From assembly GCF_007559335.1 (NCBI RefSeq), contig NZ_VMBG01000002.1, forward strand, positions 248,001 to 312,000: a stretch of DNA of 64,000 nucleotides, in the 5' to 3' direction. The position numbers and the translations under genes were made by a program. Positions 1 to 64,000 of the stretch are shown here, one piece after another. Under the pieces are notes generated by a model. It ran no database searches. It was not told the origin of the DNA and saw nothing but the letters and a program-made list of their open reading frames with translations. This DNA comes from Rariglobus hedericola. Its GTDB lineage: Bacteria; Verrucomicrobiota; Verrucomicrobiia; Opitutales; Opitutaceae. Position 1 is the stretch's first letter. Each line of letters opens with the position of its first letter.

Positions 1-780
1 GATCCGGACGATAGTCTCGTCCTCTGGGACGCCGACGAAGTAGGTCTGCTGGCGGCGGCTGATCCGCTCTGGCATGAATTGCACGAGGCGGCGGCGGCGT
101 TTCGCGAATTGTTGCCCATCGTTTCGCTCGAAGACTTTGGGTTTCCTGAACACGTGGAGGATTTGCTGGCCGAGTGCGGTCCGCGACTGCGTCCGATCAG
201 CAGTGGCGTGGAGGCGACGGCGTTCGAGGCGCAGGACCATTCGATCTATAAATTTTTCATGCCGCGTGAAAGCGGACGCATCGGCGGCACGTTTGCGTTT
301 CGCCGAGGCGAGGAAGTCGCGTTGCTGGCGGATGCGGCCGACGGCAGCTACCGCGCGATGTTGGAAAAATTCGACCTGATCGTGCGGCTCGACGGCATGC
401 CGACCGAAGTGATCGGCGTGACCAAAAATGAAGGCGTGCTCATCACGAAACAAACGCTCGGCAGCCTGCTCTCCGAAGGCGCGGATACGTCAGGTGTGCA
501 GCCGGCGGCGTTGATCCCGATCCCGTCGCGGTTTCTACGAGCGCACCGCGATCATCCGCGGCTCTATTTTGTGGATGGCACGCCGTGGCTGGTGGCCGAC
601 CTGCATTCGAAAAATCTCGTGCGCGCCGTGGACGGACAACTGCGGGCGATCGACCTGCTGGCTGCGCCTTTCCCGGCGGAGTTGGTGGCGAAAGAGCCGT
701 TGCTAACGGACTGGCTGGAGCGCGCACGGCTCGACCCCAAGGCGGCGCTGCTGCGGCCGGTGCACGACGACGAACTGTGA
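1..780 (+). CDS. Kinase-fold-like protein, 5' end outside window
   Basis: The frame is open from the first base, so the gene starts upstream; the internal TTG at 79 is not a convincing start. The visible part is 259 residues. Residues ADLHSKN (about nt 592-612) followed 12-15 residues later by AIDLL resemble the catalytic loop and metal-binding Asp of protein-kinase-like folds, as in the kinases embedded in polyvalent phage and plasmid proteins. The upstream stretch SSGVEATAFE (nt 199-228) could be the nucleotide-binding strand region. The family assignment is an inference from these short motifs; no lysine was placed with certainty. The stop is followed within 20 bp by the convergent gene ending at 798. 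Confidence 0.55.
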   Translation, partial: DPDDSLVLWDADEVGLLAAADPLWHELHEAAAAFRELLPIVSLEDFGFPEHVEDLLAECGPRLRPISSGVEATAFEAQDHSIYKFFMPRESGRIGGTFAFRRGEEVALLADAADGSYRAMLEKFDLIVRLDGMPTEVIGVTKNEGVLITKQTLGSLLSEGADTSGVQPAALIPIPSRFLRAHRDHPRLYFVDGTPWLVADLHSKNLVRAVDGQLRAIDLLAAPFPAELVAKEPLLTDWLERARLDPKAALLRPVHDDEL

Positions 781-797
781 GGTTTTTATTTGGAGGA

Positions 798-3128
798 CTA
801 CTCCCAGATTTCTTGGGGGACGATCGTGACATCTGAATACATCCAGAAGTAGTGGTTGCCTTTGATATCCTGCCGGACCGAGTGAAGCTCATACCACTCT
901 CTCGTGGTCCACGGCACTCGCAAGGTCGCGGGCAAGGCGCGTCGGGAGACTCCGCCGTCGTCTCTCCACAGTTCACCATCTTTCAACAGCCACCACGTTC
1001 CGTGGCTATCGACTACCGGACTCGGCCAGACTTGCCCGGCGGGCCGCAGACCTTTGAAGATGCTTTCGGGAGGCGTGACCGAGGCTTTTTTGCGATCAGC
1101 TTGTTCGCGGGCATAACGGGACGGTTGGGAGGATTGTTGGCGCCAGCCGCTTTCATCCTGATAGCGCCAGACCTGTTCTGTTTCGAGCGACTCGTAAAGG
1201 GACACTTCGGGGTGTCCGTCCGCGGAGAACTGCAGACCGGCAATGCCCCCGTTATTTTTAAGTGGAGGAAGCGATTTCCAAGCGTTGGCCTTGAAGAGAG
1301 ACACGGCGTCTCCGCCCAGCCAAAGCAAAGCTTGCCCGTTCGAGTGCCAGACGGGACGGTTGTTTTCTTCGGAGCGTTTGGCGGCGAGCCAGGTGGGTTT
1401 CCCTGACGATGCCTCTTCGGCCACCCGTGCCCGCAAATTTTTATGACGCTGCCAGATGGGCTCAGGGTGACCGGGATCAAGCACCCACACGGGATCTTCC
1501 GCGCCTTTTAAAAGCCACAGCCGGCGCTCGGAATCCTGCATGAGCTTAAGCGCATTATATTTATCGTCTTCAGGTGCGGCCCACTGGCGCAACCGTTGGC
1601 CGTCCCAGTAATTCACCACTCCTTTTCCAGGGCCGATCTCCTCCAGGGCCGCGAGCGTATCGCCGATTCCTTGAACGGGTTCGCTAAACGTGATGATGGC
1701 GGGCTCTGGTTGCGCGAGGGCTGCGGCCAGTTCTCCGGGCTTCAAAATAACGGAGGAAATGCCGGTCACGATAGCCTCTCCTGAAGGCAGCACATAGGCC
1801 CCGCTTGGAAAGTGGCCACGAGATCCGATGCGCCAGCCGAGGGGGCGAATGACCGCGTCGGGTTGATTCAACGCGAGGACGTGTGCGCGATGGGGGCCGG
1901 TTAAAATCAGATGTCCATCGTAACGTATCCAGCGGGCGCCTTTCCCCGTGGTTGCCAGCATCGCCGAGCCTTGGGACGAGTTGTAGTGGAAACGTCCGTG
2001 AGCGCGCCACTCGCCGTTTTGTCGAACCCACGCCACGGCCCAAAAATATTCGTGATGACGGGCCGGGTTGTCGCCGGGATCGTTGGCGAGGGCGACTTCC
2101 AGTCCGTCTGGCCAAGCCTGCCAGAACCAGATTTTAGCGGCAGCCGGAAGAGGCGGAGAACTCCGCTGGGTGCCTGTTGATGAAATTAGATCAACGGTCC
2201 AGAGGCCTTCATTTTCCAAGGCGGCAACGGCAGTGCGTCCTTCTTCCAGCGTGACGAACTCGGTGATCGCGGAATCGGGCAGGCCGCTGATCTTGGGCGT
2301 GGCGTCAAATTTGCCATCGGCGAAACGGGTGAAGAAGCGAGGGTGATCTTTTGAATTGTAGGGATCGGCCTGTTCTCCCCACACCCAAAGAGCACCGGAG
2401 GCATCGAGAGCCATCCGTGGCTTGCGAAGAGAACTGGCGGGGATGGAAGTGAGCGGGAACGACTGCAATCCGTGACTGCGATCAAAGTTCCAAACGCCCA
2501 GGCTGCGCGTGCGTTCTTGTGGCGAGCTGAGCAGCCACAAATGATTTTCCGTTGGGATAAGCCGGTAAAAGGGAGCGGACTTCCAAGCTTCATTCTCGTC
2601 GTGTCCACGTGCAAAGAGGTCCTTTGGTTTTACCCACCTGCGTTCGCTCAAACCCAGGCGAATCCATGGCTCGGGCAAAGTGTGTCGGTAGTGAAAGAGT
2701 CGGGCGACTTGCTGCTCGTTTGGAGCCTCGGGCGATGCGGGCTCGCGCAGTTCCCACAAGGATTCGACTCCTCCTTGGGGGGAAGACCATAACGCGATGA
2801 TGCCCGCCGGCGGCGGCGAATGGCTGGTTGTGACCGGAAAGCTTCCGCGCTGCGCAGATTGATGGATTAGATGGGCAAGTGATCCTTCCCGCGGAGTGGC
2901 GTCGGCCATTTCTTTCCATCCCTGACTCGTCCAGCGCAGCAGTTTTTCATCCGAGAAACCAATGGCCCAGACTTCGCCGGTATTATCCTGAGCGGACAAT
3001 CCGACCGGGCGTGAATCAGTCTGAAAAATCGTATCGGCGCGGGTGGTGGCTCCTGCGAAAAACAGTGCGACCGCGAATAAACTGACGACGCGAATGCCGG
3101 CTGCGCGCACGGGAAAAGTAAGGGGCAT
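798..3128 (-). CDS. Secreted propeller-like protein of unknown function
   Basis: The 776-residue product begins with a classic signal peptide (hydrophobic VVSLFAVALFFAGA, then cleavage near TRAD). The start at 3128 was chosen because the signal peptide follows it directly; an upstream in-frame start at 3230 would add a non-hydrophobic leader. The mature part has many spaced W-rich strands such as EVWAIGF, GALWVWGE, RLWLLKG and GTWWLLKDGELW. These resemble the blades of two-component-type beta-propellers, and the sequence shows no catalytic motif I recognise. It is probably a periplasmic or surface protein. The gene stands alone on the minus strand and converges on the kinase-like gene. Confidence 0.6.
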   Translation of the reverse strand: MPLTFPVRAAGIRVVSLFAVALFFAGATTRADTIFQTDSRPVGLSAQDNTGEVWAIGFSDEKLLRWTSQGWKEMADATPREGSLAHLIHQSAQRGSFPVTTSHSPPPAGIIALWSSPQGGVESLWELREPASPEAPNEQQVARLFHYRHTLPEPWIRLGLSERRWVKPKDLFARGHDENEAWKSAPFYRLIPTENHLWLLSSPQERTRSLGVWNFDRSHGLQSFPLTSIPASSLRKPRMALDASGALWVWGEQADPYNSKDHPRFFTRFADGKFDATPKISGLPDSAITEFVTLEEGRTAVAALENEGLWTVDLISSTGTQRSSPPLPAAAKIWFWQAWPDGLEVALANDPGDNPARHHEYFWAVAWVRQNGEWRAHGRFHYNSSQGSAMLATTGKGARWIRYDGHLILTGPHRAHVLALNQPDAVIRPLGWRIGSRGHFPSGAYVLPSGEAIVTGISSVILKPGELAAALAQPEPAIITFSEPVQGIGDTLAALEEIGPGKGVVNYWDGQRLRQWAAPEDDKYNALKLMQDSERRLWLLKGAEDPVWVLDPGHPEPIWQRHKNLRARVAEEASSGKPTWLAAKRSEENNRPVWHSNGQALLWLGGDAVSLFKANAWKSLPPLKNNGGIAGLQFSADGHPEVSLYESLETEQVWRYQDESGWRQQSSQPSRYAREQADRKKASVTPPESIFKGLRPAGQVWPSPVVDSHGTWWLLKDGELWRDDGGVSRRALPATLRVPWTTREWYELHSVRQDIKGNHYFWMYSDVTIVPQEIWE

Positions 3129-3184
3129 GCTGCATGCTGAAGAAGCCGGACTGAAAAAGTCTAGCTTGGTTGCCTGCCCGGCGG

Positions 3185-3218
3185 AAAAACAAAAACGCGC
3201 ACCGGTTCCGGTGCGCGT
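3185..3218 (-). terminator. Rho-independent terminator of the peroxiredoxin gene
   Basis: An 11-bp perfect stem (ACGCGCACCGG at 3195-3205, complement at 3208-3218) with a TT loop is followed, reading the minus strand, by two runs of five T separated by one G. It lies 34 bp beyond the peroxiredoxin stop codon at 3252. Confidence 0.85.
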
Positions 3219-3251
3219 GAGAGCAGCCAAACGGCAGCGATGAGGGTTGGC

Positions 3252-3752
3252 TTACTTCGCGGCGAGAAATTTCAGGATGTCTTCGGCCTGCTGCTTGGTG
3301 GAGCCCTTGAGGTCGGCGTAGACGATTTTGTTGTCCTTGATGAGGTAGGCCTGGCGGCTGGCGAACAGGAGGGCGGTTTGTCCGAAAGCCTTGAGCACCT
3401 TTTTGTCGGTGTCGGCGATCAAGGTGTAGGGCAGGCGGTATTCGTCTTTGAACTTTTTCTGGGTTTCGACGCTGTCGGTGCTCACGCCGATGATCGAGAC
3501 GCCTTGCTTGGCGAGGGCCTCGTAGCCGTCGCGCAACGCGCAGCTTTGGGCGGTGCAGCCGCCGGTGAAGGCTTTCGGGTAAAAGAAAACGAGCGTGTAA
3601 GGAGTCTTTGAATACGCTTCGGAGAAGGCGAGCTCGGCGCCCGTCTCGGTCGTGGCGGTGACTTGCGGGGCGGGGTCGCCGACCTTGAGGGATTCGGCGG
3701 AGGCGAAGAGCGACATGGTGAGGAAGGCGGTGAGGGCGAGGAGGCGTTTCAT
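3252..3752 (-). CDS. Exported PrxQ/BCP-type peroxiredoxin
   Basis: This 166-residue thiol peroxidase of the AhpC/TSA superfamily reduces hydrogen peroxide and organic hydroperoxides using thioredoxin-like donors. The N-terminus MKRLLALTAFLTMSLFASA is a signal peptide, so it should act in the periplasm. The active site reads AFTGGCTAQSCALRD: Cys66 is the expected peroxidatic cysteine and Cys71, five residues on, the resolving cysteine, the spacing typical of the PrxQ/BCP subgroup. The start at 3752 places the signal peptide at the N-terminus; the longer frame to 3815 adds an unlikely leader. The gene has its own terminator and no obvious operon partner. Confidence 0.92.
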   Translation of the reverse strand: MKRLLALTAFLTMSLFASAESLKVGDPAPQVTATTETGAELAFSEAYSKTPYTLVFFYPKAFTGGCTAQSCALRDGYEALAKQGVSIIGVSTDSVETQKKFKDEYRLPYTLIADTDKKVLKAFGQTALLFASRQAYLIKDNKIVYADLKGSTKQQAEDILKFLAAK

Positions 3753-3828
3753 CGGGATATGAAACGCACGGTGTTCGCAGCCGGATGCATTCGCAAGCGG
3801 CGCGGAGTGAATCACTCGCGCGACCGGC

Positions 3829-4800
3829 TCAGGCGCACGGCAGGACGACGTGGAACGTGGTGCCGTGGCCTAGTTCGCTCTCGCACCAGACGCGGCCCTT
3901 CAGGAGGTCGGTGAGGCGTTTGACGATGGCGAGGCCGAGGCCAGAGGCGGTTTCGCCGCCGGTGGGGCGCGCGGAGAGGCGGGCGAATTTGCGGAAGAGT
4001 TTTTTCTGGTCGACGGCGCTGATGCCGGGGCCCTGGTCGGTGACGGAGAAGTGGAGCTCGCCGCTGCGGGCCTGAAGGGAGACGGTGACCACGCTGCCCT
4101 GCGACGCGTATTTGAGCGCGTTGGAGACGAGGTTGTTGGCGATGCGCACGAAGGCCTCGGGGTTGACGGTGACGATGCCGTCGGAGGGCTCGATTTTGAA
4201 GACGAGGCTCATGCGTTTACGGCGGGCGGAGCCACTCAGCGTGCCGGCGATCTGGTCGCGGAAACCGGTCAGGGTGTGTTCGCTGGCGGGGAATACGAGG
4301 GGGCCGGATTCGAAGCGGTAAAGGTCAACCAAGTCGGCCACCATGGTGAGCATGTCGCCGCCGAGTTGATGGATGTCGGCGCCCATCTCGCGGTGTTCGT
4401 CGGGCGTGGACAGCGTGGGGTCGGAGATGATCTGGGCGAGTCCGCAGATGCCGGAGAGCGGGCTCTTCAAGTCATGGATGGCCATGGCGAAGATCTCGTC
4501 TTTTTCCTGCTGAAGGGAGCGGAGCTCGGTGTTGAGGGTCTCGACCTTGGCGAGGGCTTCAGTGAGCTCGCGACTGGTGCGGCGCAACTGGAGCTGCGTG
4601 GAGTCGCTCACGGCGGTGACCTTCATGGTCTGCCGGAGAAGGCGGCGGTAGTTTTTGATGACCTCGCGAAACGGCTCGTAGACGACGTCGCTCAGTTGCT
4701 GGCGGGTGAGCGCATTTTCGGCCAGGCGAAGGGCGGCGGTTTCCTTCGCATAGAGGCTTTCGACGGCTTGGTCGCGGGAGGCTCGATCGGCTTTGGCCAT
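3829..4800 (-). CDS. Soluble sensor histidine kinase of a Sia-type operon
   Basis: The 323-residue protein has an H-box with His109 (HDLKSPLSG), an N-box (NNLVSNALK, from about residue 222), a G1 box (VTDQGPGI, about 253-260) and a G2 box (SGLGLAIVKRL, about 286-296), the complete HisKA/HATPase set. Residues 1-105 are mostly helical with no membrane segment and no receiver domain, so it is probably cytoplasmic and fed by a partner. It is the last gene of an operon with SiaC-like, SiaB-like and Amt-SpoIIE genes, 6 bp behind the SiaC-like stop. In Pseudomonas the corresponding slot is a diguanylate cyclase (SiaD), so the output here appears to be a phosphorelay. No response regulator lies next to it. 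Confidence 0.92.
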   Translation of the reverse strand: MAKADRASRDQAVESLYAKETAALRLAENALTRQQLSDVVYEPFREVIKNYRRLLRQTMKVTAVSDSTQLQLRRTSRELTEALAKVETLNTELRSLQQEKDEIFAMAIHDLKSPLSGICGLAQIISDPTLSTPDEHREMGADIHQLGGDMLTMVADLVDLYRFESGPLVFPASEHTLTGFRDQIAGTLSGSARRKRMSLVFKIEPSDGIVTVNPEAFVRIANNLVSNALKYASQGSVVTVSLQARSGELHFSVTDQGPGISAVDQKKLFRKFARLSARPTGGETASGLGLAIVKRLTDLLKGRVWCESELGHGTTFHVVLPCA

Positions 4801-4806
4801 GATGGT

Positions 4807-5178
4807 TTAGATCGCGACCAAGCGGTAAGGGAGGGAAAGATCTTCGCCGAATTCCTCGCCGGCTTCCTGCATGACTTCGAGAGCGGGGCGGTAGTGCCAC
4901 TCGACCTCGATTTGGCCGCCGGAGCGGTGGTAGTCGTCGAGCTGGAGGAGGAGATCGAGGAGTGCCTTGGTGGAGCTGGTGTTCAAGTAGCTGAAGGCGA
5001 GGACCACTTTGAAGGCCGGTTTATCGGCGAGAAATTCGCGCAACCAGGAGAACAGGGGCGCGTAAAAATCGCTCACGTTTTCCGGGTAGGATTCGCCCTC
5101 GATGCGGAGCGTGGAGCTCGCGGCATCGTAGCGGACGTGAGGCGTGGTGTCGGTGGGAGGGAGGTCGAGAGCGGTCAT
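4807..5178 (-). CDS. siaC: SiaC-family (DUF1987) phospho-switch protein
   Basis: The 123-residue product matches the SiaC/DUF1987 family: a short alpha/beta fold resembling anti-sigma-factor antagonists. The conserved loop FSYLNTSSTKAL (residues 62-73) holds the Thr/Ser cluster where Pseudomonas SiaC is reversibly phosphorylated. In the known system SiaB phosphorylates SiaC, SiaA dephosphorylates it, and free SiaC activates a diguanylate cyclase. Its start overlaps the stop of the SiaB-like gene by 4 bp (ATGA), implying translational coupling and matched amounts. Here the downstream partner is a histidine kinase, so the target of SiaC may differ. The symbol denotes family membership, not proven orthology. 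Confidence 0.85.
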   Translation of the reverse strand: MTALDLPPTDTTPHVRYDAASSTLRIEGESYPENVSDFYAPLFSWLREFLADKPAFKVVLAFSYLNTSSTKALLDLLLQLDDYHRSGGQIEVEWHYRPALEVMQEAGEEFGEDLSLPYRLVAI

Positions 5179-5726
5179 GACGAGAGGCCTTTGGCGATCG
5201 GAACGGAAAGGGAGAAGAAGACGGTGTCGTTGTCCTGCGGGAGCAACGTGTAGGCGGGAGGTGTGGCGGCGCGGCGGCAGACCTCGATCAGGCCGAGGCC
5301 GGCGCCGACGCTGCCCTCGGGCGGGCCGGAGCGACGTCGTTCCTTGTGAAGTTGTTTCAGGGCGTCGCGATCAAGCGTGGCGAGGTGGGTGAGTTGGGCA
5401 GAGAGCGCGTCGGCGGCGCGGATCGTGACGAGGTTGCCCGAGGAAACGGTGAACGTGTCCTCCTGTTCGCTGACGAGAACGATGCCGATGCCGCGGCTGG
5501 ATTCGGCGGGGCCGCTGCGCTCGGCGGAGTAGCGCAGGATGTTTTGCGTGAGCTCGATGAAAGTGCCGAAGAGGATGAGGCGGTTGTTTTCACTGAGGCC
5601 TTCCTGGGCCTGGATGAGTTTACCGTATTCGACCATGATCTCCTGGGTGACGATTCCCATGAAGGAGAGCACGAGACGTTGCTCGCGCATGGCGAGGTAG
5701 TGGGAGTGAAGCAGTTCGGGTGTCAT
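5175..5726 (-). CDS. siaB: SiaB-family protein kinase
   Basis: The 183-residue protein fits the SiaB family (DUF6272), kinases with a degenerate GHKL-like fold that phosphorylate SiaC. FIELTQNILRYSA (about residues 56-68) resembles an N-box, and GSVGAGLGLIEVCRRA (about 139-154) resembles the glycine-rich G2 box. There is no signal or membrane segment, so it should be cytosolic. It sits between the Amt-SpoIIE phosphatase (15 bp upstream) and the SiaC-like substrate (4-bp overlap), the order phosphatase-kinase-substrate seen in siaABC operons. The assignment rests on motif look and gene order together. Confidence 0.8.
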   Translation of the reverse strand: MTPELLHSHYLAMREQRLVLSFMGIVTQEIMVEYGKLIQAQEGLSENNRLILFGTFIELTQNILRYSAERSGPAESSRGIGIVLVSEQEDTFTVSSGNLVTIRAADALSAQLTHLATLDRDALKQLHKERRRSGPPEGSVGAGLGLIEVCRRAATPPAYTLLPQDNDTVFFSLSVPIAKGLSS

Positions 5727-5741
5727 GGACGCGGTGAAAAG

Positions 5742-7886
5742 TTAGGGCAGGCGAAGGGCGAGCAAGGTGATGTCGTCGCGTTGAGCGGCTCCTCCGCGAT
5801 GAGCGTCGAGAGCGGCGTTGAGGGCGTCAGCCTGGGCGGACATCGGCTCGGGCGCGATGCGTTTCAACAACTCGCGCAACGGGCGGGTGTCGAAGGGCAC
5901 GCGCAGGTGGTTGGGTTGGTCGACATAGCCATCGCTGGCGAGGTAAAGGGTGAGTCCGGGCGAACGCGGGAGAGTGTGCTGGTCGAACGTGGCGCGACGT
6001 TTTTCGTGCTGGCCGCCGCCGAGGGAGATGCGGTTGCCCTTGATCTCGCCAAACGTGCCGTCGGGCAACGCCCACCACAGCGGACGATGCGCACCAGCGA
6101 AGATGATTTTATCCGCATCGATGCGAACGAGACACATGTCCATGCCGTCCTGGTTGTTGCTTCCGGCCGTGTCTTGGCGGAGCGCGTCGCGCACCTGTTG
6201 ATGCATGGTCGCCAGAATCTCGGCGGGCTCGATGATGCCCTTCTCGGCGACGATCTGCTGGAGGATCGCGTGGCCGACGAGTGACATGAACGCGCCCGGG
6301 ACGCCGTGGCCGGTGCAATCGACGACCGCGGCGAACGTGTGGTCGCCCTCGCGCAGGCACCAGTAGAAATCGCCCGAGACGAGATCGCGCGGACGATAAA
6401 CGAGCGCGTGTTCGCCGACGATTTCGGTGAGGATTTCAGGACGCGGGAGAATGGCCTGCTGGATGCGGCGCGCGTATTCGATGGAGGATACGATCTTGCG
6501 GTTGGATTCCTCGGCGGTCTCGCGCTCGGCACGCAGGCGCGTGGCGATGCCCTCGCGCAGTTCCATTTCTTCGACGACCTTGGCGATGACCTGGTTGTAT
6601 TCGGCGGCGATCTGGCCGACCTCGGTGAACGCATCGAACTGGAGGCTTTGGGTGAATTCGCCCTTTGAACGGTGCCGGCCCATCTCGCTGAGGAGGTCGA
6701 TGATCTCGGTGCTCGCGCCGTGCTCGGCGACGTTGAGGCCCACGCGCTCGGCCTCGGGGCTGACGCGGAGCGGATGGATGCGGTTGATGAGCTTCAGGAA
6801 AACCCAGCCACCGCCGAAGGCCCACGCGCCCACGGCGACCACGCCGAGTGACTGGGCGCCGAGCTGGCCCCAGAAGCCGAGGCCGGTGCCGAGTTTTTCG
6901 GGCTGGCCGAAGAAGGCCACGGCGAGCGTGCCCCACACGCCCGACGCACCATGCACGGCAGTGGCGCCGACCACGTCGTCGATCTTCCACTTTTCGAGGA
7001 GAATGGTGACGTAGAAGCAGACCATTCCGCCGATGATACCGATCACGACGGCCGAGGCGGGACTGACCGCATGACAACCGGCCGTGATTGCCACGAGGCC
7101 GCCGAGCGTGCCGTTGAGCGTGTCGGGCAGGTCAGGCAGGCCCTTGATTTTCCACGCGGTGAAGAGGCCAGCCAACCCGCCGGCGCAACCGGCGAGCACG
7201 GTGTTTAAAAGGATGAACGGCACGTCCGCAGTGAGACCGAGGCGGCTGCCGCCGTTGAAACCGAGCCATGCGACGAACAGGATGAGCACGCCGAACGTGG
7301 CGGTGCCGAGACTGTGCGAACTGGCGAGAGGAGTGTTGGTGGAGAAACGCCCGATGCGCGGACCGATGATCAACACCGCGGCGAGCGAGAGCCAGCCGCC
7401 GACGCTGTGCACAGCGGTCGAGCCGGCGAAATCAACGAAGCCGAGCTTCGCGAGCCAGCCGTCGTGGTTCCAAATCCAGTGGCCGCTCAACGGATAAATG
7501 GTGCTGGAGACCAAGGCGGTCATGAGCAGGTATCCGCCGAAGCTCATGCGTTCGGCCACCGCGCCGGAGACAATCGTCGCCGACGTGGCGCAGAACATCA
7601 CCTGAAACAGGAAAAACGTCGTGTTGTGAGCCGTGGGCCAGGTTGAAAAGAGCCAGTCGCTGGTGCCCACCCAGCCGAGGGCGCTGGCGCCAAACATGAG
7701 GGCGAAGCCGAAAGCCCAGAAACACAGGCCGGCCACGCAAAAATCGAGCAGGTTCTTGATCGCGACATTGATCGTGTTTTTCGAACGCACCAGACCGGCT
7801 TCCAGCATGCAAAAGCCCGTCTGCATCGACATCACGAGGGTGGACGCGACGATCACCCATAACATATCTACACCGGAGGAAGGCAT
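5742..7886 (-). CDS. Ammonium transporter fused to SpoIIE-type PP2C phosphatase
   Basis: The 714-residue fusion joins two recognisable halves. Residues 1 to about 375 are an Amt/Rh-type channel: QTGFCMLEAGLVRSKN near the N-terminus, about eleven hydrophobic helices, and the twin conduction histidines at His160 (AVHSVGG) and His312 (AVHGASG). Residues about 380-470 form a HAMP-like or coiled-coil linker. Residues about 475-714 are a SpoIIE-type serine phosphatase with metal-binding aspartates in DLVSGDFYW (Asp506), VVDCTGHGVPGAF (Asp523) and the terminal RDDITLLAL. It opens the operon with SiaB- and SiaC-like genes and occupies the place of the membrane phosphatase SiaA. The inferred role is an ammonium-sensing receptor that controls SiaC dephosphorylation; transport may or may not be retained. 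Confidence 0.93.
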   Translation of the reverse strand: MPSSGVDMLWVIVASTLVMSMQTGFCMLEAGLVRSKNTINVAIKNLLDFCVAGLCFWAFGFALMFGASALGWVGTSDWLFSTWPTAHNTTFFLFQVMFCATSATIVSGAVAERMSFGGYLLMTALVSSTIYPLSGHWIWNHDGWLAKLGFVDFAGSTAVHSVGGWLSLAAVLIIGPRIGRFSTNTPLASSHSLGTATFGVLILFVAWLGFNGGSRLGLTADVPFILLNTVLAGCAGGLAGLFTAWKIKGLPDLPDTLNGTLGGLVAITAGCHAVSPASAVVIGIIGGMVCFYVTILLEKWKIDDVVGATAVHGASGVWGTLAVAFFGQPEKLGTGLGFWGQLGAQSLGVVAVGAWAFGGGWVFLKLINRIHPLRVSPEAERVGLNVAEHGASTEIIDLLSEMGRHRSKGEFTQSLQFDAFTEVGQIAAEYNQVIAKVVEEMELREGIATRLRAERETAEESNRKIVSSIEYARRIQQAILPRPEILTEIVGEHALVYRPRDLVSGDFYWCLREGDHTFAAVVDCTGHGVPGAFMSLVGHAILQQIVAEKGIIEPAEILATMHQQVRDALRQDTAGSNNQDGMDMCLVRIDADKIIFAGAHRPLWWALPDGTFGEIKGNRISLGGGQHEKRRATFDQHTLPRSPGLTLYLASDGYVDQPNHLRVPFDTRPLRELLKRIAPEPMSAQADALNAALDAHRGGAAQRDDITLLALRLP

Positions 7887-7959
7887 TATTGCCTGCTATG
7901 GCGCATGTTTTATGCCGAAAACGGTCCGCGATGAACAAAATTCATTAGTTCAAGCGCGT

Positions 7960-7999
7960 TGCACGGGTAGACGAAGTTAACAACTTCGTCCGCCGTGCA
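7960..7999. promoter_or_regulatory. Two-tier hairpin upstream of the Amt-SpoIIE operon
   Basis: An inner perfect stem (GACGAAGTT at 7970-7978, complement at 7982-7990, loop AAC) is nested in an outer stem (TGCACGG at 7960-7966, complement at 7993-7999). No T-run follows on either strand, which argues against a plain terminator. It lies 41 bp beyond the stop of the MuiA-family gene and about 75 bp upstream of the Amt-SpoIIE start. It could be a factor-dependent terminator or an operator/leader structure of the signalling operon. Confidence 0.55.
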
Positions 8000-8040
8000 G
8001 TTACTGCGAAAAACCGACCGGTGAACCGAGCGACGGACGA

Positions 8041-9747
8041 TTACTCGAGACCGGAAACGGTCAGGTCGGCGGGGTGTTCGACGGAGAACTTGAGGGAAAT
8101 CTCACGTTTCTCGCCGGCTTTGAGGTCGAGGCGCCAGACAAGTTTACCGTCTTCCTCGCGAGTGACTTCGCGGCCGGGTTTGTCCTTGGTGCCGGTTTCT
8201 TTTTCGGACGGGGCGAGGAGCTTCACGATGATCTTTTCGTCACGCGAGGTGGGCAGCACGTCTTTGAAGACGATGCGCTCCGTGGTGCGCTTGTTGTTGG
8301 TCACGGTGATCAGGAATTCGTAGGTGACGCGCTTCGTCTTGCTGGTGAAGCCGGTGTCCTCGCTGAAGCGGTTGACGAGCTTGCGCTTGATGGCGACGCC
8401 CTCGTCGGCGCCGAGATCGAGGGAGAATTTCTCGCCAGGCATGACGGTTTTCAGGCGGCTGGTGGCGACGAACGTGTTGTCGAGGAACGTGCTGACCGGA
8501 CCGGCGAGCAGCGGGAAATCGGTGCTGTTGGTCGTGTAGGCACCGAGGAAGGCGGTTTCGAGCTGCTTGGGCGTGGCCTGATACTGGAGGTTCGCGTCCA
8601 GCTTGGTGGTGGCGATGCCGACTTTTTGCGCGGAGTTGTCGCTCGGGATGGAGGCGGCGGTCGGGATCTTGAACGAGGCGCTGGTGGCCGAGGTGTCGAG
8701 AACGGCGAGGGAGACGCTGGATTCTTGTTCGGCGGGGAGGCCACCCAAGGCGCCTTCCAAGCCAACGAAATTGAAGGCTTGGGCATTGTTCTGATCACGA
8801 TTGGATTTTTCCGCAAACATATCGCCCCTGGGCATCGAGGCGGACGCGCGCGCTGCGGCGGGGCGGGAAATGTCCACAATCCATGGATACAGCTCCGGGG
8901 CGCCGCCGCCAAGGTTGGGGCGGGCGGTGGAGAGAGTGAGGGCGATCTTTTGCCAGTCTTCGCCGGTGCCGTTCCGGACAACGCCGAAGTAGGTGAGCTC
9001 GATGGCGCGTTCCTCGGTGCGCAGGCGGGCGTCGTAGGACGGCGACCACGACGCGCCGGTCAGCGCGTAGGCGAGCGTCACATCGAGAGCGCCGGTTTGC
9101 GGGGCGGCGACGCGGACGGTCACGGTCTTGGTGGCGCGACGGCCGGGACGTTGTCCGCGGAGCTCGTTGAGCTGGGCCTGGGTGGCGGTGGTCTTGAGGG
9201 CGAGGTCTTCGCGCTGCTGGTCCAGCGACTGACGGTCGGTGGCGAGGCGGGCGGCGTTTTCGGAGGAGAACGTCAGGAGTTTTTGCCAGTCGTCAAAGGC
9301 GGGGCGGGGAGCGGTGGCGTCCTTGGGTGCGGGTTGGGCGACGGCCGCTTCGATCTTGAAAAGCAAGGCGCGCTGCTGGTCGAGCACGGCGAGTTTATCC
9401 TGAAGGGCGCGGTCCTGGCGCTGGAGGGCGGTGAGCTCGGCTTCGAGGGTTTTCACGCGCGGGTCGGCGGTGGTCTCGATGTAGGTGATGCGGGCGCCGA
9501 CATCGAGGATGGTGGCGGGCACGCCGCGGCCGGTGACCTGGAGGGAGTTGTCGAGGAGGTTGACGGGCAGGCCGGCGAACGTGACCTCGCTCTGGCCGGC
9601 AGGCAGATCGATGCGGGCGAGACGGGTGACGACGGCGCGGTCGGCGTAAACGGTGGCGGCGGTGATCGTGGAATCGGCGGGAATCGGAGCGGCGAAGGCT
9701 TGGGCGGCCAACGCGGCGAGGACGAGCGGAAGGAGCGGAATTTTCAT
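8041..9747 (-). CDS. MuiA-family (DUF4139/DUF4140) exported protein
   Basis: The 568-residue product starts with signal peptide MKIPLLPLVLAALAAQAFA. It continues with the DUF4140-like N-terminal domain (TVYADRAVVTRLARIDLPAGQ, about residues 31-51), a coiled-coil-prone middle (about 100-200, rich in Q, L and E), then the DUF4139 region with DVTLAYALTGASWSPSYDARL and a C-terminal beta-rich section ending LKFSVEHPADLTVSGLE. This is the architecture of proteins annotated as mucoidy inhibitor MuiA family; the biochemical role is not known. The start at 9747 puts the signal peptide first. It is monocistronic, with a terminator-separated gene upstream. Confidence 0.88.
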   Translation of the reverse strand: MKIPLLPLVLAALAAQAFAAPIPADSTITAATVYADRAVVTRLARIDLPAGQSEVTFAGLPVNLLDNSLQVTGRGVPATILDVGARITYIETTADPRVKTLEAELTALQRQDRALQDKLAVLDQQRALLFKIEAAVAQPAPKDATAPRPAFDDWQKLLTFSSENAARLATDRQSLDQQREDLALKTTATQAQLNELRGQRPGRRATKTVTVRVAAPQTGALDVTLAYALTGASWSPSYDARLRTEERAIELTYFGVVRNGTGEDWQKIALTLSTARPNLGGGAPELYPWIVDISRPAAARASASMPRGDMFAEKSNRDQNNAQAFNFVGLEGALGGLPAEQESSVSLAVLDTSATSASFKIPTAASIPSDNSAQKVGIATTKLDANLQYQATPKQLETAFLGAYTTNSTDFPLLAGPVSTFLDNTFVATSRLKTVMPGEKFSLDLGADEGVAIKRKLVNRFSEDTGFTSKTKRVTYEFLITVTNNKRTTERIVFKDVLPTSRDEKIIVKLLAPSEKETGTKDKPGREVTREEDGKLVWRLDLKAGEKREISLKFSVEHPADLTVSGLE

Positions 9748-9836
9748 GGAGTGAAAGGAGCGGGTAACACGGGGCGCAAGCAGACTGCACCACCCGTTCA
9801 ACGAACCAAGCCGGCAATTGTTAGGAGATTGTCATG

Positions 9837-9867
9837 AAAAAGCGGCTCCAAGTGAAGGAGCCGCTTT
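9837..9867 (-). terminator. Rho-independent terminator of the esterase gene
   Basis: An 11-bp perfect stem (AAAGCGGCTCC at 9839-9849, complement at 9857-9867) is followed on the minus strand by a short T-run. It lies 32 bp after the sialate O-acetylesterase stop. Confidence 0.85.
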
Positions 9868-9898
9868 CAGGAGCGAATGGGAGCGTCGGAGGCGACGA

Positions 9899-11422
9899 TT
9901 ACCAGGAGTCGCTGCGGAACGGCACGGCGGGGAGGCCTTCTTTGTTGAAGAGGCCGGCCAGAGGGGCGTTGCGCCAGGCGTAGCGAACGGCGACGGGCGC
10001 GGGGACTTCGGCGCTGGTCACGACGACGGTGGCGCCTTCAATCTTGGCCTGGGCGGGCTTGAAGACCTTGTCTTCGCCGGCGAGTTCGAAGCCGCCGAGA
10101 TCGTTGAGCGGGGCGTTGAGGCCGCTGTCGGATTTGGTGAAGCTCACGACGAAGCTGCTGTCTTTGCGCTCGGCTTTTTCGAAGACGGGACCGCTGTCGA
10201 CGATCTTGAAACCGTAGTCACGGACGAGCGCCAGACGGGCGAGGCGGCGGCCGACATCCTTCTTGTTGCGCGGGTGGATGTCGCGGACGTCACCGATGTC
10301 GACGATGACGGCCTGGCCGGTGGCGGGGAGGGAAAGCGTCTGGGTTTGAGCTTCGCGGAGGAACGCCCAGGCGGTGTCGATGGGGCTCTGGTAGTTGGCG
10401 AGCTGGACCCAGTAGAACGGGAAATCGCCCTGTGCGAACTGCGAGCGCCAGCCGGTGATCATGGCGGAGAAGAGGGCGCGGTATTCGCTGGCGCGGCCGG
10501 CGTTGGACTCGCCCTGATACCAGATGGCGCCGCGGAGGGCGTAGGGAACGAGGGGGGCGATCATGCCGTTGTTGAGGCCCATCGGCGTGTTGGGATGGCC
10601 GGGACCCTGGGGAGCGTTCCACGGTGAGGGAATCTGTTTGGTGAACGGCTGGTTGGCGGCTTTGGCGGCGGCCTGCTCGGCTTTCAAGGCGGCGACGTTG
10701 GCATCGAACGCGGCTTTTCTCTCGGGGTATTCGGCGAGGGCCTTGGTCCAGCGCTCGTTCACCTTGGCGGCTTCGACGGGGACGGTTTTGTAGGCTTCGG
10801 CGCTGATCCAGGATTCGACGGGCGTGCCGCCCCAGTTGCTGCCGATGATGCCGACGGGGACGTTGAGGAGTTCGTAGAGATCCTTGGCAAAGTAGTAGCC
10901 GACGGCGGAAAAGTTTCCGGTGGTTTCGGGGCTGGCGACTTCCCACGTGTTGCGATCAATGATCACCGTGGAGGCGGGCGCCTCGGCGACGGTCTTCTTG
11001 ATTTTGATGTGACGGATCAGCGGGAATTTCGCGGAGGCGGGGACATCGAGGGCCTTGTCGAACGTGTTGTTGATGGACCACTCCATGTTGGACTGGCCGG
11101 AGGCGATCCAGACTTCGCCGACGACGACGTTGGCGAGGGTGATCGTGTTTTTGCCGGCGATGACGAGGTCGGCGGGCGTGGAGTTGGCGGGCTGGGCGGG
11201 GAGATCGACGCGCCATTTGCCGGCGGTGTCGGCGGTGGTGGCGACGGTTTTTCCGCCGAAGGTGACGGAGACCTTTTCGCCGGCGTCGGCGGTGCCCCAG
11301 ACGGGGATGGGCTTTTCGCGCTGGAGGACCGCGTTGTTCGTGAACAACACGGCGGGAACAACATCAGCGTGAAGGGACACGCCGAGGCCCAGGAGGGCCA
11401 GAAGGGTTAGGGGATAACGCAT
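9899..11422 (-). CDS. Sialate O-acetylesterase-family SGNH hydrolase
   Basis: The 507-residue protein removes O-acetyl groups from sialic acids or related sugars. A signal peptide (MRYPLTLLALLGLGVSLHA) sends it to the periplasm or outside. The beta-sandwich N-terminus contains FTNNAVLQREKPIPVWG, the nucleophile block is EVWIASGQSNMEW with Ser111, and the C-terminal catalytic Asp/His block reads DVRDIHPRNKKDVG. These are the standard landmarks of the family. The start at 11422 is preferred over 11437 because it precedes the signal peptide directly. Such enzymes are common in polysaccharide-degrading Verrucomicrobiota, which fits the proposed host. Confidence 0.93.
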   Translation of the reverse strand: MRYPLTLLALLGLGVSLHADVVPAVLFTNNAVLQREKPIPVWGTADAGEKVSVTFGGKTVATTADTAGKWRVDLPAQPANSTPADLVIAGKNTITLANVVVGEVWIASGQSNMEWSINNTFDKALDVPASAKFPLIRHIKIKKTVAEAPASTVIIDRNTWEVASPETTGNFSAVGYYFAKDLYELLNVPVGIIGSNWGGTPVESWISAEAYKTVPVEAAKVNERWTKALAEYPERKAAFDANVAALKAEQAAAKAANQPFTKQIPSPWNAPQGPGHPNTPMGLNNGMIAPLVPYALRGAIWYQGESNAGRASEYRALFSAMITGWRSQFAQGDFPFYWVQLANYQSPIDTAWAFLREAQTQTLSLPATGQAVIVDIGDVRDIHPRNKKDVGRRLARLALVRDYGFKIVDSGPVFEKAERKDSSFVVSFTKSDSGLNAPLNDLGGFELAGEDKVFKPAQAKIEGATVVVTSAEVPAPVAVRYAWRNAPLAGLFNKEGLPAVPFRSDSW

Positions 11423-11482
11423 GGGAGAATCAGTCATGTGCCGGATGCGCGGCGGGGCAAACGCGTTTTAATTCAAACAATA

Positions 11483-12967
11483 TCACGCCGACGGCGGCGG
11501 TGTGTGCAGGTAGGCGTGAAGATCACCGGCCATACGCGGGCCAAATCCTTCGACGGCGGCGAGCTGTTCCAAGCTGGCGGCGCGCAGGCGGTCGATGCTC
11601 CCGAAGTGGGCGAGCAACGCGGCGCGACGCACGGTGCCGAGACCGGGAAAATCATCGAGCACGCTCTCTCGAATCTTCTTTGAACGCAGATCGGCGTTGT
11701 AGGTGTTGGCGAAACGATGCGCTTCGTCACGCAGGCGCTGGAGCAGATTCAGCGCGGGGGAACTCAGCGAGAGATTCAGCGGAGCGCGTGCATCGGGAAA
11801 GATGATCGTCTCGTGTTTCTTCGCGAGACCGATGAGCGGCGGTGGCTCCACATCGATCGCGACGAACGCCTTCAACGCCGCGCTGATCTGGCCGCGTCCG
11901 CCGTCGATAACCACGAGATCGGGCATCGGTTTTTTCTCTTCCTTGAGGCGGCGGTAACGGCGGCCGACGACTTCTTCCATCGCGCGAAAATCGTCGTTGC
12001 CGATGAAACTCTTGATCTGGAAACGGCGGTATTCGTCCTTGTCGGGGCGGCCCTCGTAAAAGTTGACCATCGAGGCGACGACGAACGTGCCGCTGATGTG
12101 GGAGATGTCGAAACACTCCATCGTGCGGGGAGGCCCGGCCAAGCCAAGCGCTTCGCCGAGCAGGCGCATGGCCTCGGCATCGGCAGGCGGGTGCGTGGGA
12201 TCGAAACGTTCGAACGAACGGGTTTTCGCGAGGGTTTTTTCGAGGGCGAACACGACATCGCGGAGCTCGGCGGCTTTCTCGAATTCCTTTTTTTCGGCGG
12301 CGACAAACATCTCGGCGCGCAGGGTTTCGAGCCATTCGCGGGATTTGCCTTCAAGGAATTCGCAGGCCTCGGCGACGCGGGCGCGGTAGTCGGCGACGGT
12401 GGTCTCGTTGTTAAAACCGTAGAGCTCCTGGCGCACGTCGTCGTAGAGCTGCCAGCGCCCGTCGTCGAGGCGCTTGGGCGAGGCGTCGCCGAGGAGAATG
12501 CCGAACTGGCGGCGCATCTGCGCGAGGGTTTTGCGAAGAAGTCCGCTGTGGGCGAACGGGCCGAAATAACGGGAGCGGTCGTCTTTTTTAAAGCGGGTGA
12601 GGGCGAAGCGCGGGAGTTCGGGCCCGAGGTCGACGCGGACGAGCAGGAAGCGTTTGTCGTCGGTGAAGTCGGTGTTGTATTTGGGTTTCCACTGCTTGAT
12701 CAGCTTGCCCTCCAGCAGCAGCGCCTCGGGTTCGGACTTCACCTCGATGATGTCGAAATCGGCGATCATCTCGATCAACGCGCGGATTTTCGGGTGGTAG
12801 GTCATCGCCCGCGACGGCGTGAAATAAGTCGATACGCGCTTCTTCAACGCCTTCGCTTTGCCCACGTAAATGATGCGCCCAAGGCGGTCCTTCATGAGGT
12901 AAACGCCGGGCTTGTCGGAGAGCTGGCGGACCTTCTCCTTCAGATTTACGGGGTCGGATGCTGGCAT
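11483..12967 (-). CDS. uvrC: UvrC, excinuclease subunit C
   Basis: UvrC makes both incisions around bulky lesions after UvrAB recognition. The 494-residue product has an N-terminal GIY-YIG nuclease domain (GVYLMKDRLGRIIYVGKAKALKKRV, about residues 21-45), a UVR helix pair (KEFEKAAELRDVVFAL, about 226-241), the RNase-H-like second nuclease domain (ECFDISHISGTFVVASMV and DLVVIDGGRGQ with its aspartates) and C-terminal helix-hairpin-helix motifs (LDDFPGLGTVRRAALLAHFGS). It is shorter than the roughly 600-residue enterobacterial protein but has all domains. The start at 12967 was chosen over 13045 because the longer form would run into cinA. Only 37 bp separate its start from that of divergent cinA. 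Confidence 0.96.
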   Translation of the reverse strand: MPASDPVNLKEKVRQLSDKPGVYLMKDRLGRIIYVGKAKALKKRVSTYFTPSRAMTYHPKIRALIEMIADFDIIEVKSEPEALLLEGKLIKQWKPKYNTDFTDDKRFLLVRVDLGPELPRFALTRFKKDDRSRYFGPFAHSGLLRKTLAQMRRQFGILLGDASPKRLDDGRWQLYDDVRQELYGFNNETTVADYRARVAEACEFLEGKSREWLETLRAEMFVAAEKKEFEKAAELRDVVFALEKTLAKTRSFERFDPTHPPADAEAMRLLGEALGLAGPPRTMECFDISHISGTFVVASMVNFYEGRPDKDEYRRFQIKSFIGNDDFRAMEEVVGRRYRRLKEEKKPMPDLVVIDGGRGQISAALKAFVAIDVEPPPLIGLAKKHETIIFPDARAPLNLSLSSPALNLLQRLRDEAHRFANTYNADLRSKKIRESVLDDFPGLGTVRRAALLAHFGSIDRLRAASLEQLAAVEGFGPRMAGDLHAYLHTPPPSA

Positions 12968-13004
12968 TTTTGGTGAGTGTAGCCTAGTTTGGCCCATCGC
13001 AAGT

Positions 13005-14333
13005 ATGCTTTCCGAAAATTCCCCAGCGCCCTCCAGCGTTCGCACGAAACGTTACGAACTCCTCACTCTCGGCGACGAGTTGCTCCTCGGCCTCACCGCC
13101 AACGGCCATCTCACCTACATCGGGGCGCAATTGGGACGGCGCGGTGTGTTGCTCCAGCGCAACATCACGATCACCGATGAAGCGGAGGCGATCGTCTCGC
13201 AGTTCCGTGAAAGCTGGGCGAAGTCGGATGTCCTCATCACCACCGGCGGACTCGGTCCGACCTGTGACGACCGCACGCGCGAAGCCATCGCGGAAGTGTT
13301 GGGGCAGAAGCTGGTCTTCGAGCCGGAGATCGTGAAGGCCATCGAGGCGCGGTTTGCGCGACTCGGCCGCAAGATGACGGATAACAATTTAAAGCAGGCG
13401 TATCGGTTTGAGCGCGGCGAGGTGTTGCCCAACGCCCACGGCACCGCGCCCGGACTCTGGGTCGAGCAGGACGGGAAAGTGCTCATCATGCTGCCGGGGC
13501 CGCCGAACGAATTGCAGCCGATGTTTGCCGAGCAAGTCGTGCCGCGCCTCGCGGAGCGCGGGCTGCTGCTGGATCGTGAAGCCTATGTGCAGATCCGCAG
13601 CGCGGGCGTGGGTGAGTCGGCGCTGGAGGTGAAGTTGCAGCCGATTTTTGATCGTTACGGGGAGGCGTTGAGCATCGCGTTCTGTGCGCATCAGGGACAG
13701 GTGGATGTGCGGGTGAGTTCGCCGTCGGGCGCGCTGTCGTTCACGCAACTCGACGAAATTGCGGCCGAGTGCGCGAAATTGTTGGGCGAGGATTTTATGT
13801 GCTACGGGTCGGACTCGATGGCCAAGGTCGCGGGTGATCTGTTGCGTGCGGAGGAGCTGACGCTCGCCGTGGCCGAGACGGCGACGGGCGGAATGCTGGC
13901 GAGCGCGTTTACGGATATTTGCGGCGCGTCGAAATTTTTTGCGGGCGGCTGCGTGTGTTATTCGAACGAATCGAAGATGCAGCTGCTCGATGTGCCGGAG
14001 TGTTTGCTGAAACAGCACGGTGCGGTGTCGGCGGAAAACGCCGTGGCGATGGCGGTGGGCGCGGCCGAGCGGCTTGGCGCCGATTACGGACTGGCGATCA
14101 CGGGCTTCGCGGGCCCCTGTGGCGGAACCAATGAAAATCCCGTGGGCACGATCTACATCGCGTTACATTCACCCCAAGGCGTGTGGTCGAAAAAACTCCA
14201 CTACCCGGGCCCGCGTGCGACCGTGAACCGGCGTGCGGTCAATGCAGCACTCGATTGGTTGCGCCGCGAGTTGGTGCGCGCCTCGCGTGGTGCCGTGGTG
14301 ATGGGCGGCCAGACGGGCGGGCAAAACGGTTGA
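13005..14333 (+). CDS. cinA: CinA: COG1058 domain plus PncC-like amidohydrolase domain
   Basis: CinA proteins combine an N-terminal molybdopterin-binding-like domain (ADP-ribose pyrophosphatase activity in several species) with a C-terminal nicotinamide-nucleotide amidohydrolase. The first domain shows YELLTLGDELLLG, ITTGGLGPTCDDRTREAIA and MLPGPPNELQPMF. The second shows ETATGGMLASAFTDICGASKFFAGG and the GFAGPCGG...PVGTIYIAL block. The usual ESCTGG motif reads ETATGG, so the nucleophilic Ser position is Thr. The start at 13005 is the first ATG after the divergent uvrC start; the 12912 start lies inside uvrC. Total 442 residues, normal for CinA. Confidence 0.95.
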   Translation: MLSENSPAPSSVRTKRYELLTLGDELLLGLTANGHLTYIGAQLGRRGVLLQRNITITDEAEAIVSQFRESWAKSDVLITTGGLGPTCDDRTREAIAEVLGQKLVFEPEIVKAIEARFARLGRKMTDNNLKQAYRFERGEVLPNAHGTAPGLWVEQDGKVLIMLPGPPNELQPMFAEQVVPRLAERGLLLDREAYVQIRSAGVGESALEVKLQPIFDRYGEALSIAFCAHQGQVDVRVSSPSGALSFTQLDEIAAECAKLLGEDFMCYGSDSMAKVAGDLLRAEELTLAVAETATGGMLASAFTDICGASKFFAGGCVCYSNESKMQLLDVPECLLKQHGAVSAENAVAMAVGAAERLGADYGLAITGFAGPCGGTNENPVGTIYIALHSPQGVWSKKLHYPGPRATVNRRAVNAALDWLRRELVRASRGAVVMGGQTGGQNG

Positions 14334-14349
14334 GCGGGGCGAAGCGTTT

Positions 14350-15261
14350 TTAACCCAGCAGATTCTTCAGCGCGGCGAGGTATTTCTCCTGCGTGCGCTG
14401 AATGACGTCGGCCGGCAACGAAGGCGCGGGCGGAGTCTGGTCCCACTTGATGGCGAGCAGATGGTCGCGCACGAATTGCTTGTCGTAGCTCGGGGGCGAG
14501 CAATCGGTGCGGTATTGGTCGGCGGGCCAGTAGCGCGAAGAATCGGGCGTGAGCACCTCGTCGATGAGCACGAGATTTCCGGCTTCGTCCGTGCCGAATT
14601 CGAACTTGGTGTCGGCGAGAATCATGCCGGCCGCGCGGGCGCGGTCATGGCCGAGTTGATACAAGGCGAGGCTGGTGGCCTTGACCTTTTCGTAGAGCGC
14701 GGGACCGACGGTGGCGCCGCCCTGTGCGTCGTTGATGGCCTCATCGTGTTCGCCCTTAGGGGCCTTGGTGGTGGGCGTGAAGAGCGGAGCGGGCAGTTTA
14801 TCGGCCTGCTTGAGACCGGCAGGCAGGCGATGGCCGCAGACTTCGCCGGTTTTCTGGTAGGAGGACCAGCCGGAGCCGACGAGGTAGCCGCGCACGACGC
14901 ACTCGATGGTGAGCGGTTTGAGTTTACGCACGATCATGGAGCGCAGCTGCAGGTCGCGGTCGGTGATGCCACGACGGGCGAATTCACCGGCCTGGTCGGG
15001 GAGCAGGTGGTTAGGCAGCAGTTGGGCGGCCTGGGCAAACCACCAGTTGCTGATCTGCGTGAGAATGATGCCCTTGCCAGGGATGCCGTCGGGCAGGATG
15101 ACGTCGAAAGCCGAGAGGCGGTCGGTCGCGGTGAGCAGGAGGGCGTCGCCGAGGTCAAAGATCTCACGGACCTTGCCCGAGGCGATACGGGGGAACGGGA
15201 GGCCGTCGATGGAAGTGACGGCGCGGGCAGGCAGGGCGGCGGCGATTTGGGCGGAAGTCAT
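14350..15261 (-). CDS. purC: PurC, SAICAR synthase
   Basis: PurC joins aspartate to CAIR with ATP in purine synthesis. The 303-residue protein carries GKVREIFDLGDALLLTATDRLSAFDV (about residues 29-54), ECVVRGYLVGSGWSSYQ, APKGEHDEAI and the C-terminal KFEFGTDEAGNLVLIDEVLTPDSSRYW signature. The size matches the roughly 300-residue type found in many bacteria and yeast rather than the short 240-residue type. The start at 15261 precedes MTSAQIA; the frame extending to 15420 would run into the tRNA gene on the other strand. It converges on cinA with 16 bp between stops. Confidence 0.96.
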   Translation of the reverse strand: MTSAQIAAALPARAVTSIDGLPFPRIASGKVREIFDLGDALLLTATDRLSAFDVILPDGIPGKGIILTQISNWWFAQAAQLLPNHLLPDQAGEFARRGITDRDLQLRSMIVRKLKPLTIECVVRGYLVGSGWSSYQKTGEVCGHRLPAGLKQADKLPAPLFTPTTKAPKGEHDEAINDAQGGATVGPALYEKVKATSLALYQLGHDRARAAGMILADTKFEFGTDEAGNLVLIDEVLTPDSSRYWPADQYRTDCSPPSYDKQFVRDHLLAIKWDQTPPAPSLPADVIQRTQEKYLAALKNLLG

Positions 15262-15380
15262 TGTCGGCTTAAGGGGGACGACAGAAGCCGGAGGACGGGG
15301 GGAGCGGAAGCGAAAAGCGGCCCCAAAATTTTTCCCTTGCGCGAGTCGGGGTGCCTCGTAGCTTTCTCCCTCCCGTGTTA

Positions 15381-15457
15381 GTCCCCATCGTCTAGCCCGG
15401 TCAGGACGTCTCCCTTTCACGGAGATAACCGGGGTTCGAATCCCCGTGGGGACACCA
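15381..15457 (+). tRNA. tRNA-Glu(TTC)
   Basis: The cloverleaf is complete. The acceptor stem pairs GTCCCC with GGGGAC, the anticodon stem TCTCC/GGAGA encloses loop CTTTCAC with anticodon TTC, and the T-arm contains GGTTCGAATCC. The CCA end is encoded at 15455-15457. It is the last core gene before the accessory region, a usual insertion point for genomic islands, though no duplicated 3' end was found inside the window. Confidence 0.96.
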
Positions 15458-15463
15458 ATTTCT

Positions 15464-15497
15464 TAAGGCCCGTATCTTTAGCGAGATGCGGGCCTTA
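15464..15497 (+). terminator. Hairpin terminator after tRNA-Glu
   Basis: A 14-bp stem (TAAGGCCCGTATCT at 15464-15477 against 15484-15497, one G-T pair) with a six-base loop sits 6 bp after the tRNA. No long T-run follows, so termination is inferred from position and stem strength. Confidence 0.7.
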
Positions 15498-15916
15498 TGC
15501 TTTACGGGGAAGGCTAAACTAAGAATAAGGCTAAGAATTTACACGCGGACGCACGAGTATGTTCGGCGATATCGTGGAAGATGGTTTATTTGTTCGCATA
15601 CACGCTCAAACCAACCGCCGGTCCGTCTAGTTAGTAGCACCAATAGTGACGGGCAATATGTCTAAGGCACACTTACTGGAATGGGTTCAGACTAAAACAG
15701 ATCTTATTTTTCGAGGCAGGGATGCCGCTCATAGCGCGGGACATAAATCAGCAAATAGATAGGCATCACGTGGGAGAATGAGCACCCACTGAAACACCCT
15801 CCTCATTCGCGTTATATACCTCTGATAGGGACATCGTCGTCCTATTCAATTGCCTTGGCCTGCCGACCGCAGCCGGGGCGTTTTTGTTTACGCGGTCAGC
15901 AAGGAAAGGACTCACT
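15498..15916. other. Intergenic region at the core/accessory boundary
   Basis: This 419-bp stretch has no convincing gene and a less GC-rich, more even base mix than the flanks. I see no integrase remnant or tRNA-end repeat. Near its end an imperfect hairpin (GACCGC at 15865-15870, complement at 15892-15897) encloses GGCGTTTTTGTTTA. It lies just before the ribosome-binding site AAGGAAAGGA (15901-15910) of the next gene. Confidence 0.5.
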
Positions 15917-16423
15917 ATGGCCGTCTTCATCAAGGCCACCTATTCGAAGAAACTGGGGCTTCCTCAGTATTCGTCTCATCAATACACCGTCGAGGTCAGC
16001 TCCGAGTTGACCGACGTTTCGCAACTCCCCCAGGCCAGCGCAGACCTTTATGCCCGGCTGCAACAGGCGGTGGACGGTCAGATCGTTAATCCGGGCTTCG
16101 TGCCGGGTGAAACCGCCCCGCCTGCGTCTCCCTCGGCCACCTCGCCCATCACCTCGCCTACGGCCCCCGCCCCGCGTGGTGAGGATTCTTGGAAGTGCTC
16201 CGACAAGCAGCGCGACCTGATCCTCAAAATCGTGGACGAGCACGGGCTCGACAAAGCCGAGATCGAGAAGCTCGCGCAGGAGCGTTACGGCACCGGGGTC
16301 AAACAGCTTAACAAGCTGCAAGCCTCGGGGCTCATCGACGAACTCCTCGAAACCCACGGTAAAACGGAAGCACCCCGCCGGGGTAACTTCCGCCAGCCCG
16401 CCTACGGGAGGAATCGCCGATGA
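15917..16423 (+). CDS. Unknown accessory protein with phage-type C-terminal helical motif
   Basis: The 168-residue product begins at ATG 15917 behind a good ribosome-binding site AAGGAAAGGA; an upstream in-frame start at 15884 lacks one. Residues 1-65 look like a small alpha/beta domain. Residues about 70-95 are a Pro/Ser/Thr/Ala linker. The C-terminal part (CSDKQRDLILKIVDEHGL ... LNKLQASGLIDELL) resembles the short helical tail found on phage and plasmid DNA-metabolism proteins. Its stop overlaps the start of the nuclease gene by 4 bp (ATGA), so the two are translated together. It is probably a DNA-binding or accessory factor for that nuclease; this is inference. Confidence 0.65.
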   Translation: MAVFIKATYSKKLGLPQYSSHQYTVEVSSELTDVSQLPQASADLYARLQQAVDGQIVNPGFVPGETAPPASPSATSPITSPTAPAPRGEDSWKCSDKQRDLILKIVDEHGLDKAEIEKLAQERYGTGVKQLNKLQASGLIDELLETHGKTEAPRRGNFRQPAYGRNRR

Positions 16424-17268
16424 TTGCCGAACTGCCCCTGCCACCCGGAAAAAACGGTCACCAGCCCGACGAAGATATTCCCGCAGCCAGCGATCCCTTG
16501 GACTACGTCAGTGTATCCCGCCTGAAGTCGTTTCTGGGATGCCGTCTACGGTTTTATTTCGAGAAGGTCATCGGCCTGCCCCGCCCGCTCAGCCCGAGTC
16601 TGCACTTCGGCCGGGCGGTCCATGCGGGGCTTCAGCACTACAACTTGGCCCGATGGCGGGCCGGTGACACATCGGAGCCGGCGGTGATCGCCGCCTACCA
16701 AAAGGCGTTCGATAACCCGGAGAAAGGCCAGGAGGTCACATTTGATTCGGCCGACGACAAAGCCGAGTTGCGCGCCAAGGGAGAGCCTCTGCTCAAGGCA
16801 TTCCTAGGGACGCAACTGGTCGCTCCGGACATCAAACCGGAGGGTGTTGAACTCAAGCTTCGGGCGGAACTCCCCGCGCTGGCGTTGCCACTTCTCGGAG
16901 TGATCGACCTCGTGAAGGCCGACCACTGCTCGGTGGACTACAAAACCATCGCGGCCACGCCGGACCTGAAACTGGAGACATGGCTGCATGACCTCCAGTT
17001 GACGGCCTACACGCTTCTCGTGGAGGAGGCGACGGGCGAGCGCTCACCGGGCAACGAACTCGTCTTCCTCGTGAAGACGAAGACGCCGAAGGCGATCGTC
17101 CATGCGGTGCCTCCGCCCAAGCAGGTGCAACGTGACCGGTTTGCCCGGCTCGTTGAGACCTACGCGACCGGGGTCGCCAACGAGGACTACTTCCCGTCAC
17201 CGGGACAGGCCTGCGCGTGGTGTTCCTATCGCTCGGAGTGTTCGGCGTGGAAAGGAGGTGCCCGTTGA
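16420..17268 (+). CDS. PD-(D/E)XK nuclease with Cas4/AddB-type iron-sulfur cysteines
   Basis: The 282-residue protein belongs to the RecB-like PDDEXK superfamily. After SVSRLKSFLGCRLRFYFEKV comes the GRAVHAGLQHY motif, then the catalytic core GVIDLV...SVDYKT, with the Asp of VID and the D-x-K of DYK as metal ligands. Four cysteines at 41, 265, 268 and 274 (FLGC, ACAWC, SEC) have the spacing of the 4Fe-4S cluster in Cas4 and AddB nucleases. It probably degrades or processes DNA ends with an exonuclease activity. Its neighbours are a clamp-like protein and a DUF932 protein, pointing to a mobile-element DNA metabolism role; there is no CRISPR array. Confidence 0.88.
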   Translation: MIAELPLPPGKNGHQPDEDIPAASDPLDYVSVSRLKSFLGCRLRFYFEKVIGLPRPLSPSLHFGRAVHAGLQHYNLARWRAGDTSEPAVIAAYQKAFDNPEKGQEVTFDSADDKAELRAKGEPLLKAFLGTQLVAPDIKPEGVELKLRAELPALALPLLGVIDLVKADHCSVDYKTIAATPDLKLETWLHDLQLTAYTLLVEEATGERSPGNELVFLVKTKTPKAIVHAVPPPKQVQRDRFARLVETYATGVANEDYFPSPGQACAWCSYRSECSAWKGGAR

Positions 17269-17459
17269 AGAAAACGCTTCTCCTTTGTTCGCTCAGTTGC
17301 TGCCTCCTCGCCCTCACCGGGTGCAACGAGACCCCGCCCCAAACGATCGACGCCCCGCAACTCGCCTCGGCCCTCAAATGGCTCGGCGTGTGCGGGGTGC
17401 TGTGCTCGTTGTGCGGAGCGCTCGGCCTCATCATCGCCAGTCGTAACCGGAGGAAGTGA
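17265..17459 (+). CDS. Small lipoprotein with one membrane helix
   Basis: Translation most likely starts at TTG 17265, placed 5 bp after the strong AAAGGAGGT site and overlapping the nuclease stop as TTGA. The 64-residue product has a lipobox LALTGC (Cys20) after a hydrophobic signal and a second hydrophobic segment (about residues 38-58) ending in RNRRK. It would be a lipid-anchored, membrane-spanning small protein. Alternative starts upstream (17217) lie inside the nuclease gene. The function is unknown. Confidence 0.65.
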   Translation: MKKTLLLCSLSCCLLALTGCNETPPQTIDAPQLASALKWLGVCGVLCSLCGALGLIIASRNRRK

Positions 17460-17460
17460 C

Positions 17461-17655
17461 ATGCCTGCCCTGATCCTCCGTTTCGTCGTGGTGGCAGTGC
17501 TCGCCTACATTGCCGGTTCAACCATCACGCCCCTCATCTGGGCGCAGACCATGACCCGGCAGGCCGAGCAAACCCTCAGCCCGTTCATGCTGCTTTCCGC
17601 CGGAGTCCTCCTCTTCGGAGTGGGTTACGTCGTGAAGCAGCTTTTTCACCGATGA
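17461..17655 (+). CDS. Small two-helix membrane protein
   Basis: The 64-residue product has two hydrophobic segments (about residues 3-25 and 42-58) with a short polar loop between them. It starts 2 bp after the lipoprotein stop and overlaps the next gene by 4 bp, so the three tiny membrane genes form one translational unit. Size and topology resemble phage holins, but no lysis enzyme is nearby. Confidence 0.6.
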   Translation: MPALILRFVVVAVLAYIAGSTITPLIWAQTMTRQAEQTLSPFMLLSAGVLLFGVGYVVKQLFHR

Positions 17656-17849
17656 AGATATTCCTCTTCCCGTGCCTCGGTGCGTTTGTCGCCGGGGTCT
17701 TCGTGGGCGCGGGACTGTGGTTTGCGCTGATCGTCTGCGCGGCCGTCGTGGTCGCGTGGCACTGCTGGCTCAACCCGTCTCCGCCTGACCGTTCGTCCGT
17801 CAAACATCTCACCCACTTCGGCCCCCGCCGTCGCGGCGGAGGCCACTGA
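17652..17849 (+). CDS. Small membrane protein with basic tail
   Basis: The 65-residue product has a long hydrophobic stretch (about residues 3-38, enough for two helices) and a basic, proline-rich C-terminus ending RRRGGGH. It is coupled to the preceding gene by an ATGA overlap. The function is unknown; it probably forms a membrane complex with its two neighbours. Confidence 0.55.
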   Translation: MKIFLFPCLGAFVAGVFVGAGLWFALIVCAAVVVAWHCWLNPSPPDRSSVKHLTHFGPRRRGGGH

Positions 17850-17867
17850 ACCCACAACCAACGCAAT

Positions 17868-17913
17868 CGCCGAAGCCCGTTATCCCGCGAGGGAGGCGGG
17901 CTTCGGCGTTTAA
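17868..17913 (+). terminator. Terminator between the membrane-gene cluster and the clamp-like gene
   Basis: A 12-bp perfect stem (CGCCGAAGCCCG at 17868-17879, complement at 17897-17908) is followed by TTTAATTAAA. It begins 19 bp after the last small membrane gene. The next gene starts 27 bp later without a Shine-Dalgarno sequence. Confidence 0.75.
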
Positions 17914-17934
17914 TTAAACCAACTCACGTCCGTC

Positions 17935-19461
17935 ATGATCATCTTTTCCAAAGAAACACTCCGCGAGGCTCTCAACGGCCTGCGCGTTCTTAAATTATCC
18001 AAGCAACACATCCCCTTCCTCCGGCAGGTGCTGGTATTCGGCTACGAGGAATTGATCGAGTTCGCCGGCACCGACCTCGACCAATACCTGCGCTACGAAG
18101 GTGTCGGCACGAGCACGGCGGCACTGCGCATCCTCGTTCCTTACGACTTACTCCACGATGTCGCGAAGAAAGCTGACGCCGACACCGATATCCAAATCCA
18201 AGGCGGCGACGCTCCGCTCATTCGGTATCACGCCAGCGGCGTGGCACTTGATGAGTCGTTTAATCCCGTCGCGTTGGCGGAGTTCCCCGCCGTGCCGATC
18301 TCCGACGGCGATCCCATCGCGCTCCCTGTCGGTGTGCTGGCAGCGATGAACGAAGCCCTCGGCTCCGCCAGCACCGATCCGACCCGACACATCCTGAACA
18401 GCGTCTATCTCGACGCCCATGCGGTCGTGGCGACGGATGGCCGGCAACTTTACCGGCGTAACAGCTTGGAGTTGGCCGTCCCCAAAGGTGCGGTTTTCCC
18501 AGCCAGCCCGGTGCCGGGAATTCTGCCGCACGACGAGGTTGCTCACCTCTGGCTCTGGCATCGTGACGAGCGTCCGTTCGCTCAGATCACGGTCGGTCGC
18601 TGGCGGTGGATCACCAAGTTGGTGGATGGGAATTTTCCCAACTACCAGCACGTGATTCCGAAGTTGGAGAACTACGGTGGCCTGGTGCGCATCAGCGAAC
18701 CCGATGCCATGCGCCTTCAGTCGGTGTTGCCAAAGTTGCCGGGCTATAAGGACAAAGACAGCAAGGTCGTCCTGAGCGTCACCGACAAAGGAGCCGTGAT
18801 CCGCACGGCGGCGAATCTGCCCAAGGTGCATGTGGCCTTGGACCGCAGTGAAGTCGTCAGCACGCCCTTCGGCGAGGTGGCGTTTAATTCCCGCTACCTC
18901 CTGAGCGCTCTGCAACGGGGGATGCGTGAACTACGCACGCGGGATCATGTGAGTCCGCTCATGATGACCGACGCCAACCGCATCCACCTCTGGATGCCGT
19001 TGCGTGATGCGGTCACGGCACCCGAACCGGCTGCTTCACCCGAAGCCGCCCCGTCTCCTTCCGACTCATCGGGCGAAAGCCCGGTGCCGGTCGTTCCCTC
19101 CGAACCTGCCGCGCAGGTCTCGGCCGTCAGTGAAACCAACGTCAGCGAAAACCAACCCATCAACACCACTACCATCATGGTCGCTCCATCCACCACCCAA
19201 CCCGTCAGTGAAACTCGCGAAGGCGGCAGCAAGCCCGTCGTCTCCGCTCCTCGTGTCGCCCTCCCGGAGACGCCCGTCTCGGCCGTCGATGCGGTCCAAG
19301 CCAAGCTCGGCAAAGTCCGGGATCTGCTCCGCGACCTCGGCAACGAGATCGGCGGTCTTCAGGGCCTCCTTCGCGAATCGACCCGCCAATACAAGGCGCT
19401 CGAACGCGATCACGAGTCGCTAAAGAAGAACATCCGCGCCCTCCGAGAAGTGCCGGTCTGA
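17935..19461 (+). CDS. Sliding-clamp (DnaN)-like protein with long C-terminal tail
   Basis: Residues 1 to about 360 resemble a bacterial beta clamp in size and landmarks: VVATDGRQLYRR (about 163-174), LVDGNFPNYQHVIP (about 228-241) and a final beta-rich segment HLWMP. Clamps are normally about 370 residues, but this protein has 508. The extra part is a Pro/Ser/Ala/Glu-rich linker (about 362-430) and a coiled coil (about 445-508, VQAKLGKVRDLLRDLGNEIG). It is unlikely to be the housekeeping DnaN, given its divergence and setting beside a PDDEXK nuclease and DUF932 protein. A processivity or recruitment factor for a mobile element is the best inference. No Shine-Dalgarno site is visible; ACTCAC precedes the start. 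Confidence 0.75.
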   Translation: MIIFSKETLREALNGLRVLKLSKQHIPFLRQVLVFGYEELIEFAGTDLDQYLRYEGVGTSTAALRILVPYDLLHDVAKKADADTDIQIQGGDAPLIRYHASGVALDESFNPVALAEFPAVPISDGDPIALPVGVLAAMNEALGSASTDPTRHILNSVYLDAHAVVATDGRQLYRRNSLELAVPKGAVFPASPVPGILPHDEVAHLWLWHRDERPFAQITVGRWRWITKLVDGNFPNYQHVIPKLENYGGLVRISEPDAMRLQSVLPKLPGYKDKDSKVVLSVTDKGAVIRTAANLPKVHVALDRSEVVSTPFGEVAFNSRYLLSALQRGMRELRTRDHVSPLMMTDANRIHLWMPLRDAVTAPEPAASPEAAPSPSDSSGESPVPVVPSEPAAQVSAVSETNVSENQPINTTTIMVAPSTTQPVSETREGGSKPVVSAPRVALPETPVSAVDAVQAKLGKVRDLLRDLGNEIGGLQGLLRESTRQYKALERDHESLKKNIRALREVPV

Positions 19462-19470
19462 TCCGAGGCC

Positions 19471-19695
19471 ATGTATAGCCCCGATATCAGCCAGCACAGT
19501 CCCTGCCTCTACCGTCTCGGACAACACTACGGTGTGCCGATGACGGTGCTGGCAGATCGCATGATCCGCTTCGGGTTGAAAAACCTGGAGCAGATCATGC
19601 CGGAGAAGCCGGTGGTCGAAGCATCGGTCATCGCTCTCGTTGCCGAGGACCAGTCTCCATATCGCCCGACCGCCATCCCTCGGAAATCCGCCTGA
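19471..19695 (+). CDS. Small unknown protein of the island module
   Basis: The 74-residue product starts 9 bp after the clamp-like stop, with GAGG in front. It begins MYSPDISQHSPCLYRLGQHYGVPMTVLADRMI and contains a predicted helical core without membrane segments. I do not recognise the family. Tight spacing to both neighbours indicates the same transcript. Confidence 0.5.
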   Translation: MYSPDISQHSPCLYRLGQHYGVPMTVLADRMIRFGLKNLEQIMPEKPVVEASVIALVAEDQSPYRPTAIPRKSA

Positions 19696-19698
19696 GCC

Positions 19699-19956
19699 AT
19701 GACGACTGCAAGTTATGGCCTGTGTGAAGCCGTGTCCGACCTCACGTCTCTGTTTATGACGCAAGCCAAGCTCCCGGCCAACAGCCGGGACACGTGCTCT
19801 CTCATCATCGACTGGGCCGACGAGTTTGACCGCAGACACGCCGAGACTGATTGGGCCGAGGTGGAGTATCTCGAAACCATCGACCGGTTCTTCTCCGAAA
19901 AATACCGCGCGTGGCTGGAGTCAGCCCCGGCGCGTTCCGTAAGAAACAACATTTAG
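19699..19956 (+). CDS. Small acidic helical protein, unknown
   Basis: The 85-residue product starts 3 bp after the previous stop. It is largely helical and acidic, with WADEFDRRHAETDWAEVEYLETIDRF in two adjoining stretches (about residues 39-64). There is no signal or membrane segment. The family is not recognised; a role with the clamp-like protein is suggested by gene order only. Confidence 0.5.
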   Translation: MTTASYGLCEAVSDLTSLFMTQAKLPANSRDTCSLIIDWADEFDRRHAETDWAEVEYLETIDRFFSEKYRAWLESAPARSVRNNI

Positions 19957-20025
19957 GCAAAACACCGTTGCAGGTCTTCGTTGACCTTCCGCTGTGCTCC
20001 ACCTGATTCAATCCAAGAAAAACAA

Positions 20026-20244
20026 GTGAAGTTCCAAGTATTCAACGCCACCGACGGCATCCCTGCCACACCCGGCTCTTTCACCACGATTGAGCGGGCT
20101 GAAAGATTCATTGTTGAGTTCCGTGCTCGGTTTGAAGCAAGCGGTTACCTTACGTCCTCATGCGAGCGTATCCCCGCTTCGGAGATCCGTCTGGAAATCA
20201 TTACTTCAGAATCCAAGAAAACCTCAAAGAAAGCGAAAGTTTGA
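20026..20244 (+). CDS. Small unknown protein
   Basis: The 72-residue product probably starts at GTG 20026, behind AAGAAAAA, giving VKFQVFNATDGIPATPGSF; the TTG at 19981 is a weaker choice. It has a short beta-strand/helix pattern with a central AERFIVEFRARFE helix and ends in a lysine-rich tail (SKKTSKKAKV). The family is not recognised. A small hairpin (20248-20265, GGCTCAT arms) follows the stop immediately. Confidence 0.45.
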   Translation: MKFQVFNATDGIPATPGSFTTIERAERFIVEFRARFEASGYLTSSCERIPASEIRLEIITSESKKTSKKAKV

Positions 20245-20360
20245 GGTGGCTCATAAGAATGAGCCGGTATGCCGCATAACATGGCACGCCTAAATCCGCG
20301 CGATCAAAGCTCGGCGCGTTCCGTCAGTCATAACGATTAGTTTAACCTCAGTTCACAGCA

Positions 20361-20407
20361 GACGAAGGCCGGTTTCTCCCACGCGGAGATCCGGCCTTCG
20401 TCGTTTT
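20361..20407 (+). terminator. Long hairpin terminator before the DUF932 gene
   Basis: A 12-bp stem (GACGAAGGCCGG at 20361-20372, complement at 20391-20402) with an inner five-bp stem (TCTCC/GGAGA) is followed by GTTTT. It could end the upstream operon. It also lies 19 bp in front of the DUF932 start, the same layout as at 17868. Confidence 0.75.
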
Positions 20408-20425
20408 CAAACCACTCACATCATC

Positions 20426-21166
20426 ATGAAAGCCTGCAATCTCGTCCTTCATTGCGGTGGCGCTTCCGTAGAGCGCTCCGCCGTCAAATCCGTTCCCACG
20501 CCCATTGCTACCCCCACGTGGTCGCCCATTCCGCACCTGCGGCTTGTCGAACAGGTGGAACGGTCGCTCCGTGCGTCTCACCTCGAAATCGTCAACCAGG
20601 CGCACGCCCTCAGTCACGGCGGCGACCGTTACTTCGGGTTGATCCAAGTCGAGGCCCGGCGCGGCAACAACGACTACGCCCTCGTGCTCGGTCTGCGTAA
20701 CAGTCACGACAAACGCTTCCCCGCCGGGCTGGTCGCCGGCGCCCAGGTGTTCGTGTGCGATAATCTCAGCTTCCATGGGGAAGTGCAGTTGTCGCGTAAG
20801 CACACCCGCTTCATCGGGCGCGATCTGCCCATGCTCACGCAACGGGCCATCGGCCAACTTCAGGATAAGTGGCAGCACCAGGAACAGCGCATCCAGAGCT
20901 ACCGCAGCCACGCCATCGACGACCGTGACGCTCATGACCTCATGGTGCGCGCGGTCGATGTCGGTGTGTGCCCGGTCACGGTCTTGCCCAAAGTTGTCCA
21001 AGAGTGGCGCGAGCCCACGCATGACGTGTTCCGTCAGCGCACCGTCTGGTCGCTCTTCAACGGCTTCACCGAAGCCCTGAAGGGAAACCTAGCATTGCTG
21101 CCGCCGCGCACACAGGCGCTCCACGCCCTCATGGACGGCTTCGTCGGTATTGCCGGGAGAAACTGA
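20426..21166 (+). CDS. DUF932-family phage/plasmid protein
   Basis: The 246-residue protein matches the DUF932 family found on phages and conjugative plasmids. Features include HGGDRYFGLIQVE, YALVLGLRNSHDKRFPAGL and GAQVFVCDNLSFHGEVQLSRKHT, a block typical of the family. The molecular role is not established. It closes the island module and has its own terminator. No Shine-Dalgarno is present; CACTCACATCATC precedes the ATG, as at the clamp-like gene. Confidence 0.85.
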   Translation: MKACNLVLHCGGASVERSAVKSVPTPIATPTWSPIPHLRLVEQVERSLRASHLEIVNQAHALSHGGDRYFGLIQVEARRGNNDYALVLGLRNSHDKRFPAGLVAGAQVFVCDNLSFHGEVQLSRKHTRFIGRDLPMLTQRAIGQLQDKWQHQEQRIQSYRSHAIDDRDAHDLMVRAVDVGVCPVTVLPKVVQEWREPTHDVFRQRTVWSLFNGFTEALKGNLALLPPRTQALHALMDGFVGIAGRN

Positions 21167-21171
21167 GAATG

Positions 21172-21198
21172 AAGGCCTTCTCGTGAGGGCCTTTTTTT
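21172..21198 (+). terminator. Rho-independent terminator after the DUF932 gene
   Basis: A nine-bp stem with one G-T pair (AAGGCCTTC at 21172-21180 against 21185-21193, loop TCGT) ends in a run of seven T. It starts 6 bp after the stop codon and cleanly separates the island module from the A+T-rich gene downstream. Confidence 0.92.
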
Positions 21199-21306
21199 AG
21201 CTATGCGTTGACCTGAAGGTGCGCGGTTTCGCGCACTTTGAATCTATATTGCCACCGAATTGTTACTCTGGTCTAGTCTGGATCTACCTAACTCCAAACC
21301 TATACT

Positions 21307-22755
21307 GTGCAAGGGTCACCCGCAGATTCAGTTCAGCTTACTTTAGAGAAGCGCAAGCGTGTTGATGAGGTTATCGAGTGGTTCATCAAATGGGAAATTC
21401 TGGTCAAACCCAATAAGGGCGATCAATTCCTGGAATCAATAAATGATAGAAGGGCGGACCATATTGATGTTCTGATGAATACTATTTCGCCCGTAAAGGC
21501 GATGGAGAGGACGGCTTCTTCAATATTGGAAATATTGGGAGGCACACAGCAGATAGATTCACTAACATTGGCGCACTTATTTGCAAGTATGACGGAAGTA
21601 ATGCGCCTAGCTTATTCGGAATACGGTGCAGACAAGGCCTTACTGGATCCTGTTTCTGAATTTCACAAGGCATCTCTGGAGGCATTTTTGAGTGAATGTT
21701 CTCCACAAGCCATTCCCGCATGCAAAGCAATTAAAGATGTTATGTTTTTCATGCAAACGCTTTGTCTGCATAATACTTCGATATATGTCATAGATCTACC
21801 TGTTGGAAATACTCTGTTCACGAAGCTCCTTTTCCGGCTGCTTGAAGATGGGGGTTTTAAGGTGAAATCTGTCCGGGCTGCACTTTCAAGGAATGACAGG
21901 AAAACCGTGGGAATTACTAGGGCGGAGGTTTTAGTGGACAATCTCCTGAGTGCGCAGCCGCAACCGAATGACGTTTTTATATATATAGACGAGTGGGTGA
22001 CTGGATCGAATTTTAATTCGATCTGTGAGGTTGTGAAGAAGGGGATTCCGAAGGAGTGCTTTTTTCTTCCTGTAGCACTACTAGCCGACAAAGCCTACAA
22101 GCACCCAAGGTTTGAATCCTTTAAGCGAGACCACGACAAAATTATTAAGAACTGGGGGGTGAATGGCGCTATGTTTAGGGTGGATATTCCTCCGCTCAAT
22201 ACTTTGACGCAAATGGAAGCTTATTTTTTTTGGGCTGATCAAGATCGACTCGCTGGCGTCAGAAAAATGCAGGTTCACGGGTCACTATTTAGTTCAATTG
22301 AAGAATCTACAATGCGCTTAAGTTTCGATAGGGAAGCATTGACTATCGCTGCTAATTTGGTCGCAGACCGCATCAGGAAGAAGTCTGAACACATTGACGT
22401 CGCTTTTCTGATTTCTCGTTATCCGGAGTGCTATCAGGATTTCATGGATTGCAAGGATGCGTTGCGTGAATGCGTGAACGAGGAGGAATTAGTTAAAAGA
22501 ACGAATTCCTTTGAATCGGAGCTTAGGGCTGTGATTGATGAGTATTCTAAAATTATAGATAAGCGACCTGCTAAACTGGCTATCGAGCTAGGGATGGCCT
22601 ACTCAATGCATCACGGAAGCTTAGATCCCTCCGATCGTTATTATTTTAAAAATCACGCCGCACGCGTGGAAGATCTTTCCGGGGAGATGGCCGTTACCCA
22701 CCAAATTGCTTTTGGATTTCTTTGGGACCTGCTGAATAAAAGTGGTCCAAACTAA
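21307..22755 (+). CDS. Orphan protein with phosphoribosyltransferase-like motif
   Basis: The 482-residue product starts at GTG 21307. Its base composition is clearly more A+T-rich than both flanks, suggesting separate recent transfer. Residues about 219-242 (DVFIYIDEWVTGSNFNSICE) have the hydrophobic-strand/acidic-pair/TG pattern of a PRPP-binding loop. An earlier strand-loop (IYVIDLPVGNTLFTKLL, about residues 159-175) and a lysine/arginine-rich strand fit a type I PRTase fold. The surrounding helices are unassigned. PRTase-like domains occur in several defence and stress gene clusters, and this gene lies between a mobile module and DISARM. The function is inferred only; it stands alone. Confidence 0.6.
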   Translation: MQGSPADSVQLTLEKRKRVDEVIEWFIKWEILVKPNKGDQFLESINDRRADHIDVLMNTISPVKAMERTASSILEILGGTQQIDSLTLAHLFASMTEVMRLAYSEYGADKALLDPVSEFHKASLEAFLSECSPQAIPACKAIKDVMFFMQTLCLHNTSIYVIDLPVGNTLFTKLLFRLLEDGGFKVKSVRAALSRNDRKTVGITRAEVLVDNLLSAQPQPNDVFIYIDEWVTGSNFNSICEVVKKGIPKECFFLPVALLADKAYKHPRFESFKRDHDKIIKNWGVNGAMFRVDIPPLNTLTQMEAYFFWADQDRLAGVRKMQVHGSLFSSIEESTMRLSFDREALTIAANLVADRIRKKSEHIDVAFLISRYPECYQDFMDCKDALRECVNEEELVKRTNSFESELRAVIDEYSKIIDKRPAKLAIELGMAYSMHHGSLDPSDRYYFKNHAARVEDLSGEMAVTHQIAFGFLWDLLNKSGPN

Positions 22756-23155
22756 CCCACTTATTTTTACACAATACTTAGACTTTCGCTTTCACCAGGT
22801 TTCTCGGTCAACGACTCAGGCAAATCTTAGATACATTTTATTTGTGGGAGATTCGTCGATCATAGTTTTGATGGGATCTATCATCCCTGATCCTGGTTCC
22901 TGATCATCGCGGCGGAATTGCTCGTGGACGAGCCGAGACTAAGTGTTCCAGTGGAACGATCTGCTTCCTCAACGCAATGGCGAACCCCTGTCTGGCATCC
23001 AAAGAGGCGCAGCTGATGCCGAGACTATACCTGGTGAGTGGTAGTGTTAGGTTTCGTTGGTTCGAAATTCGTCGCGTCGATAATTTTCATTGTAATGCAA
23101 ATTGGAAGACTCATACGTATGAGCTTTCCAATTCCATTTCAAAACGAGGACGAAC
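22756..23155. other. Intergenic leader region of the DISARM operon
   Basis: About 400 bp without a supportable gene separate the PRTase-like gene from the first gene of the operon. It should contain the operon promoter, but I could not pick a convincing -35/-10 pair. Its most striking element is the palindrome at 23100-23133, recorded separately. Confidence 0.5.
23100..23133. promoter_or_regulatory. 34-bp palindrome upstream of the DISARM operon
   Basis: Two 17-bp arms meet without a spacer: AATTGGAAGACTCATAC at 23100-23116 and its near-perfect complement at 23117-23133, mismatched only at two adjacent positions. The central 14 bp are a perfect dyad. It ends 22 bp before the first start codon. 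A dimeric repressor operator is the likeliest reading; a transcript hairpin is possible, although no T-run follows. Confidence 0.6.
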
Positions 23156-23467
23156 ATGGCCACAAAGCACATTCCAGCGTCCCATGTTATATCCCCAAAG
23201 GCTCATTGGGGATTGATCTCAATCTTGGACGACCAAGGGGCGGGGGAGACTGCAATCGCACTCGGCAAATGGGACCAGCATCCTGTTCTCGCAATGCGAT
23301 GGAACGGCCAACCTGATAATCCAATAGGAAACCCGCAATCAAGGGGTCTTCCTACTTGGTTCATACTCCCTGCCGGCGATTACTCGGAAGCCATCATAGG
23401 GCTGCTGCCTTCTGACAAGCAGGCCTTAGTTCGCAATTTCATTCCCAAACCTACGCGCTCATCATGA
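23156..23467 (+). CDS. Unknown 103-aa protein leading the DISARM operon
   Basis: The start at 23156 follows GAGGACGAAC. The product is a compact protein, with LISILDDQGAGETAIALGKW and LAMRWNGQPDNPIGNPQSRG suggesting beta strands, and no membrane segment. Its stop overlaps the start of the cytosine methyltransferase gene as ATGA, so it is made with the methyltransferase. I do not recognise the family. It could be a specificity or stability factor of the methyltransferase, or an unrelated operon leader. Confidence 0.65.
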   Translation: MATKHIPASHVISPKAHWGLISILDDQGAGETAIALGKWDQHPVLAMRWNGQPDNPIGNPQSRGLPTWFILPAGDYSEAIIGLLPSDKQALVRNFIPKPTRSS

Positions 23468-24552
23468 AGAAGCGAGACGACCTCAAAAAGCATAACGTTC
23501 AGGCAATTGATCTTTTTTGCGGAGCGGGTGGCCTCACCTGCGGACTAAAAAAAGCCGGTATCAAGGTTCGGCTTGGAGTGGATGTGGATCCTGTCTGCAA
23601 ATATCCTTACGAATATAATAACAACGCGAAGTGCCTCCTGAAGGATGTGCGGGAGATCAAGTCGAGCGAGCTATCCGCGCATTTTAAGGAGGGGCAGTCC
23701 ATTCGACTAATCGCAGGTTGCGCGCCGTGCCAAACTTTCTCCACCTACAATCAAAAGGCATCCGAGACGGATAGCCGCTGGTGGCTTCTGCGCGAGTTCA
23801 AGCGGGTCGTTGAGGAAATCGGACCGGAGTTGGTCACCATGGAAAACGTTCCCGGGCTCGCGGAGCACGATGTTTTCGAAGAGTTCTTGGACTTTCTCCG
23901 TAATGCAAAATACGAAGTTTCAAGCCAAGTAGTTCGTTGTGAGGATTACGGTATTCCTCAGCAACGTGAGCGTCTAGTCGTGTTGGCTTCACGGTTGGGG
24001 CCGATCTCACTTCTGCCTCCGGCACACTTTCGTAAGAGAACCCAAACTGTGCGTGATGCATTGGAGACCCTGCCGGCGCTAGCGGCTGGTGCGATTGATG
24101 AGTTTGATCCGATTCATCAAACCTCGGAGCTTTCTCCGCTAAACCTAAAGCGCATTCGCGCCTCCAGCCCTGGCGGCACTTGGAGGGATTGGCCAAAAAA
24201 ACTCGTGGCCAAGTGTCACAAAAAGAAAAGCGGTAAGACTTATCCCAGCGTTTATGGGCGTATGTCTTGGGACAAGGCCTCGCCTACAATCACCACTCAG
24301 TTTTTCGGGTTTGGTAATGGGCGATTTGGTCATCCAGAGCAAGACCGAGCAATTTCTTTACGGGAGGGGGCGATCCTGCAGAGCTTCCCTCCGACCTATC
24401 GCTTCACTCCTCCCAATAAACCAATTCATATGAAAAATATTGGGCGTTTGGTTGGAAATGCCGTGCCGGTGCGCTTGGGCGAAGTAATAGGGCGCTCTTT
24501 TCTGCACCACCTCAACCAAGTAGAGGCGAACACGCTCGCTTCCAAAGCGTAA
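23464..24552 (+). CDS. drmMII: C5-cytosine DNA methyltransferase, DrmMII-like
   Basis: The 362-residue enzyme transfers methyl groups from SAM to cytosine C5 in DNA. All key motifs are visible: I (AIDLFCGAGGL, about residues 14-24), IV with the catalytic Cys (GCAPCQTFS, about 83-91), VI (MENVPGL, about 120-126), VIII (QQRERLVVL) and X (GRLVGNAVPVRLGEVIG near the C-terminus). In DISARM a C5 methyltransferase marks class 2 systems; here it precedes a class 1 set that has its own adenine methyltransferase. It may mark host DNA against the system. The symbol reflects context and type; a solitary or restriction-associated enzyme that joined the operon is the alternative. Confidence 0.85.
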   Translation: MKKRDDLKKHNVQAIDLFCGAGGLTCGLKKAGIKVRLGVDVDPVCKYPYEYNNNAKCLLKDVREIKSSELSAHFKEGQSIRLIAGCAPCQTFSTYNQKASETDSRWWLLREFKRVVEEIGPELVTMENVPGLAEHDVFEEFLDFLRNAKYEVSSQVVRCEDYGIPQQRERLVVLASRLGPISLLPPAHFRKRTQTVRDALETLPALAAGAIDEFDPIHQTSELSPLNLKRIRASSPGGTWRDWPKKLVAKCHKKKSGKTYPSVYGRMSWDKASPTITTQFFGFGNGRFGHPEQDRAISLREGAILQSFPPTYRFTPPNKPIHMKNIGRLVGNAVPVRLGEVIGRSFLHHLNQVEANTLASKA

Positions 24553-24554
24553 TA

Positions 24555-24576
24555 GAGCTTCAGATATCTGAAGCTC
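24555..24576. promoter_or_regulatory. 22-bp perfect palindrome abutting the drmD start codon
   Basis: GAGCTTCAGAT at 24555-24565 is followed without spacer by its exact complement at 24566-24576. The ATG of drmD begins at the next base, and the methyltransferase stop lies 2 bp before the palindrome. It occupies the position where a Shine-Dalgarno sequence would be, and none other is visible. It could be an operator, or an RNA hairpin that limits helicase translation. Confidence 0.75.
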
Positions 24577-27500
24577 ATGATTGGCGCTAACCCCGAAGTC
24601 CCTCTCCAAGATATTCCTGCCGAGGGCCAACTCGTAAAGGTGCGGGGTCGTGATTGGGTGGTTAGCAATGTATTGGAGTCCGACTTGGCGGCCCCGGGTA
24701 TGCCGCTTCAGCACTTGGTTTCGCTCTCGGCAATAGATGAAGACTCGTTTGGGGAAACGCTTCGGGTCGTTTGGCAGATAGAGCCAGGGGCGCAGATTTC
24801 AACGCGTGCCGGGTTCCCTAGCATTACCGGCCACGACGATCCTGACCGCATGGAGGCGTTTATTGATGCCGTGCGGTGGGGGGCATCGGTCAACGCCGAC
24901 CGCAGCTTCCTTCAATCGCCGTTTCGCAGCGGTGTTTCGATTGAGAGCTACCAACTCGATCCAGTGGTGCGCGCCATCGACATGGCTCGCGTCAATCTTC
25001 TCATCGCCGACGACGTAGGCTTGGGCAAAACCATCGAGGCAGGTTTGGTCATCCAAGAGCTGCTTGTCCGCCATCGAGCGCGCACCGTGTTTGTCGTCGT
25101 GCCGTCGTCACTACAGCTCAAGTGGCAGGCGGAAATGCAGGAAAAGTTCGGCCTCGAATTCCGCATCATCAACACAGAATACCTCGCACAGCTTCGCCGC
25201 GAACAGGGCATTCACGCCAACCCGTGGACGTCCTTCCCCCGCTTGATTGCGTCGATGGATTGGATGAAGTCAGGCGAGGCCTTGCGGCTCATAAAAGATG
25301 TTTTGCCCCCGCATCTGAGCTACCCTCGTAAGTTCGATATTCTCGTTGTCGATGAGGCGCACAACGTCGCGCCGGCGATGGCGACCCAATACGCCATTGA
25401 GAGCCAGCGCACATCGTTGATTCGCCGTATCGCCCCTCACTTCGAGCACCGTATTTTTCTCAGTGCCACTCCGCACAACGGTTATCAGGAGTCGTTTACC
25501 TCCCTGTTGGAGCTTCTTGATGATCAGCGTTTCGCCCGTTCGGCGATGCCCGAGGAAAAGCAACTTCAGCGCGTCATGGTGCGACGTTTGAAGACCGATC
25601 TTGTCGATCCCGCCGGGAATCCGATTTACCCGAAGCGGGTCATCAAAACCTTGCCGGTCTCCTACACCAAGGAGGAGAAAGATGCGCACGCCCTGCTAAA
25701 ATGCTATGCGGCCAGCCGTGCTCAAACCGCTGGCGAACCCCGCTCCGCCCTCGGCAGCGCCTTCGTCTTAAACCTTCTCAAGAAGCGTCTTTTTTCCTCT
25801 CCCCGGGCCTTCGCTCTCACCTTGGCCAAACACCAAGAGAGCCTAGCTGGACGCGGCCGAAAATCAGCTGCGTCCGATCTGGATGAGCGCATCTTGCGGA
25901 AAGCCATCAGTAAGCTTGAAGAGGACACCAGCAACGATGAGCAGATCGAGGACTCGATTGCCGATGCCGTTGGCGAGGCCGGCGCCGTGGTTGCACCACT
26001 CACACCCGATCAACGCGAACTACTCGAAAAACTGTCAGCCTGGGCAAACGCGTCCAAGTCCCGCCCCGACTCCAAGGCCCAGGCCATACTTGCATGGCTC
26101 GACGAGCACATCCGCCCCGAGGGCCGTTGGGGCGATGCTCGCGTAATTCTTTTCACCGAATATCGCGCCACCCACAGTTGGCTCCACGAGATACTCACGC
26201 AGCACGGCTATGGTGCGGAGCGTCTCATGGTGTTACACGGTAGCCTTGATCCCGACGAACGCGCCAAGGTCATGGCCGCGTTTCAGGCTGCTCCTAGCGA
26301 ATCCAAAGTCCGCATCCTGCTCGCCACCGATGCCGCATCTGAAGGTATCGACCTCCAGAACCACTGTAATTTCCTTATCCATGTCGAGATTCCGTGGAAT
26401 CCCAACGTCATGGAGCAACGCAACGGCCGCATTGATCGTCACGGGCAAAAAAAGCCTCCCACGATTTGGCATCCGGTCGGCAGCACCTTCACCCCCGGCG
26501 TGGACTCCGCCACGACCAAGGTCGGTGAAGTGGATGGAGACCACGAATACCTCATGCGGGCCGTCATGAAGGTGGAAGCGATTCGCGAAGACTTGGGCAG
26601 CGTCGGCCCGGTGATCGCGCAGCAAATCGTTGAAGCCATGTCCGGCAAACGTGCCACCATTGATACGCGTGAGGCCGAGGTGAAAGCGGCCAAGGCTCGT
26701 CGTTTCGTTGTGGCAGAGCGGAAGCTCAACGAACGGATCGCTAAACTCCACGAGCGCCTGCTTGAGGCCCGTAACGATTTTCACCTTTCGCCGGAGCGGA
26801 TTGCTCGTGCGGTTCAGGTCGCTTTGCAGATTTCCGAAAAACCTGCGCTTCGCGCGATCGCTTGGCCAGGAGCACCGACTGGCGCCGTGTTTGAAGTTCC
26901 GGCAATACCGGGATGGGAACGTGCCACCGAGGGGTTACATCATCCACACTCCGGCCACCGTCGTCCGATCACTTTCGATCACGAGGTCGCCAAGGGACGT
27001 GACGACATCGTCCTCGCTCATCTTAACCATCGGCTCGTGCAGATGTGCCTGCGCATCCTCCGTGCTGAGGTCTGGTCATCGGATAGCCGAAAGCGTTTAC
27101 ACCGCGTCGCCGTGCGTCGTTCGTCCGATCCTGATTTGACGACGCCCTTGGTCGTCGTCTGTTCGCGACTCCTCGTCACCGGCGGCAACCATCACCAGCT
27201 CCACGAGGAGCTTACTTTGGCAGGAGGTGAACTTCGCCCCGATGGTTTCTCGCGTGTTGCCCAAGTGGGGCGTCTCGAAACTTGGCTGGAGAATGCGATC
27301 CCGTGCGAACCGTCCGCTGCCATTCTCACTGGCCTGAAGGCCCAATTTGATCGTGATGTGGATTCGATCACCTCGGCCAACGATGCCCGTGCTCGTGAAC
27401 GCCTGCGTTTCTTGGAAAATACACTCGCTCGGCGTAAGGAAAGCGACGTCGCCGACATCACCGGCCTGCTTCAAGAGCTGGAAAAAACGCTCCGTCACGA

Positions 27501-27714
27501 GTTGGAGCCCACCAAAGTTAAACAGTTGGAGCTTTCGCTAGGCCTTGAAAACGAGCGGCTCCAACTGCGGCGGGATGTTGCGGCACTCCAAGCGCGCCTT
27601 GATCGTATCCCTCAAGAACGGATCGACGAAATTGCCGCCCTTGAGCGCCGCTACTCGGCCTTGGCGCACCGAACCTTTCCCGTCGCCGTTACCTTCATTC
27701 TCCCGGCCAAATGA
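24577..27714 (+). CDS. drmD: DrmD, SNF2-like helicase of class 1 DISARM
   Basis: The 1,045-residue superfamily 2 ATPase has motif I DDVGLGKTIEAGL (about residue 145), motif II VVDEAHN (about 256), motif III FLSATPHNG (about 293) and the C-terminal helicase motifs FTEYRATHSW (about 525), ATDAASEGIDLQ and RNGRIDRHGQ (about 613-622). The C-terminal 300 residues include coiled-coil segments. DrmD is the signature helicase of class 1 DISARM and is always near the adenine methyltransferase. Its stop overlaps the drmMI start by 4 bp (ATGA). The start at 24577 has no Shine-Dalgarno but directly follows a perfect palindrome. Confidence 0.93.
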   Translation: MIGANPEVPLQDIPAEGQLVKVRGRDWVVSNVLESDLAAPGMPLQHLVSLSAIDEDSFGETLRVVWQIEPGAQISTRAGFPSITGHDDPDRMEAFIDAVRWGASVNADRSFLQSPFRSGVSIESYQLDPVVRAIDMARVNLLIADDVGLGKTIEAGLVIQELLVRHRARTVFVVVPSSLQLKWQAEMQEKFGLEFRIINTEYLAQLRREQGIHANPWTSFPRLIASMDWMKSGEALRLIKDVLPPHLSYPRKFDILVVDEAHNVAPAMATQYAIESQRTSLIRRIAPHFEHRIFLSATPHNGYQESFTSLLELLDDQRFARSAMPEEKQLQRVMVRRLKTDLVDPAGNPIYPKRVIKTLPVSYTKEEKDAHALLKCYAASRAQTAGEPRSALGSAFVLNLLKKRLFSSPRAFALTLAKHQESLAGRGRKSAASDLDERILRKAISKLEEDTSNDEQIEDSIADAVGEAGAVVAPLTPDQRELLEKLSAWANASKSRPDSKAQAILAWLDEHIRPEGRWGDARVILFTEYRATHSWLHEILTQHGYGAERLMVLHGSLDPDERAKVMAAFQAAPSESKVRILLATDAASEGIDLQNHCNFLIHVEIPWNPNVMEQRNGRIDRHGQKKPPTIWHPVGSTFTPGVDSATTKVGEVDGDHEYLMRAVMKVEAIREDLGSVGPVIAQQIVEAMSGKRATIDTREAEVKAAKARRFVVAERKLNERIAKLHERLLEARNDFHLSPERIARAVQVALQISEKPALRAIAWPGAPTGAVFEVPAIPGWERATEGLHHPHSGHRRPITFDHEVAKGRDDIVLAHLNHRLVQMCLRILRAEVWSSDSRKRLHRVAVRRSSDPDLTTPLVVVCSRLLVTGGNHHQLHEELTLAGGELRPDGFSRVAQVGRLETWLENAIPCEPSAAILTGLKAQFDRDVDSITSANDARARERLRFLENTLARRKESDVADITGLLQELEKTLRHELEPTKVKQLELSLGLENERLQLRRDVAALQARLDRIPQERIDEIAALERRYSALAHRTFPVAVTFILPAK

Positions 27715-30700
27715 GCGCATCCCAACACATCACCTGGCTCAACTTGGTGGAGAAGACCGGCCCATTCCTTGCCGTGTCTGTGCTCGACGAGGCCTTTCCC
27801 CAAGGGCTCGAAAAGGTGGAGACCCGCCGCCGTCAGAGGGTGCGAAGCGCGTATGATGAATGGCGCGATGCGGTGGACGCTGAAGACGCCGAACTTGCCG
27901 CCTTACACCGCGAGTGGGTGCGCCTCATTCTGGAGGAGTTGCTGGAATATGATGCGGCGATGCTCAGGGCCGACGACCAGCTCCCCGCGACCTTGGTTTA
28001 TCGCGAGCCCATGTGCGGCGTTGAGGTGCGTCCTACTTTTGCCGCAACCACGGGCGACACGGCACGGCTGTTGATCGCGATCTACTCTCCGGATTGTGAC
28101 CTCACCGCGCCGCTGCCGGGCGACGCTTGGATCACCGCATCTCCCATTGAGCGCATGACGCAGCTTTGCCGGGCGACCGGAGTTCGTCTCGGCTTGGTCA
28201 CCAACGGTGAGCGCTGGTCGGTTGTGAGCGTGCCGAGCGAGGGCAGCTCAAGCGTGGCAACTTGGTTCGCCCGCATTTGGCAGCAGGAGCCGGTTACCTT
28301 GCAGGCCTTTGTTTCCCTGCTCGGGGTTCGCCGCTGTTTCGGCCCTGCGGCAGGCACGCTGGAAACGCTTCTAGCAAATTCTCTCAACGACCAGAACGAG
28401 ATTACCGACACCCTCGGTGAACAGGTGCGCAGGGCGGTAGAAGTCTTGGTGCAGGCGCTCGACAAAGCCGACGCCGCCCAAAATCGCACTTTGTTGACCG
28501 GCGTGACGCCTCCCCAGCTATATGAGGCCGGGGTAACGGTGATGATGAGGTTGGTCGTGCTGTTGTGTGCTGAACAGCGCGGGCTGCTTCTGTTGGGCGT
28601 CGATACTTACGATCAATACTACGCCGCCACCACGCTTCGGGTGGGTTTAGAAAAAGAGAAGAAAGACCTCACCGACGACGTGCAGGAGCGTCGTCACGAT
28701 GCCTGGGCGCGCTTGCTCGCCTTGTGTCGCGGTGTGTTCGGCGGCATTGAGCACGCCACGCTTAGACTTCCGCCCTTGGGTGGCACTCTATTTGATCCAG
28801 ATCGTTTTCCCTTCCTTGAGGGACGGGCAGCGGGAAGCACTTGGAGGGAAACGCCCGCAGTGCCACTACCCATTGATAACCGAACCGTTCTCACGCTTCT
28901 GAACGCGTTGCAGGTTTTAGAGCAAACGGCAGGGGCTCAGTTCCTTTCGTATGAAGCGCTTGATGTTGAGCAAATCGGCCATGTTTATGAAGGTCTCTTG
29001 GAGCGCACGGTCAGGCGAGTTCCCGAGGTAACGGTGGGGCTCGTCGGCTCTGCGAAGGCATATAATCCAAACATCACCTTGCGCGAATTGGAGGAAAAGG
29101 CCGAAGAGGGTCGGGACTTACTGTTAATTTTTTTACAGGAAACAACAGGGCGTTCAGAATCCGGCTTACGGAAGGCGCTAGACAGATCGGCGGACGAGGC
29201 AGTCCGACACCGGCTGGCTATGGCATGTGGAACGAGGACCAAATTGGTGCCCAAGCTCCTTCCGTTCGCCAACCTAATCCGAGAGGACACCGCAAAACGC
29301 CTGCTCATCTATGACGAGGGCTCGTATATCGTCACCTTGGGTGACAGTCGCCGGGACACTGGCACACACTATACCCCCAAGTCGCTCACTGAACCCATTG
29401 TTCAGAATACGCTCGAACCTCTTGTATATATAGGCCCAGTGGAAGAAACACCGCGCGAGAAGTGGAAACTGAAGTCAGCACCCGACCTGCTAAGCCTAAA
29501 AGTCTGCGACATGGCAATGGGGTCGGCAGCTTTTCTTGTGCAGGCATGCCGATGGCTGGCTGATCGCGTAATGGAGGCGTGGGATGCGGCGGAAAAGGCA
29601 GGCAGTCGAGTTTCGATAGATGGGAAAGTGTTGGATCAAGCGGGCAAGGACGAACCGCTTCCCATCATCAAGGGCGAGCGCGTGCTAATCGCCCGCCGGC
29701 TTGTGGCCAGCAGGTGTCTCTACGGCGTGGACAAGAACCCGATGGCTGTCGAGCTGGCTAAGGTGAGTTTGTGGCTCGTAACCATGCAGAAAGGAAAGCC
29801 ATTCAGTTTCCTCGACCACTCTTTCAAATGCGGCGATTCGCTGCTCGGCGTCACCGACTTGCTACAGATTGAAAACTTCAGCTTACGTCCTAAAACTCGG
29901 CAGGTCACTTTTGCATCCGCCAATTTACTCCCCTTCATTAAGCTCGCAGAAACGAAGCGCTGTGAACTTGAGAACCTTCCCTCCAATGACTACGCACAGA
30001 TAAAAATTAAGAATCTCCTCCACGGAGAAGCTGAGGCTGCCATCGCTAAGGTTAAGATGATCGCTGATTGCCTCATTGGCTTAGAGTTGCGTTGCCTCGA
30101 TGGCAACGCTTACGAAGAAGCTCGCGAATACGAGGTGGAGCAAGTTCACGCAGCCTTACATGCATCTGCGCCGGCCATTTACGCACAAGCGAAATCACAC
30201 GAACGCAGTTCATTTCATTGGCCAGTGGAGTTTCCGGAAGTGTTCTCTCGTGGCGGATTCGATGCGTTTCTCGGGAACCCACCGTATATGCACGGACGTC
30301 GCATCTCCAGCCGTATTTCGGATGAATACCTCGCTTACTTGTCCACTTATCATACACAGATAAACTCCAGCTCTGATCTAGCGGTATATTTTATATTACG
30401 AGGGTATAAGCTGGTTAAAAATGGTGGTGCAGTAGGTTTGATCACGACACAAGGCGTGGCCACCGGCGACTCTCGGGAGTCCGGATTGGCCTGGATTACC
30501 TCAAACGGAGGAAGCGTTTATTGGGCTACACCAGACTACCTCTGGCCCGGTGCGGCGGCGGTTCGTGTCTGCTCATTTTCAATATTGAAGCAGGTATCTT
30601 TGCTGTTCGGAACATTTGGATCTAAACGAGTCGATAAGATAAACAGTTACTTGACCGAAGCTACCTCTGACTTATTGGCACCGTTTTCCTTATTAAAAAA

Positions 30701-31706
30701 CAAAGACATCTCCGCTACAGGCACATACGTCTATGGCCGCGGCTTCGTCCTTTCGCCCGAACAAAGACAGCACTTCATAGAGGCCGACCCTCGCAACACT
30801 GAATTCATTTTTAGATTCCTAAGAGGACAGGACATAAATCAGGACCCTGAGCACAGAGCCTCGGCCTTTGTTATTAACTTCGGTGAAATGCCCGAGAGTG
30901 AAGCAAGAAAACGGCCGCTTATATTCGATCACTTACGGCGCTACGTGGAGCCGGAACGAGCAAAACAAACCAAGCAAGTTCACGAGGAGTGTTTTTGGAA
31001 GCACTGGGATAAGAGGCCTGAACTTTACAGTAGATTGAAGCCTCTGCGGCGGTGCATGGTGCATGCTTTCACCTCTAAACATGTCGTCTTCGCCTTTGTC
31101 CCTACTGAACAAATTATAGCTACACCGCATGTCGTGTTTCCAACTGAATCAATGGGTTTTTTCGCAAACTGCCAAAGCAGTCTGCATATTGAATGGGTGT
31201 TGAGGTTTTCATCAAAAATGAAAAGCGATGTTAGGTATACGCCTTCCGATTGCGTGCAGACATTCCCGTTTCTTGGAGATGCGGAGAGTTTGGCTATGAT
31301 GGGTCAGAGCTATTACGATTATCGCCGCGAGTTCATGATAGCAAAGAATGAAGGGCTAACCAAAACTTACAACCGATTCCACAATATAGCGGAGCAGTCG
31401 GCGGACATCACTCGTTTGCGTGTGTTGCACATGGAGCTAGATCAGGCCGTGGCTGCCGCCTACGGCTGGCAAGATTTGAACCTAGGCCACGGCTTCCACC
31501 TCACCAAGCAAGGCGAACGCTACACACTCAGCGAGCCCGCCCGCCGCACCGTCCTTGATCGCCTCCTAGCCCTCAACCACCAGCGCTACGACGAGGAAGT
31601 GAAAGCTGGCTTACATGATAAGAAGACCGGGAAGAAGAAGTCCGCCACCTCGGCATCAAGGAAATTGGACGCGACAATTGAGCAGGGGCAGGGAGAACTT
31701 TTATAA
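27711..31706 (+). CDS. drmMI: DrmMI, N6-adenine DNA methyltransferase of class 1 DISARM
   Basis: The 1,331-residue protein is a large gamma-type adenine methyltransferase, related to Eco57I/BREX-type enzymes. Motif I reads VCDMAMGSAAFLVQA (about residue 598) and the catalytic motif IV is NPPYM (about 857). The N-terminal 550 residues and the C-terminal part (ending near AYGWQDL) would hold target recognition. It should methylate host sites so that the nuclease and helicase parts ignore self DNA. From about 30.3 kb to 31.4 kb the sequence is more A+T-rich than the ends, which may reflect exchange of the target-recognition region. A 41-bp gap follows before the GHKL-TIR gene. Confidence 0.93.
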   Translation: MSASQHITWLNLVEKTGPFLAVSVLDEAFPQGLEKVETRRRQRVRSAYDEWRDAVDAEDAELAALHREWVRLILEELLEYDAAMLRADDQLPATLVYREPMCGVEVRPTFAATTGDTARLLIAIYSPDCDLTAPLPGDAWITASPIERMTQLCRATGVRLGLVTNGERWSVVSVPSEGSSSVATWFARIWQQEPVTLQAFVSLLGVRRCFGPAAGTLETLLANSLNDQNEITDTLGEQVRRAVEVLVQALDKADAAQNRTLLTGVTPPQLYEAGVTVMMRLVVLLCAEQRGLLLLGVDTYDQYYAATTLRVGLEKEKKDLTDDVQERRHDAWARLLALCRGVFGGIEHATLRLPPLGGTLFDPDRFPFLEGRAAGSTWRETPAVPLPIDNRTVLTLLNALQVLEQTAGAQFLSYEALDVEQIGHVYEGLLERTVRRVPEVTVGLVGSAKAYNPNITLRELEEKAEEGRDLLLIFLQETTGRSESGLRKALDRSADEAVRHRLAMACGTRTKLVPKLLPFANLIREDTAKRLLIYDEGSYIVTLGDSRRDTGTHYTPKSLTEPIVQNTLEPLVYIGPVEETPREKWKLKSAPDLLSLKVCDMAMGSAAFLVQACRWLADRVMEAWDAAEKAGSRVSIDGKVLDQAGKDEPLPIIKGERVLIARRLVASRCLYGVDKNPMAVELAKVSLWLVTMQKGKPFSFLDHSFKCGDSLLGVTDLLQIENFSLRPKTRQVTFASANLLPFIKLAETKRCELENLPSNDYAQIKIKNLLHGEAEAAIAKVKMIADCLIGLELRCLDGNAYEEAREYEVEQVHAALHASAPAIYAQAKSHERSSFHWPVEFPEVFSRGGFDAFLGNPPYMHGRRISSRISDEYLAYLSTYHTQINSSSDLAVYFILRGYKLVKNGGAVGLITTQGVATGDSRESGLAWITSNGGSVYWATPDYLWPGAAAVRVCSFSILKQVSLLFGTFGSKRVDKINSYLTEATSDLLAPFSLLKNKDISATGTYVYGRGFVLSPEQRQHFIEADPRNTEFIFRFLRGQDINQDPEHRASAFVINFGEMPESEARKRPLIFDHLRRYVEPERAKQTKQVHEECFWKHWDKRPELYSRLKPLRRCMVHAFTSKHVVFAFVPTEQIIATPHVVFPTESMGFFANCQSSLHIEWVLRFSSKMKSDVRYTPSDCVQTFPFLGDAESLAMMGQSYYDYRREFMIAKNEGLTKTYNRFHNIAEQSADITRLRVLHMELDQAVAAAYGWQDLNLGHGFHLTKQGERYTLSEPARRTVLDRLLALNHQRYDEEVKAGLHDKKTGKKKSATSASRKLDATIEQGQGELL

Positions 31707-31747
31707 ATTAGTCCGTTAGTAAACACTCAGCATACAACTCCAGCACC

Positions 31748-33631
31748 ATGAGTAAGGAATATAAAATCAACATCGACCCTCGCATTCTTGAGCTCTTGGG
31801 GCCAAATCTCTACACGAATATTTACTACGTCCTCGCAGAGTTGATTGCGAATGCCTACGACGCGGATGCCAAGAACGTCTATGTCATAGCTAATAAGGAC
31901 GACATCAGAGTCGAGGACGATGGACGCGGCATGTCCTATAAGAAAGGCGATGTAACTAAGTATCTGGATGTCGCTGCTGAGTCACGAACGACGGAAAAGG
32001 ATGCCCTCACCAAATCGCTCAAGCGCCGAAAGATGGGTCGAAAGGGCGTCGGCAAGTTGGCTGCTCTTTCCGTTTCTCAAGACGTAGATGTCATGACCAT
32101 TTCCGGGGGCGACAAGTCTGGCTTCGTGCTGTCGCGGAGAATCGAAAAGGGTAATAAACTCCGCCCAATTCCAGAAGGTGACATCAAGTTCGAGCGTATC
32201 AAGACGCACGGGACTGCCATTGTGATGAAGTCGCCGCAATACCGACTCCACAACTCTCTAACCGCGGTGAAACGCAATCTACTGAAGATCTTTCCCTTGG
32301 TCGGGAAGGACTTCAAAATTCACATCATCCGAGGCAAGGAGGCAGAGGTAATTGAGGACTTCGACCGCAATATCATGAAGGAGCTGGTTACGCTCATCAC
32401 ACTCGGTGCTTCATACTCTTCGCTGTCTACTTTAGTGCCGAAGACCTTCCCCAAACGGCAAAAAGAATTGGTAGCCGTTTACGGGACAAAAACGATTCCT
32501 TTGCAGATGAAGGACAAGAAGGGCATCGAACACGAATACTCCCTCGAAATCAATGGTTGGATAGGCACCTATCAGACCACAAAAGGCCGCAAAGCCGAAA
32601 TGACCGATTTTCCGGACAATTTCATCTCGTTGTTCGCAAACGGCAAAATGGGCGAGTTCAACCTCCTTCCTGTAGTCGGCCAAAACAAACTGAACGAAGT
32701 TTATGTCGTCGGTCAGCTTCACGTCGATCTGTTCGAACTCACGGAATTGCCCGACATGGCTTTAAGTAACAGGCAGGGTTACAAGTCGGATGACCCACGC
32801 TACCTTGCGCTTCTCGACTACGTCAGGCGCGATCTACTGGCGGACATCCTTAGGCGCCGGGACACCTTCACGGATCTCAGAAACGTAGAGAAGAAGTTAA
32901 TTAAGCAAGGGAAGCAAAAGGAGGACGAGGAAAGGTTGAAGAAAGCATTCAATGTTTTTGGAAGCAAAGCGAGTAAGGCGGCTGCAAAAACTCTCGCCGA
33001 CCAAGGTATCGACGTGCCGATGGACGTGATCGAACAAATCGTGCTCAGCTCAATCAACAAAAACACCCCCAACTTAGGATTGAAGAGCATTGTCGATTCC
33101 CAGAAAAAAAGAATTCTGATCAGCCAAACGTATCCTGATAAAGCGTTCGCAGATGTTCTATATCAGATGCTGATATTTAACAACGTCCCTGCCGATGATA
33201 TCCTTTACACAAACTGTGACGATGAAGTCTGCCGAGTCCCTGAGGGACGAAAAGTTTACGAATACCTAAAGGAGTTTTTCGTCGAGAGTTACTCGAATCA
33301 AAAAATTTTCGTTCTCTTCGTCACTAGTGACAACACAAAGGTTTCGTGGGGTGCGATCACGGAGGTAGGTGCGGCCTGGATCACGCAGATCGACCATAAG
33401 ATTTTCAACATACATCCTTTCCGGCCAGAGCACCCACTGGACGACGAAGCGCAGTGGCAATCGACCAATCGTGACGCACCGCCAATGAAAGACCTTTGGA
33501 TGATCCCGCTCAATGCGGACATTTTCTGTCAGAAAATCGAAGCCGTATGTGATGCGCTTGGTTATAAGAAAAAGCCGCGCGCGCAAAACAAGAGTCATCT
33601 CGGAACACTCGTGACTATCAAAACGAGTTAA
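31748..33631 (+). CDS. GHKL (Hsp90-like) ATPase fused to a TIR-like domain
   Basis: The 627-residue protein is not a core DISARM gene. The N-terminal part is a GHKL ATPase: N-box ELIANAYDADAKN (about residues 31-43), VEDDGRGM (about 55-62) and GRKGVGKLAALS (about 97-108), similar to Hsp90/MORC-type ATPases. Residues about 365-440 are helical. From about residue 453 a TIR-like fold begins with KKRILISQTYPDKAFADVL and contains SDNTKVSWGAITEVGAAW (about 527-544), matching the S-x-W-x-x-x-E pattern around the catalytic Glu of NAD-cleaving TIR domains. The inferred role is an ATP-gated NADase or signal generator. It sits inside the operon with 8 bp to drmA. Confidence 0.85.
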   Translation: MSKEYKINIDPRILELLGPNLYTNIYYVLAELIANAYDADAKNVYVIANKDDIRVEDDGRGMSYKKGDVTKYLDVAAESRTTEKDALTKSLKRRKMGRKGVGKLAALSVSQDVDVMTISGGDKSGFVLSRRIEKGNKLRPIPEGDIKFERIKTHGTAIVMKSPQYRLHNSLTAVKRNLLKIFPLVGKDFKIHIIRGKEAEVIEDFDRNIMKELVTLITLGASYSSLSTLVPKTFPKRQKELVAVYGTKTIPLQMKDKKGIEHEYSLEINGWIGTYQTTKGRKAEMTDFPDNFISLFANGKMGEFNLLPVVGQNKLNEVYVVGQLHVDLFELTELPDMALSNRQGYKSDDPRYLALLDYVRRDLLADILRRRDTFTDLRNVEKKLIKQGKQKEDEERLKKAFNVFGSKASKAAAKTLADQGIDVPMDVIEQIVLSSINKNTPNLGLKSIVDSQKKRILISQTYPDKAFADVLYQMLIFNNVPADDILYTNCDDEVCRVPEGRKVYEYLKEFFVESYSNQKIFVLFVTSDNTKVSWGAITEVGAAWITQIDHKIFNIHPFRPEHPLDDEAQWQSTNRDAPPMKDLWMIPLNADIFCQKIEAVCDALGYKKKPRAQNKSHLGTLVTIKTS

Positions 33632-33639
33632 ACTCAACC

Positions 33640-36600
33640 ATGTCTGACATCATCGAACAGAATGCTTGGTTGATCACCGCCGATCCGGATCTTAGCACGA
33701 CTATCGAACACCATCGGTCCAGGTTAGTTCCGGGGATCAAGGTGGGGGATGGAGTCGCCATCATTAATCAATCGTCGGCCGAAGTGATGGCTTTCGCGCG
33801 CATCTACAGAGTCCGGAGTTCGGTGGATGCGACAACCTTGTATTATGATTGCTTCGTTCGGCATTCGGCGAGTGCTAGCCTAACATCGTTGGGTTTGCCT
33901 ACGCCTACTTCGATGATACAGCGGATCGACTGGCCGACGTATGAGGCGGCTTTCGCGAAATCCACCGGAAGTTCAGTCACCGACATAAAGCCGATCAGCG
34001 GGGAATCTTTGGCGGAGCAGGCCCATCTGCGCCGTCTTCTTCAATTCTCTGTCATGGATGATCTCCTTGGGCCTGCGAATGGTCCCGATGAAGAGGTTAT
34101 CGGAATGAGTGTTCGCGACCGCTACCTTGTCGGTAAACTGGCCCCGAAAGAGTATGTGCAAGAAGAGGGAAAGCCGTCTCTCGAAAGCGAGGAGGCGGAC
34201 GCGGTCAAAGACCTCACCCCGAAAGCAAACGACGATCATATTTCCAACGAAAAAAAGAGCACATCTCGTCTTTCGGCCAAGGGGGAAGACGAGGACAACG
34301 AGACCGATCGTCTGGAAAATCAATCGCTGGTGCCTTCGTCGATTGGCTTCACGTTTTGTTTGGATGGCGACGCGACTGAAATCGAACTGGAAGCCCGGTG
34401 GGGACGTTATCATCGAGGAGAAAGCGCCAAGGAAACCAGCCCTGATACCGGCAAACCTTTGCGTGCCTGGAAACGCACGCCCAGCGGCAACACGATACCG
34501 TTTCCCCTGGTAGAAGGCCCGATTAAGCCGTTCGCCATAGATCCCGCGTGCCCGGAAGTAATCATCAAAGGAATCGTCCGCCCGGTATCAGCCAAGGGGG
34601 ATCGCCTGATCACGCTCTTCCTGATTAACAATCAAGAGAAGCCGGAGGAAGCTCAGGACTCGGCATGGCTATTTCAGCCAGAGGTAATCGTTCGCGGAAT
34701 TAAGGGTGCTACGGTATTCCGCCGCCGTCCCGTCCTTGAGGCTCAAGATACCGATGACTTGGAGACAAGAGAGCGGATTGCGCTGGAAATGGTTTACCGC
34801 AAGCGCGTCGAATTCGCCGTCGGGCACGGTATCGCGGTGCACGCCACGACTGCGGCTGATTCCGAGAAAGCCCGCGAGATTCGCACCGTGGTCATGCCGA
34901 CCCATGAGTTGCCGGTCACCGAGACACCGGGCACCGACCCGCATGACCGGCCAGCCATGCGAAAGCTCGTCGAAGAAGGCACCTTCGACATGGAGCAACT
35001 CGCGGCCCTCGACCGTCCGGCCTTGGTTGCGGCGCTCAAGATCCTCACCGAGGATTATGCCGCTTGGATTGGCGAACAGACCTCACGAATCCCCGGCGAG
35101 TTCTCCGCCTACATGAATGCTGCCGAGGAGGCGATGGGGCGCTGCGATAAGGTCTTGGCCCGGCTTCGCGAGGGGATAACCGCGATAGAAACCAACGATC
35201 ACGCGTTGGCGGCGTTTCGTTTCGCCAACCTCGCAATGGCACGGCAGCGCGTGCGGAGTATCTATTCACTCAAGCGCCGCCGCAAAGAAACTACCACGGT
35301 CGCCGAAGAAAACATCCCCAAGAACCGCTCATGGCGTCCGTTCCAGTTGGCCTTTGTCCTTCTCTCCATTCCGGCACTATCCGACCCCAAGCACCACGAT
35401 CGCACCGAGCCGCTCATGGCTGCCGCCGATCTACTCTGGTTCCCAACCGGTGGCGGTAAAACGGAAGCCTACCTTGGTGTGGCCGCTTTCACGATGGCCA
35501 TTCGTCGCCTTCAGACAGGTCTCGGCGGCTACGACTCATCGCGAGGTCTCTCCGTCATCATGCGCTACACACTGCGCCTGCTGACAATTCAGCAATTCCA
35601 ACGCGCCACCACTCTCCTTTGCGCCATGGAAACATTGCGCAAAGCCGACGTAGGCAAGTGGGGAGCGACTCCGTTTACTCTCGGCCTTTGGGTCGGTAAC
35701 AAAGTCAGCCCCGGCACGACTGAACGGGCACATGCCGTCATTGAGTCGGAGCGCGACGGAACACGCGGTGGGTCGGATACCCCCGCTCAATTGACGTTCT
35801 GCCCTTGGTGTGGCTCGGATATTGTTCCAGGTCGGGATATTTCCGTGGATCGCGACTGCCTGCGCACGACGCTGTATTGCGGTGATAAAACCGCTGACTG
35901 TGACTTCGCCAAAAAAGACGGCTCGGACGGTCTTCCGGTCGTGGTCGTTGACGAGGAGATTTATCGACGCCCGCCGTCCATGCTCATCGGCACCGTCGAT
36001 AAATTTGCCATGATGGCATGGCGCGGCGAAACCCGGACTCTCTTCGGTCGCGCAGAGCATGAGTGTGAACGCCACGGCCTCCTATGGCCCGGCTGCGACT
36101 GCAATCAGGGGCATAAGAAAAAGGGGGCGTTGAAGGCCGTAAAAGTTCAGCCCGTGTCGCCTATTCGCCCCCCCGACCTGATCATCCAGGACGAGTTTCA
36201 CCTTATCAGCGGGCCGCTCGGCACCATGGTCGGCCTTTACGAAACCACCGTGGACGAAATGTCGGCGTGGCCGCTGGACGGAAAAACGATTCGTCCCAAA
36301 ATCATCGCCTCGACCGCGACGGTGCGAAAAGCACAGGAGCAGGTGCATCACGTCTTCATGCGCAACGTGTCCGTGTTCCCGCCGCACGGCTTGGACATTG
36401 AGGATAATTTCTTTTCGGTGCAGCGGCCCGTCACCGAGAAGCCGGGGCGCCTCTATCTCGGCATCTGCTCGCCGGGCAGTTCACGCCCTGCGGTTTTGAT
36501 CCGCCTTTACGTCGCCCTCCTCACCGGCGCACAAAAGCTCTACAACGATTTCGGGAAAGCCGCCGATCCCTACATGACCTTGGTCGGCTACTTCAATTCA

Positions 36601-37548
36601 CTCCGCGAGCTGGGTGGCATGAGGCGTCTTGCGGAAGACGACGTGCAAACCCGTGCTTTCCGCGTCCTCATGGGCCGGGTCAACCGCCCCGGTCTCGCGC
36701 AACGCAGCGTCAAGGTTGTCGAGGAACTCACTTCCCGTGTTTCCAGCAAAGAAATACCAAAGAAATTGGATCAGCTGGAAACGAAATTCAAACCGACATG
36801 GGCCAAGGGCGAAGCGCGCGCCATTGATATCGTTCTTGCGACCAACATGCTTTCGGTCGGCGTTGACGTAAACCGTCTCGGTCTCATGGCGGTGAACGGC
36901 CAGCCGAAGAGCACCGCCGAATACATTCAGGCTACCAGCCGCGTCGGTCGTTCTTACCTTGGCCTTGTTTGCTCTGTCCTAACTTGGTCACGGCCGCGCG
37001 ATCTCTCGCACTACGAGACCTTCGAGCATTACCACGCGACTTTCTACAAGCACGTCGAAGCCCAGTCAGTCACGCCGTTTGCGGCTCGTGCGCTAGATCG
37101 AGGACTCACGGGCGCATACGTCAGCTTGTTGCGGCTCACAAATACGGCCCTCAATCCTAACCTCGGTGCAATGGCCCTCACAGCGACCGCGCATCCTGAC
37201 GCCCAGCGGATGAAGGATGCGTTCGCCAATCGAGCATGGAAAGTTCGCGATGAAGCCTCCGCCAAAACAACCACGTCAAGCATGGTGGCCCAACGTCTCG
37301 ATCACTGGGTAAAAGAAGCCAACAAACCGGGCCGAAGACTTGGCTATGAAACCGAAAACGGCCAAGGGGACATTGTCGCGCTGATGAAAAAGCCCGGCCT
37401 GCATCGCTGGGACATCGTAACCGCTCCCATGTCTCTTCGCGAAGTGGAGCCGGGAGTTCGTCTCATCATGGATACTGCAACGCTGGAAGACGGCCCTGCG
37501 TGGCAGATTCCCGTAAAGGATAAACCCGAGGATAACGACAATGAGTAA
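33640..37548 (+). CDS. drmA: DrmA, helicase of DISARM
   Basis: The 1,302-residue protein has motif I FPTGGGKTEAYLG (about residue 603), motif II QDEFHLISG (about 849), STATVRKAQ (about 891) and the C-terminal QATSRVGRSYLG (about 1097). A cysteine cluster (LTFCPWCGSDI and DCLRTTLYCG, about 723-750) could bind zinc. DrmA together with DrmB forms the core that scans DNA for unmethylated sites in described DISARM systems. The first about 85 residues (NAWLITADPDLSTTIE ... GDGVAIINQ) look like a separate PUA/EVE-type module. It overlaps drmB by 8 bp (ATGAGTAA). Confidence 0.94.
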   Translation: MSDIIEQNAWLITADPDLSTTIEHHRSRLVPGIKVGDGVAIINQSSAEVMAFARIYRVRSSVDATTLYYDCFVRHSASASLTSLGLPTPTSMIQRIDWPTYEAAFAKSTGSSVTDIKPISGESLAEQAHLRRLLQFSVMDDLLGPANGPDEEVIGMSVRDRYLVGKLAPKEYVQEEGKPSLESEEADAVKDLTPKANDDHISNEKKSTSRLSAKGEDEDNETDRLENQSLVPSSIGFTFCLDGDATEIELEARWGRYHRGESAKETSPDTGKPLRAWKRTPSGNTIPFPLVEGPIKPFAIDPACPEVIIKGIVRPVSAKGDRLITLFLINNQEKPEEAQDSAWLFQPEVIVRGIKGATVFRRRPVLEAQDTDDLETRERIALEMVYRKRVEFAVGHGIAVHATTAADSEKAREIRTVVMPTHELPVTETPGTDPHDRPAMRKLVEEGTFDMEQLAALDRPALVAALKILTEDYAAWIGEQTSRIPGEFSAYMNAAEEAMGRCDKVLARLREGITAIETNDHALAAFRFANLAMARQRVRSIYSLKRRRKETTTVAEENIPKNRSWRPFQLAFVLLSIPALSDPKHHDRTEPLMAAADLLWFPTGGGKTEAYLGVAAFTMAIRRLQTGLGGYDSSRGLSVIMRYTLRLLTIQQFQRATTLLCAMETLRKADVGKWGATPFTLGLWVGNKVSPGTTERAHAVIESERDGTRGGSDTPAQLTFCPWCGSDIVPGRDISVDRDCLRTTLYCGDKTADCDFAKKDGSDGLPVVVVDEEIYRRPPSMLIGTVDKFAMMAWRGETRTLFGRAEHECERHGLLWPGCDCNQGHKKKGALKAVKVQPVSPIRPPDLIIQDEFHLISGPLGTMVGLYETTVDEMSAWPLDGKTIRPKIIASTATVRKAQEQVHHVFMRNVSVFPPHGLDIEDNFFSVQRPVTEKPGRLYLGICSPGSSRPAVLIRLYVALLTGAQKLYNDFGKAADPYMTLVGYFNSLRELGGMRRLAEDDVQTRAFRVLMGRVNRPGLAQRSVKVVEELTSRVSSKEIPKKLDQLETKFKPTWAKGEARAIDIVLATNMLSVGVDVNRLGLMAVNGQPKSTAEYIQATSRVGRSYLGLVCSVLTWSRPRDLSHYETFEHYHATFYKHVEAQSVTPFAARALDRGLTGAYVSLLRLTNTALNPNLGAMALTATAHPDAQRMKDAFANRAWKVRDEASAKTTTSSMVAQRLDHWVKEANKPGRRLGYETENGQGDIVALMKKPGLHRWDIVTAPMSLREVEPGVRLIMDTATLEDGPAWQIPVKDKPEDNDNE

Positions 37549-39388
37549 CCACCTTCCCGTCGGCTCGGTTCGGCCGAGTCAATTGCTCTGGACTTACGGC
37601 CCCGGTGCCTTGGTCGATTTACCCAATCTGTCGGTCTTAACGATGGGGCTAGATCGCTGGGATCAGCTTCGCTGTGCGCCGATTGATGAAGAGCGATTGC
37701 TTGAGGCCGTGCGCAAGCAACTCGGTCAGCAGGTAGAAAGGTTGCGTGTGCCTCCGGTCAGCGAAACCGAGGGTGTCGATAAATTCAGCCCCGAGGCCAA
37801 GATCGGCGTGCCAGTTCGGCCATTCCCTCGATGGCTCCGCTGCGTGAAATGCGGCACTTTGGCCGAGTTCGATTCCGGTCTGTTTGATATAAAAGAAAAC
37901 CCATATCGCCCCGAGGATACACGGTTTGTTCACAAGACTTGTCCCCACGGCCATAACGCTGATGCAGTGCCGGCCCGTTTCCTTTTGGCGTGCCGCGAGG
38001 GTCACCTGGATGACTTTCCGTGGCGCTATTACGTCCACGAAGGCCCGTCTGACTGCAAAGGCACCCTCAGCTTTTTCGAGCAGGGCGCTTCCCTCCAAAC
38101 CGAGAACCTCTGGGTAAAATGCGACTGCGGAAAGTCCCGATCTCTCGTCCATGCGTTCGGAAAAGAGGGCACGAAGAATCTTCCCGTGTGTCGCGGTCGC
38201 CACCCGCACCTCAACCATTACGACGATTGCTGCAAAGAGCAGCCGCGGGCGGTGCTCCTTGGCTCAACCAACAGTTGGTTCTCGATGAGCATATCGGTTC
38301 TTTCGATTCCAAGCACGGGCAACGCACTGGAACAGTTGGTCAATGATGGATGGGCCTATTTCGAGGATGTCACGAGCGTGGCCGAAGTTCAATTTACGCT
38401 CAAAACGCTCATCAAGGGATCTAACTTGCCGGGTATCGAAGCCTACACGCCCGAGGCGGTATGGGAGCAGATAGTCGCCAAGCGAGACGGCAAAAAAACG
38501 GCTCCCCCTCAAGAAACCGATATCAAACGTCCCGAGTGGAAAGTCCTGACCGATCCCAAGGCCCCCAATAACTGGCCGCACTTCATGACCAGCAAGGCGG
38601 GGGTGCCGACAGCGTATGCTTCGAAGATTCAAGACGTGCTTCTCTTGGATAGGCTCAAGGAGGTAAACGCGCTCATCGGCTTCACCCGTGTCGAGGCACC
38701 CGAGGAATCCGACGACCCGAACGACCGGCCTCCCATGGCCGCGCTTTGCCGAGGAAAACCGACCTGGATTCCCGCTTTCGAAGTTCACGGCGAAGGCATT
38801 TTCATTCGTTTCCGTGAGGACGCGATTTGTGCGTGGATGGGCCAAAAAGCCATCACACAAAGAGACATGATGCTACTCGGCGGGCACGTCGGCTGGCGTC
38901 ACGCTCGTCAACTCGACGCGGGCAAGGGATACCCCGGCGTTCGCTACGCGATGCTCCACACCTTTTCACACCTCCTCATTCGTGAGCTGGCGCTGGAATG
39001 TGGATACAACACGGCGAGCATACGTGAGCGTATCTATTCGGATGGCGATCCGGCTGACCCAATGGCCGGCATCCTCCTCTACACTGCCGCCGCCGATTCA
39101 GACGGCACGCTTGGCGGTCTGGTTGAACTAGGGAAGCCAGAGAATCTGGGTCGACTGATAACGCAGGCGCTGCGTCGCGCGGCGATTTGCTCTTCCGATC
39201 CGCTGTGCTCTGAACACGACGCCCGAAACGACCGGAGTTTACACGGCGCATCCTGCCACGGCTGTTCCTTTGTTGCGGAAACGTCATGCGAAAAGGGCAA
39301 CCGATATCTTGATCGTGCGTTGGTCACCGGAACATTCGAGAACACCGACGCCGCGTTCTTCGACGCCCCTCCGCTATCCGATGAGTGA
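37541..39388 (+). CDS. drmB: DrmB, DUF1998 protein of DISARM
   Basis: The 615-residue protein carries the family start VGSVRPSQLLWTYGPGALVDLP and, near the C-terminus, the DUF1998 block HTFSHLLIRELALECGY followed by conserved cysteines (AICSSDPLC, SCHGCSF, TSCEKG; about residues 546-587) that probably bind zinc. DrmB partners DrmA in DNA binding and unwinding. Additional cysteines at RCVKCGTL and WVKCDCGKS suggest further zinc sites. Both ends overlap neighbours by 8 bp, ATGAGTAA with drmA and ATGAGTGA with drmC, so DrmA, DrmB and DrmC are translationally coupled. Confidence 0.94.
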   Translation: MSNHLPVGSVRPSQLLWTYGPGALVDLPNLSVLTMGLDRWDQLRCAPIDEERLLEAVRKQLGQQVERLRVPPVSETEGVDKFSPEAKIGVPVRPFPRWLRCVKCGTLAEFDSGLFDIKENPYRPEDTRFVHKTCPHGHNADAVPARFLLACREGHLDDFPWRYYVHEGPSDCKGTLSFFEQGASLQTENLWVKCDCGKSRSLVHAFGKEGTKNLPVCRGRHPHLNHYDDCCKEQPRAVLLGSTNSWFSMSISVLSIPSTGNALEQLVNDGWAYFEDVTSVAEVQFTLKTLIKGSNLPGIEAYTPEAVWEQIVAKRDGKKTAPPQETDIKRPEWKVLTDPKAPNNWPHFMTSKAGVPTAYASKIQDVLLLDRLKEVNALIGFTRVEAPEESDDPNDRPPMAALCRGKPTWIPAFEVHGEGIFIRFREDAICAWMGQKAITQRDMMLLGGHVGWRHARQLDAGKGYPGVRYAMLHTFSHLLIRELALECGYNTASIRERIYSDGDPADPMAGILLYTAAADSDGTLGGLVELGKPENLGRLITQALRRAAICSSDPLCSEHDARNDRSLHGASCHGCSFVAETSCEKGNRYLDRALVTGTFENTDAAFFDAPPLSDE

Positions 39389-40151
39389 TCTTTGGCACAC
39401 TATTGCTGAACTGTGCCTAGAGCTACATCCCGACCGCGTAAATGCCATCGCTACGGGCATCGGCGGAATCAGTTCGGTGGATCGCTTGCGGGGAACGCGC
39501 GACCGCTTCGGGCCAAGCGCGGGCAAAGCGTTATTCGAAAAGCTGGACGCCGCTTGGCAAAAGTCGGCCGGGGTTTCGCCCGCCGAAGTGTCCGCAGCGT
39601 TCAAAAGCGCATCGGCAGCAGCCGCGCTCAAAGGGGCACAAGGCTCAATTGAATTGGTTTGGTCGGGGCCATCGACCGGAGTGGTTCCCGTTCGCCAAAC
39701 GGAGGAGGTGCTTTGCGAGGTCATTGAGGGTGCCCACGTCAGTCTCTTCATCGTGAGCTATGTGGCCTACAAACTCGATCGAGTGCTCCGGTGCCTTGAT
39801 GCGGCGCTCAGTCGAGGCGTGAAGATTGAAATCTTGATGGAGTGCTCGGTGGATAACGGTGGAAAGCTAGCCTTTGACGCAATGGCCCCGCTTATTCGGC
39901 GCTTACCCGACGCGGTGTTTTATACATGGCAACAACCCTCGGATGCGGCGCACCACGAGCTGGGTTCAGTTCATGCCAAGTGCGCTATCGCTGACGGCAA
40001 CCTGGCTTTTATCACTAGCGCCAATCTCACGGCCGCCGCCATGGACCGAAACATGGAAATGGGACTCTTGGTCAAGGGAGGGCACGTCCCGGCACAGATG
40101 CAGGAACATTTTGAAATACTGATCGATAACAAGACCATTGAGCGGTTCTGA
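39381..40151 (+). CDS. drmC: DrmC, phospholipase D-like protein of DISARM
   Basis: The 256-residue protein has a single PLD motif, SVHAKCAIADGNLAFITSANLT (split at about residues 195-216), with the H-x-K pair expected for phosphodiesterase action. The N-terminal 100 residues are helical. In described systems DrmC is not always needed for protection. The start at 39381 overlaps the drmB stop as ATGAGTGA; an upstream start (39270) would lie deep inside drmB. The gene ends 6 bp before vsr. Confidence 0.92.
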   Translation: MSDLWHTIAELCLELHPDRVNAIATGIGGISSVDRLRGTRDRFGPSAGKALFEKLDAAWQKSAGVSPAEVSAAFKSASAAAALKGAQGSIELVWSGPSTGVVPVRQTEEVLCEVIEGAHVSLFIVSYVAYKLDRVLRCLDAALSRGVKIEILMECSVDNGGKLAFDAMAPLIRRLPDAVFYTWQQPSDAAHHELGSVHAKCAIADGNLAFITSANLTAAAMDRNMEMGLLVKGGHVPAQMQEHFEILIDNKTIERF

Positions 40152-40157
40152 AGCGCA

Positions 40158-40595
40158 ATGGACCACTTGGAACTAAGTGCACGTTCGCGATTGATGGCTA
40201 AGGTTCGGCATCGAGACACGAAACCGGAGCTGATTCTAAGAAGTGCCCTGCATCGACTCGGGTATCGATACCGCGTCAACCAGCGGAGACTACCGGGTTC
40301 TCCCGATCTTGTTTTTGCCGGACGGCGTGCGGTGATTTTCGTGCACGGGTGCTTCTGGCACGATCACAGTGGATGTAAGTTCGCAACGAAGCCGAAGTCG
40401 CAAGTTGAGTTCTGGAGCGAAAAATTTAGAGCAAACAAAGAGCGAGATCAAAGAAACTACGCGGCACTCAAAGCAGACGGTTGGAAAACGCTAGTTGTTT
40501 GGGAGTGTTCTTTAAAGGGTGTCAATCTGAGCAAAACGATAGAGCAAACGGAAGAGTGGTTAATTCGGCCAACCACTTATCGAGAGCTACCGTAA
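40158..40595 (+). CDS. vsr: Vsr-type very-short-patch repair endonuclease
   Basis: The 145-residue enzyme nicks next to T:G mismatches produced by deamination of 5-methylcytosine. The match is clear: SRLMAKVRHRDTKPEL at the start, LPGSPDLVF with catalytic Asp50, FVHGCFWHDHSGC with His63 and His68 at positions equivalent to the E. coli enzyme, and a WECSLKG end. It starts 6 bp after drmC, so it belongs to the DISARM transcript. Its presence makes sense next to the C5-cytosine methyltransferase at the head of the operon, which raises the C-to-T mutation rate at its target sites. Confidence 0.95.
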   Translation: MDHLELSARSRLMAKVRHRDTKPELILRSALHRLGYRYRVNQRRLPGSPDLVFAGRRAVIFVHGCFWHDHSGCKFATKPKSQVEFWSEKFRANKERDQRNYAALKADGWKTLVVWECSLKGVNLSKTIEQTEEWLIRPTTYRELP

Positions 40596-40634
40596 CTCGG
40601 GATGCCTTCACATGCTTGTCCGCACGTCCGAGCC

Positions 40635-41720
40635 TTACTCGTCGAGGTTTCCTTCCGATGGAGGATTTTTGTTCTTCCGACGTGTCATGATGATCTTGTG
40701 CTCTGCGAATGTATGGTAGTTCCGTTTGTTCTTTGATTGATTGAGCGAACCAAAAGGCGTGCGGTCGATCATGTCGGTCAGGGTCTCCACGATGGTTTCG
40801 AAGGACTCCAGTCCGGCCTTATAAGGGGCAAATTTAAGGGTGTTTTCGATGACCGACCACACCGCCTTGGGATTGAAAGGGCGATCGTCTCCCATTTCGG
40901 TGAGACCTTTCAGTCTCCAATCGGTGTATTTCTTTACTAAGTAGCGAACGTAGCTTCGGTGCGGAGGGCTTGCCCCGATCGTGCCTATACCCGGTTTTTC
41001 GGCGGGCGGTTTCACTCCGTGATAATGGACATTCATGTTCTTGGCTGCATGTCCATTGTTCACTCCGTCGACTATTGGAGCTTCGCGCTGAGCTTTTTTG
41101 CGCTTTGGATTATCAAGATGAGGATGAAGTCCCTGCACTAGCAGCCGCTTCCAGAATTCAACCATGTCCCGACTAATCAACTGCCGATCGGCGTCCCCAT
41201 GGCATGTCTTGCAGAGCATAATCAAGTTGCCCTCTACGGTGTTGTTTCGGTTCCCATCGATGTGGTGCGCATCCAAGTGACCAATGCCATCCTTGCCGCA
41301 ATCAGGATTAGGGCATGTGGAACGTGCTTCATCGATGAGCTTCGTCCGTAATCTCGCACTGGGGTTGACGCGTCGCGCTGATGGAGAGCGTTTCTTTTTC
41401 GATATGGTGATCTCCTGTGCCTGCGCCAAAAGAAGCCCTACATCTGATGCAGCTAGGTCTGCAATTTCAAGCTCGGTTCGCTGTCCCATTCCGTTGATGA
41501 GGGTGTAGGTTGCTACTCTCTTGGATTTATTTCGCGCAAGCCACGAAGATAGTATCCCGGCTGCGCGAGCGGTAGATTGTCCAGGCTCCACTCTCAATGT
41601 GAGCATACCGTCCATTTCCTTTCCTTGTTTTCCAAGGACTACAGAGGTGAATTGAGTTCCTGCTAAGGTAAAGTCAGCAGCAATCTCTTCTCGAAGATCT
41701 AAAGGAGCGATAATGAGCAT
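40635..41720 (-). CDS. HNH endonuclease-domain protein
   Basis: The 361-residue product converges on vsr with 39 bp between stops. Residues about 140-175 hold the HNH core: STCPNPDCGKDGIGHLD, AHHIDGNRNNTVEGN and LIMLCKTCHGD, with zinc cysteines and the catalytic histidine pair. The N-terminal 105 residues and the C-terminal 180 are unassigned. ATG 41720 was chosen over TTG 41771. The protein may be an additional restriction nuclease of the defence island or an unrelated gene; strand and separate promoter argue against membership in the DISARM transcript. Confidence 0.82.
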   Translation of the reverse strand: MLIIAPLDLREEIAADFTLAGTQFTSVVLGKQGKEMDGMLTLRVEPGQSTARAAGILSSWLARNKSKRVATYTLINGMGQRTELEIADLAASDVGLLLAQAQEITISKKKRSPSARRVNPSARLRTKLIDEARSTCPNPDCGKDGIGHLDAHHIDGNRNNTVEGNLIMLCKTCHGDADRQLISRDMVEFWKRLLVQGLHPHLDNPKRKKAQREAPIVDGVNNGHAAKNMNVHYHGVKPPAEKPGIGTIGASPPHRSYVRYLVKKYTDWRLKGLTEMGDDRPFNPKAVWSVIENTLKFAPYKAGLESFETIVETLTDMIDRTPFGSLNQSKNKRNYHTFAEHKIIMTRRKNKNPPSEGNLDE

Positions 41721-41849
41721 CGCAGTATATATGGTGTAAGTAGGGACTTGGACGAAGGCTGCGAAGCTCAATCGGAGTCGGTTTCACATTTTATTTCCCG
41801 TTCGGCTGTAATCGTTCGGCAAAGCGATTGAGGTGATGATTTACCTTTC

Positions 41850-41884
41850 TTGACGGTGATCACTTATACCCGGTATCTTATACC
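41850..41884 (+). promoter_or_regulatory. Promoter with overlapping operator for the RHH gene
   Basis: A -35-like TTGACG (41850-41855) is followed, 18 bp on, by TATCTT (41874-41879). The same stretch carries three alternating half sites, ATACC (41866-41870), GGTAT (41872-41876) and ATACC (41880-41884), of the kind bound by ribbon-helix-helix dimers. The ATG follows one base later, so the transcript would be leaderless or nearly so. Confidence 0.55.
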
Positions 41885-41885
41885 T

Positions 41886-42239
41886 ATGCCTAATGTCATT
41901 TCAAAGGACCGGAGATCCGTGACGTTCTTGGAGAGCCGCAAGGTGATCGAGTGGATGGAGGAGATGGCGCGTGCTCGGAAAACCGATCTGTCGGTGATCC
42001 TGCGGGAGGCGACTTCGGCGTATTATCTCCAGCACGAGGCTGTCTCGACTGAACCCACTTTGACTGCGCTGCGGTCGGCAACCAAAGCAGCGCAGCGTGC
42101 CAAGACCACGCGTGAAATTAAGTCAGGGACGATATCCCCTGCCGATGCGCAGGAGCGGAATGCACCTATCCGCCAGCCTGTTCGCGTGCTTGATCTGTGG
42201 CCATCCATCCGCCGGCACGTTCGCGAGAAGTCTGCCTAA
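41886..42239 (+). CDS. Ribbon-helix-helix antitoxin-like protein
   Basis: The 117-residue product begins with RRSVTFLESRKVIEWMEEMARARKTDLSVILREATSAYYLQ, a strand-helix-helix pattern (about residues 9-49, given here in contiguous parts) typical of RHH DNA-binding dimers. The remaining about 70 residues are polar and would cover a partner. It is 9 bp upstream of a nucleotidyltransferase-fold gene. The pairing resembles AbiEi/AbiEii or MNT/HEPN-like toxin-antitoxin modules, but the RHH-nucleotidyltransferase combination is inferred from neighbourhood only. The putative operator immediately before the start suggests autoregulation. Confidence 0.65.
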   Translation: MPNVISKDRRSVTFLESRKVIEWMEEMARARKTDLSVILREATSAYYLQHEAVSTEPTLTALRSATKAAQRAKTTREIKSGTISPADAQERNAPIRQPVRVLDLWPSIRRHVREKSA

Positions 42240-42248
42240 GTTTTCTCT

Positions 42249-43022
42249 ATGGCTCGCACGCAACTTCGCCCGGTAGAGGATTTCGACTCCATCTTTCGGG
42301 CTATCAGCAAACAGAAGGAGCTGGTGATTCTGGTGGGCGGTCACGCCGTAAATGTGTGGGCGTTGAGCTACCATGATCGACTGGGCGACCTGCTGGCACC
42401 GCTCCGTCCCTTTACGAGTGGAGACATGGACGTGTATGCCACGCGCCATGCGCTCATGCAGCTGCACGAGGATCTCGGAGGTAAATTGCTACTGAGTGGG
42501 CCGAGGGAAATCACCGACGGGACTTTGATCATCGGCGTGGAGCCGGACACTCGTGAGTTGGACGTTTTGCGAAGCGTCAACGGACTGCCCAAGCTCGATG
42601 CCCAGAGTGCCATTCCGTTGGAGGTATGCGGGCACGCGGTGCCGGTGTTGTTCCCCCATCTTCTCCTTCAGGCCAAGCTGGAGAATGCGCTGCGCTTGGA
42701 TCAGCGGTATCGGCAGGACATCAAGCACGTTAAAATCATGGCGTTGGTGCTGCGCGAATTCCTTCAACAGGTCGTCACCACCACCACTGCGGAGAACGAG
42801 AAATACGCTCTCCAGTTGTTGCAAAAGGTGCTCGCGATTTTGATTTCGGACAACGCGCGTGAGTTCACGCGCCTCCACAAGGTCTCCTTCGACACAATCA
42901 TGCCGGTCGAGTTGATCAGCGGGTCACCACTCCGAAAATTAGCCAACTTTGGTCAGAAGGAATTGCCGCGTGCGCTGGCTGTTTCGGCGTCTCAAAAAAC
43001 AACGCCTAAGCGGAGTCGTTAA
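42249..43022 (+). CDS. AbiEii-like nucleotidyltransferase-fold protein
   Basis: The 257-residue protein has the polymerase-beta-type signature: VGGHAVNVWAL (about residues 29-39) followed by SGDMDVYAT (about 57-65) with the D-x-D metal pair, and an acidic strand in REL-DVLR (about 99-106). A helical C-terminal half follows. AbiEii-type toxins with this fold add nucleotides to tRNA ends and cause abortive arrest. It is 9 bp downstream of the RHH gene. The start ATG at 42249 lacks a strong Shine-Dalgarno. Toxin function is inference from fold and pairing. Confidence 0.7.
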   Translation: MARTQLRPVEDFDSIFRAISKQKELVILVGGHAVNVWALSYHDRLGDLLAPLRPFTSGDMDVYATRHALMQLHEDLGGKLLLSGPREITDGTLIIGVEPDTRELDVLRSVNGLPKLDAQSAIPLEVCGHAVPVLFPHLLLQAKLENALRLDQRYRQDIKHVKIMALVLREFLQQVVTTTTAENEKYALQLLQKVLAILISDNAREFTRLHKVSFDTIMPVELISGSPLRKLANFGQKELPRALAVSASQKTTPKRSR

Positions 43023-43118
43023 GGTTTGGGCTTGGTGGATGGAGGCATACCCTGTGCGGCTGCTCATTTTTACAGTCACTTGGGAGTAAGCTTTTTGAGG
43101 TCTATGGCTGAGTTTTTC

Positions 43119-43152
43119 CCTGACGGAAAGATGGGTGTATTTTTCCGTCAGG
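43119..43152 (+). terminator. Hairpin after the nucleotidyltransferase gene
   Basis: An 11-bp perfect stem (CCTGACGGAAA at 43119-43129, complement at 43142-43152) lies 97 bp downstream of the stop codon. Because the T-run is in the right arm rather than after it, termination is plausible but not certain. Confidence 0.55.
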
Positions 43153-43180
43153 AAGTGGGCGTGAGTTATGGCTGTATCTC

Positions 43181-43305
43181 AGGCGTGGGCCTCGTGTTGG
43201 TTCGGCTGAGCTTGTTCTGAATCTCCAGTCGCCCGCCACCCTGCGGGTGTCGAGCGGCGGACGCCAAACCCCAAGCTCAGCCGAACCACCACTCAACCCA
43301 CGCCT
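43181..43305. repeat. Long imperfect inverted repeat over the LemA-like gene start
   Basis: The 34-bp arms (43181-43214 and 43272-43305) share a 9-bp outer match (AGGCGTGGG) and a 17-bp inner match (TGGTTCGGCTGAGCTTG) in inverted orientation, separated by 57 bp. The right arm lies inside the reading frame of the LemA-like gene. It may form a cruciform or a stable mRNA structure, or mark an insertion boundary. Confidence 0.75.
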
Positions 43306-43903
43306 GCCAAGACTACCACTCTCCATCGCCATCTCCGTCATCGGCGGCATTTTCGCCATCGGTCTCCTGACCCTGATCATCTTCAGCGCCTCCATCATCG
43401 GCACGTATAATACGCAGAAGAGTAACGGCCTTTTGATCGAGGCCAAGGAGGACGCGAACCGCGTGAGCCTCTCGACCCTGAAGTCGAAGTTCAACGAACT
43501 CGGTCAGATCACCGACGCCCAGTTCGACCAGCTGACCAAGCTCTTCGTCAACTACGCCGAGGCCCGCACATCGGACAATGCCGGCGCCGTGCTCAACTTC
43601 GTGAAGGAGACCGTGCCCAACGTGGACCAGTCCACCTTCAAGGAGTTGATGCAGATCGTGTCTTCCACCCGGGACAGCTTCGCCGAGCGCCAGCGCGAAC
43701 TGGTCGATCTGGTGCGCGTCTACAACACGCCGCTGGAGACATTCCCGTCCAACTTCGTCCTGAAGTTCTTCGGCTTTGAAAAGAAGAAGGCCCTGATCGT
43801 GATCACGAGCGACACGAAACGCGCCTTCGAGACCGGCATCGACGAGCCGGCGACCTTGTTCCAAAAGAACCCGACACCAATCGGCCCGGTGGAGAAGAAG
43901 TAA
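43247..43903 (+). CDS. LemA-like membrane-anchored protein
   Basis: The 218-residue product begins at GTG 43247, although the start could be further in because the inverted repeat covers this area. After a Pro-rich leader comes one membrane helix (about residues 25-50, SIAISVIGGIFAIGLLTLII), then GTYNTQKSNGLL and a long helical domain. LVRVYNTPLETFPSNFVLKFFGF (about 161-183, in two parts) is the LemA-type ending motif. LemA proteins are helical membrane proteins with a short cytoplasmic or periplasmic start. The gene lies 1 bp upstream of a membrane protein gene. Confidence 0.75.
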   Translation: MSSGGRQTPSSAEPPLNPRLPRLPLSIAISVIGGIFAIGLLTLIIFSASIIGTYNTQKSNGLLIEAKEDANRVSLSTLKSKFNELGQITDAQFDQLTKLFVNYAEARTSDNAGAVLNFVKETVPNVDQSTFKELMQIVSSTRDSFAERQRELVDLVRVYNTPLETFPSNFVLKFFGFEKKKALIVITSDTKRAFETGIDEPATLFQKNPTPIGPVEKK

Positions 43904-43904
43904 C

Positions 43905-45071
43905 ATGGGCTTCACCGGCTTCTACTTAATGGCGTTGTTGCCGATCGTCATCGGCTTCGGGCTCTGGCTCCTGAACCACCGGATCGCCCTATGGGAGTGG
44001 CTGCTCACGGGCGTCCTCGCATTCATCGTCGCCGGCTGCTTCCACGCGGGAGCGATCAGCGGCATGACGGACGACCAGGAGGTGTGGAGCGGGCAGGTCC
44101 TCTCCACGCACTACCGCCCCGAATGGCGTGAGCGCTACAAGGAGGCGGTCTATCGGACCGAGATCTACTACACCGGCACGGGCAAGAACCGGCAGTCTCA
44201 CACCCGGCGAGTCTTCAGCCACTACGAGACCCGACACAGGACACACCCCGACGAGTGGACAGTGAACACGACCTTGTTCTCCACGGAGGTGAGTCAGTCC
44301 AAATACGAACAGATCCGGCGCGAACTGGGCGCACGGACCAAGGCCGCCCCTGGCCGGCGCACAACCGGGTCGATGAGTTCGACGATGGTCAGCGGCGACC
44401 CGAACGACTACGACACGGGCAACACGTCGGGCGCGATCATCCCAGTGGCGAAGAACGTCTCGTTCGAAAATCGCGTGAAGGCGAGCCCATCGACCTTCAG
44501 CTACCGGCAGCTCACGCCCGAGGAGTCGGCGAAGCTCTACGACTACCCCTACATCGGCGACGCATGGTCCACCGGCCGCAACCTGAGCGGCACGCTCAGC
44601 ACAAGAAAGTGGGACGAGTTGAATGCCCGGTTAGGTCCGACGAAGCACGTCAACCTGATCGTCGTGCGGCTGAAGACGCCCGAGGAGGCCCGTGCCCTCG
44701 AAGCGAAGTGGATCGGCGGAAAGAAGAACGACCTTGTTCTGACCTACGGCGAGAGCTGGAGCTACGTCTTCGGCTGGACCGAGAGCACGCTGGCGAAGAC
44801 GAAGCTGGAGTCGCTGCTGCGCTACCACTACCCGCTGGACGACCGGTTCATTCCCGAGGTCGAGAAGGTGATCGTCGCCCACTACAAGATGGTGGACTGG
44901 CACAAGTTTGACTACCTCGACCTGAAGCCCCGGACCGCGCACTACTGGTGGCTGGCGCTGACCATGTTCCTCACGCAGGCCGGGGCGATGACGTGGGCGT
45001 TTATGAATGGAGAGAACAGGGTCAGGCGTATGCGGCCAATAACGTATCCGAAATATAATTACGCATCGTAG
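43905..45071 (+). CDS. Membrane protein partner of LemA-like protein
   Basis: The 388-residue protein has two N-terminal helices (about residues 5-22 and 31-52), a large soluble domain and a C-terminal helix (about 348-368). The soluble domain is rich in aromatic and charged residues (SHYETRHRTHPDEW, ETRHRTH). It contains no enzymatic motif I recognise. The gene begins 1 bp after the LemA-like stop (TAA-C-ATG). Base use (strong GC preference at third positions) is more extreme than in the neighbouring genes, as in the LemA-like gene, so the pair probably moved together. Confidence 0.6.
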   Translation: MGFTGFYLMALLPIVIGFGLWLLNHRIALWEWLLTGVLAFIVAGCFHAGAISGMTDDQEVWSGQVLSTHYRPEWRERYKEAVYRTEIYYTGTGKNRQSHTRRVFSHYETRHRTHPDEWTVNTTLFSTEVSQSKYEQIRRELGARTKAAPGRRTTGSMSSTMVSGDPNDYDTGNTSGAIIPVAKNVSFENRVKASPSTFSYRQLTPEESAKLYDYPYIGDAWSTGRNLSGTLSTRKWDELNARLGPTKHVNLIVVRLKTPEEARALEAKWIGGKKNDLVLTYGESWSYVFGWTESTLAKTKLESLLRYHYPLDDRFIPEVEKVIVAHYKMVDWHKFDYLDLKPRTAHYWWLALTMFLTQAGAMTWAFMNGENRVRRMRPITYPKYNYAS

Positions 45072-45102
45072 TAATTCTGCCAAGCGCCCGGCTGAATAAA
45101 TT

Positions 45103-45528
45103 TTAGGCTTGGGCTCGTGTTCTGAGGGTCGTCCAGCTCCGGCCGAATTCGGTGCAGTAGAGCATGAACAGGGTCGCTCCACCCGTCATGCTTGCCAACT
45201 CATAGAGCGCAGTCGCTGAGCCCGGTGCGGCGGTGGGAGGAGGGCTAAAGAAGGTTATGCCAAGCATGACGACCGTGATGAGCAGGTATGCGATTTTCGC
45301 CCACGGACGAAGCATGAAGAGCCCGATGATCACCACGAGTGCCGAGATGGAGAGTCCGAATCCAAACAGGCCGTCTGCGGTGCTATACTCTTCATTGGTC
45401 CTTTCGTTGTAGTGGAGTAGTTCTTCGGGGAGTTGTCCGTCGGTAAAAATGGCGATGCCTACGCCTAAAACACCGAATGCGATTTGAGCGCTCAGCAGAA
45501 TTCGAAAAAGGCTGATTTCAGATTTCAT
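45103..45528 (-). CDS. Four-helix membrane protein, unknown
   Basis: The 141-residue product starts at ATG 45528 (GGGGGAG-like site in front) and shows four hydrophobic helices: LLSAQIAFGVLGVGIAIF, LFGFGLSISALVVIIGLFM, AYLLITVVMLGITFF and LASMTGGATLFMLY. It begins 11 bp after the stop of the membrane J-domain gene, so both share a transcript. The function is unknown. A longer frame up to 45834 overlaps that gene and was not used. Confidence 0.65.
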   Translation of the reverse strand: MKSEISLFRILLSAQIAFGVLGVGIAIFTDGQLPEELLHYNERTNEEYSTADGLFGFGLSISALVVIIGLFMLRPWAKIAYLLITVVMLGITFFSPPPTAAPGSATALYELASMTGGATLFMLYCTEFGRSWTTLRTRAQA

Positions 45529-45539
45529 GGGGGAGAGAT

Positions 45540-46307
45540 TTACACAGATGGGTTCACGAAAATATGCCCACACTTGCGGCAGGTGACTTTGATGGCGCGC
45601 GAGAGTTTGGGCACTCGCAGACCTTGGCTGCATTGCGGGCACGAGAGTTCTACTTTGTCTGCGGCGGGTGCGTCTTGAGGCACGACGGATTTGTGCTGCG
45701 CCGTGGAGGTTGCGTTGCTCAACCCGGATTGATCCGGGGGAGGTGCATCGAAGAAGAGTGCGGTGGCAATTTTGTGGGCCAGCCCGCCGAGCAAGCTGCC
45801 GACCGTAATACCCGCAAACAGGCAATACCGCCACTTCATGTTATGAAACGACGTGCCCGGATATTGATTGGCCCAGACGAGCACCGCGATTGCCGTAATC
45901 ACGATACCTGCGCCGATAAACAGAACGCCCGACAAGGTGTCCGCTTCGAGCATCCGCCCATCTATCTTGAATTTGGTGCGGTGGAAATTAGCCGCGACAC
46001 TGGAGATCCACCGGTCGAATTCATCCCACTGCTCCGGGTAAACGGATGCATCCTGGCGTGCTTGCTCGGCGGCGGGTGTGTGGAAGCCGCCCGAGGATGT
46101 GGGCTGGCTCGACCGGTATTGATCGTATTCCGACCGAGTGGCTGGGTTGGAGAGAATATTCCACGCTTCGTTGATACGCACCATCGCCAAGTGCGAGCCG
46201 CCTCTGTCAGGGTGATTTTCGAGAGCCTTCTGCCGGTAGGCTTGGCGGATGGCGTTGAAATCAGCAGACGGACTGACGCCTAGAATGTCGTAATAGTCGT
46301 GTTGCAT
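45540..46307 (-). CDS. Membrane-bound J-domain protein with C-terminal zinc finger
   Basis: The 255-residue protein has an N-terminal J domain (MQHDYYDILGVSPSADFNAI, HPD motif at His32-Asp34), so it should stimulate a DnaK-type chaperone. Two hydrophobic segments (about residues 128-148 and 160-180) anchor it. The C-terminus (LSCPQCSQGLRVPKLSRAI and VTCRKCGHIF) has two CxxC pairs of a small zinc ribbon. There is no glycine-rich region and no DnaJ-type substrate domain. It is upstream of the four-helix membrane protein in the same operon. Confidence 0.88.
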   Translation of the reverse strand: MQHDYYDILGVSPSADFNAIRQAYRQKALENHPDRGGSHLAMVRINEAWNILSNPATRSEYDQYRSSQPTSSGGFHTPAAEQARQDASVYPEQWDEFDRWISSVAANFHRTKFKIDGRMLEADTLSGVLFIGAGIVITAIAVLVWANQYPGTSFHNMKWRYCLFAGITVGSLLGGLAHKIATALFFDAPPPDQSGLSNATSTAQHKSVVPQDAPAADKVELSCPQCSQGLRVPKLSRAIKVTCRKCGHIFVNPSV

Positions 46308-46356
46308 TTCGTGCGATGTAGCGACGCGGACATCCCCCGCCGGCGTCCTCTGTGGG

Positions 46357-46827
46357 TTACTGGAGGTATACGAGCAGAGCCTTGGCTTTCTTCGGCCAAT
46401 CCTGAGAGAGGGCCTGCGGATTCTTCTTCAACTCGTCGATGATCTTCAGGACGCCGTCGATTTCGAATGCGAGCTTGTTGCCCTCAACCGTGCCGAGGAG
46501 CTTGGCATTGTTGCGGCCGCGTTCGAGGGCGTTGATGACCTTAGGGAACGGCGGATCAACGTGAGGCAACTGCGGGTTTACAGCCCCGGCCGCGATCTCC
46601 AAGCGTTCGGAATCCGCTAGGATCTCGACCCAAGTAACTCCGGTGCCGCGGACAATATCCGACTGCACCTTCGGCTTGAGCGTGGTCATGCGCAGCTTAA
46701 TCGAGGTCAGATCCTTCTTCAGTGAAGCTTGCACTTCCTGGAACGATGCGGAGGCGACTGGCTCTACGGCAGAGGAGGGCAGGGCGTAAGCGAGCGCCAT
46801 CAGCATGAACGTGAGTAAGGTTTTCAT
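46357..46827 (-). CDS. Small exported protein, unknown
   Basis: The 156-residue product starts at ATG 46827 and has a signal peptide (MKTLLTFMLMALAYALPSSA). The mature part is helical and lysine-rich (FQEVQASLKKDLTSIKLRM). There are no cysteines or membrane helices. The longer frame to 46956 adds an improbable leader. It is 49 bp upstream of the J-domain gene in the same direction, so all three could share a promoter. The family is not recognised. Confidence 0.6.
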   Translation of the reverse strand: MKTLLTFMLMALAYALPSSAVEPVASASFQEVQASLKKDLTSIKLRMTTLKPKVQSDIVRGTGVTWVEILADSERLEIAAGAVNPQLPHVDPPFPKVINALERGRNNAKLLGTVEGNKLAFEIDGVLKIIDELKKNPQALSQDWPKKAKALLVYLQ

Positions 46828-46922
46828 GGATACGTATCGTTTGTGTGCGGACGTTGTCGGGCCGGATTTTTCGTGGGGCAGGCTGGGGCAGTTTCTTGGG
46901 GCCCAGCCTATTAGTCGCCACG

Positions 46923-46958
46923 TTATGGCGTGTTCGTCAATATAGGTTTCCGCCATAA
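46923..46958. promoter_or_regulatory. Inverted repeat in front of the XRE regulator
   Basis: TTATGGCG (46923-46930) and its exact complement CGCCATAA (46951-46958) are separated by 20 bp in the divergent region between the exported protein and the XRE gene. The right arm overlaps CATAAT, a good -10 match. An autoregulatory operator is a reasonable inference. Confidence 0.45.
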
Positions 46959-46964
46959 TGTGAC

Positions 46965-47207
46965 GTGCCTAAGCGCAGATCACTCGACACTCCACAAACC
47001 GCCGCATGGTTGAAGGCGGTAGGGCGTCGAATTCGGGCAAAACGGATCGAAGTCGGGTTAACTCAGGAGTGTTTGGCCGAGTTGGCAGACATCACTCCGC
47101 GCACGCTTCAGAAGCTGGAGGCCGGGGAGTTCGCCACGCTCATTTCAACGCTTAAACGGGTCCGTGCGGGACTTGGCTGCCGTTACGACGATTTGCTTCC
47201 GGATTGA
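46965..47207 (+). CDS. XRE-family helix-turn-helix regulator
   Basis: The 80-residue product starts at GTG 46965. Residues about 16-70 form an HTH_3/XRE domain (VGRRIRAKRIEVGLTQECLA, ADITPRTLQKLEAGEF, STLKRVRAGLGCRYDDLL). It is a compact DNA-binding protein without an effector domain. It is divergent to the exported protein gene and probably controls itself and that operon through the inverted repeat at 46923-46958. Confidence 0.85.
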   Translation: MPKRRSLDTPQTAAWLKAVGRRIRAKRIEVGLTQECLAELADITPRTLQKLEAGEFATLISTLKRVRAGLGCRYDDLLPD

Positions 47208-47548
47208 GGCAGGTTTGCCAAATATCTCAATAAGAGATAAGTCCTAAGCATTCATCAAGTAGCCATAAATAGGCTCCATTAGAGGCCGTCTTGTAGTTTG
47301 CTGATTCGGCTCAGTTCTAGCGTGACGAATCCGGTCTCCGTAGCAGGTGTATTAAGGTGGAGCGTTTTTTAATGCCTCCCTTATTACTAGTTGCTGTAGA
47401 TTGCTAAGAGGGGGCATGGCTGAAACTGACTAAATGCTATATAGTAAGTTTATACTAGATAATGATTTAAATCTTTGATTTAGGCGATCCCGCTTGACCC
47501 GCTAAATGCGCATGGGTTTCAGATGCATGAAGCTTTCAACAGCTGCTA
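47208..47548. other. A+T-rich upstream region of the giant RHS gene
   Basis: This 341-bp stretch contains no supportable gene. It is distinctly A+T-rich, with TAGTA/TACTA short inverted arms around 47452-47467 and GATAAT at 47459-47464, which may be part of the promoter. I cannot place a reliable -35 box. Confidence 0.45.
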
Positions 47549-50500
47549 ATGCAGCGATCTAACATTTTTGCGTCTACTTCTATGTCGCCTCTCCCGTATT
47601 TTGGTTTTTTTCTCCGATTTAGTTCAGCTGTTTTTGCGGTGTTGGTGTGTGGTCTTCCAGCACTTAGCGCGGCACTACCAAGTGGCTGGAGCAATGCAGA
47701 CATCGGCACCGTAAGTGTCGCGGGAACGGCTTCGTTTACTTCCGGCACGGGCACCTACACGCTTCAAGGCTCAGGCGCGGCCGACATCGCGGGAACAACC
47801 GATAATTTCCATTTCGCCTACCGTGCGCTGAGCGGTGACGGCTACATCATCGCCCGGATAGCCTCGCTCACCAACACCAACACGTGGTCGAAGGCCGGCT
47901 TGATGATCCGTGAAACCATCGATGCAGATTCTAAGCACGCACTGATGATGGTCACGCCGGCCATGGGGACTGGTATCAAGTATCGCACTGCAACCGGAGG
48001 CGCGACCACTCAGGTTCTCGTGACGGGCGCCGCTCCCCGCTGGCTCAAACTTGAGCGCCGTGGCAAGATGATCACCGGCTTTGAATCGACCGACGGGGTT
48101 ACATGGAACGTCGTTCAGCGCGTAGCCTTATCTATGAATACCGACGTGCTCGTCGGTCTCGTTGTGTGCAGTCGGACCTCGACCCTCGCCACCATGACTG
48201 CCGACCAAGTAGTCATCGATTCCCCGGACGCCTCTATCGCATTGCCTTGGCCTTGGACCGAACAAACCGTGGGCTCTCCGACTGACTCCGGCGTAGCGCT
48301 CTACGACGGCAGTTACGTTCTTTCGAATCTCGGCGCAGACATCACCGGCACTGCCGACAAGATGAAGTATGTTTCGCAGACCTTGATGGGCGACGGCGTC
48401 ATCACCGTAAAAGTATCTTCGGTTACTTCCGGCGACAACTCAACCCGTCTCGGTTTGGTGATGCGTGAGTCACTCGATGCCAATGCACGCAGCGTCGTGC
48501 TGGCTTTGTCCACCGCCAAAAGCGTCGCCTTCATGAGCCGGCGCACGGTGGCTGGTGCGCTCACGACCCGTGCGACCGCCGTAACCGTGGCCGTGCCTGC
48601 CTGGCTCCGTCTTCAGCGCGCCGGTAACGTCTTCACGGCGTGGCGTTCCACCGATGGCATCACCTGGACCGAGCATGGCACTGAAACGCTCGAACTCGGC
48701 CCCATCCTCAATGTTGGTCTGGCGTATTCTAACCGCCATATCTCGACTTGGGCCATCGGCGTGGGCGACGAACTCAAGCTGACTTCACCTGCCGATACTG
48801 ACGGCAACGGCTTGGATGATGGTTGGGAGGTTCAGTATTTCGGCGGCATTGGAGTCAACCCGCAGGGCGACCCCGACAGCGATGGCTTGACCAACGGTCA
48901 GGAATGGGAGTTGGGCAATGATCCGCAGGTCTTCAATCTTGAGGGCCAACGTCCGTTGCTAGAGCTGATCTCGGGAGACGATCAGATTGCCGCGACCGGA
49001 TCTTTGCTTTCCCAGCCGCTGGTTGTTCGAGTCAAAGATTCTCTGAGTGGTGATCCGCTGGCCAACATTCCCGTATTTTTCCACGTTGGCTTGGGCAATG
49101 GCCGCCTCGGCTCCGTCGCTCCCGGTGCTTCCGCTCTCAGTCTTTTTTCAGACGTCAACGGCCTTGTGCAGTCCTCTTTCATGCTTCCCGCCACTGCCGG
49201 TCTCAACCGAGTGAACGTGAGCGTCGGTGGCCGCCAGCAAGCGGGAGTGATCACGTTCGACTTGAAGGCGCTCGCGGGCGTCGATCCATTGCTCTTTGAC
49301 GTCGCTGATATCGGCGTGCCGACGCTGCCGGGGCAAATCGCGTATTCCGCCGGCACCTATACCATGACGGGAGCTACCGTGGTTGATAATTCAGGAACCG
49401 CCGATCGTTCGACCTTCGCCTGGCGCGATTTCACCGGTGACGGTTATATCCTCGCCCGAGTGCAGTTTACTCAGGCTGATAACGCATTAGCTCAAGCCGG
49501 TGTGATGATGCGTGAAAACCTCAATCCCGAGGCACCCAACGTCGCCATGCTGCTCACCGCCACCAGCGGAGTAGCCTTTCAGTATCGTGACACCGCCGGA
49601 GCCACCACCGGCGTGGCACGTCTCGCAGGTGTAACGGGTCCCGTCTGGGTTCTGCTCCGTCGCAGCGGCGATGTGTTCACTGGGTTTTATTCCGTCGATG
49701 GCGAGGTCTGGACCTATCGAGGCACCCGGACGATTGCGCTCGGCTCCACGCTGAAAGTGGGTTTTACCCACGGCACCCGCACCAGCGTTGGCAACAGCGC
49801 TTCGTTTGACGGTCTTCGTATGGGTGCGCTCGCCACGGCTCCTTGGTTCGTCGCTGACATTGGACTGCCACGCGCCACGACGATCAATGACTTTACTGCG
49901 GACTCCGTGTTCGTTCGCGCGGGTGGCGCCGATATGGCCGGGGCGGCGGATAATTTCCACTACATCTACCAACCGCTTATCGGAGATGGCCGCCTGATTG
50001 CGCGCGTGGCTTCCCACCTCTCGCTCAACAGCTCGACCAAGAGTGCATTAATGGTCCGAGAAAGTCTCGATGCCGGTTCCCGTCACGTGTCCCTCTCGTT
50101 TGCCGCGCCGTCTGGGATCACCTTACGCAAACGCGACCTCACCAACGGCACGACCACCTCGGCGACCGGTGTCGCCTCGGTCACGGCTCCTTATTGGCTG
50201 CGAGTGGATCGTCTGGGACCTAAAATTATCACTTATGCGTCGAGCGACGGCCAGAATTGGTCCACCACCGGCACGGCGGCTTTCGACCCTGGCTCCACGC
50301 CGCTCATCGGCTTGGCCGCTTCCAGCAGCACTTCGTCTCTGCATACCCAAGCTCTGTTTGATCACATCAGTCTCGAGATGGCCGCAGGTTCCCTCGGCTG
50401 GAACGGTGCCTACTATACCGGTGCAGATTTCAAAAACAGCCGCATGTTCCGCCGCGATCTGGAGCTCGATTTTTCCTGGCCCTTCTCGCAATCCCCCGCG

Positions 50501-53500
50501 CCGGGCATTTCTGCCGGCTCCGCTTATTCGGTGCGCTGGCAGGGCGACCTTGTCCCCTCATATTCCGAGACCTACACGTTCACAACTTTGTCGCAAGGTG
50601 CTGTCCGCGTGATCGTCAACGGCCAGTCCGTTATAGACCGCCTGACACCCCACATGCTCGCCACGACCACCGGCACGATTGCACTGACCGCCAATGAGCC
50701 TGTTCGCGTAGTGGTTGAATATGCGAACACCCCAACTCAAGACGCCCGCATTCGCCTGAACTGGTCGTCTTCGAGCCAGTCCGACGAACCTGTTCCGTTC
50801 CTTGCGGTTCGATCTCTTGATGCTGATGACGACGGCATGCCCGATGCCTGGGAAAGCGCCCATGGCCTGAATCCCAACAACACTGCCGACGCCGCGCTCG
50901 ATCCCGATGGCGACGGCCTGTCCAACCTTCAGGAATACGAACTCGGCGGCAACCACGCCGTCGTCGACGACCGCCTGCCAGGTGCCGTCACGGTCGAAAC
51001 ATGGACGGGCATTACCGGCAGAGCGGTTGCTGACCTCACGAGAAATGCTAAATTTTTTACGGCTCCTGATACCAAGAACGCGGTAACGCTATTGGAGACC
51101 TCTCAAAACCGTGCCGAAAACTATGGCGCGCGTATACGCGGCTACATCGTCGCTCCTGCGACGGGCGCTTATGAATTTTGGATCTCGGCAGACGACAGTG
51201 CTGATTTTTTTCTGAGTCCTGATGACAGCCCCTTTACCCGAAAACGTCTGGCTCGTGTGAGTTTGGGCGTCAGTGCTTACCGGACGTATACCACTCGTCC
51301 CGAGCAGCATTCTCAATCAGTCAATCTGGTCGCTGGGCAGTATTATTATTTTGAAGTCCTGCACAAAGAGGGCACTACAGCCGATCATCTGTCGGTAGCC
51401 TGGACTCGTCCGGGTGGAACCGCTCCCGAGCTTATTGATGGCGCCTATCTCGCGACGTTTGCTGGAAACTCCGCTGACCTTGATGGCGACGGTTTACCTG
51501 ATACTTGGGCGGCAACGCATGGACTGAATAATCTCAGCCTTGATCCGTCCGCACGCGGTGCACAAGGGGATGCTGATGGTGATCAGCTCACCAATCTTGA
51601 AGAATATCAAAATGGGCTTGATCCACAGACTGCCGATTCTGATGGCGATGGCATCGCGGACGGGTGGGAGCTTTCGCATGGTCTCGATCCGCACGTAGAT
51701 GATGCTTATTTAGATTTGGACCAAGACGGGTATCCAAACCGGTTTGAATATGCCAATGGATCGGATTCCGCGAACCCTCTCTCCGTTCCTTCAGTAGGCA
51801 AACGGGTCAATCTGACCGATCCAACCGCCTACACCACTATTCAAGCGGCAATCGATGCGGCCGCTCCTTATCAGGTCATTGAGATTGCTGCGGGCGTATA
51901 CACGGGAGTGGGGAATCGCTCGTTAACGGTCGGCAGCAAGCCGCTCATCATTCAAGGTGCAGGCACCATCGGGGCGACGATTGATTTGGAAAATGACGGC
52001 ACGGGGCTCGCCACTACGGCGGATTTGATTCTCAAAAAAATCACCTTTGACCGTCCTTCGGGCTTTGCTGTTCAGCAGCATGGCGGTTTTGGCTTTTTGA
52101 AGGATATCAAGGTTACCCGTGCGACCGACTTTGGGGGCGCTTTGATCGATCTCGAATCCGCCCGCATGATCGTTACGGGATTGGAAATAGCGCGCGGCGC
52201 AGCGAGTGGTATTGAGGCGACGAATACGCATCTCGTCGTGACCAATTACACCTTTCAATCCAATGACAGTGGATCCGGTGGAGCGGCCGTTCATCTGCTG
52301 GGAGGTAGTGAGGGGGCGTTCTCTGGCCCGCGGTTCGTGGATAATCACTCATCCGTTGCCTTGGTTAAACAGGAGGGTTCGGGCACTACCTCGACGTGGA
52401 CGAATGCCGTCATGCTCCGCAACGAGTCCTCTGCGGGTCATGTGTGGGATAACACCGATACTGTATCGACAGTCTCTTATTCCACCTTTGCGGATAATCG
52501 AGCCCCGGATTCTCCACAGGCTTTTGTGCAGGGAAGTGGCGGTTCGTTTACTGTGCTCAATTCCATCGTTTATAACCCTGCGCTTGCGGATGAGTTCAGC
52601 GGTGCGTCCAGCTATGTGCTTTCACATATTATCACGAGCAGTGCGGAGTCGGGCACGGATGTATTGAATGTAGATCCACGTCTCACGGGCTCGGGACGCT
52701 TGCGTGCAGGTTCGCCGGCAATTGACGCGGGCCTTGCAGGAGTGAATCTGCCGAAGGATATTGATCAAGAAAACCGGCCTTCCAACGGGGTTCCTGATAT
52801 CGGTGCGGATGAGTGGATTCCCAGTGAGGCTTACCCCCTGTTGCCCGCTTGGTTTGTGACTGCCTATAACGTGACTGACTTTCTGTCGGATCGTGACAGT
52901 GACAGCTTGGTCGATTATTTCGAGTATCTGGCTGGCACGAATCCGACGCTTGCGGACTCCGACGGTGATGGCGTGCCGGACAAGTTCTCGGGGCCTCCGC
53001 TGGTCTATGCCGGCGAAGACATGGCCGTTCAGTCGAGAATGACGATTCAGCTGTCCGGTGCAGTTTACGATGACGGTTTGCCTAATCCACCAGCCCACTT
53101 GCTGGTCGCGTGGGAGGTGTTCGATGAGGACGGTTACCCGGTTGACGACTCCTTTGTGGAGTTTGCCGATCTTGCGAATCCCAGATCTGAAGTGCGATTC
53201 ATTGAGCCTGGAAAATATACACTGCGCTTGGTTGCCTCCGAAAATGCCGGAGTGACCTATATTCAGGATGAAATTACCGTGGAGGTGTCAGGTATCGAAT
53301 CGGCTTACGGCGATCTTGTCGGCCATTGGCGCTTTGAAGAAGGCGGCGGCAAGCAAGTAGCCGATGGGTCATCCAATGGAAATACGGCCACATTAAGCGG
53401 GGAAACAGAATGGACTGATGGTGTTGCCGGTCTTGGTGTTTCGTTCGGTCCGGGCCATGGCGAGGCCGAAGTGCGCAGCCCGGTAGGGCTCAATATTGAA

Positions 53501-56500
53501 GGCGAAATCACCCTTGCGGCTTGGGTGAAACTAGCCGGTCCACTCACGAATCGTTATCAACGCATCGTCTCTAGCAAAACCGCGTGGAATGCGCTCGCGG
53601 GTTACGAGCTTGAATACAACCCCGTGGAGAAGCGGCTTACATTCTGTGGTTATGGCACCGAGCAGATGATCGCTTATGAGGTGGATTTAACCTCAGGCTG
53701 GCATCATGTGGCATTTGTTTTGAAGCGTGATGCGTCCCGTTTCGCTTACGAGGGGGCATTTTATGTGGATGGTCAGCTCTTGGAGGATTATCCGTTCACG
53801 CGTCCCGGAACGCCTGCGGTTGTTCGTCGCATTTCGGTTTTTGAGTATTTTTCCCTTGGTGCGGTTAAACTTTCACCGAAGCTGAGGCAAATTCGTGCGG
53901 CAGGTGGCAATTTTGCCATCGGTGCACATCCGGGCCCCGCAACAGTCGCAGAAGACTTTGCAGGAGTTCTGGATGATGTGCGCGTTTACCGGACGGCATT
54001 GGCTCCGGAGGCTGTTCAGGAGATTTACACTGATCGCAATGGGCTTAAGTTCTGGGTAAAAGCGGCCAATGCCCAGTTGGCTCCGGGCACCAGCACAGTG
54101 ACCTCACTTCCTGATCTTTCGGGCCGTGGAAATAATCTGGTTCCTGCGTCTGCGGAGGCTCGTCCGGTATTGGAGTCCGTGTCAGGGCAACCCTCGCTCG
54201 TCGTTTTCGACGGCGTAGATGATGCACTATCCGCGATTTTGGCCGATAGCATTAGTGGATCGGCCACCTATTTTATTGTCGCTAAAAATCTTGCTGGTGC
54301 ACCGGTTGAGGACTCCGGTATTTTTGCAACCGCAGTAGGTTCTTCGCTAGCAAGTTTCGAATTGGGAGTAGACGCCTTGCATACGCTCGGAGTGAACACC
54401 TACGACTCCCGTCGTTATCCGATCGGTTATGCAGATTCATCCCTGCATCTCTACACGGTGGTGGTCGACGCGGGAGATGTGGGAGCGAGCGAACCCGCCA
54501 AGCTTACGATCTATCGTGACCAGAGGTTGGTGTCTCAGAACGAAAAAGAGGCTACGGAAGCCCAGCTTCTCACCTCGATTGTTTTAGGACGTGGTCGAGG
54601 CACTGCGACCTTCGCCCGATCAGGTGTTGCCGAGGTGCAGGTCTATGAAAGAGCCCTTGATGGGCTAGAGCAAAAACGCATCGAGAACCGCTTGATGAGG
54701 GAATATGTAGAGCCGTCAACTCGCTGGGTTGAGCTGACCTCGCCCCGTCAAGATGTCACGCTGACAAAGACCTCGGGACACACGTTGAATGTCCCTCTTC
54801 GTGCTCGCACCACCGAGAACGGACGCTCACTCGCAAGGGTTGATTTCTACGCCGACGGCACACTAGTGGGCAGTGCCTCTGCATTCCCGTATGAATATGT
54901 GTGGACCAATCCGTCTGTCGGTGTGCATGAGATCGTGGCAGTTGCTGTTGAGGCAGCGACATTCCTGAAATCGGATTCATTGAGTAAGCGTATCTCCGTG
55001 GTGTCGGGCACCGGTTATCAAATTCTTCGCTTATCTGAAGGCGAAAGCGCCATGGACATTTCCGATATGGCGACACTCGGTTCGCCTGTTTATATTGCAG
55101 GCTATGGAGCAAACCGTCCGCTGATTTGGAAGTCGGGGGCAACGGCTCCGGTTTCTCTGCAACTGCAGTCCGGCATGAATCAGGGCCAAGCGGTATCAGT
55201 TAACGCTTCAGGTGTGGCCGTTGGTTCAGTGATTTCAGGGGGCATTCAAAAAGCAGCTTTATGGACTGTAAACGGCAACCTTTCGCTAATTGCGTTTCCT
55301 TCGAGCTATGCATCACGCGTAAGTTATGCGACGCACATAGCAGATACGGGTTATGTTGCTGGGACTTTTGATTCAGGAACGCAGGGGCTTAACCCCTTCC
55401 GTTATCATGTGGGGACCAATGTGACGAAGATTGATTGGCAGAATTCCGCCTCTACAGATTTTGCGAATTATGTAAGTAATGAAGGCGCACTTGCTGGTGG
55501 TATCGGATGGCAACGGCCGCCAGTCCCTCCGAACTGGTATTTTATCGGGACTGCTCCTCAGGATCCTGTGGTAACTGCCCAAACGTCTTTTTCCTCAGGC
55601 TCTGCGGTTGTTAACCAAGGCCCTCCGTCTTACCCTAGGTTTACTCTTTCGCCGCCATTCCCAGTAAATACGTATGTGCAGGCCTTTCAGGCCTTCTTAC
55701 CGTCTTATTTTTCCAGTTTTGTAAATGCAATGACTGGATCTACATGGGTAGGGCAGTCTGGTTATATTGTTCAACTGGGAAGCGCTACCTATCTCAATAA
55801 TGGTCAGAACTATGGGGCTTGGTATACATCTACGACCAAACAGGCCCATCTACGGACGGGTGGTGGAGCATGGTCGCGCCTCACGCCCCCGACCTTAGGT
55901 GGTTTGCAAAGTGAGGCACTTGATGTCGCGCAAGTTGACGGAGCGGGTCTAGTGATCGTGGGCTGGGCGCACACAGCCAAAGGCGCGATGGATTTCTCGT
56001 GGATTCCCAATTACGTCGATCCAGGTTATAAATATGCAACTGAGGAAACGCATGCATTTATCCGCACAGGCTCCGGGTCTATGCTTGATTTGAACACTGT
56101 TATCTTCGGTGCAGACAGCAGTAAAACGGGTTGGGAATTGGTTCGCGCGAACGCAGTCAATAATCAGGGCTGGATAGTGGGCGAAGGCTATTACGACGGT
56201 CGTTATGCCGCTTATGTGACCGCGATTTCGGCAGACGAAGACGCTGACGGTTTATCCGATCTTCATGAATCTTTTCTGTATGGTAGCAGCGGCGCTTCGG
56301 CTAATTCGGATGCCGACGCATTGTCTGATTTACAAGAAGTGCTGGCGGGCTCTAACCCGCGCCTGACGGACAGCGATAGTGATGGTCTTCCCGATGACTG
56401 GGAGTTTACCCATGATCTTAACCCGGGAAAAGGAACCGGCTTTGATGGGGCTAGCGGCGATCCTGATCAGGATGGGCTGACCAACCTGCAGGAGTATCAA

Positions 56501-59500
56501 CTCGGCACGGACCCTTCGAAGGCCGACACCGATAGCGACGGCATGCCGGATGGCTGGGAGGTTGCTCACGGGCTTGATCCGCTCAACCCGGCAGATGCCG
56601 AGCTTGATACCGACAGCGACGGGCTAATCAACCGCCTCGAATGGCAGTTTAACTCCAATCCGACGAAAGCCGATGGAGACGTCCCCGCCACTGGTCAGTC
56701 GATCCCTCATCCGGTAACCACTATCGTCAATACCGGCGACGGCCTCACCGACGTTGAAGAAGTTCTATTGGGTCTCAACCCGCTCGCCTATGATACGCAG
56801 TTTGGAAGCAATGCTCGAACGGGGCTAAATTACTGGCAGCAACACAATGATCCCGGAATAGATACTGACGGGGATGGTTTGTCAGACTTCGCAGAAATCA
56901 TATGGGGAACTAACCCGGCACTCGTCGATACCGATGGAGATGGCATGCCGGACGGATGGGAGGTAGCTTATGGATTTAAGCCTTTGGACCCAGCCGACGC
57001 AGCTTTGGACAAGGATAACGACAAACTGACGAACTTGCGGGAATATGAACTTGGTCTTCTGCCTAACGACTTTGACTCCGATAATGACCGGTTAGGGGAT
57101 GGTTGGGAAATCGCCCAAGGCTTCAACCCAGCAACATTGCGTGGCGGTTTGCAGGCATGGTGGAGATTCGATACCACCGTTGCAGGAGGAGTTTTTGCTG
57201 ATTCTGCCGGCATTCTCCACGACGGTTTGTTGCGCGGTGCGTCCACTATCCAAAGCGGGGGACGCTTGGGATCCGCCCTGCGGCTCGACGGATTGAATGC
57301 ATATGCGGTGGTTAAGCATCACGAGGATCTCAATTTGTCTGCGGACGGCACCTTCAGCCTCTGGTTCAGGCCGGAGGTGGGCTCACTCGCTACGACGCGA
57401 CAGCTCTTTGACAAGCTGGGTAGTTACACCTTGGAAATTCAGCCAGGTGGCAATCTACTCTTTACATGGCTAATTGAGGGTGAAGCACACGCAGCCACGA
57501 GCACGGCACCGTTGGTCGAAAGTCAGTGGAATCACATCGTTCTCACGATTGACCGCGACTCGGGTGAGATACGCTTCCATCTCAATGGCATTGCCGCGGG
57601 AGTGATCACTGCTGATTTGGATGAGCCCTTCGACTCCAGTCCTTGGCCGCTCATTTTAGGCAGTCAGCGCGTGTTGCCCTTTGCCCGCACGCCAAAGGGC
57701 TTGCTTGACGATGTGCGTCTTTATGGACGCGTGCTTACCTCGGATGAAATTACGGAGATTGCCAATCCTGCCACGCCGTCGCTCGATCCTAATCGCGATG
57801 ATGATGGTGATGGGCTAATCAATGCAGAAGAAGCTGCAGCAGGCACGGGTCCGCTCGTCGTTGATACCGACGGTGACGGCCTCTCCGATTACGATGAGAT
57901 CAAGGTTCATTATACCAATCCGCTGGTCACGGACACCGATGGCGACACCCTGTCCGACTACGCCGAAATCCACACTCACGGCACCAACCCCCGCACCCAG
58001 GATACCGATGGAGACGGTCTCGGTGATCTTCGCGAAGTCACGGTTTGGCATACCTCCAGTGCGCTTACGACCACTCATAACGTGGTGGACAGTCGTGAGC
58101 CTGTTCCAACGCCTCCACCGAGCCGCCCTGATGGATGGGACACTGACAACGATGGCATGCCCGACGGATGGGAAGTGCGCTATGGATTAAACCCTCTCGA
58201 CCCGGCTGATGCCGCTCTCGACCCCGACGATGATGGCATGAGTAATCTCGTCGAATATCAAAAAGATAAGCATCCGCTTTATCCTGACGATATTTCCGTG
58301 ATCGGCGACCGAGATGAGGACGGCCTTTCTGATTGGGACGAAATCTACCGTTATTTCACCGATCCGGATAGCGCCGAAACCACGCTCGGATTAAATGATT
58401 TTTTTGCCGCCAATTACGGTCTCCTACCTGGGATGTCACCTACGCTTCCTATTGGCACTGTTGCAGGCGACCTGAGCAATGATCGCACTCTTGCATCTCA
58501 TGCCCAAGATGGAACTTCCCCGTTAGATAGTTCAGGGAAGTCGGACGTAGCAATGGATGCGCAGAAAATTAAAATCGTTCCGATAAAAGAGATCGAGCAT
58601 GATGAGGATGAGCCTGATCCGTTTGAAATTGTTGGTAAGGTAGTTACGCTTAAATCTCCAGGTTGCGGACAAAAAGTAATTCTCACGACCAACCCCTCCT
58701 TCGTATCATCGCTCATCACAGCGATTGATGGCTTGGTTATAACGGATCCTTCGGGACGCGTAAAAGAAGAAGCGGTTGAAGGGTTTAGTAAGAGCTCTGC
58801 CAAACCTGACGTTCGCCCAGATAAACCACCCTACCTTGGCGAGGATGCGGAGGGTGCTTATTTGCCCGGAAACGACTATGATATTACAAAGTTCATCCAG
58901 AGCCTCACTCCGGATACGAGCGGCTACATTCGCTTTCAGATTAAGGCGAAGGTGAAATACGTTCCAAAACGTAAGCCTAAGCCCCCCGAAGAACCGCAGG
59001 AGCCAGAGGAGCCGGAAGAACCCGAGGAGCCCGGACCGGGCGGTCCCGGTGGCGGCAGTGGAGGTGGTGGCTTTGGCGGATGGGGCGGCCTGTTCGGCTT
59101 TGGCTCATATAACCGCCCCGGCTCTGGTTATTCTAACACGACGCCTGGCCTCCAGTCCGATCCAGATCCCATCAAGCCTACCTACGCGACCAGTCGCATT
59201 ATGGCGTTTGTGCAGGACGACGAGTGCGCTCCTTGTCGTAATAGCGAAAGCGGCGGAGGTTCCCATAAGACCGCCTCCATGAGCCCTCCCGGTTCCGGCA
59301 GCGGTGCGAACAACTCTGGCGTTAACATCACCTTCAACCTGAGTCCGTCCGGTTCGGCCGCTGCTGAGGGATCGTTGCGCCTGCGCGGCGACAACCTTGC
59401 CAGCCTTGCTTCGCCCACTGCCCTTGCGGCGATTTCCGGTTATTCCAAGGACACCCAATTCGTCATGGAAAGCGGTGCCGTCCGCCAAGCCGTGAGCGCC

Positions 59501-62500
59501 TCCCGCGTCATCGACGTGCAGTCGCTCTCCGGTGGCCGGACTGGCTATGAACTCCGCTTCTACGAAGCTTCTGCCATTACTGGAACGACCGAGACCAACC
59601 TGCGGACTCTCGCGTCCGTCGATCCTATCGCCACGTGGACTGTCGAGACTCTGGCTCCTGCCGGCGGTTACGATATTCTTAAGATTACCCACGTCGAAAA
59701 CGGTCGCACGCGCGTCTATGAATATCAGCGTGGCAACACTCCCTCTACTGAATCCAACTGGGATTTTATAGAGGGTGATGGACTGCGCATTACTTCCGTC
59801 GTTGAGAGCCCAGCCACTGATGACGATATCTACCGCACGATCACCTTGCGTGATTCTGTTTACGGTGTTGCCTCGGTCACCCGCCAGCGCTTCCGCGATT
59901 TCGTTTGGGGACGTGAATTGGTAGAGGAAACGCTCGACCCCGCCGGAGCCCAGCCGCTCACCACGAACTACGCCTACCTCACCACCGGCGCTGCCGCCGG
60001 CAATCTGGAGACAACTACTTCGCCCGATGGCACGGTGACTCAGCGCCAGTTCACCACGGACACTCAGCCCAACGGCTACGTGATCGCTCGCGAAACCGGC
60101 TCCGTAACCACCTACGTTGGCGGACGCCAGCGCATCGTCACTCACATGACCATCCCGGACCTTGCCGGTGACGCCGATACTCAGCCCGAGTTCGCCGTGC
60201 TCGCTGAGGAGAAGGACGGTTCGGTCTATCGCCGCTCCTGGTCGGTCACGTCTTCCGGTCTTGTGGCCATCGGCGAAGCGAGTTTCCGCGAGACCCGCTC
60301 CATCACCGGGTTCGCTTCCAGCTCTGCGTGGGATGACCCTCGCAACGAAGTCACGATCAGCCGCAGCGCCACGCCGGCAGCCGGCGGCTCGCTCTCGCTT
60401 ACGCTTTCGTCTGATGGCTTGCTCTCCCGCACCGCGGTTGGTGTAGCCGACGAGCAGGGCAACATCACGACGATCAGCGAACGCGGTGTGGCCGATGTTG
60501 CCGGCACGGGCTTTGCCACTGCCCCCACCACGCGCACCACCGAGGTGGCGGATGCACATGGACACTTTATCTCCCGTGTCACCCTTGATGTCGCCTCAGG
60601 CCATGTCACTGATTCCGAGGAAATCCTCGACAGCGACTCCGAAGAACGTCCCACCGAGATCGCTTACTTCGACGGCTCCATCGAGACCCGCACCTATTCG
60701 CCATGCTGCGGTCTATTGGAGACCTCCACTCGCAATGGCGTGACGACCTCCTATGGCTACGACGACATTGGTCGCCAGATAAGCGTAACTCAAAGCGGCA
60801 TTACGACGCTGACCACCTACGATGCGGCTGGTCGTGTGCGCAAGACTACGCGCCAGCCCGATGGCATGCCCGGTTCTGCGATTATCACATCCCAGGCCAA
60901 CTACGACCCCGCCGGCCGCGTCACTACGACTCGTGACGCCATGAACCGTCTCACCGCGCACGAGGAAACCGTTTCCGCCTCCACTGGAATCACCACCACG
61001 ACCACGCAGCTGCCTTATGATGCGGCGTGGGGTGAGGCAGACCGTCCTGTGCAGATCTCCGTGACAGACGCTTCCGGCCGCACCATCTCGCAAAGCGGCA
61101 ACGCCGCGCGTCCCGTGCGTTACGAATATGGCATTAGCACGCTCTCCGATGCCGACCAATGGGGCTACGTCACCGGTGACCTCTTCGCCTACACGCGCAC
61201 TATCGCCCTAGATTCCGCGGGCGAGGACACACCCGAAGTCGTCACGACCTACGTGTCGCCCGCCGGCAGGACTCTCAAGGTGCTCTACGCCGATGGCGCT
61301 GTTGCACGCAACTTCTACGACAGTGTCGGCCGCCTCGTGCGCCAAGTGGACCCCGATGGCGTGCAGACCCTGCGCGAGCAAAGCGTCCTCGGCGATGTGA
61401 GCGTCACCGCCATCGACATGGTGAGGACTACACCTGCTGTTATTGATTACGCTGTGGACCGCATCACGCGCACCACCACTGCCTTTGCGACACGCGAAAG
61501 CACGCCCGTTCGCCGCACCACCACCGAGGTGTGGGAAACCACCGGCGTGGAGACGCCGACTACCGTATCAATCAACGAATCCTCACTCGACGGCCTACAA
61601 AATTGGCAAACATCCCGTGGACAAACGACGCACAGTCAGACGGTGATCGCCACCGATGGCACTCGCACCGTCACCACCACGCTGCCCGATGGTTCGAGCC
61701 AGATCCAGTTGGCGTCCGCAGCGGGACGCCTGACCTCCACGATCCGCAAGGACTCCGCCGGCGTTGTCCTCTCGGAAGTCACCTATGGCTACGATGCGCA
61801 TGGTCGGCCCGAGACTCAGACGCAGACCGGGGTCGGCACCACCACGACGACTTACTACGACGACGATCAGGTGCACACCGTCACGGCGCCCGATCCTGAT
61901 ACCACCCGTTCCGGAGCCGGTTATGATTCTCAGACAAGCACCTATACCTACGATGCAGCGGGTCGGGTGAGTGACATCACGCTGCCCGACGCCACGCACA
62001 CCTATACGAGTTACTATCCCACCGGACAGACGAAGCGCACATGGGGTAGCCTCACCTATCCGCAGGAATATACTTACGACTCTCAAGGTCGTGTGAAGAC
62101 TCTCACCACGTGGCAGGACTTCGCTGGCGACACGGGCAAGGCGGTTACCACTTGGAACTATGATGCGCAGCGCGGCTGGCTCGAATCCAAGCTGCATGAT
62201 GACGGTAAAGGGCCGGATTACACTTATACATCTGCCGGTCGTCGCGAAACTCGCACGTGGGCGCGGACTACTAGTGGCGGACAGGACATTGTTACTACTT
62301 ACGGTAATGATAATGCAGGTCGGCTTTTAACAATTTCCTATTCGGATGGCACACCGAATGTCATGCATACGTATGACCGTCTTGGTCGTTATGATACGAC
62401 AACGGATGCAGCAGGCACACTCACTCGTTCATATTCCAACGGGTATTTGGAAGATGAGGTATATACCGGCACGGGCCTCTTAACTGGATTGCAAATAGAT

Positions 62501-64000
62501 CGAACATTTGAAACGAGTGCTCTTCACCGCCCTTGGAAGCTGGGGGCAACAAGCATGACCGAAATTGTCTATGCATACGACGACGCCGGGCGACTGGGCT
62601 CGGTATCACAGGCGGGGATGAGCGCCTCAATTGGTTACAGTCTGAATACGCAACTACATCAAAGCACAAGTATCACGAATAATTCCGTCCAGCGCTCCTA
62701 TCAGCATAAAATCATTGATAACCTTGGCCGCATTGCGAGTGTGGCCTTGCGCTCCTCTTATTCAGGGTCCGTGCTGGATTCACGTGCTTACACTTATAAC
62801 GCTCTGAATCAGCGTATTCGATCAGAACTTGTTAATGGGCGCCGATGGGCTTATGGATATGATTCACTTGGGCAGATCGAGTTTGCTGAAAAACGCATGT
62901 CAGATGATACTACAGTTCAGGCGGGATATTCGTTTTCGTATGATTACGATGATATTGGAAATCGTTCTGTTGTGACCGTAAATGGGCGAAGTGCTGATTA
63001 TTTCGCTGATTCGCTGAATCGTTATATCGAGCGGGATGTTCCCGGGGTTCTTGATATTCATTATGGCGAAAAATATAAGGGCTACTCAGTCTCGGCGCAG
63101 AGGGCTACTTTGATCGATCCTGTAACGGGAAATATGAGCGTGATGGGTTCTAATGTGATCTATGATGAGCCTATTCATACACCTGCTGTGGGTGCTTATT
63201 ATACTCATGCACTTGATAATGCCGGATTGCCTTGGCGGGCGACGATTACTCTTAAGGGGCGGTCCGGTCAGGCACCGGACTTGAGTTACGATGAGTTCCT
63301 GCCTACTGTGGTGGAGAGCTATACTTACGACGACGATGGCAATCTGTTGACCGACGGACGCTGGGGGTATAGTTGGGATGCTGAAAACAGACTTGTTGCG
63401 ATGGAATCCGTTGAGCCGTATTTACCGAGAACTCGTTTGGAGTTTAGCTATGACTGGCAAGGTCGTCGCATTAGTAAATGCGTAAAGACGTGGAATGCTT
63501 CCCTGTCCACGTGGAATGAAGCGAAGGATATTCGTTTTCTGTATGACGGATGGAACCTGATTGGTGAATACTCAGCCGGGTCATCGACCCTGGCGTTGAT
63601 TTCTACATATGTATGGGGGCTGGATATCAGTGGGTCGACACAAGGGGCAGGCGGGGTTGGCGGCTTATTATGGGCGGGTATATCTTCCGGATCTTACGCA
63701 CCGAGCTATGACGCGAATGGGAATGTTTTAAATTGGATGGATTTATATAATGGGGTCATTGTCGCGGAGCGTGACTATGGGCCTTTTGGCGAATCTGTGC
63801 TTGTTTCGGGTGCACTCGTCAATTTACCTTGGGGCTTCAGCACGAAATATCAGGACGTGGAGAGTGGCTTCCTTTACTACGGCCTAAGATATTATAACCC
63901 CAGCACTGGACGGTGGCTTGGCAGAGATCCGATTGGGGAAGTGGGTGGATTGAATATGTATAAATTTGTTGGAAATAATGCGGTCTGTTTCGCGGACTAC
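47549..64000 (+). CDS. Giant exported multidomain RHS-repeat protein, 3' end outside window
   Basis: One frame is open from ATG 47549 (alternative ATG 47582) to the edge: at least 5,484 residues. After a signal peptide (FFLRFSSAVFAVLVCGLPALSA) come four DUF1349-like modules (about residues 45-225, 235-415, 583-765, 770-950), an Ig-like domain (about 470-575), two PA14-like domains (about 950-1085, 1150-1300), a beta-helix (about 1415-1760), PKD/LamG-type domains (about 1820-2390), a HAF-like repeat region (about 2490-2880), clustered DxDxDG calcium repeats (about 2895-3190, 3415-3615), a LamG domain (about 3195-3410), a Pro/Glu/Gly hinge (about 3810-3850) and the RHS shell. The RHS core YYNPSTGRWLGRDPIG is at nt 63890-63937. 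It should be a surface or secreted toxin/adhesin whose variable tip follows. Confidence 0.88.
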   Translation, partial: MQRSNIFASTSMSPLPYFGFFLRFSSAVFAVLVCGLPALSAALPSGWSNADIGTVSVAGTASFTSGTGTYTLQGSGAADIAGTTDNFHFAYRALSGDGYIIARIASLTNTNTWSKAGLMIRETIDADSKHALMMVTPAMGTGIKYRTATGGATTQVLVTGAAPRWLKLERRGKMITGFESTDGVTWNVVQRVALSMNTDVLVGLVVCSRTSTLATMTADQVVIDSPDASIALPWPWTEQTVGSPTDSGVALYDGSYVLSNLGADITGTADKMKYVSQTLMGDGVITVKVSSVTSGDNSTRLGLVMRESLDANARSVVLALSTAKSVAFMSRRTVAGALTTRATAVTVAVPAWLRLQRAGNVFTAWRSTDGITWTEHGTETLELGPILNVGLAYSNRHISTWAIGVGDELKLTSPADTDGNGLDDGWEVQYFGGIGVNPQGDPDSDGLTNGQEWELGNDPQVFNLEGQRPLLELISGDDQIAATGSLLSQPLVVRVKDSLSGDPLANIPVFFHVGLGNGRLGSVAPGASALSLFSDVNGLVQSSFMLPATAGLNRVNVSVGGRQQAGVITFDLKALAGVDPLLFDVADIGVPTLPGQIAYSAGTYTMTGATVVDNSGTADRSTFAWRDFTGDGYILARVQFTQADNALAQAGVMMRENLNPEAPNVAMLLTATSGVAFQYRDTAGATTGVARLAGVTGPVWVLLRRSGDVFTGFYSVDGEVWTYRGTRTIALGSTLKVGFTHGTRTSVGNSASFDGLRMGALATAPWFVADIGLPRATTINDFTADSVFVRAGGADMAGAADNFHYIYQPLIGDGRLIARVASHLSLNSSTKSALMVRESLDAGSRHVSLSFAAPSGITLRKRDLTNGTTTSATGVASVTAPYWLRVDRLGPKIITYASSDGQNWSTTGTAAFDPGSTPLIGLAASSSTSSLHTQALFDHISLEMAAGSLGWNGAYYTGADFKNSRMFRRDLELDFSWPFSQSPAPGISAGSAYSVRWQGDLVPSYSETYTFTTLSQGAVRVIVNGQSVIDRLTPHMLATTTGTIALTANEPVRVVVEYANTPTQDARIRLNWSSSSQSDEPVPFLAVRSLDADDDGMPDAWESAHGLNPNNTADAALDPDGDGLSNLQEYELGGNHAVVDDRLPGAVTVETWTGITGRAVADLTRNAKFFTAPDTKNAVTLLETSQNRAENYGARIRGYIVAPATGAYEFWISADDSADFFLSPDDSPFTRKRLARVSLGVSAYRTYTTRPEQHSQSVNLVAGQYYYFEVLHKEGTTADHLSVAWTRPGGTAPELIDGAYLATFAGNSADLDGDGLPDTWAATHGLNNLSLDPSARGAQGDADGDQLTNLEEYQNGLDPQTADSDGDGIADGWELSHGLDPHVDDAYLDLDQDGYPNRFEYANGSDSANPLSVPSVGKRVNLTDPTAYTTIQAAIDAAAPYQVIEIAAGVYTGVGNRSLTVGSKPLIIQGAGTIGATIDLENDGTGLATTADLILKKITFDRPSGFAVQQHGGFGFLKDIKVTRATDFGGALIDLESARMIVTGLEIARGAASGIEATNTHLVVTNYTFQSNDSGSGGAAVHLLGGSEGAFSGPRFVDNHSSVALVKQEGSGTTSTWTNAVMLRNESSAGHVWDNTDTVSTVSYSTFADNRAPDSPQAFVQGSGGSFTVLNSIVYNPALADEFSGASSYVLSHIITSSAESGTDVLNVDPRLTGSGRLRAGSPAIDAGLAGVNLPKDIDQENRPSNGVPDIGADEWIPSEAYPLLPAWFVTAYNVTDFLSDRDSDSLVDYFEYLAGTNPTLADSDGDGVPDKFSGPPLVYAGEDMAVQSRMTIQLSGAVYDDGLPNPPAHLLVAWEVFDEDGYPVDDSFVEFADLANPRSEVRFIEPGKYTLRLVASENAGVTYIQDEITVEVSGIESAYGDLVGHWRFEEGGGKQVADGSSNGNTATLSGETEWTDGVAGLGVSFGPGHGEAEVRSPVGLNIEGEITLAAWVKLAGPLTNRYQRIVSSKTAWNALAGYELEYNPVEKRLTFCGYGTEQMIAYEVDLTSGWHHVAFVLKRDASRFAYEGAFYVDGQLLEDYPFTRPGTPAVVRRISVFEYFSLGAVKLSPKLRQIRAAGGNFAIGAHPGPATVAEDFAGVLDDVRVYRTALAPEAVQEIYTDRNGLKFWVKAANAQLAPGTSTVTSLPDLSGRGNNLVPASAEARPVLESVSGQPSLVVFDGVDDALSAILADSISGSATYFIVAKNLAGAPVEDSGIFATAVGSSLASFELGVDALHTLGVNTYDSRRYPIGYADSSLHLYTVVVDAGDVGASEPAKLTIYRDQRLVSQNEKEATEAQLLTSIVLGRGRGTATFARSGVAEVQVYERALDGLEQKRIENRLMREYVEPSTRWVELTSPRQDVTLTKTSGHTLNVPLRARTTENGRSLARVDFYADGTLVGSASAFPYEYVWTNPSVGVHEIVAVAVEAATFLKSDSLSKRISVVSGTGYQILRLSEGESAMDISDMATLGSPVYIAGYGANRPLIWKSGATAPVSLQLQSGMNQGQAVSVNASGVAVGSVISGGIQKAALWTVNGNLSLIAFPSSYASRVSYATHIADTGYVAGTFDSGTQGLNPFRYHVGTNVTKIDWQNSASTDFANYVSNEGALAGGIGWQRPPVPPNWYFIGTAPQDPVVTAQTSFSSGSAVVNQGPPSYPRFTLSPPFPVNTYVQAFQAFLPSYFSSFVNAMTGSTWVGQSGYIVQLGSATYLNNGQNYGAWYTSTTKQAHLRTGGGAWSRLTPPTLGGLQSEALDVAQVDGAGLVIVGWAHTAKGAMDFSWIPNYVDPGYKYATEETHAFIRTGSGSMLDLNTVIFGADSSKTGWELVRANAVNNQGWIVGEGYYDGRYAAYVTAISADEDADGLSDLHESFLYGSSGASANSDADALSDLQEVLAGSNPRLTDSDSDGLPDDWEFTHDLNPGKGTGFDGASGDPDQDGLTNLQEYQLGTDPSKADTDSDGMPDGWEVAHGLDPLNPADAELDTDSDGLINRLEWQFNSNPTKADGDVPATGQSIPHPVTTIVNTGDGLTDVEEVLLGLNPLAYDTQFGSNARTGLNYWQQHNDPGIDTDGDGLSDFAEIIWGTNPALVDTDGDGMPDGWEVAYGFKPLDPADAALDKDNDKLTNLREYELGLLPNDFDSDNDRLGDGWEIAQGFNPATLRGGLQAWWRFDTTVAGGVFADSAGILHDGLLRGASTIQSGGRLGSALRLDGLNAYAVVKHHEDLNLSADGTFSLWFRPEVGSLATTRQLFDKLGSYTLEIQPGGNLLFTWLIEGEAHAATSTAPLVESQWNHIVLTIDRDSGEIRFHLNGIAAGVITADLDEPFDSSPWPLILGSQRVLPFARTPKGLLDDVRLYGRVLTSDEITEIANPATPSLDPNRDDDGDGLINAEEAAAGTGPLVVDTDGDGLSDYDEIKVHYTNPLVTDTDGDTLSDYAEIHTHGTNPRTQDTDGDGLGDLREVTVWHTSSALTTTHNVVDSREPVPTPPPSRPDGWDTDNDGMPDGWEVRYGLNPLDPADAALDPDDDGMSNLVEYQKDKHPLYPDDISVIGDRDEDGLSDWDEIYRYFTDPDSAETTLGLNDFFAANYGLLPGMSPTLPIGTVAGDLSNDRTLASHAQDGTSPLDSSGKSDVAMDAQKIKIVPIKEIEHDEDEPDPFEIVGKVVTLKSPGCGQKVILTTNPSFVSSLITAIDGLVITDPSGRVKEEAVEGFSKSSAKPDVRPDKPPYLGEDAEGAYLPGNDYDITKFIQSLTPDTSGYIRFQIKAKVKYVPKRKPKPPEEPQEPEEPEEPEEPGPGGPGGGSGGGGFGGWGGLFGFGSYNRPGSGYSNTTPGLQSDPDPIKPTYATSRIMAFVQDDECAPCRNSESGGGSHKTASMSPPGSGSGANNSGVNITFNLSPSGSAAAEGSLRLRGDNLASLASPTALAAISGYSKDTQFVMESGAVRQAVSASRVIDVQSLSGGRTGYELRFYEASAITGTTETNLRTLASVDPIATWTVETLAPAGGYDILKITHVENGRTRVYEYQRGNTPSTESNWDFIEGDGLRITSVVESPATDDDIYRTITLRDSVYGVASVTRQRFRDFVWGRELVEETLDPAGAQPLTTNYAYLTTGAAAGNLETTTSPDGTVTQRQFTTDTQPNGYVIARETGSVTTYVGGRQRIVTHMTIPDLAGDADTQPEFAVLAEEKDGSVYRRSWSVTSSGLVAIGEASFRETRSITGFASSSAWDDPRNEVTISRSATPAAGGSLSLTLSSDGLLSRTAVGVADEQGNITTISERGVADVAGTGFATAPTTRTTEVADAHGHFISRVTLDVASGHVTDSEEILDSDSEERPTEIAYFDGSIETRTYSPCCGLLETSTRNGVTTSYGYDDIGRQISVTQSGITTLTTYDAAGRVRKTTRQPDGMPGSAIITSQANYDPAGRVTTTRDAMNRLTAHEETVSASTGITTTTTQLPYDAAWGEADRPVQISVTDASGRTISQSGNAARPVRYEYGISTLSDADQWGYVTGDLFAYTRTIALDSAGEDTPEVVTTYVSPAGRTLKVLYADGAVARNFYDSVGRLVRQVDPDGVQTLREQSVLGDVSVTAIDMVRTTPAVIDYAVDRITRTTTAFATRESTPVRRTTTEVWETTGVETPTTVSINESSLDGLQNWQTSRGQTTHSQTVIATDGTRTVTTTLPDGSSQIQLASAAGRLTSTIRKDSAGVVLSEVTYGYDAHGRPETQTQTGVGTTTTTYYDDDQVHTVTAPDPDTTRSGAGYDSQTSTYTYDAAGRVSDITLPDATHTYTSYYPTGQTKRTWGSLTYPQEYTYDSQGRVKTLTTWQDFAGDTGKAVTTWNYDAQRGWLESKLHDDGKGPDYTYTSAGRRETRTWARTTSGGQDIVTTYGNDNAGRLLTISYSDGTPNVMHTYDRLGRYDTTTDAAGTLTRSYSNGYLEDEVYTGTGLLTGLQIDRTFETSALHRPWKLGATSMTEIVYAYDDAGRLGSVSQAGMSASIGYSLNTQLHQSTSITNNSVQRSYQHKIIDNLGRIASVALRSSYSGSVLDSRAYTYNALNQRIRSELVNGRRWAYGYDSLGQIEFAEKRMSDDTTVQAGYSFSYDYDDIGNRSVVTVNGRSADYFADSLNRYIERDVPGVLDIHYGEKYKGYSVSAQRATLIDPVTGNMSVMGSNVIYDEPIHTPAVGAYYTHALDNAGLPWRATITLKGRSGQAPDLSYDEFLPTVVESYTYDDDGNLLTDGRWGYSWDAENRLVAMESVEPYLPRTRLEFSYDWQGRRISKCVKTWNASLSTWNEAKDIRFLYDGWNLIGEYSAGSSTLALISTYVWGLDISGSTQGAGGVGGLLWAGISSGSYAPSYDANGNVLNWMDLYNGVIVAERDYGPFGESVLVSGALVNLPWGFSTKYQDVESGFLYYGLRYYNPSTGRWLGRDPIGEVGGLNMYKFVGNNAVCFADY
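47680..50400 (+). repeat. Four DUF1349-like modules in the giant protein
   Basis: Four copies of an about 180-residue module lie at 47680-48225, 48250-48790, 49295-49840 and 49850-50400. Each starts near a W/DIG strand, has FHF/FxY-GDG-xxARV, a MIRE/VMRE/MMRE/MVRE-SLDA block and ends with an S-x-D-G-x-x-W strand. They look like concanavalin-type glycan-binding folds. The DNA copies have diverged, so this is protein-level repetition. Confidence 0.75.
56230..58390 (+). repeat. Clusters of thrombospondin-3-like calcium-binding repeats
   Basis: Repeated units DxDxDGLxDxxE and DSDGMPDGWEVxxGLxPLxPADA occur in two clusters (56230-57120 and 57790-58390), with single copies near 48795, 50815, 51475 and 52890. 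The aspartate spacing matches type 3 thrombospondin/dockerin-like calcium loops, which stiffen long surface proteins when calcium is bound. Confidence 0.85.
59160..64000 (+). repeat. RHS/YD-repeat shell of the giant protein
   Basis: Many YD repeats are visible, such as YGYDDIGRQISVTQSG, TYDAAGRVRKT, YGYDAHGRPETQTQ, YTYDAAGRVSDI, YTYDSQGRVKTL and YTYDDDGNLLTDGRW. The cluster ends in the RHS-associated core at 63860-63960, just before the window edge. In RHS proteins this shell encloses the toxin that follows the core. Confidence 0.9.

What the first reader, a model, noticed from the sequence alone, without database searches (positions are those of the whole stretch)
31748..33631. Hsp90-like ATPase fused to TIR-like domain inside DISARM
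GHKL motifs are intact, and the C-terminal SDNTKVSW...E pattern fits NAD-cleaving TIR domains. The gene lies between drmMI and drmA, where no core DISARM gene is expected. It may couple detection of invading DNA to NAD depletion or to a cyclic nucleotide signal, adding abortive defence to a restriction-like system.
Basis: partly seen in the sequence, partly recalled or inferred. Interest (0 to 1): 0.75.

Follow-up and report, generated by a model that had tools for sequence, protein, structure and literature searches.

The report
Methylase-paired ATPase-TIR defence protein
This bacterial gene joins the DNA-sensing ATPase half of a known restriction-enzyme family to a domain that in relatives destroys the cell's NAD, and it usually travels with a DNA methylase, so it probably works as a restriction-like alarm that shuts the cell down instead of cutting DNA.

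Summary
Window 31748-33631 (+) encodes an intact 627-aa protein: a GHKL/S5 ATPase module joined to a TIR domain. The nearest solved TIR is the NADase SpbK, and E539 aligns with SpbK's catalytic E192. It sits between drmMI and drmA of a complete class 1 DISARM operon.

The interpretation changes. The constant partner is a C5-cytosine methylase, not DISARM. Of 67 loci without linked DISARM, 57 have this methylase within 300 bp; the eight such genomes searched gave no DrmA match. Residues 5-415 match the N-terminal part of the BbrUII/HgiDII restriction-enzyme family. Three full-length members of that family lie beside the same kind of methylase, and one more lies just before drmA in another DISARM genome. 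The methylase target-recognition region is on average as conserved as the rest.

Best reading: an HgiDII-like restriction-modification module whose nuclease is replaced by an NADase, here nested in DISARM and possibly sharing its methyl mark. NAD cleavage, unmethylated-DNA sensing and phage defence are inferred, not shown. The ATPase-TIR architecture was published in 2008 as paraMORC4, so this is a new variant of a known kind.

The parts
31748..33631 (+). GHKL/S5-TIR protein (GT), 627 aa
   Evidence: translation; Pfam; PADLOC; NCBIfam
31769..32887 (+). GHKL + S5 ATPase module (residues 8-380), MORC/HgiDII-like
32888..33085 (+). helical linker (residues 381-446)
   Evidence: AlphaFold2 helices 350-418 and 425-443
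33086..33628 (+). TIR domain (residues 447-627); E539 (33362-33364) aligns with SpbK E192
   Evidence: model; fold matches; alignment; conservation
23464..24552 (+). C5-cytosine DNA methylase (DCM), the constant partner
   Evidence: PF00145 E 4e-52; TIGR00675 over cut-off; neighbourhood counts
40158..40595 (+). Vsr-type patch repair endonuclease, an occasional third member (profile hit in 29 of 67 free and 7 of 17 DISARM-linked loci)
   Evidence: PF03852 E 1.4e-28; TIGR00632 over cut-off; DCM-GT-Vsr order in L011
24577..27714 (+). DISARM DrmD
   Evidence: NF038317 1334 bits, cut-off 610
27711..31706 (+). DISARM DrmMI (MmeI/Eco57I-like methylase)
   Evidence: PADLOC DrmMI 1620 bits; PF07669
33640..37548 (+). 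DISARM DrmA
   Evidence: NF038325 1421 bits, cut-off 950; PDB 7s9v DrmA 1581 bits
37541..39388 (+). DISARM DrmB
   Evidence: NF038324 738 bits, cut-off 240
39270..40151 (+). DISARM DrmC (ORF as listed; the real start is probably downstream, as the family match begins at residue 50)
   Evidence: NF038319 218 bits, cut-off 133

Best explanation
The gene is the effector of a restriction-modification-like module. The upstream C5-methylase (DCM) marks the host's own DNA, probably at a TCGA-core site (inferred). The GHKL/S5 module of the 627-aa protein is homologous to the N-terminal part of BbrUII/HgiDII-type restriction enzymes (shown by sequence) and acts as an ATP-driven dimer clamp that probes DNA for the unmodified site (inferred). 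On invading, unmodified DNA the dimers cluster; their C-terminal SpbK-type TIR domains (fold and active-site residues shown) then self-assemble and cleave NAD (inferred), stopping the infected cell. In effect the nuclease of an HgiDII-like system has been replaced by an NADase. In this genome the module is interleaved with a complete class 1 DISARM operon (shown), and the same methyl mark may serve both DISARM and the NADase (inferred).
For: TIR fold and catalytic set. SpbK E192Q abolishes defence and NAD loss (PMC11984713, passages); SpbK G194R and W197A lose filament assembly and NADase (PMC12847820, passages), and these positions are G541 and W544 here, 84 of 84 filled rows. Partner: DCM within 300 bp in 57 of 67 loci without linked DISARM, within 1 kb in 63 of 67; among the 36 with at least 7 kb on both sides, 29. 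No DrmA match in the 8 such genomes among the 12 searched. Sensor half: NF050001 BbrUII/HgiDII family, 222.7 bits over profile positions 1-394 of 659. Full-length members L099, L101 and L102 (753-801 bits, cut-off 550) each lie beside a DCM; one more (640.6 bits, cut by a contig end) lies in L158 before an unidentified ORF and drmA. Target: DCM TRD identity averages 0.51 against 0.52 for the rest, over all pairs of 78 rows. M.HgiDII is reported as a GTCGAC m5C methylase (PMC5867850, passages), and the Serratia DISARM C5-methylase as YMT(mC)GAKR (PMC9142583, passages). VcSduA, a GHKL-nuclease relative, needs both its ATPase and nuclease residues for defence (PMC12137116, passages).
Against: No activity has been measured. 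The active-site helix is the worst-modelled part (pLDDT under 50 at 535-544; at 535-537 in the TIR-only model). No Pfam TIR model fires. GT is far below the NF050001 cut-off. DCM and GT distances correlate only moderately (Spearman 0.31 against at most 0.21 in 500 permutations), so partners are sometimes exchanged. DCM also persists in DISARM loci where no GT was found (L125, L137), so in DISARM it is not GT's alone. The link of GHKL genes to DCM among DISARM loci is weak once loci picked with knowledge of their GHKL gene are left out (p 0.026 to 0.079). The TCGA target is inferred from relatives; no M.HgiDII or Serratia sequence was compared, and no other methylase family was used as a control for TRD conservation. 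L091 has a lower TRD identity to the window (0.32) than elsewhere in the protein (0.45).
Confidence: 0.52

Rival explanations
1. Guard model: GT is triggered by a phage protein (as SpbK is by the YonE portal) or by loss or inhibition of the methylase, not by unmethylated target sites. DCM acts as an antitoxin or as bait.
For: The TIR is closest to SpbK, which is activated by a phage portal protein (PMC12847820 passages). The tight pairing with DCM (57 of 67 within 300 bp) also fits a toxin-antitoxin-like pair.
Against: The N-terminal part is that of a restriction-enzyme family. DCM TRD conservation across restriction-enzyme and TIR versions points to a shared DNA target.
Confidence: 0.2
2. DNA-structure sensor: like Shedu-type relatives, the GHKL clamp senses DNA ends or damage regardless of methylation, and DCM is a loosely associated protective methylase.
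For: GHKL proteins with a Shedu-like C-terminal part exist, including one in this genome (L002, SduA_C 24.4 bits, under the 27-bit cut-off); VcSduA is protective as a GHKL-nuclease protein (PMC12137116 passages).
Against: DCM lies beside GT across many phyla, including archaea, and beside the full-length HgiDII-type proteins L099, L101 and L102.
Confidence: 0.13
3. DISARM accessory: GT is activated by DrmAB after it loads on phage DNA and is a suicide arm of DISARM.
For: It lies inside the operon with 41 and 8 bp gaps; 17 of 84 distinct loci are DISARM-linked, 16 of them with GT in the drmMI-drmA interval.
Against: 67 of 84 distinct loci show no linked DISARM, though 18 of them have under 2 kb on one side; the 8 such genomes searched gave no DrmA match; the tree needs 10 changes between linked and free, at least 8 forced by supported branches.
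Confidence: 0.1
4. The TIR is a nuclease, a ligand-binding domain or a signal maker rather than an NAD depleter.
For: Iyer et al. 2008 proposed a nuclease or an allosteric ligand-binding site for this TIR (PMC2292703, section 5); some bacterial TIRs make signals (PMC11312562, abstract in listing).
Against: Catalytic Glu and assembly residues match the NADase SpbK. A signal receptor gene nearby was not searched for.
Confidence: 0.05

Closest known systems
paraMORC4 family (Iyer, Abhiman and Aravind 2008, PMC2292703)
   Same: GHKL + S5 + C-terminal TIR, in restriction-like operons with methylase, Vsr and helicases; no MORC-specific S5 motif
   Different: That paper suggested a nuclease or ligand-binding TIR. 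Here the TIR matches the NADase SpbK. I did not see its Figure 2, so it may already show similar operons. The word DISARM does not occur in it.
BbrUII/HgiDII restriction enzymes (NF050001) with their C5-methylase
   Same: Homologous N-terminal part (residues 5-415), same kind of methylase partner; one copy lies before drmA in another DISARM genome
   Different: The C-terminal part is a TIR; score 222.7 against cut-off 550
SpbK (Bacillus subtilis TIR NADase)
   Same: Closest solved TIR fold; catalytic Glu and assembly residues G194 and W197 conserved
   Different: SpbK has another N-terminal domain, which binds a phage portal; a methylase partner is not part of its description in the passages seen
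VcSduA / paraMORC3 (GHKL-Shedu nuclease)
   Same: GHKL module with a C-terminal effector
   Different: The effector is a nuclease; reported as an independent system
GHKL-Ymh (HEPN) fusions in R-M loci (Anantharaman et al. 2013, PMC3710099)
   Same: A paraMORC with a toxin-like C-terminal effector in restriction loci; L160 is an example beside Vsr and DCM
   Different: The effector is a predicted RNase
Class 1 DISARM (Serratia type)
   Same: The surrounding operon is a full class 1 DISARM; Serratia DISARM also carries both an adenine and a C5 methylase
   Different: GT is not a DISARM core gene and mostly occurs without linked DISARM

Membership tests
paraMORC4 | GHKL motifs intact | tested here: met
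   E31, N35, D38, D57, G59, G61, M62 in 83 of 83 filled rows; G97, R98, K99, G100, G102, K103 in 85 of 85
paraMORC4 | S5 domain after GHKL | tested here: met
paraMORC4 | lacks the MORC motif GhXhhpXXRhl | tested here: met
   regular expression, no match
paraMORC4 | C-terminal TIR domain | tested here: met
paraMORC4 | Hx[ST]xD motif in the first TIR loop (called highly conserved in 2008) | tested here: inconclusive
   window reads QTYPD; D464 in 85 of 85, but the first position is Q in 54 and H in 31
BbrUII/HgiDII restriction enzyme (NF050001) | full-length match over the curated cut-off (550 bits) | tested here: not met
   222.7 bits, profile 1-394 of 659
BbrUII/HgiDII restriction enzyme (NF050001) | adjacent C5-methylase | tested here: met
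   57 of 67 loci without linked DISARM within 300 bp; in the window the methylase is 7.2 kb upstream, across drmD and drmMI
BbrUII/HgiDII restriction enzyme (NF050001) | recognition of GTCGAC | not testable with these tools
   only methylase TRD conservation seen
TIR NADase (SpbK type) | TIR fold | tested here: met
TIR NADase (SpbK type) | catalytic glutamate | tested here: met
   E539 aligned with SpbK E192, 84 of 84 filled rows
TIR NADase (SpbK type) | NAD cleavage | not testable with these tools
   needs an assay
DISARM core gene | occurs only with drm genes | tested here: not met
   67 of 84 distinct loci without linked DISARM; no DrmA match in the 8 such genomes searched
Class 1 DISARM (the neighbouring operon) | drmD, drmMI, drmA, drmB, drmC | tested here: met

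The most novel reading that the evidence does not exclude
One methyl mark guards two layers. The C5-methylase in this operon protects self DNA both from DISARM (DrmAB) and from an HgiDII-like sensor whose nuclease has been replaced by an NADase, so the same missing mark first triggers DNA restriction and then cell shutdown. More generally there would be a widespread class of restriction-modification systems, from archaea to Bacteroidota, whose restriction enzyme attacks NAD instead of DNA.
Probability: 0.32. Interest if true: 0.82.

Novelty: new variant of a known kind. Interest (0 to 1): 0.64.

Why it matters
If true, methylation-based self-recognition is wired to NAD depletion in a two-gene system found in many phyla. 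It would give the 2008 paraMORC4 family a testable function, link the HgiDII/BbrUII restriction enzymes to bacterial TIR immunity, and suggest why such modules sit inside DISARM: they could share one self-mark. It would also show the GHKL module as a platform with exchangeable effectors: nuclease, HEPN RNase or TIR.

Tried and rejected

DISARM core component: rejected.

Direction of nesting: L011 (DCM-GT-Vsr without DISARM, 81% GT identity) is colinear with the window. I looked for drm remnants in its two gaps by blastn and blastp; no convincing match. Direction unresolved.

Methyltransf_35 gene next to GHKL in Microvirga (L100) and the 332-aa ORF in L158: no similarity.

Pfam gave no family for the L158 fragment; its assignment rests on NF050001 alone.

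TIR swap history: 37 of 38 TIR rows form one supported clade (SH-aLRT 96), but L091 groups with the HEPN-type L160 (95), so a second fusion is possible; quick tree, long branches.

Promoter and terminator scan of 22700-41000: fewer promoter-like sites than shuffles and no clear terminator excess.

Literature: in the listings I recognised no paper that describes this protein as an NADase partner of a methylase; most listed papers were not opened (one search listed 20 of 180), and the library lacks most subscription papers and bioRxiv's own collection.

Rows dropped: from the GT tree L085 (duplicate of L012), L056, L053, L072, L028, L073 (partial or split), leaving 79; from the DCM tree L031 and L058 (short) and DCM hits under 250 bits. 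The count ignored DCM hits under 150 bits, so the broken DCM beside GT in L079 is not counted. From the 22-locus DISARM sample the window, G085 and G603, which the DrmMI searches also returned, were left out.

Full report

Active site. In the alignment, E539 falls on SpbK E192, G541 on G194 and W544 on W197 (numbering of the chain shifted to the paper's). SpbK E192Q loses NAD cleavage and defence (PMC11984713, passages); G194R and W197A lose filament assembly and NADase activity (PMC12847820, passages). E539, G541 and W544 are present in 84 of 84 rows with the column filled, and the checked invariant GHKL residues in 83 of 83 or 85 of 85.

Neighbours. In order on the + strand: C5-methylase (from 23464), drmD, drmMI, GT, drmA, drmB, drmC, Vsr (to 40595). 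DrmD, DrmA, DrmB and DrmC exceed NCBIfam cut-offs. DrmA is a close relative of the solved Serratia DrmA (1581 bits). That Serratia DISARM carries a C5 and an adenine methylase, and DrmAB ATPase was lower on DNA with 5-methylcytosine (PMC9142583, passages).

The constant partner is the methylase. A genome-contig scan found 141 relatives and kept the best 80; with one viral contig, two genomes of the same family, one Listeria record and the window this makes 85 rows, 84 after one duplicate. A few of the 84 are near-copies from different genomes (L033/L034, L037/L038, L090/L091). I called a locus DISARM-linked if at least two of DrmA, DrmB and DrmD matched in the fetched stretch: 17 are, 67 are not. 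Of the 67, 57 have DCM within 300 bp and 63 within 1 kb, and 30 gaps are zero or overlaps. Many stretches are short: 18 of the 67 have under 2 kb on one side; of the 36 with at least 7 kb on both sides, 29 have DCM within 300 bp. The four beyond 1 kb are L068 (2,675 bp), L030 (about 11.5 kb away on the same contig), L028 (partial hit on another contig) and L079 (broken DCM beside it, intact copy elsewhere). Of the 17 linked loci, 16 have GT between drmMI and drmA; L084 does not. Eleven show DCM in the fetched stretch; L036 shows it in a longer stretch; L017 has it upstream on the same contig with one in-frame stop; L060, L082 and L084 have it on other contigs; L022, a contig that begins inside drmMI, has none found. 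Of 12 carrier genomes searched for DrmA at E 1e-20, the 8 without linked DISARM gave none and the 4 with DISARM did; these assemblies may be incomplete.

Trees. GT from DISARM loci does not form one clade: 10 changes, at least 8 forced by supported branches (79 rows, quick method). For DCM it is 8 and 7 (78 rows, careful method). In both trees the window pairs with L011, a DCM-GT-Vsr locus of the same family in the same gene order but without DISARM, and L012 (DISARM) is next. GT and DCM distances correlate (Spearman 0.31; highest of 500 permutations 0.21; 71 pairs), but not tightly.

Link to a restriction-enzyme family. NCBIfam NF050001 (BbrUII/HgiDII restriction enzyme) matches residues 5-415 to profile 1-394 of 659 at 222.7 bits, under the full-length cut-off of 550. 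The other four GTs tested also match only the N-terminal part. L099, L101 and L102 match over the whole profile at 753-801 bits, and each lies beside a DCM. L099's protein, DCM and Vsr lie next to a class 1 DISARM. In genome G346 one contig runs DCM-drmD-drmMI-end, and another starts with an HgiDII-type protein cut by the contig end (640.6 bits), then an unidentified ORF, then drmA-drmB-drmC. So the restriction-enzyme version probably occupies the slot that GT has in the window; the contigs were not joined. In 387 genomes of the phylum, 12 (the window's own among them) match NF050001 at E 1e-40, one of them over the cut-off. L160 carries a third version, GHKL with a Ymh domain, beside Vsr and DCM; Ymh is a predicted HEPN RNase reported fused to paraMORCs in restriction loci (PMC3710099, passages).

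Shared target. Across 78 DCMs from free, nested and restriction-enzyme-type loci, identity averages 0.51 in the TRD (window residues 176-272, my boundaries) and 0.52 in the rest; L091 is an exception. Methylases with different targets usually diverge most in the TRD (general knowledge, no control run here), so a common core target is likely. M.HgiDII is reported as GTCGAC (PMC5867850, passages) and Serratia's DISARM C5-methylase as YMT(mC)GAKR (PMC9142583, passages). Both contain TCGA. I had neither sequence for direct comparison.

DISARM context. In 22 class 1 DISARM loci (12 from DrmMI searches of genomes, 10 of the 33 plasmid records with a DrmMI match), DCM is in 8 and a GHKL gene in 4, all among the 8 (p 0.0096). 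Two of the four, L099 and L100, were fetched before the DrmMI search, L099 because its GHKL gene was already known. Without them p is 0.079; adding G085, which the DrmMI search also returned, 0.026; then dropping three loci whose upstream side is hardly seen, 0.043. DCM is also present in two DISARM loci where no GT was found (L125, L137), so there it serves DISARM or other cargo.

Mechanism. Shown: domains, active-site residues, partner, homology to a restriction-enzyme module. Inferred: DCM marks self at a TCGA-core site; the GHKL dimer probes unmarked DNA with ATP; clustering lets TIRs assemble and cleave NAD; the cell shuts down. A precedent for a GHKL module with a C-terminal effector is VcSduA, where ATPase and nuclease mutants both lose defence (PMC12137116, passages).

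Known or new. The GHKL-S5-TIR architecture in restriction-like operons was described in 2008 as paraMORC4, with nuclease or ligand-binding guesses for the TIR (PMC2292703, sections 4 and 5 read; figures not seen). In the listings I recognised no paper giving it an NADase role with the methylase; most of those papers were not opened. I rate it a new variant of a known kind.

Noticed in passing
drmMI-drmA interval in L125, L137, L139, L143, L144, L012, L124: This interval of class 1 DISARM looks like a cargo slot: Piwi + SIR2_2 + AbiJ_NTD5 + AlbA_2 genes (L125), a weak reverse-transcriptase match (L137), a gene annotated PIN (L139), AAA + DUF4435 (L143), genes annotated PLD and XRE (L144), AbiGi (L012), DUF4209 and AlbA_2 genes around GT (L124). 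It is empty in L136 and L141.
   Followed up: partly
L127 and L158 (genome G346): An HgiDII-type protein cut by a contig end lies before an unidentified ORF and drmA, while DCM-drmD-drmMI ends another contig of the same genome.
   Followed up: yes
L160:1270-4591: Vsr-DCM-GHKL with a C-terminal Ymh (predicted HEPN RNase) domain: a third effector on the same platform.
   Followed up: partly
L002:1489-3258 (own genome, contig C1): A paralogous GHKL protein with a Shedu-like C-terminal part (SduA_C under its cut-off), on another contig than the window.
   Followed up: partly
L100:13341-15755: Microvirga plasmid DISARM has a 471-aa GHKL gene plus a Methyltransf_35 gene in the same slot; this GHKL does not match the HgiDII model at E 0.001.
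   Followed up: partly
L089:12950-15064 and L078:3990-6149: Second GHKL genes next to the DCM: one carries a histidine-kinase-type HATPase and a weak HisKA match, the other a weak TIR_2 match.
   Followed up: no
L020:11872-15018 and L060:6399-9521: A second DrmD-like helicase directly after GT in two DISARM loci.
   Followed up: no
L030:12520-16560: Beside the GT gene in Pseudomonas nabeulensis: TIR_2 + TPR-S and TPR-S + trypsin-like genes.
   Followed up: no
window 15381-21166: GC falls from 0.60-0.64 to 0.50-0.58 after about 20 kb; a tRNA-Glu lies at 15381-15457 and a DUF932 gene at 20426-21166, which may point to an integrated element.
   Followed up: no
window 40635-41771 (-): 378-aa ORF with weak HNH and ZorE-like matches just after Vsr.
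   Followed up: no
L093: A GT-Vsr-DCM locus on an IMG/VR contig, so the module may also travel on phage-like elements; whether the contig is truly viral was not checked.
   Followed up: no
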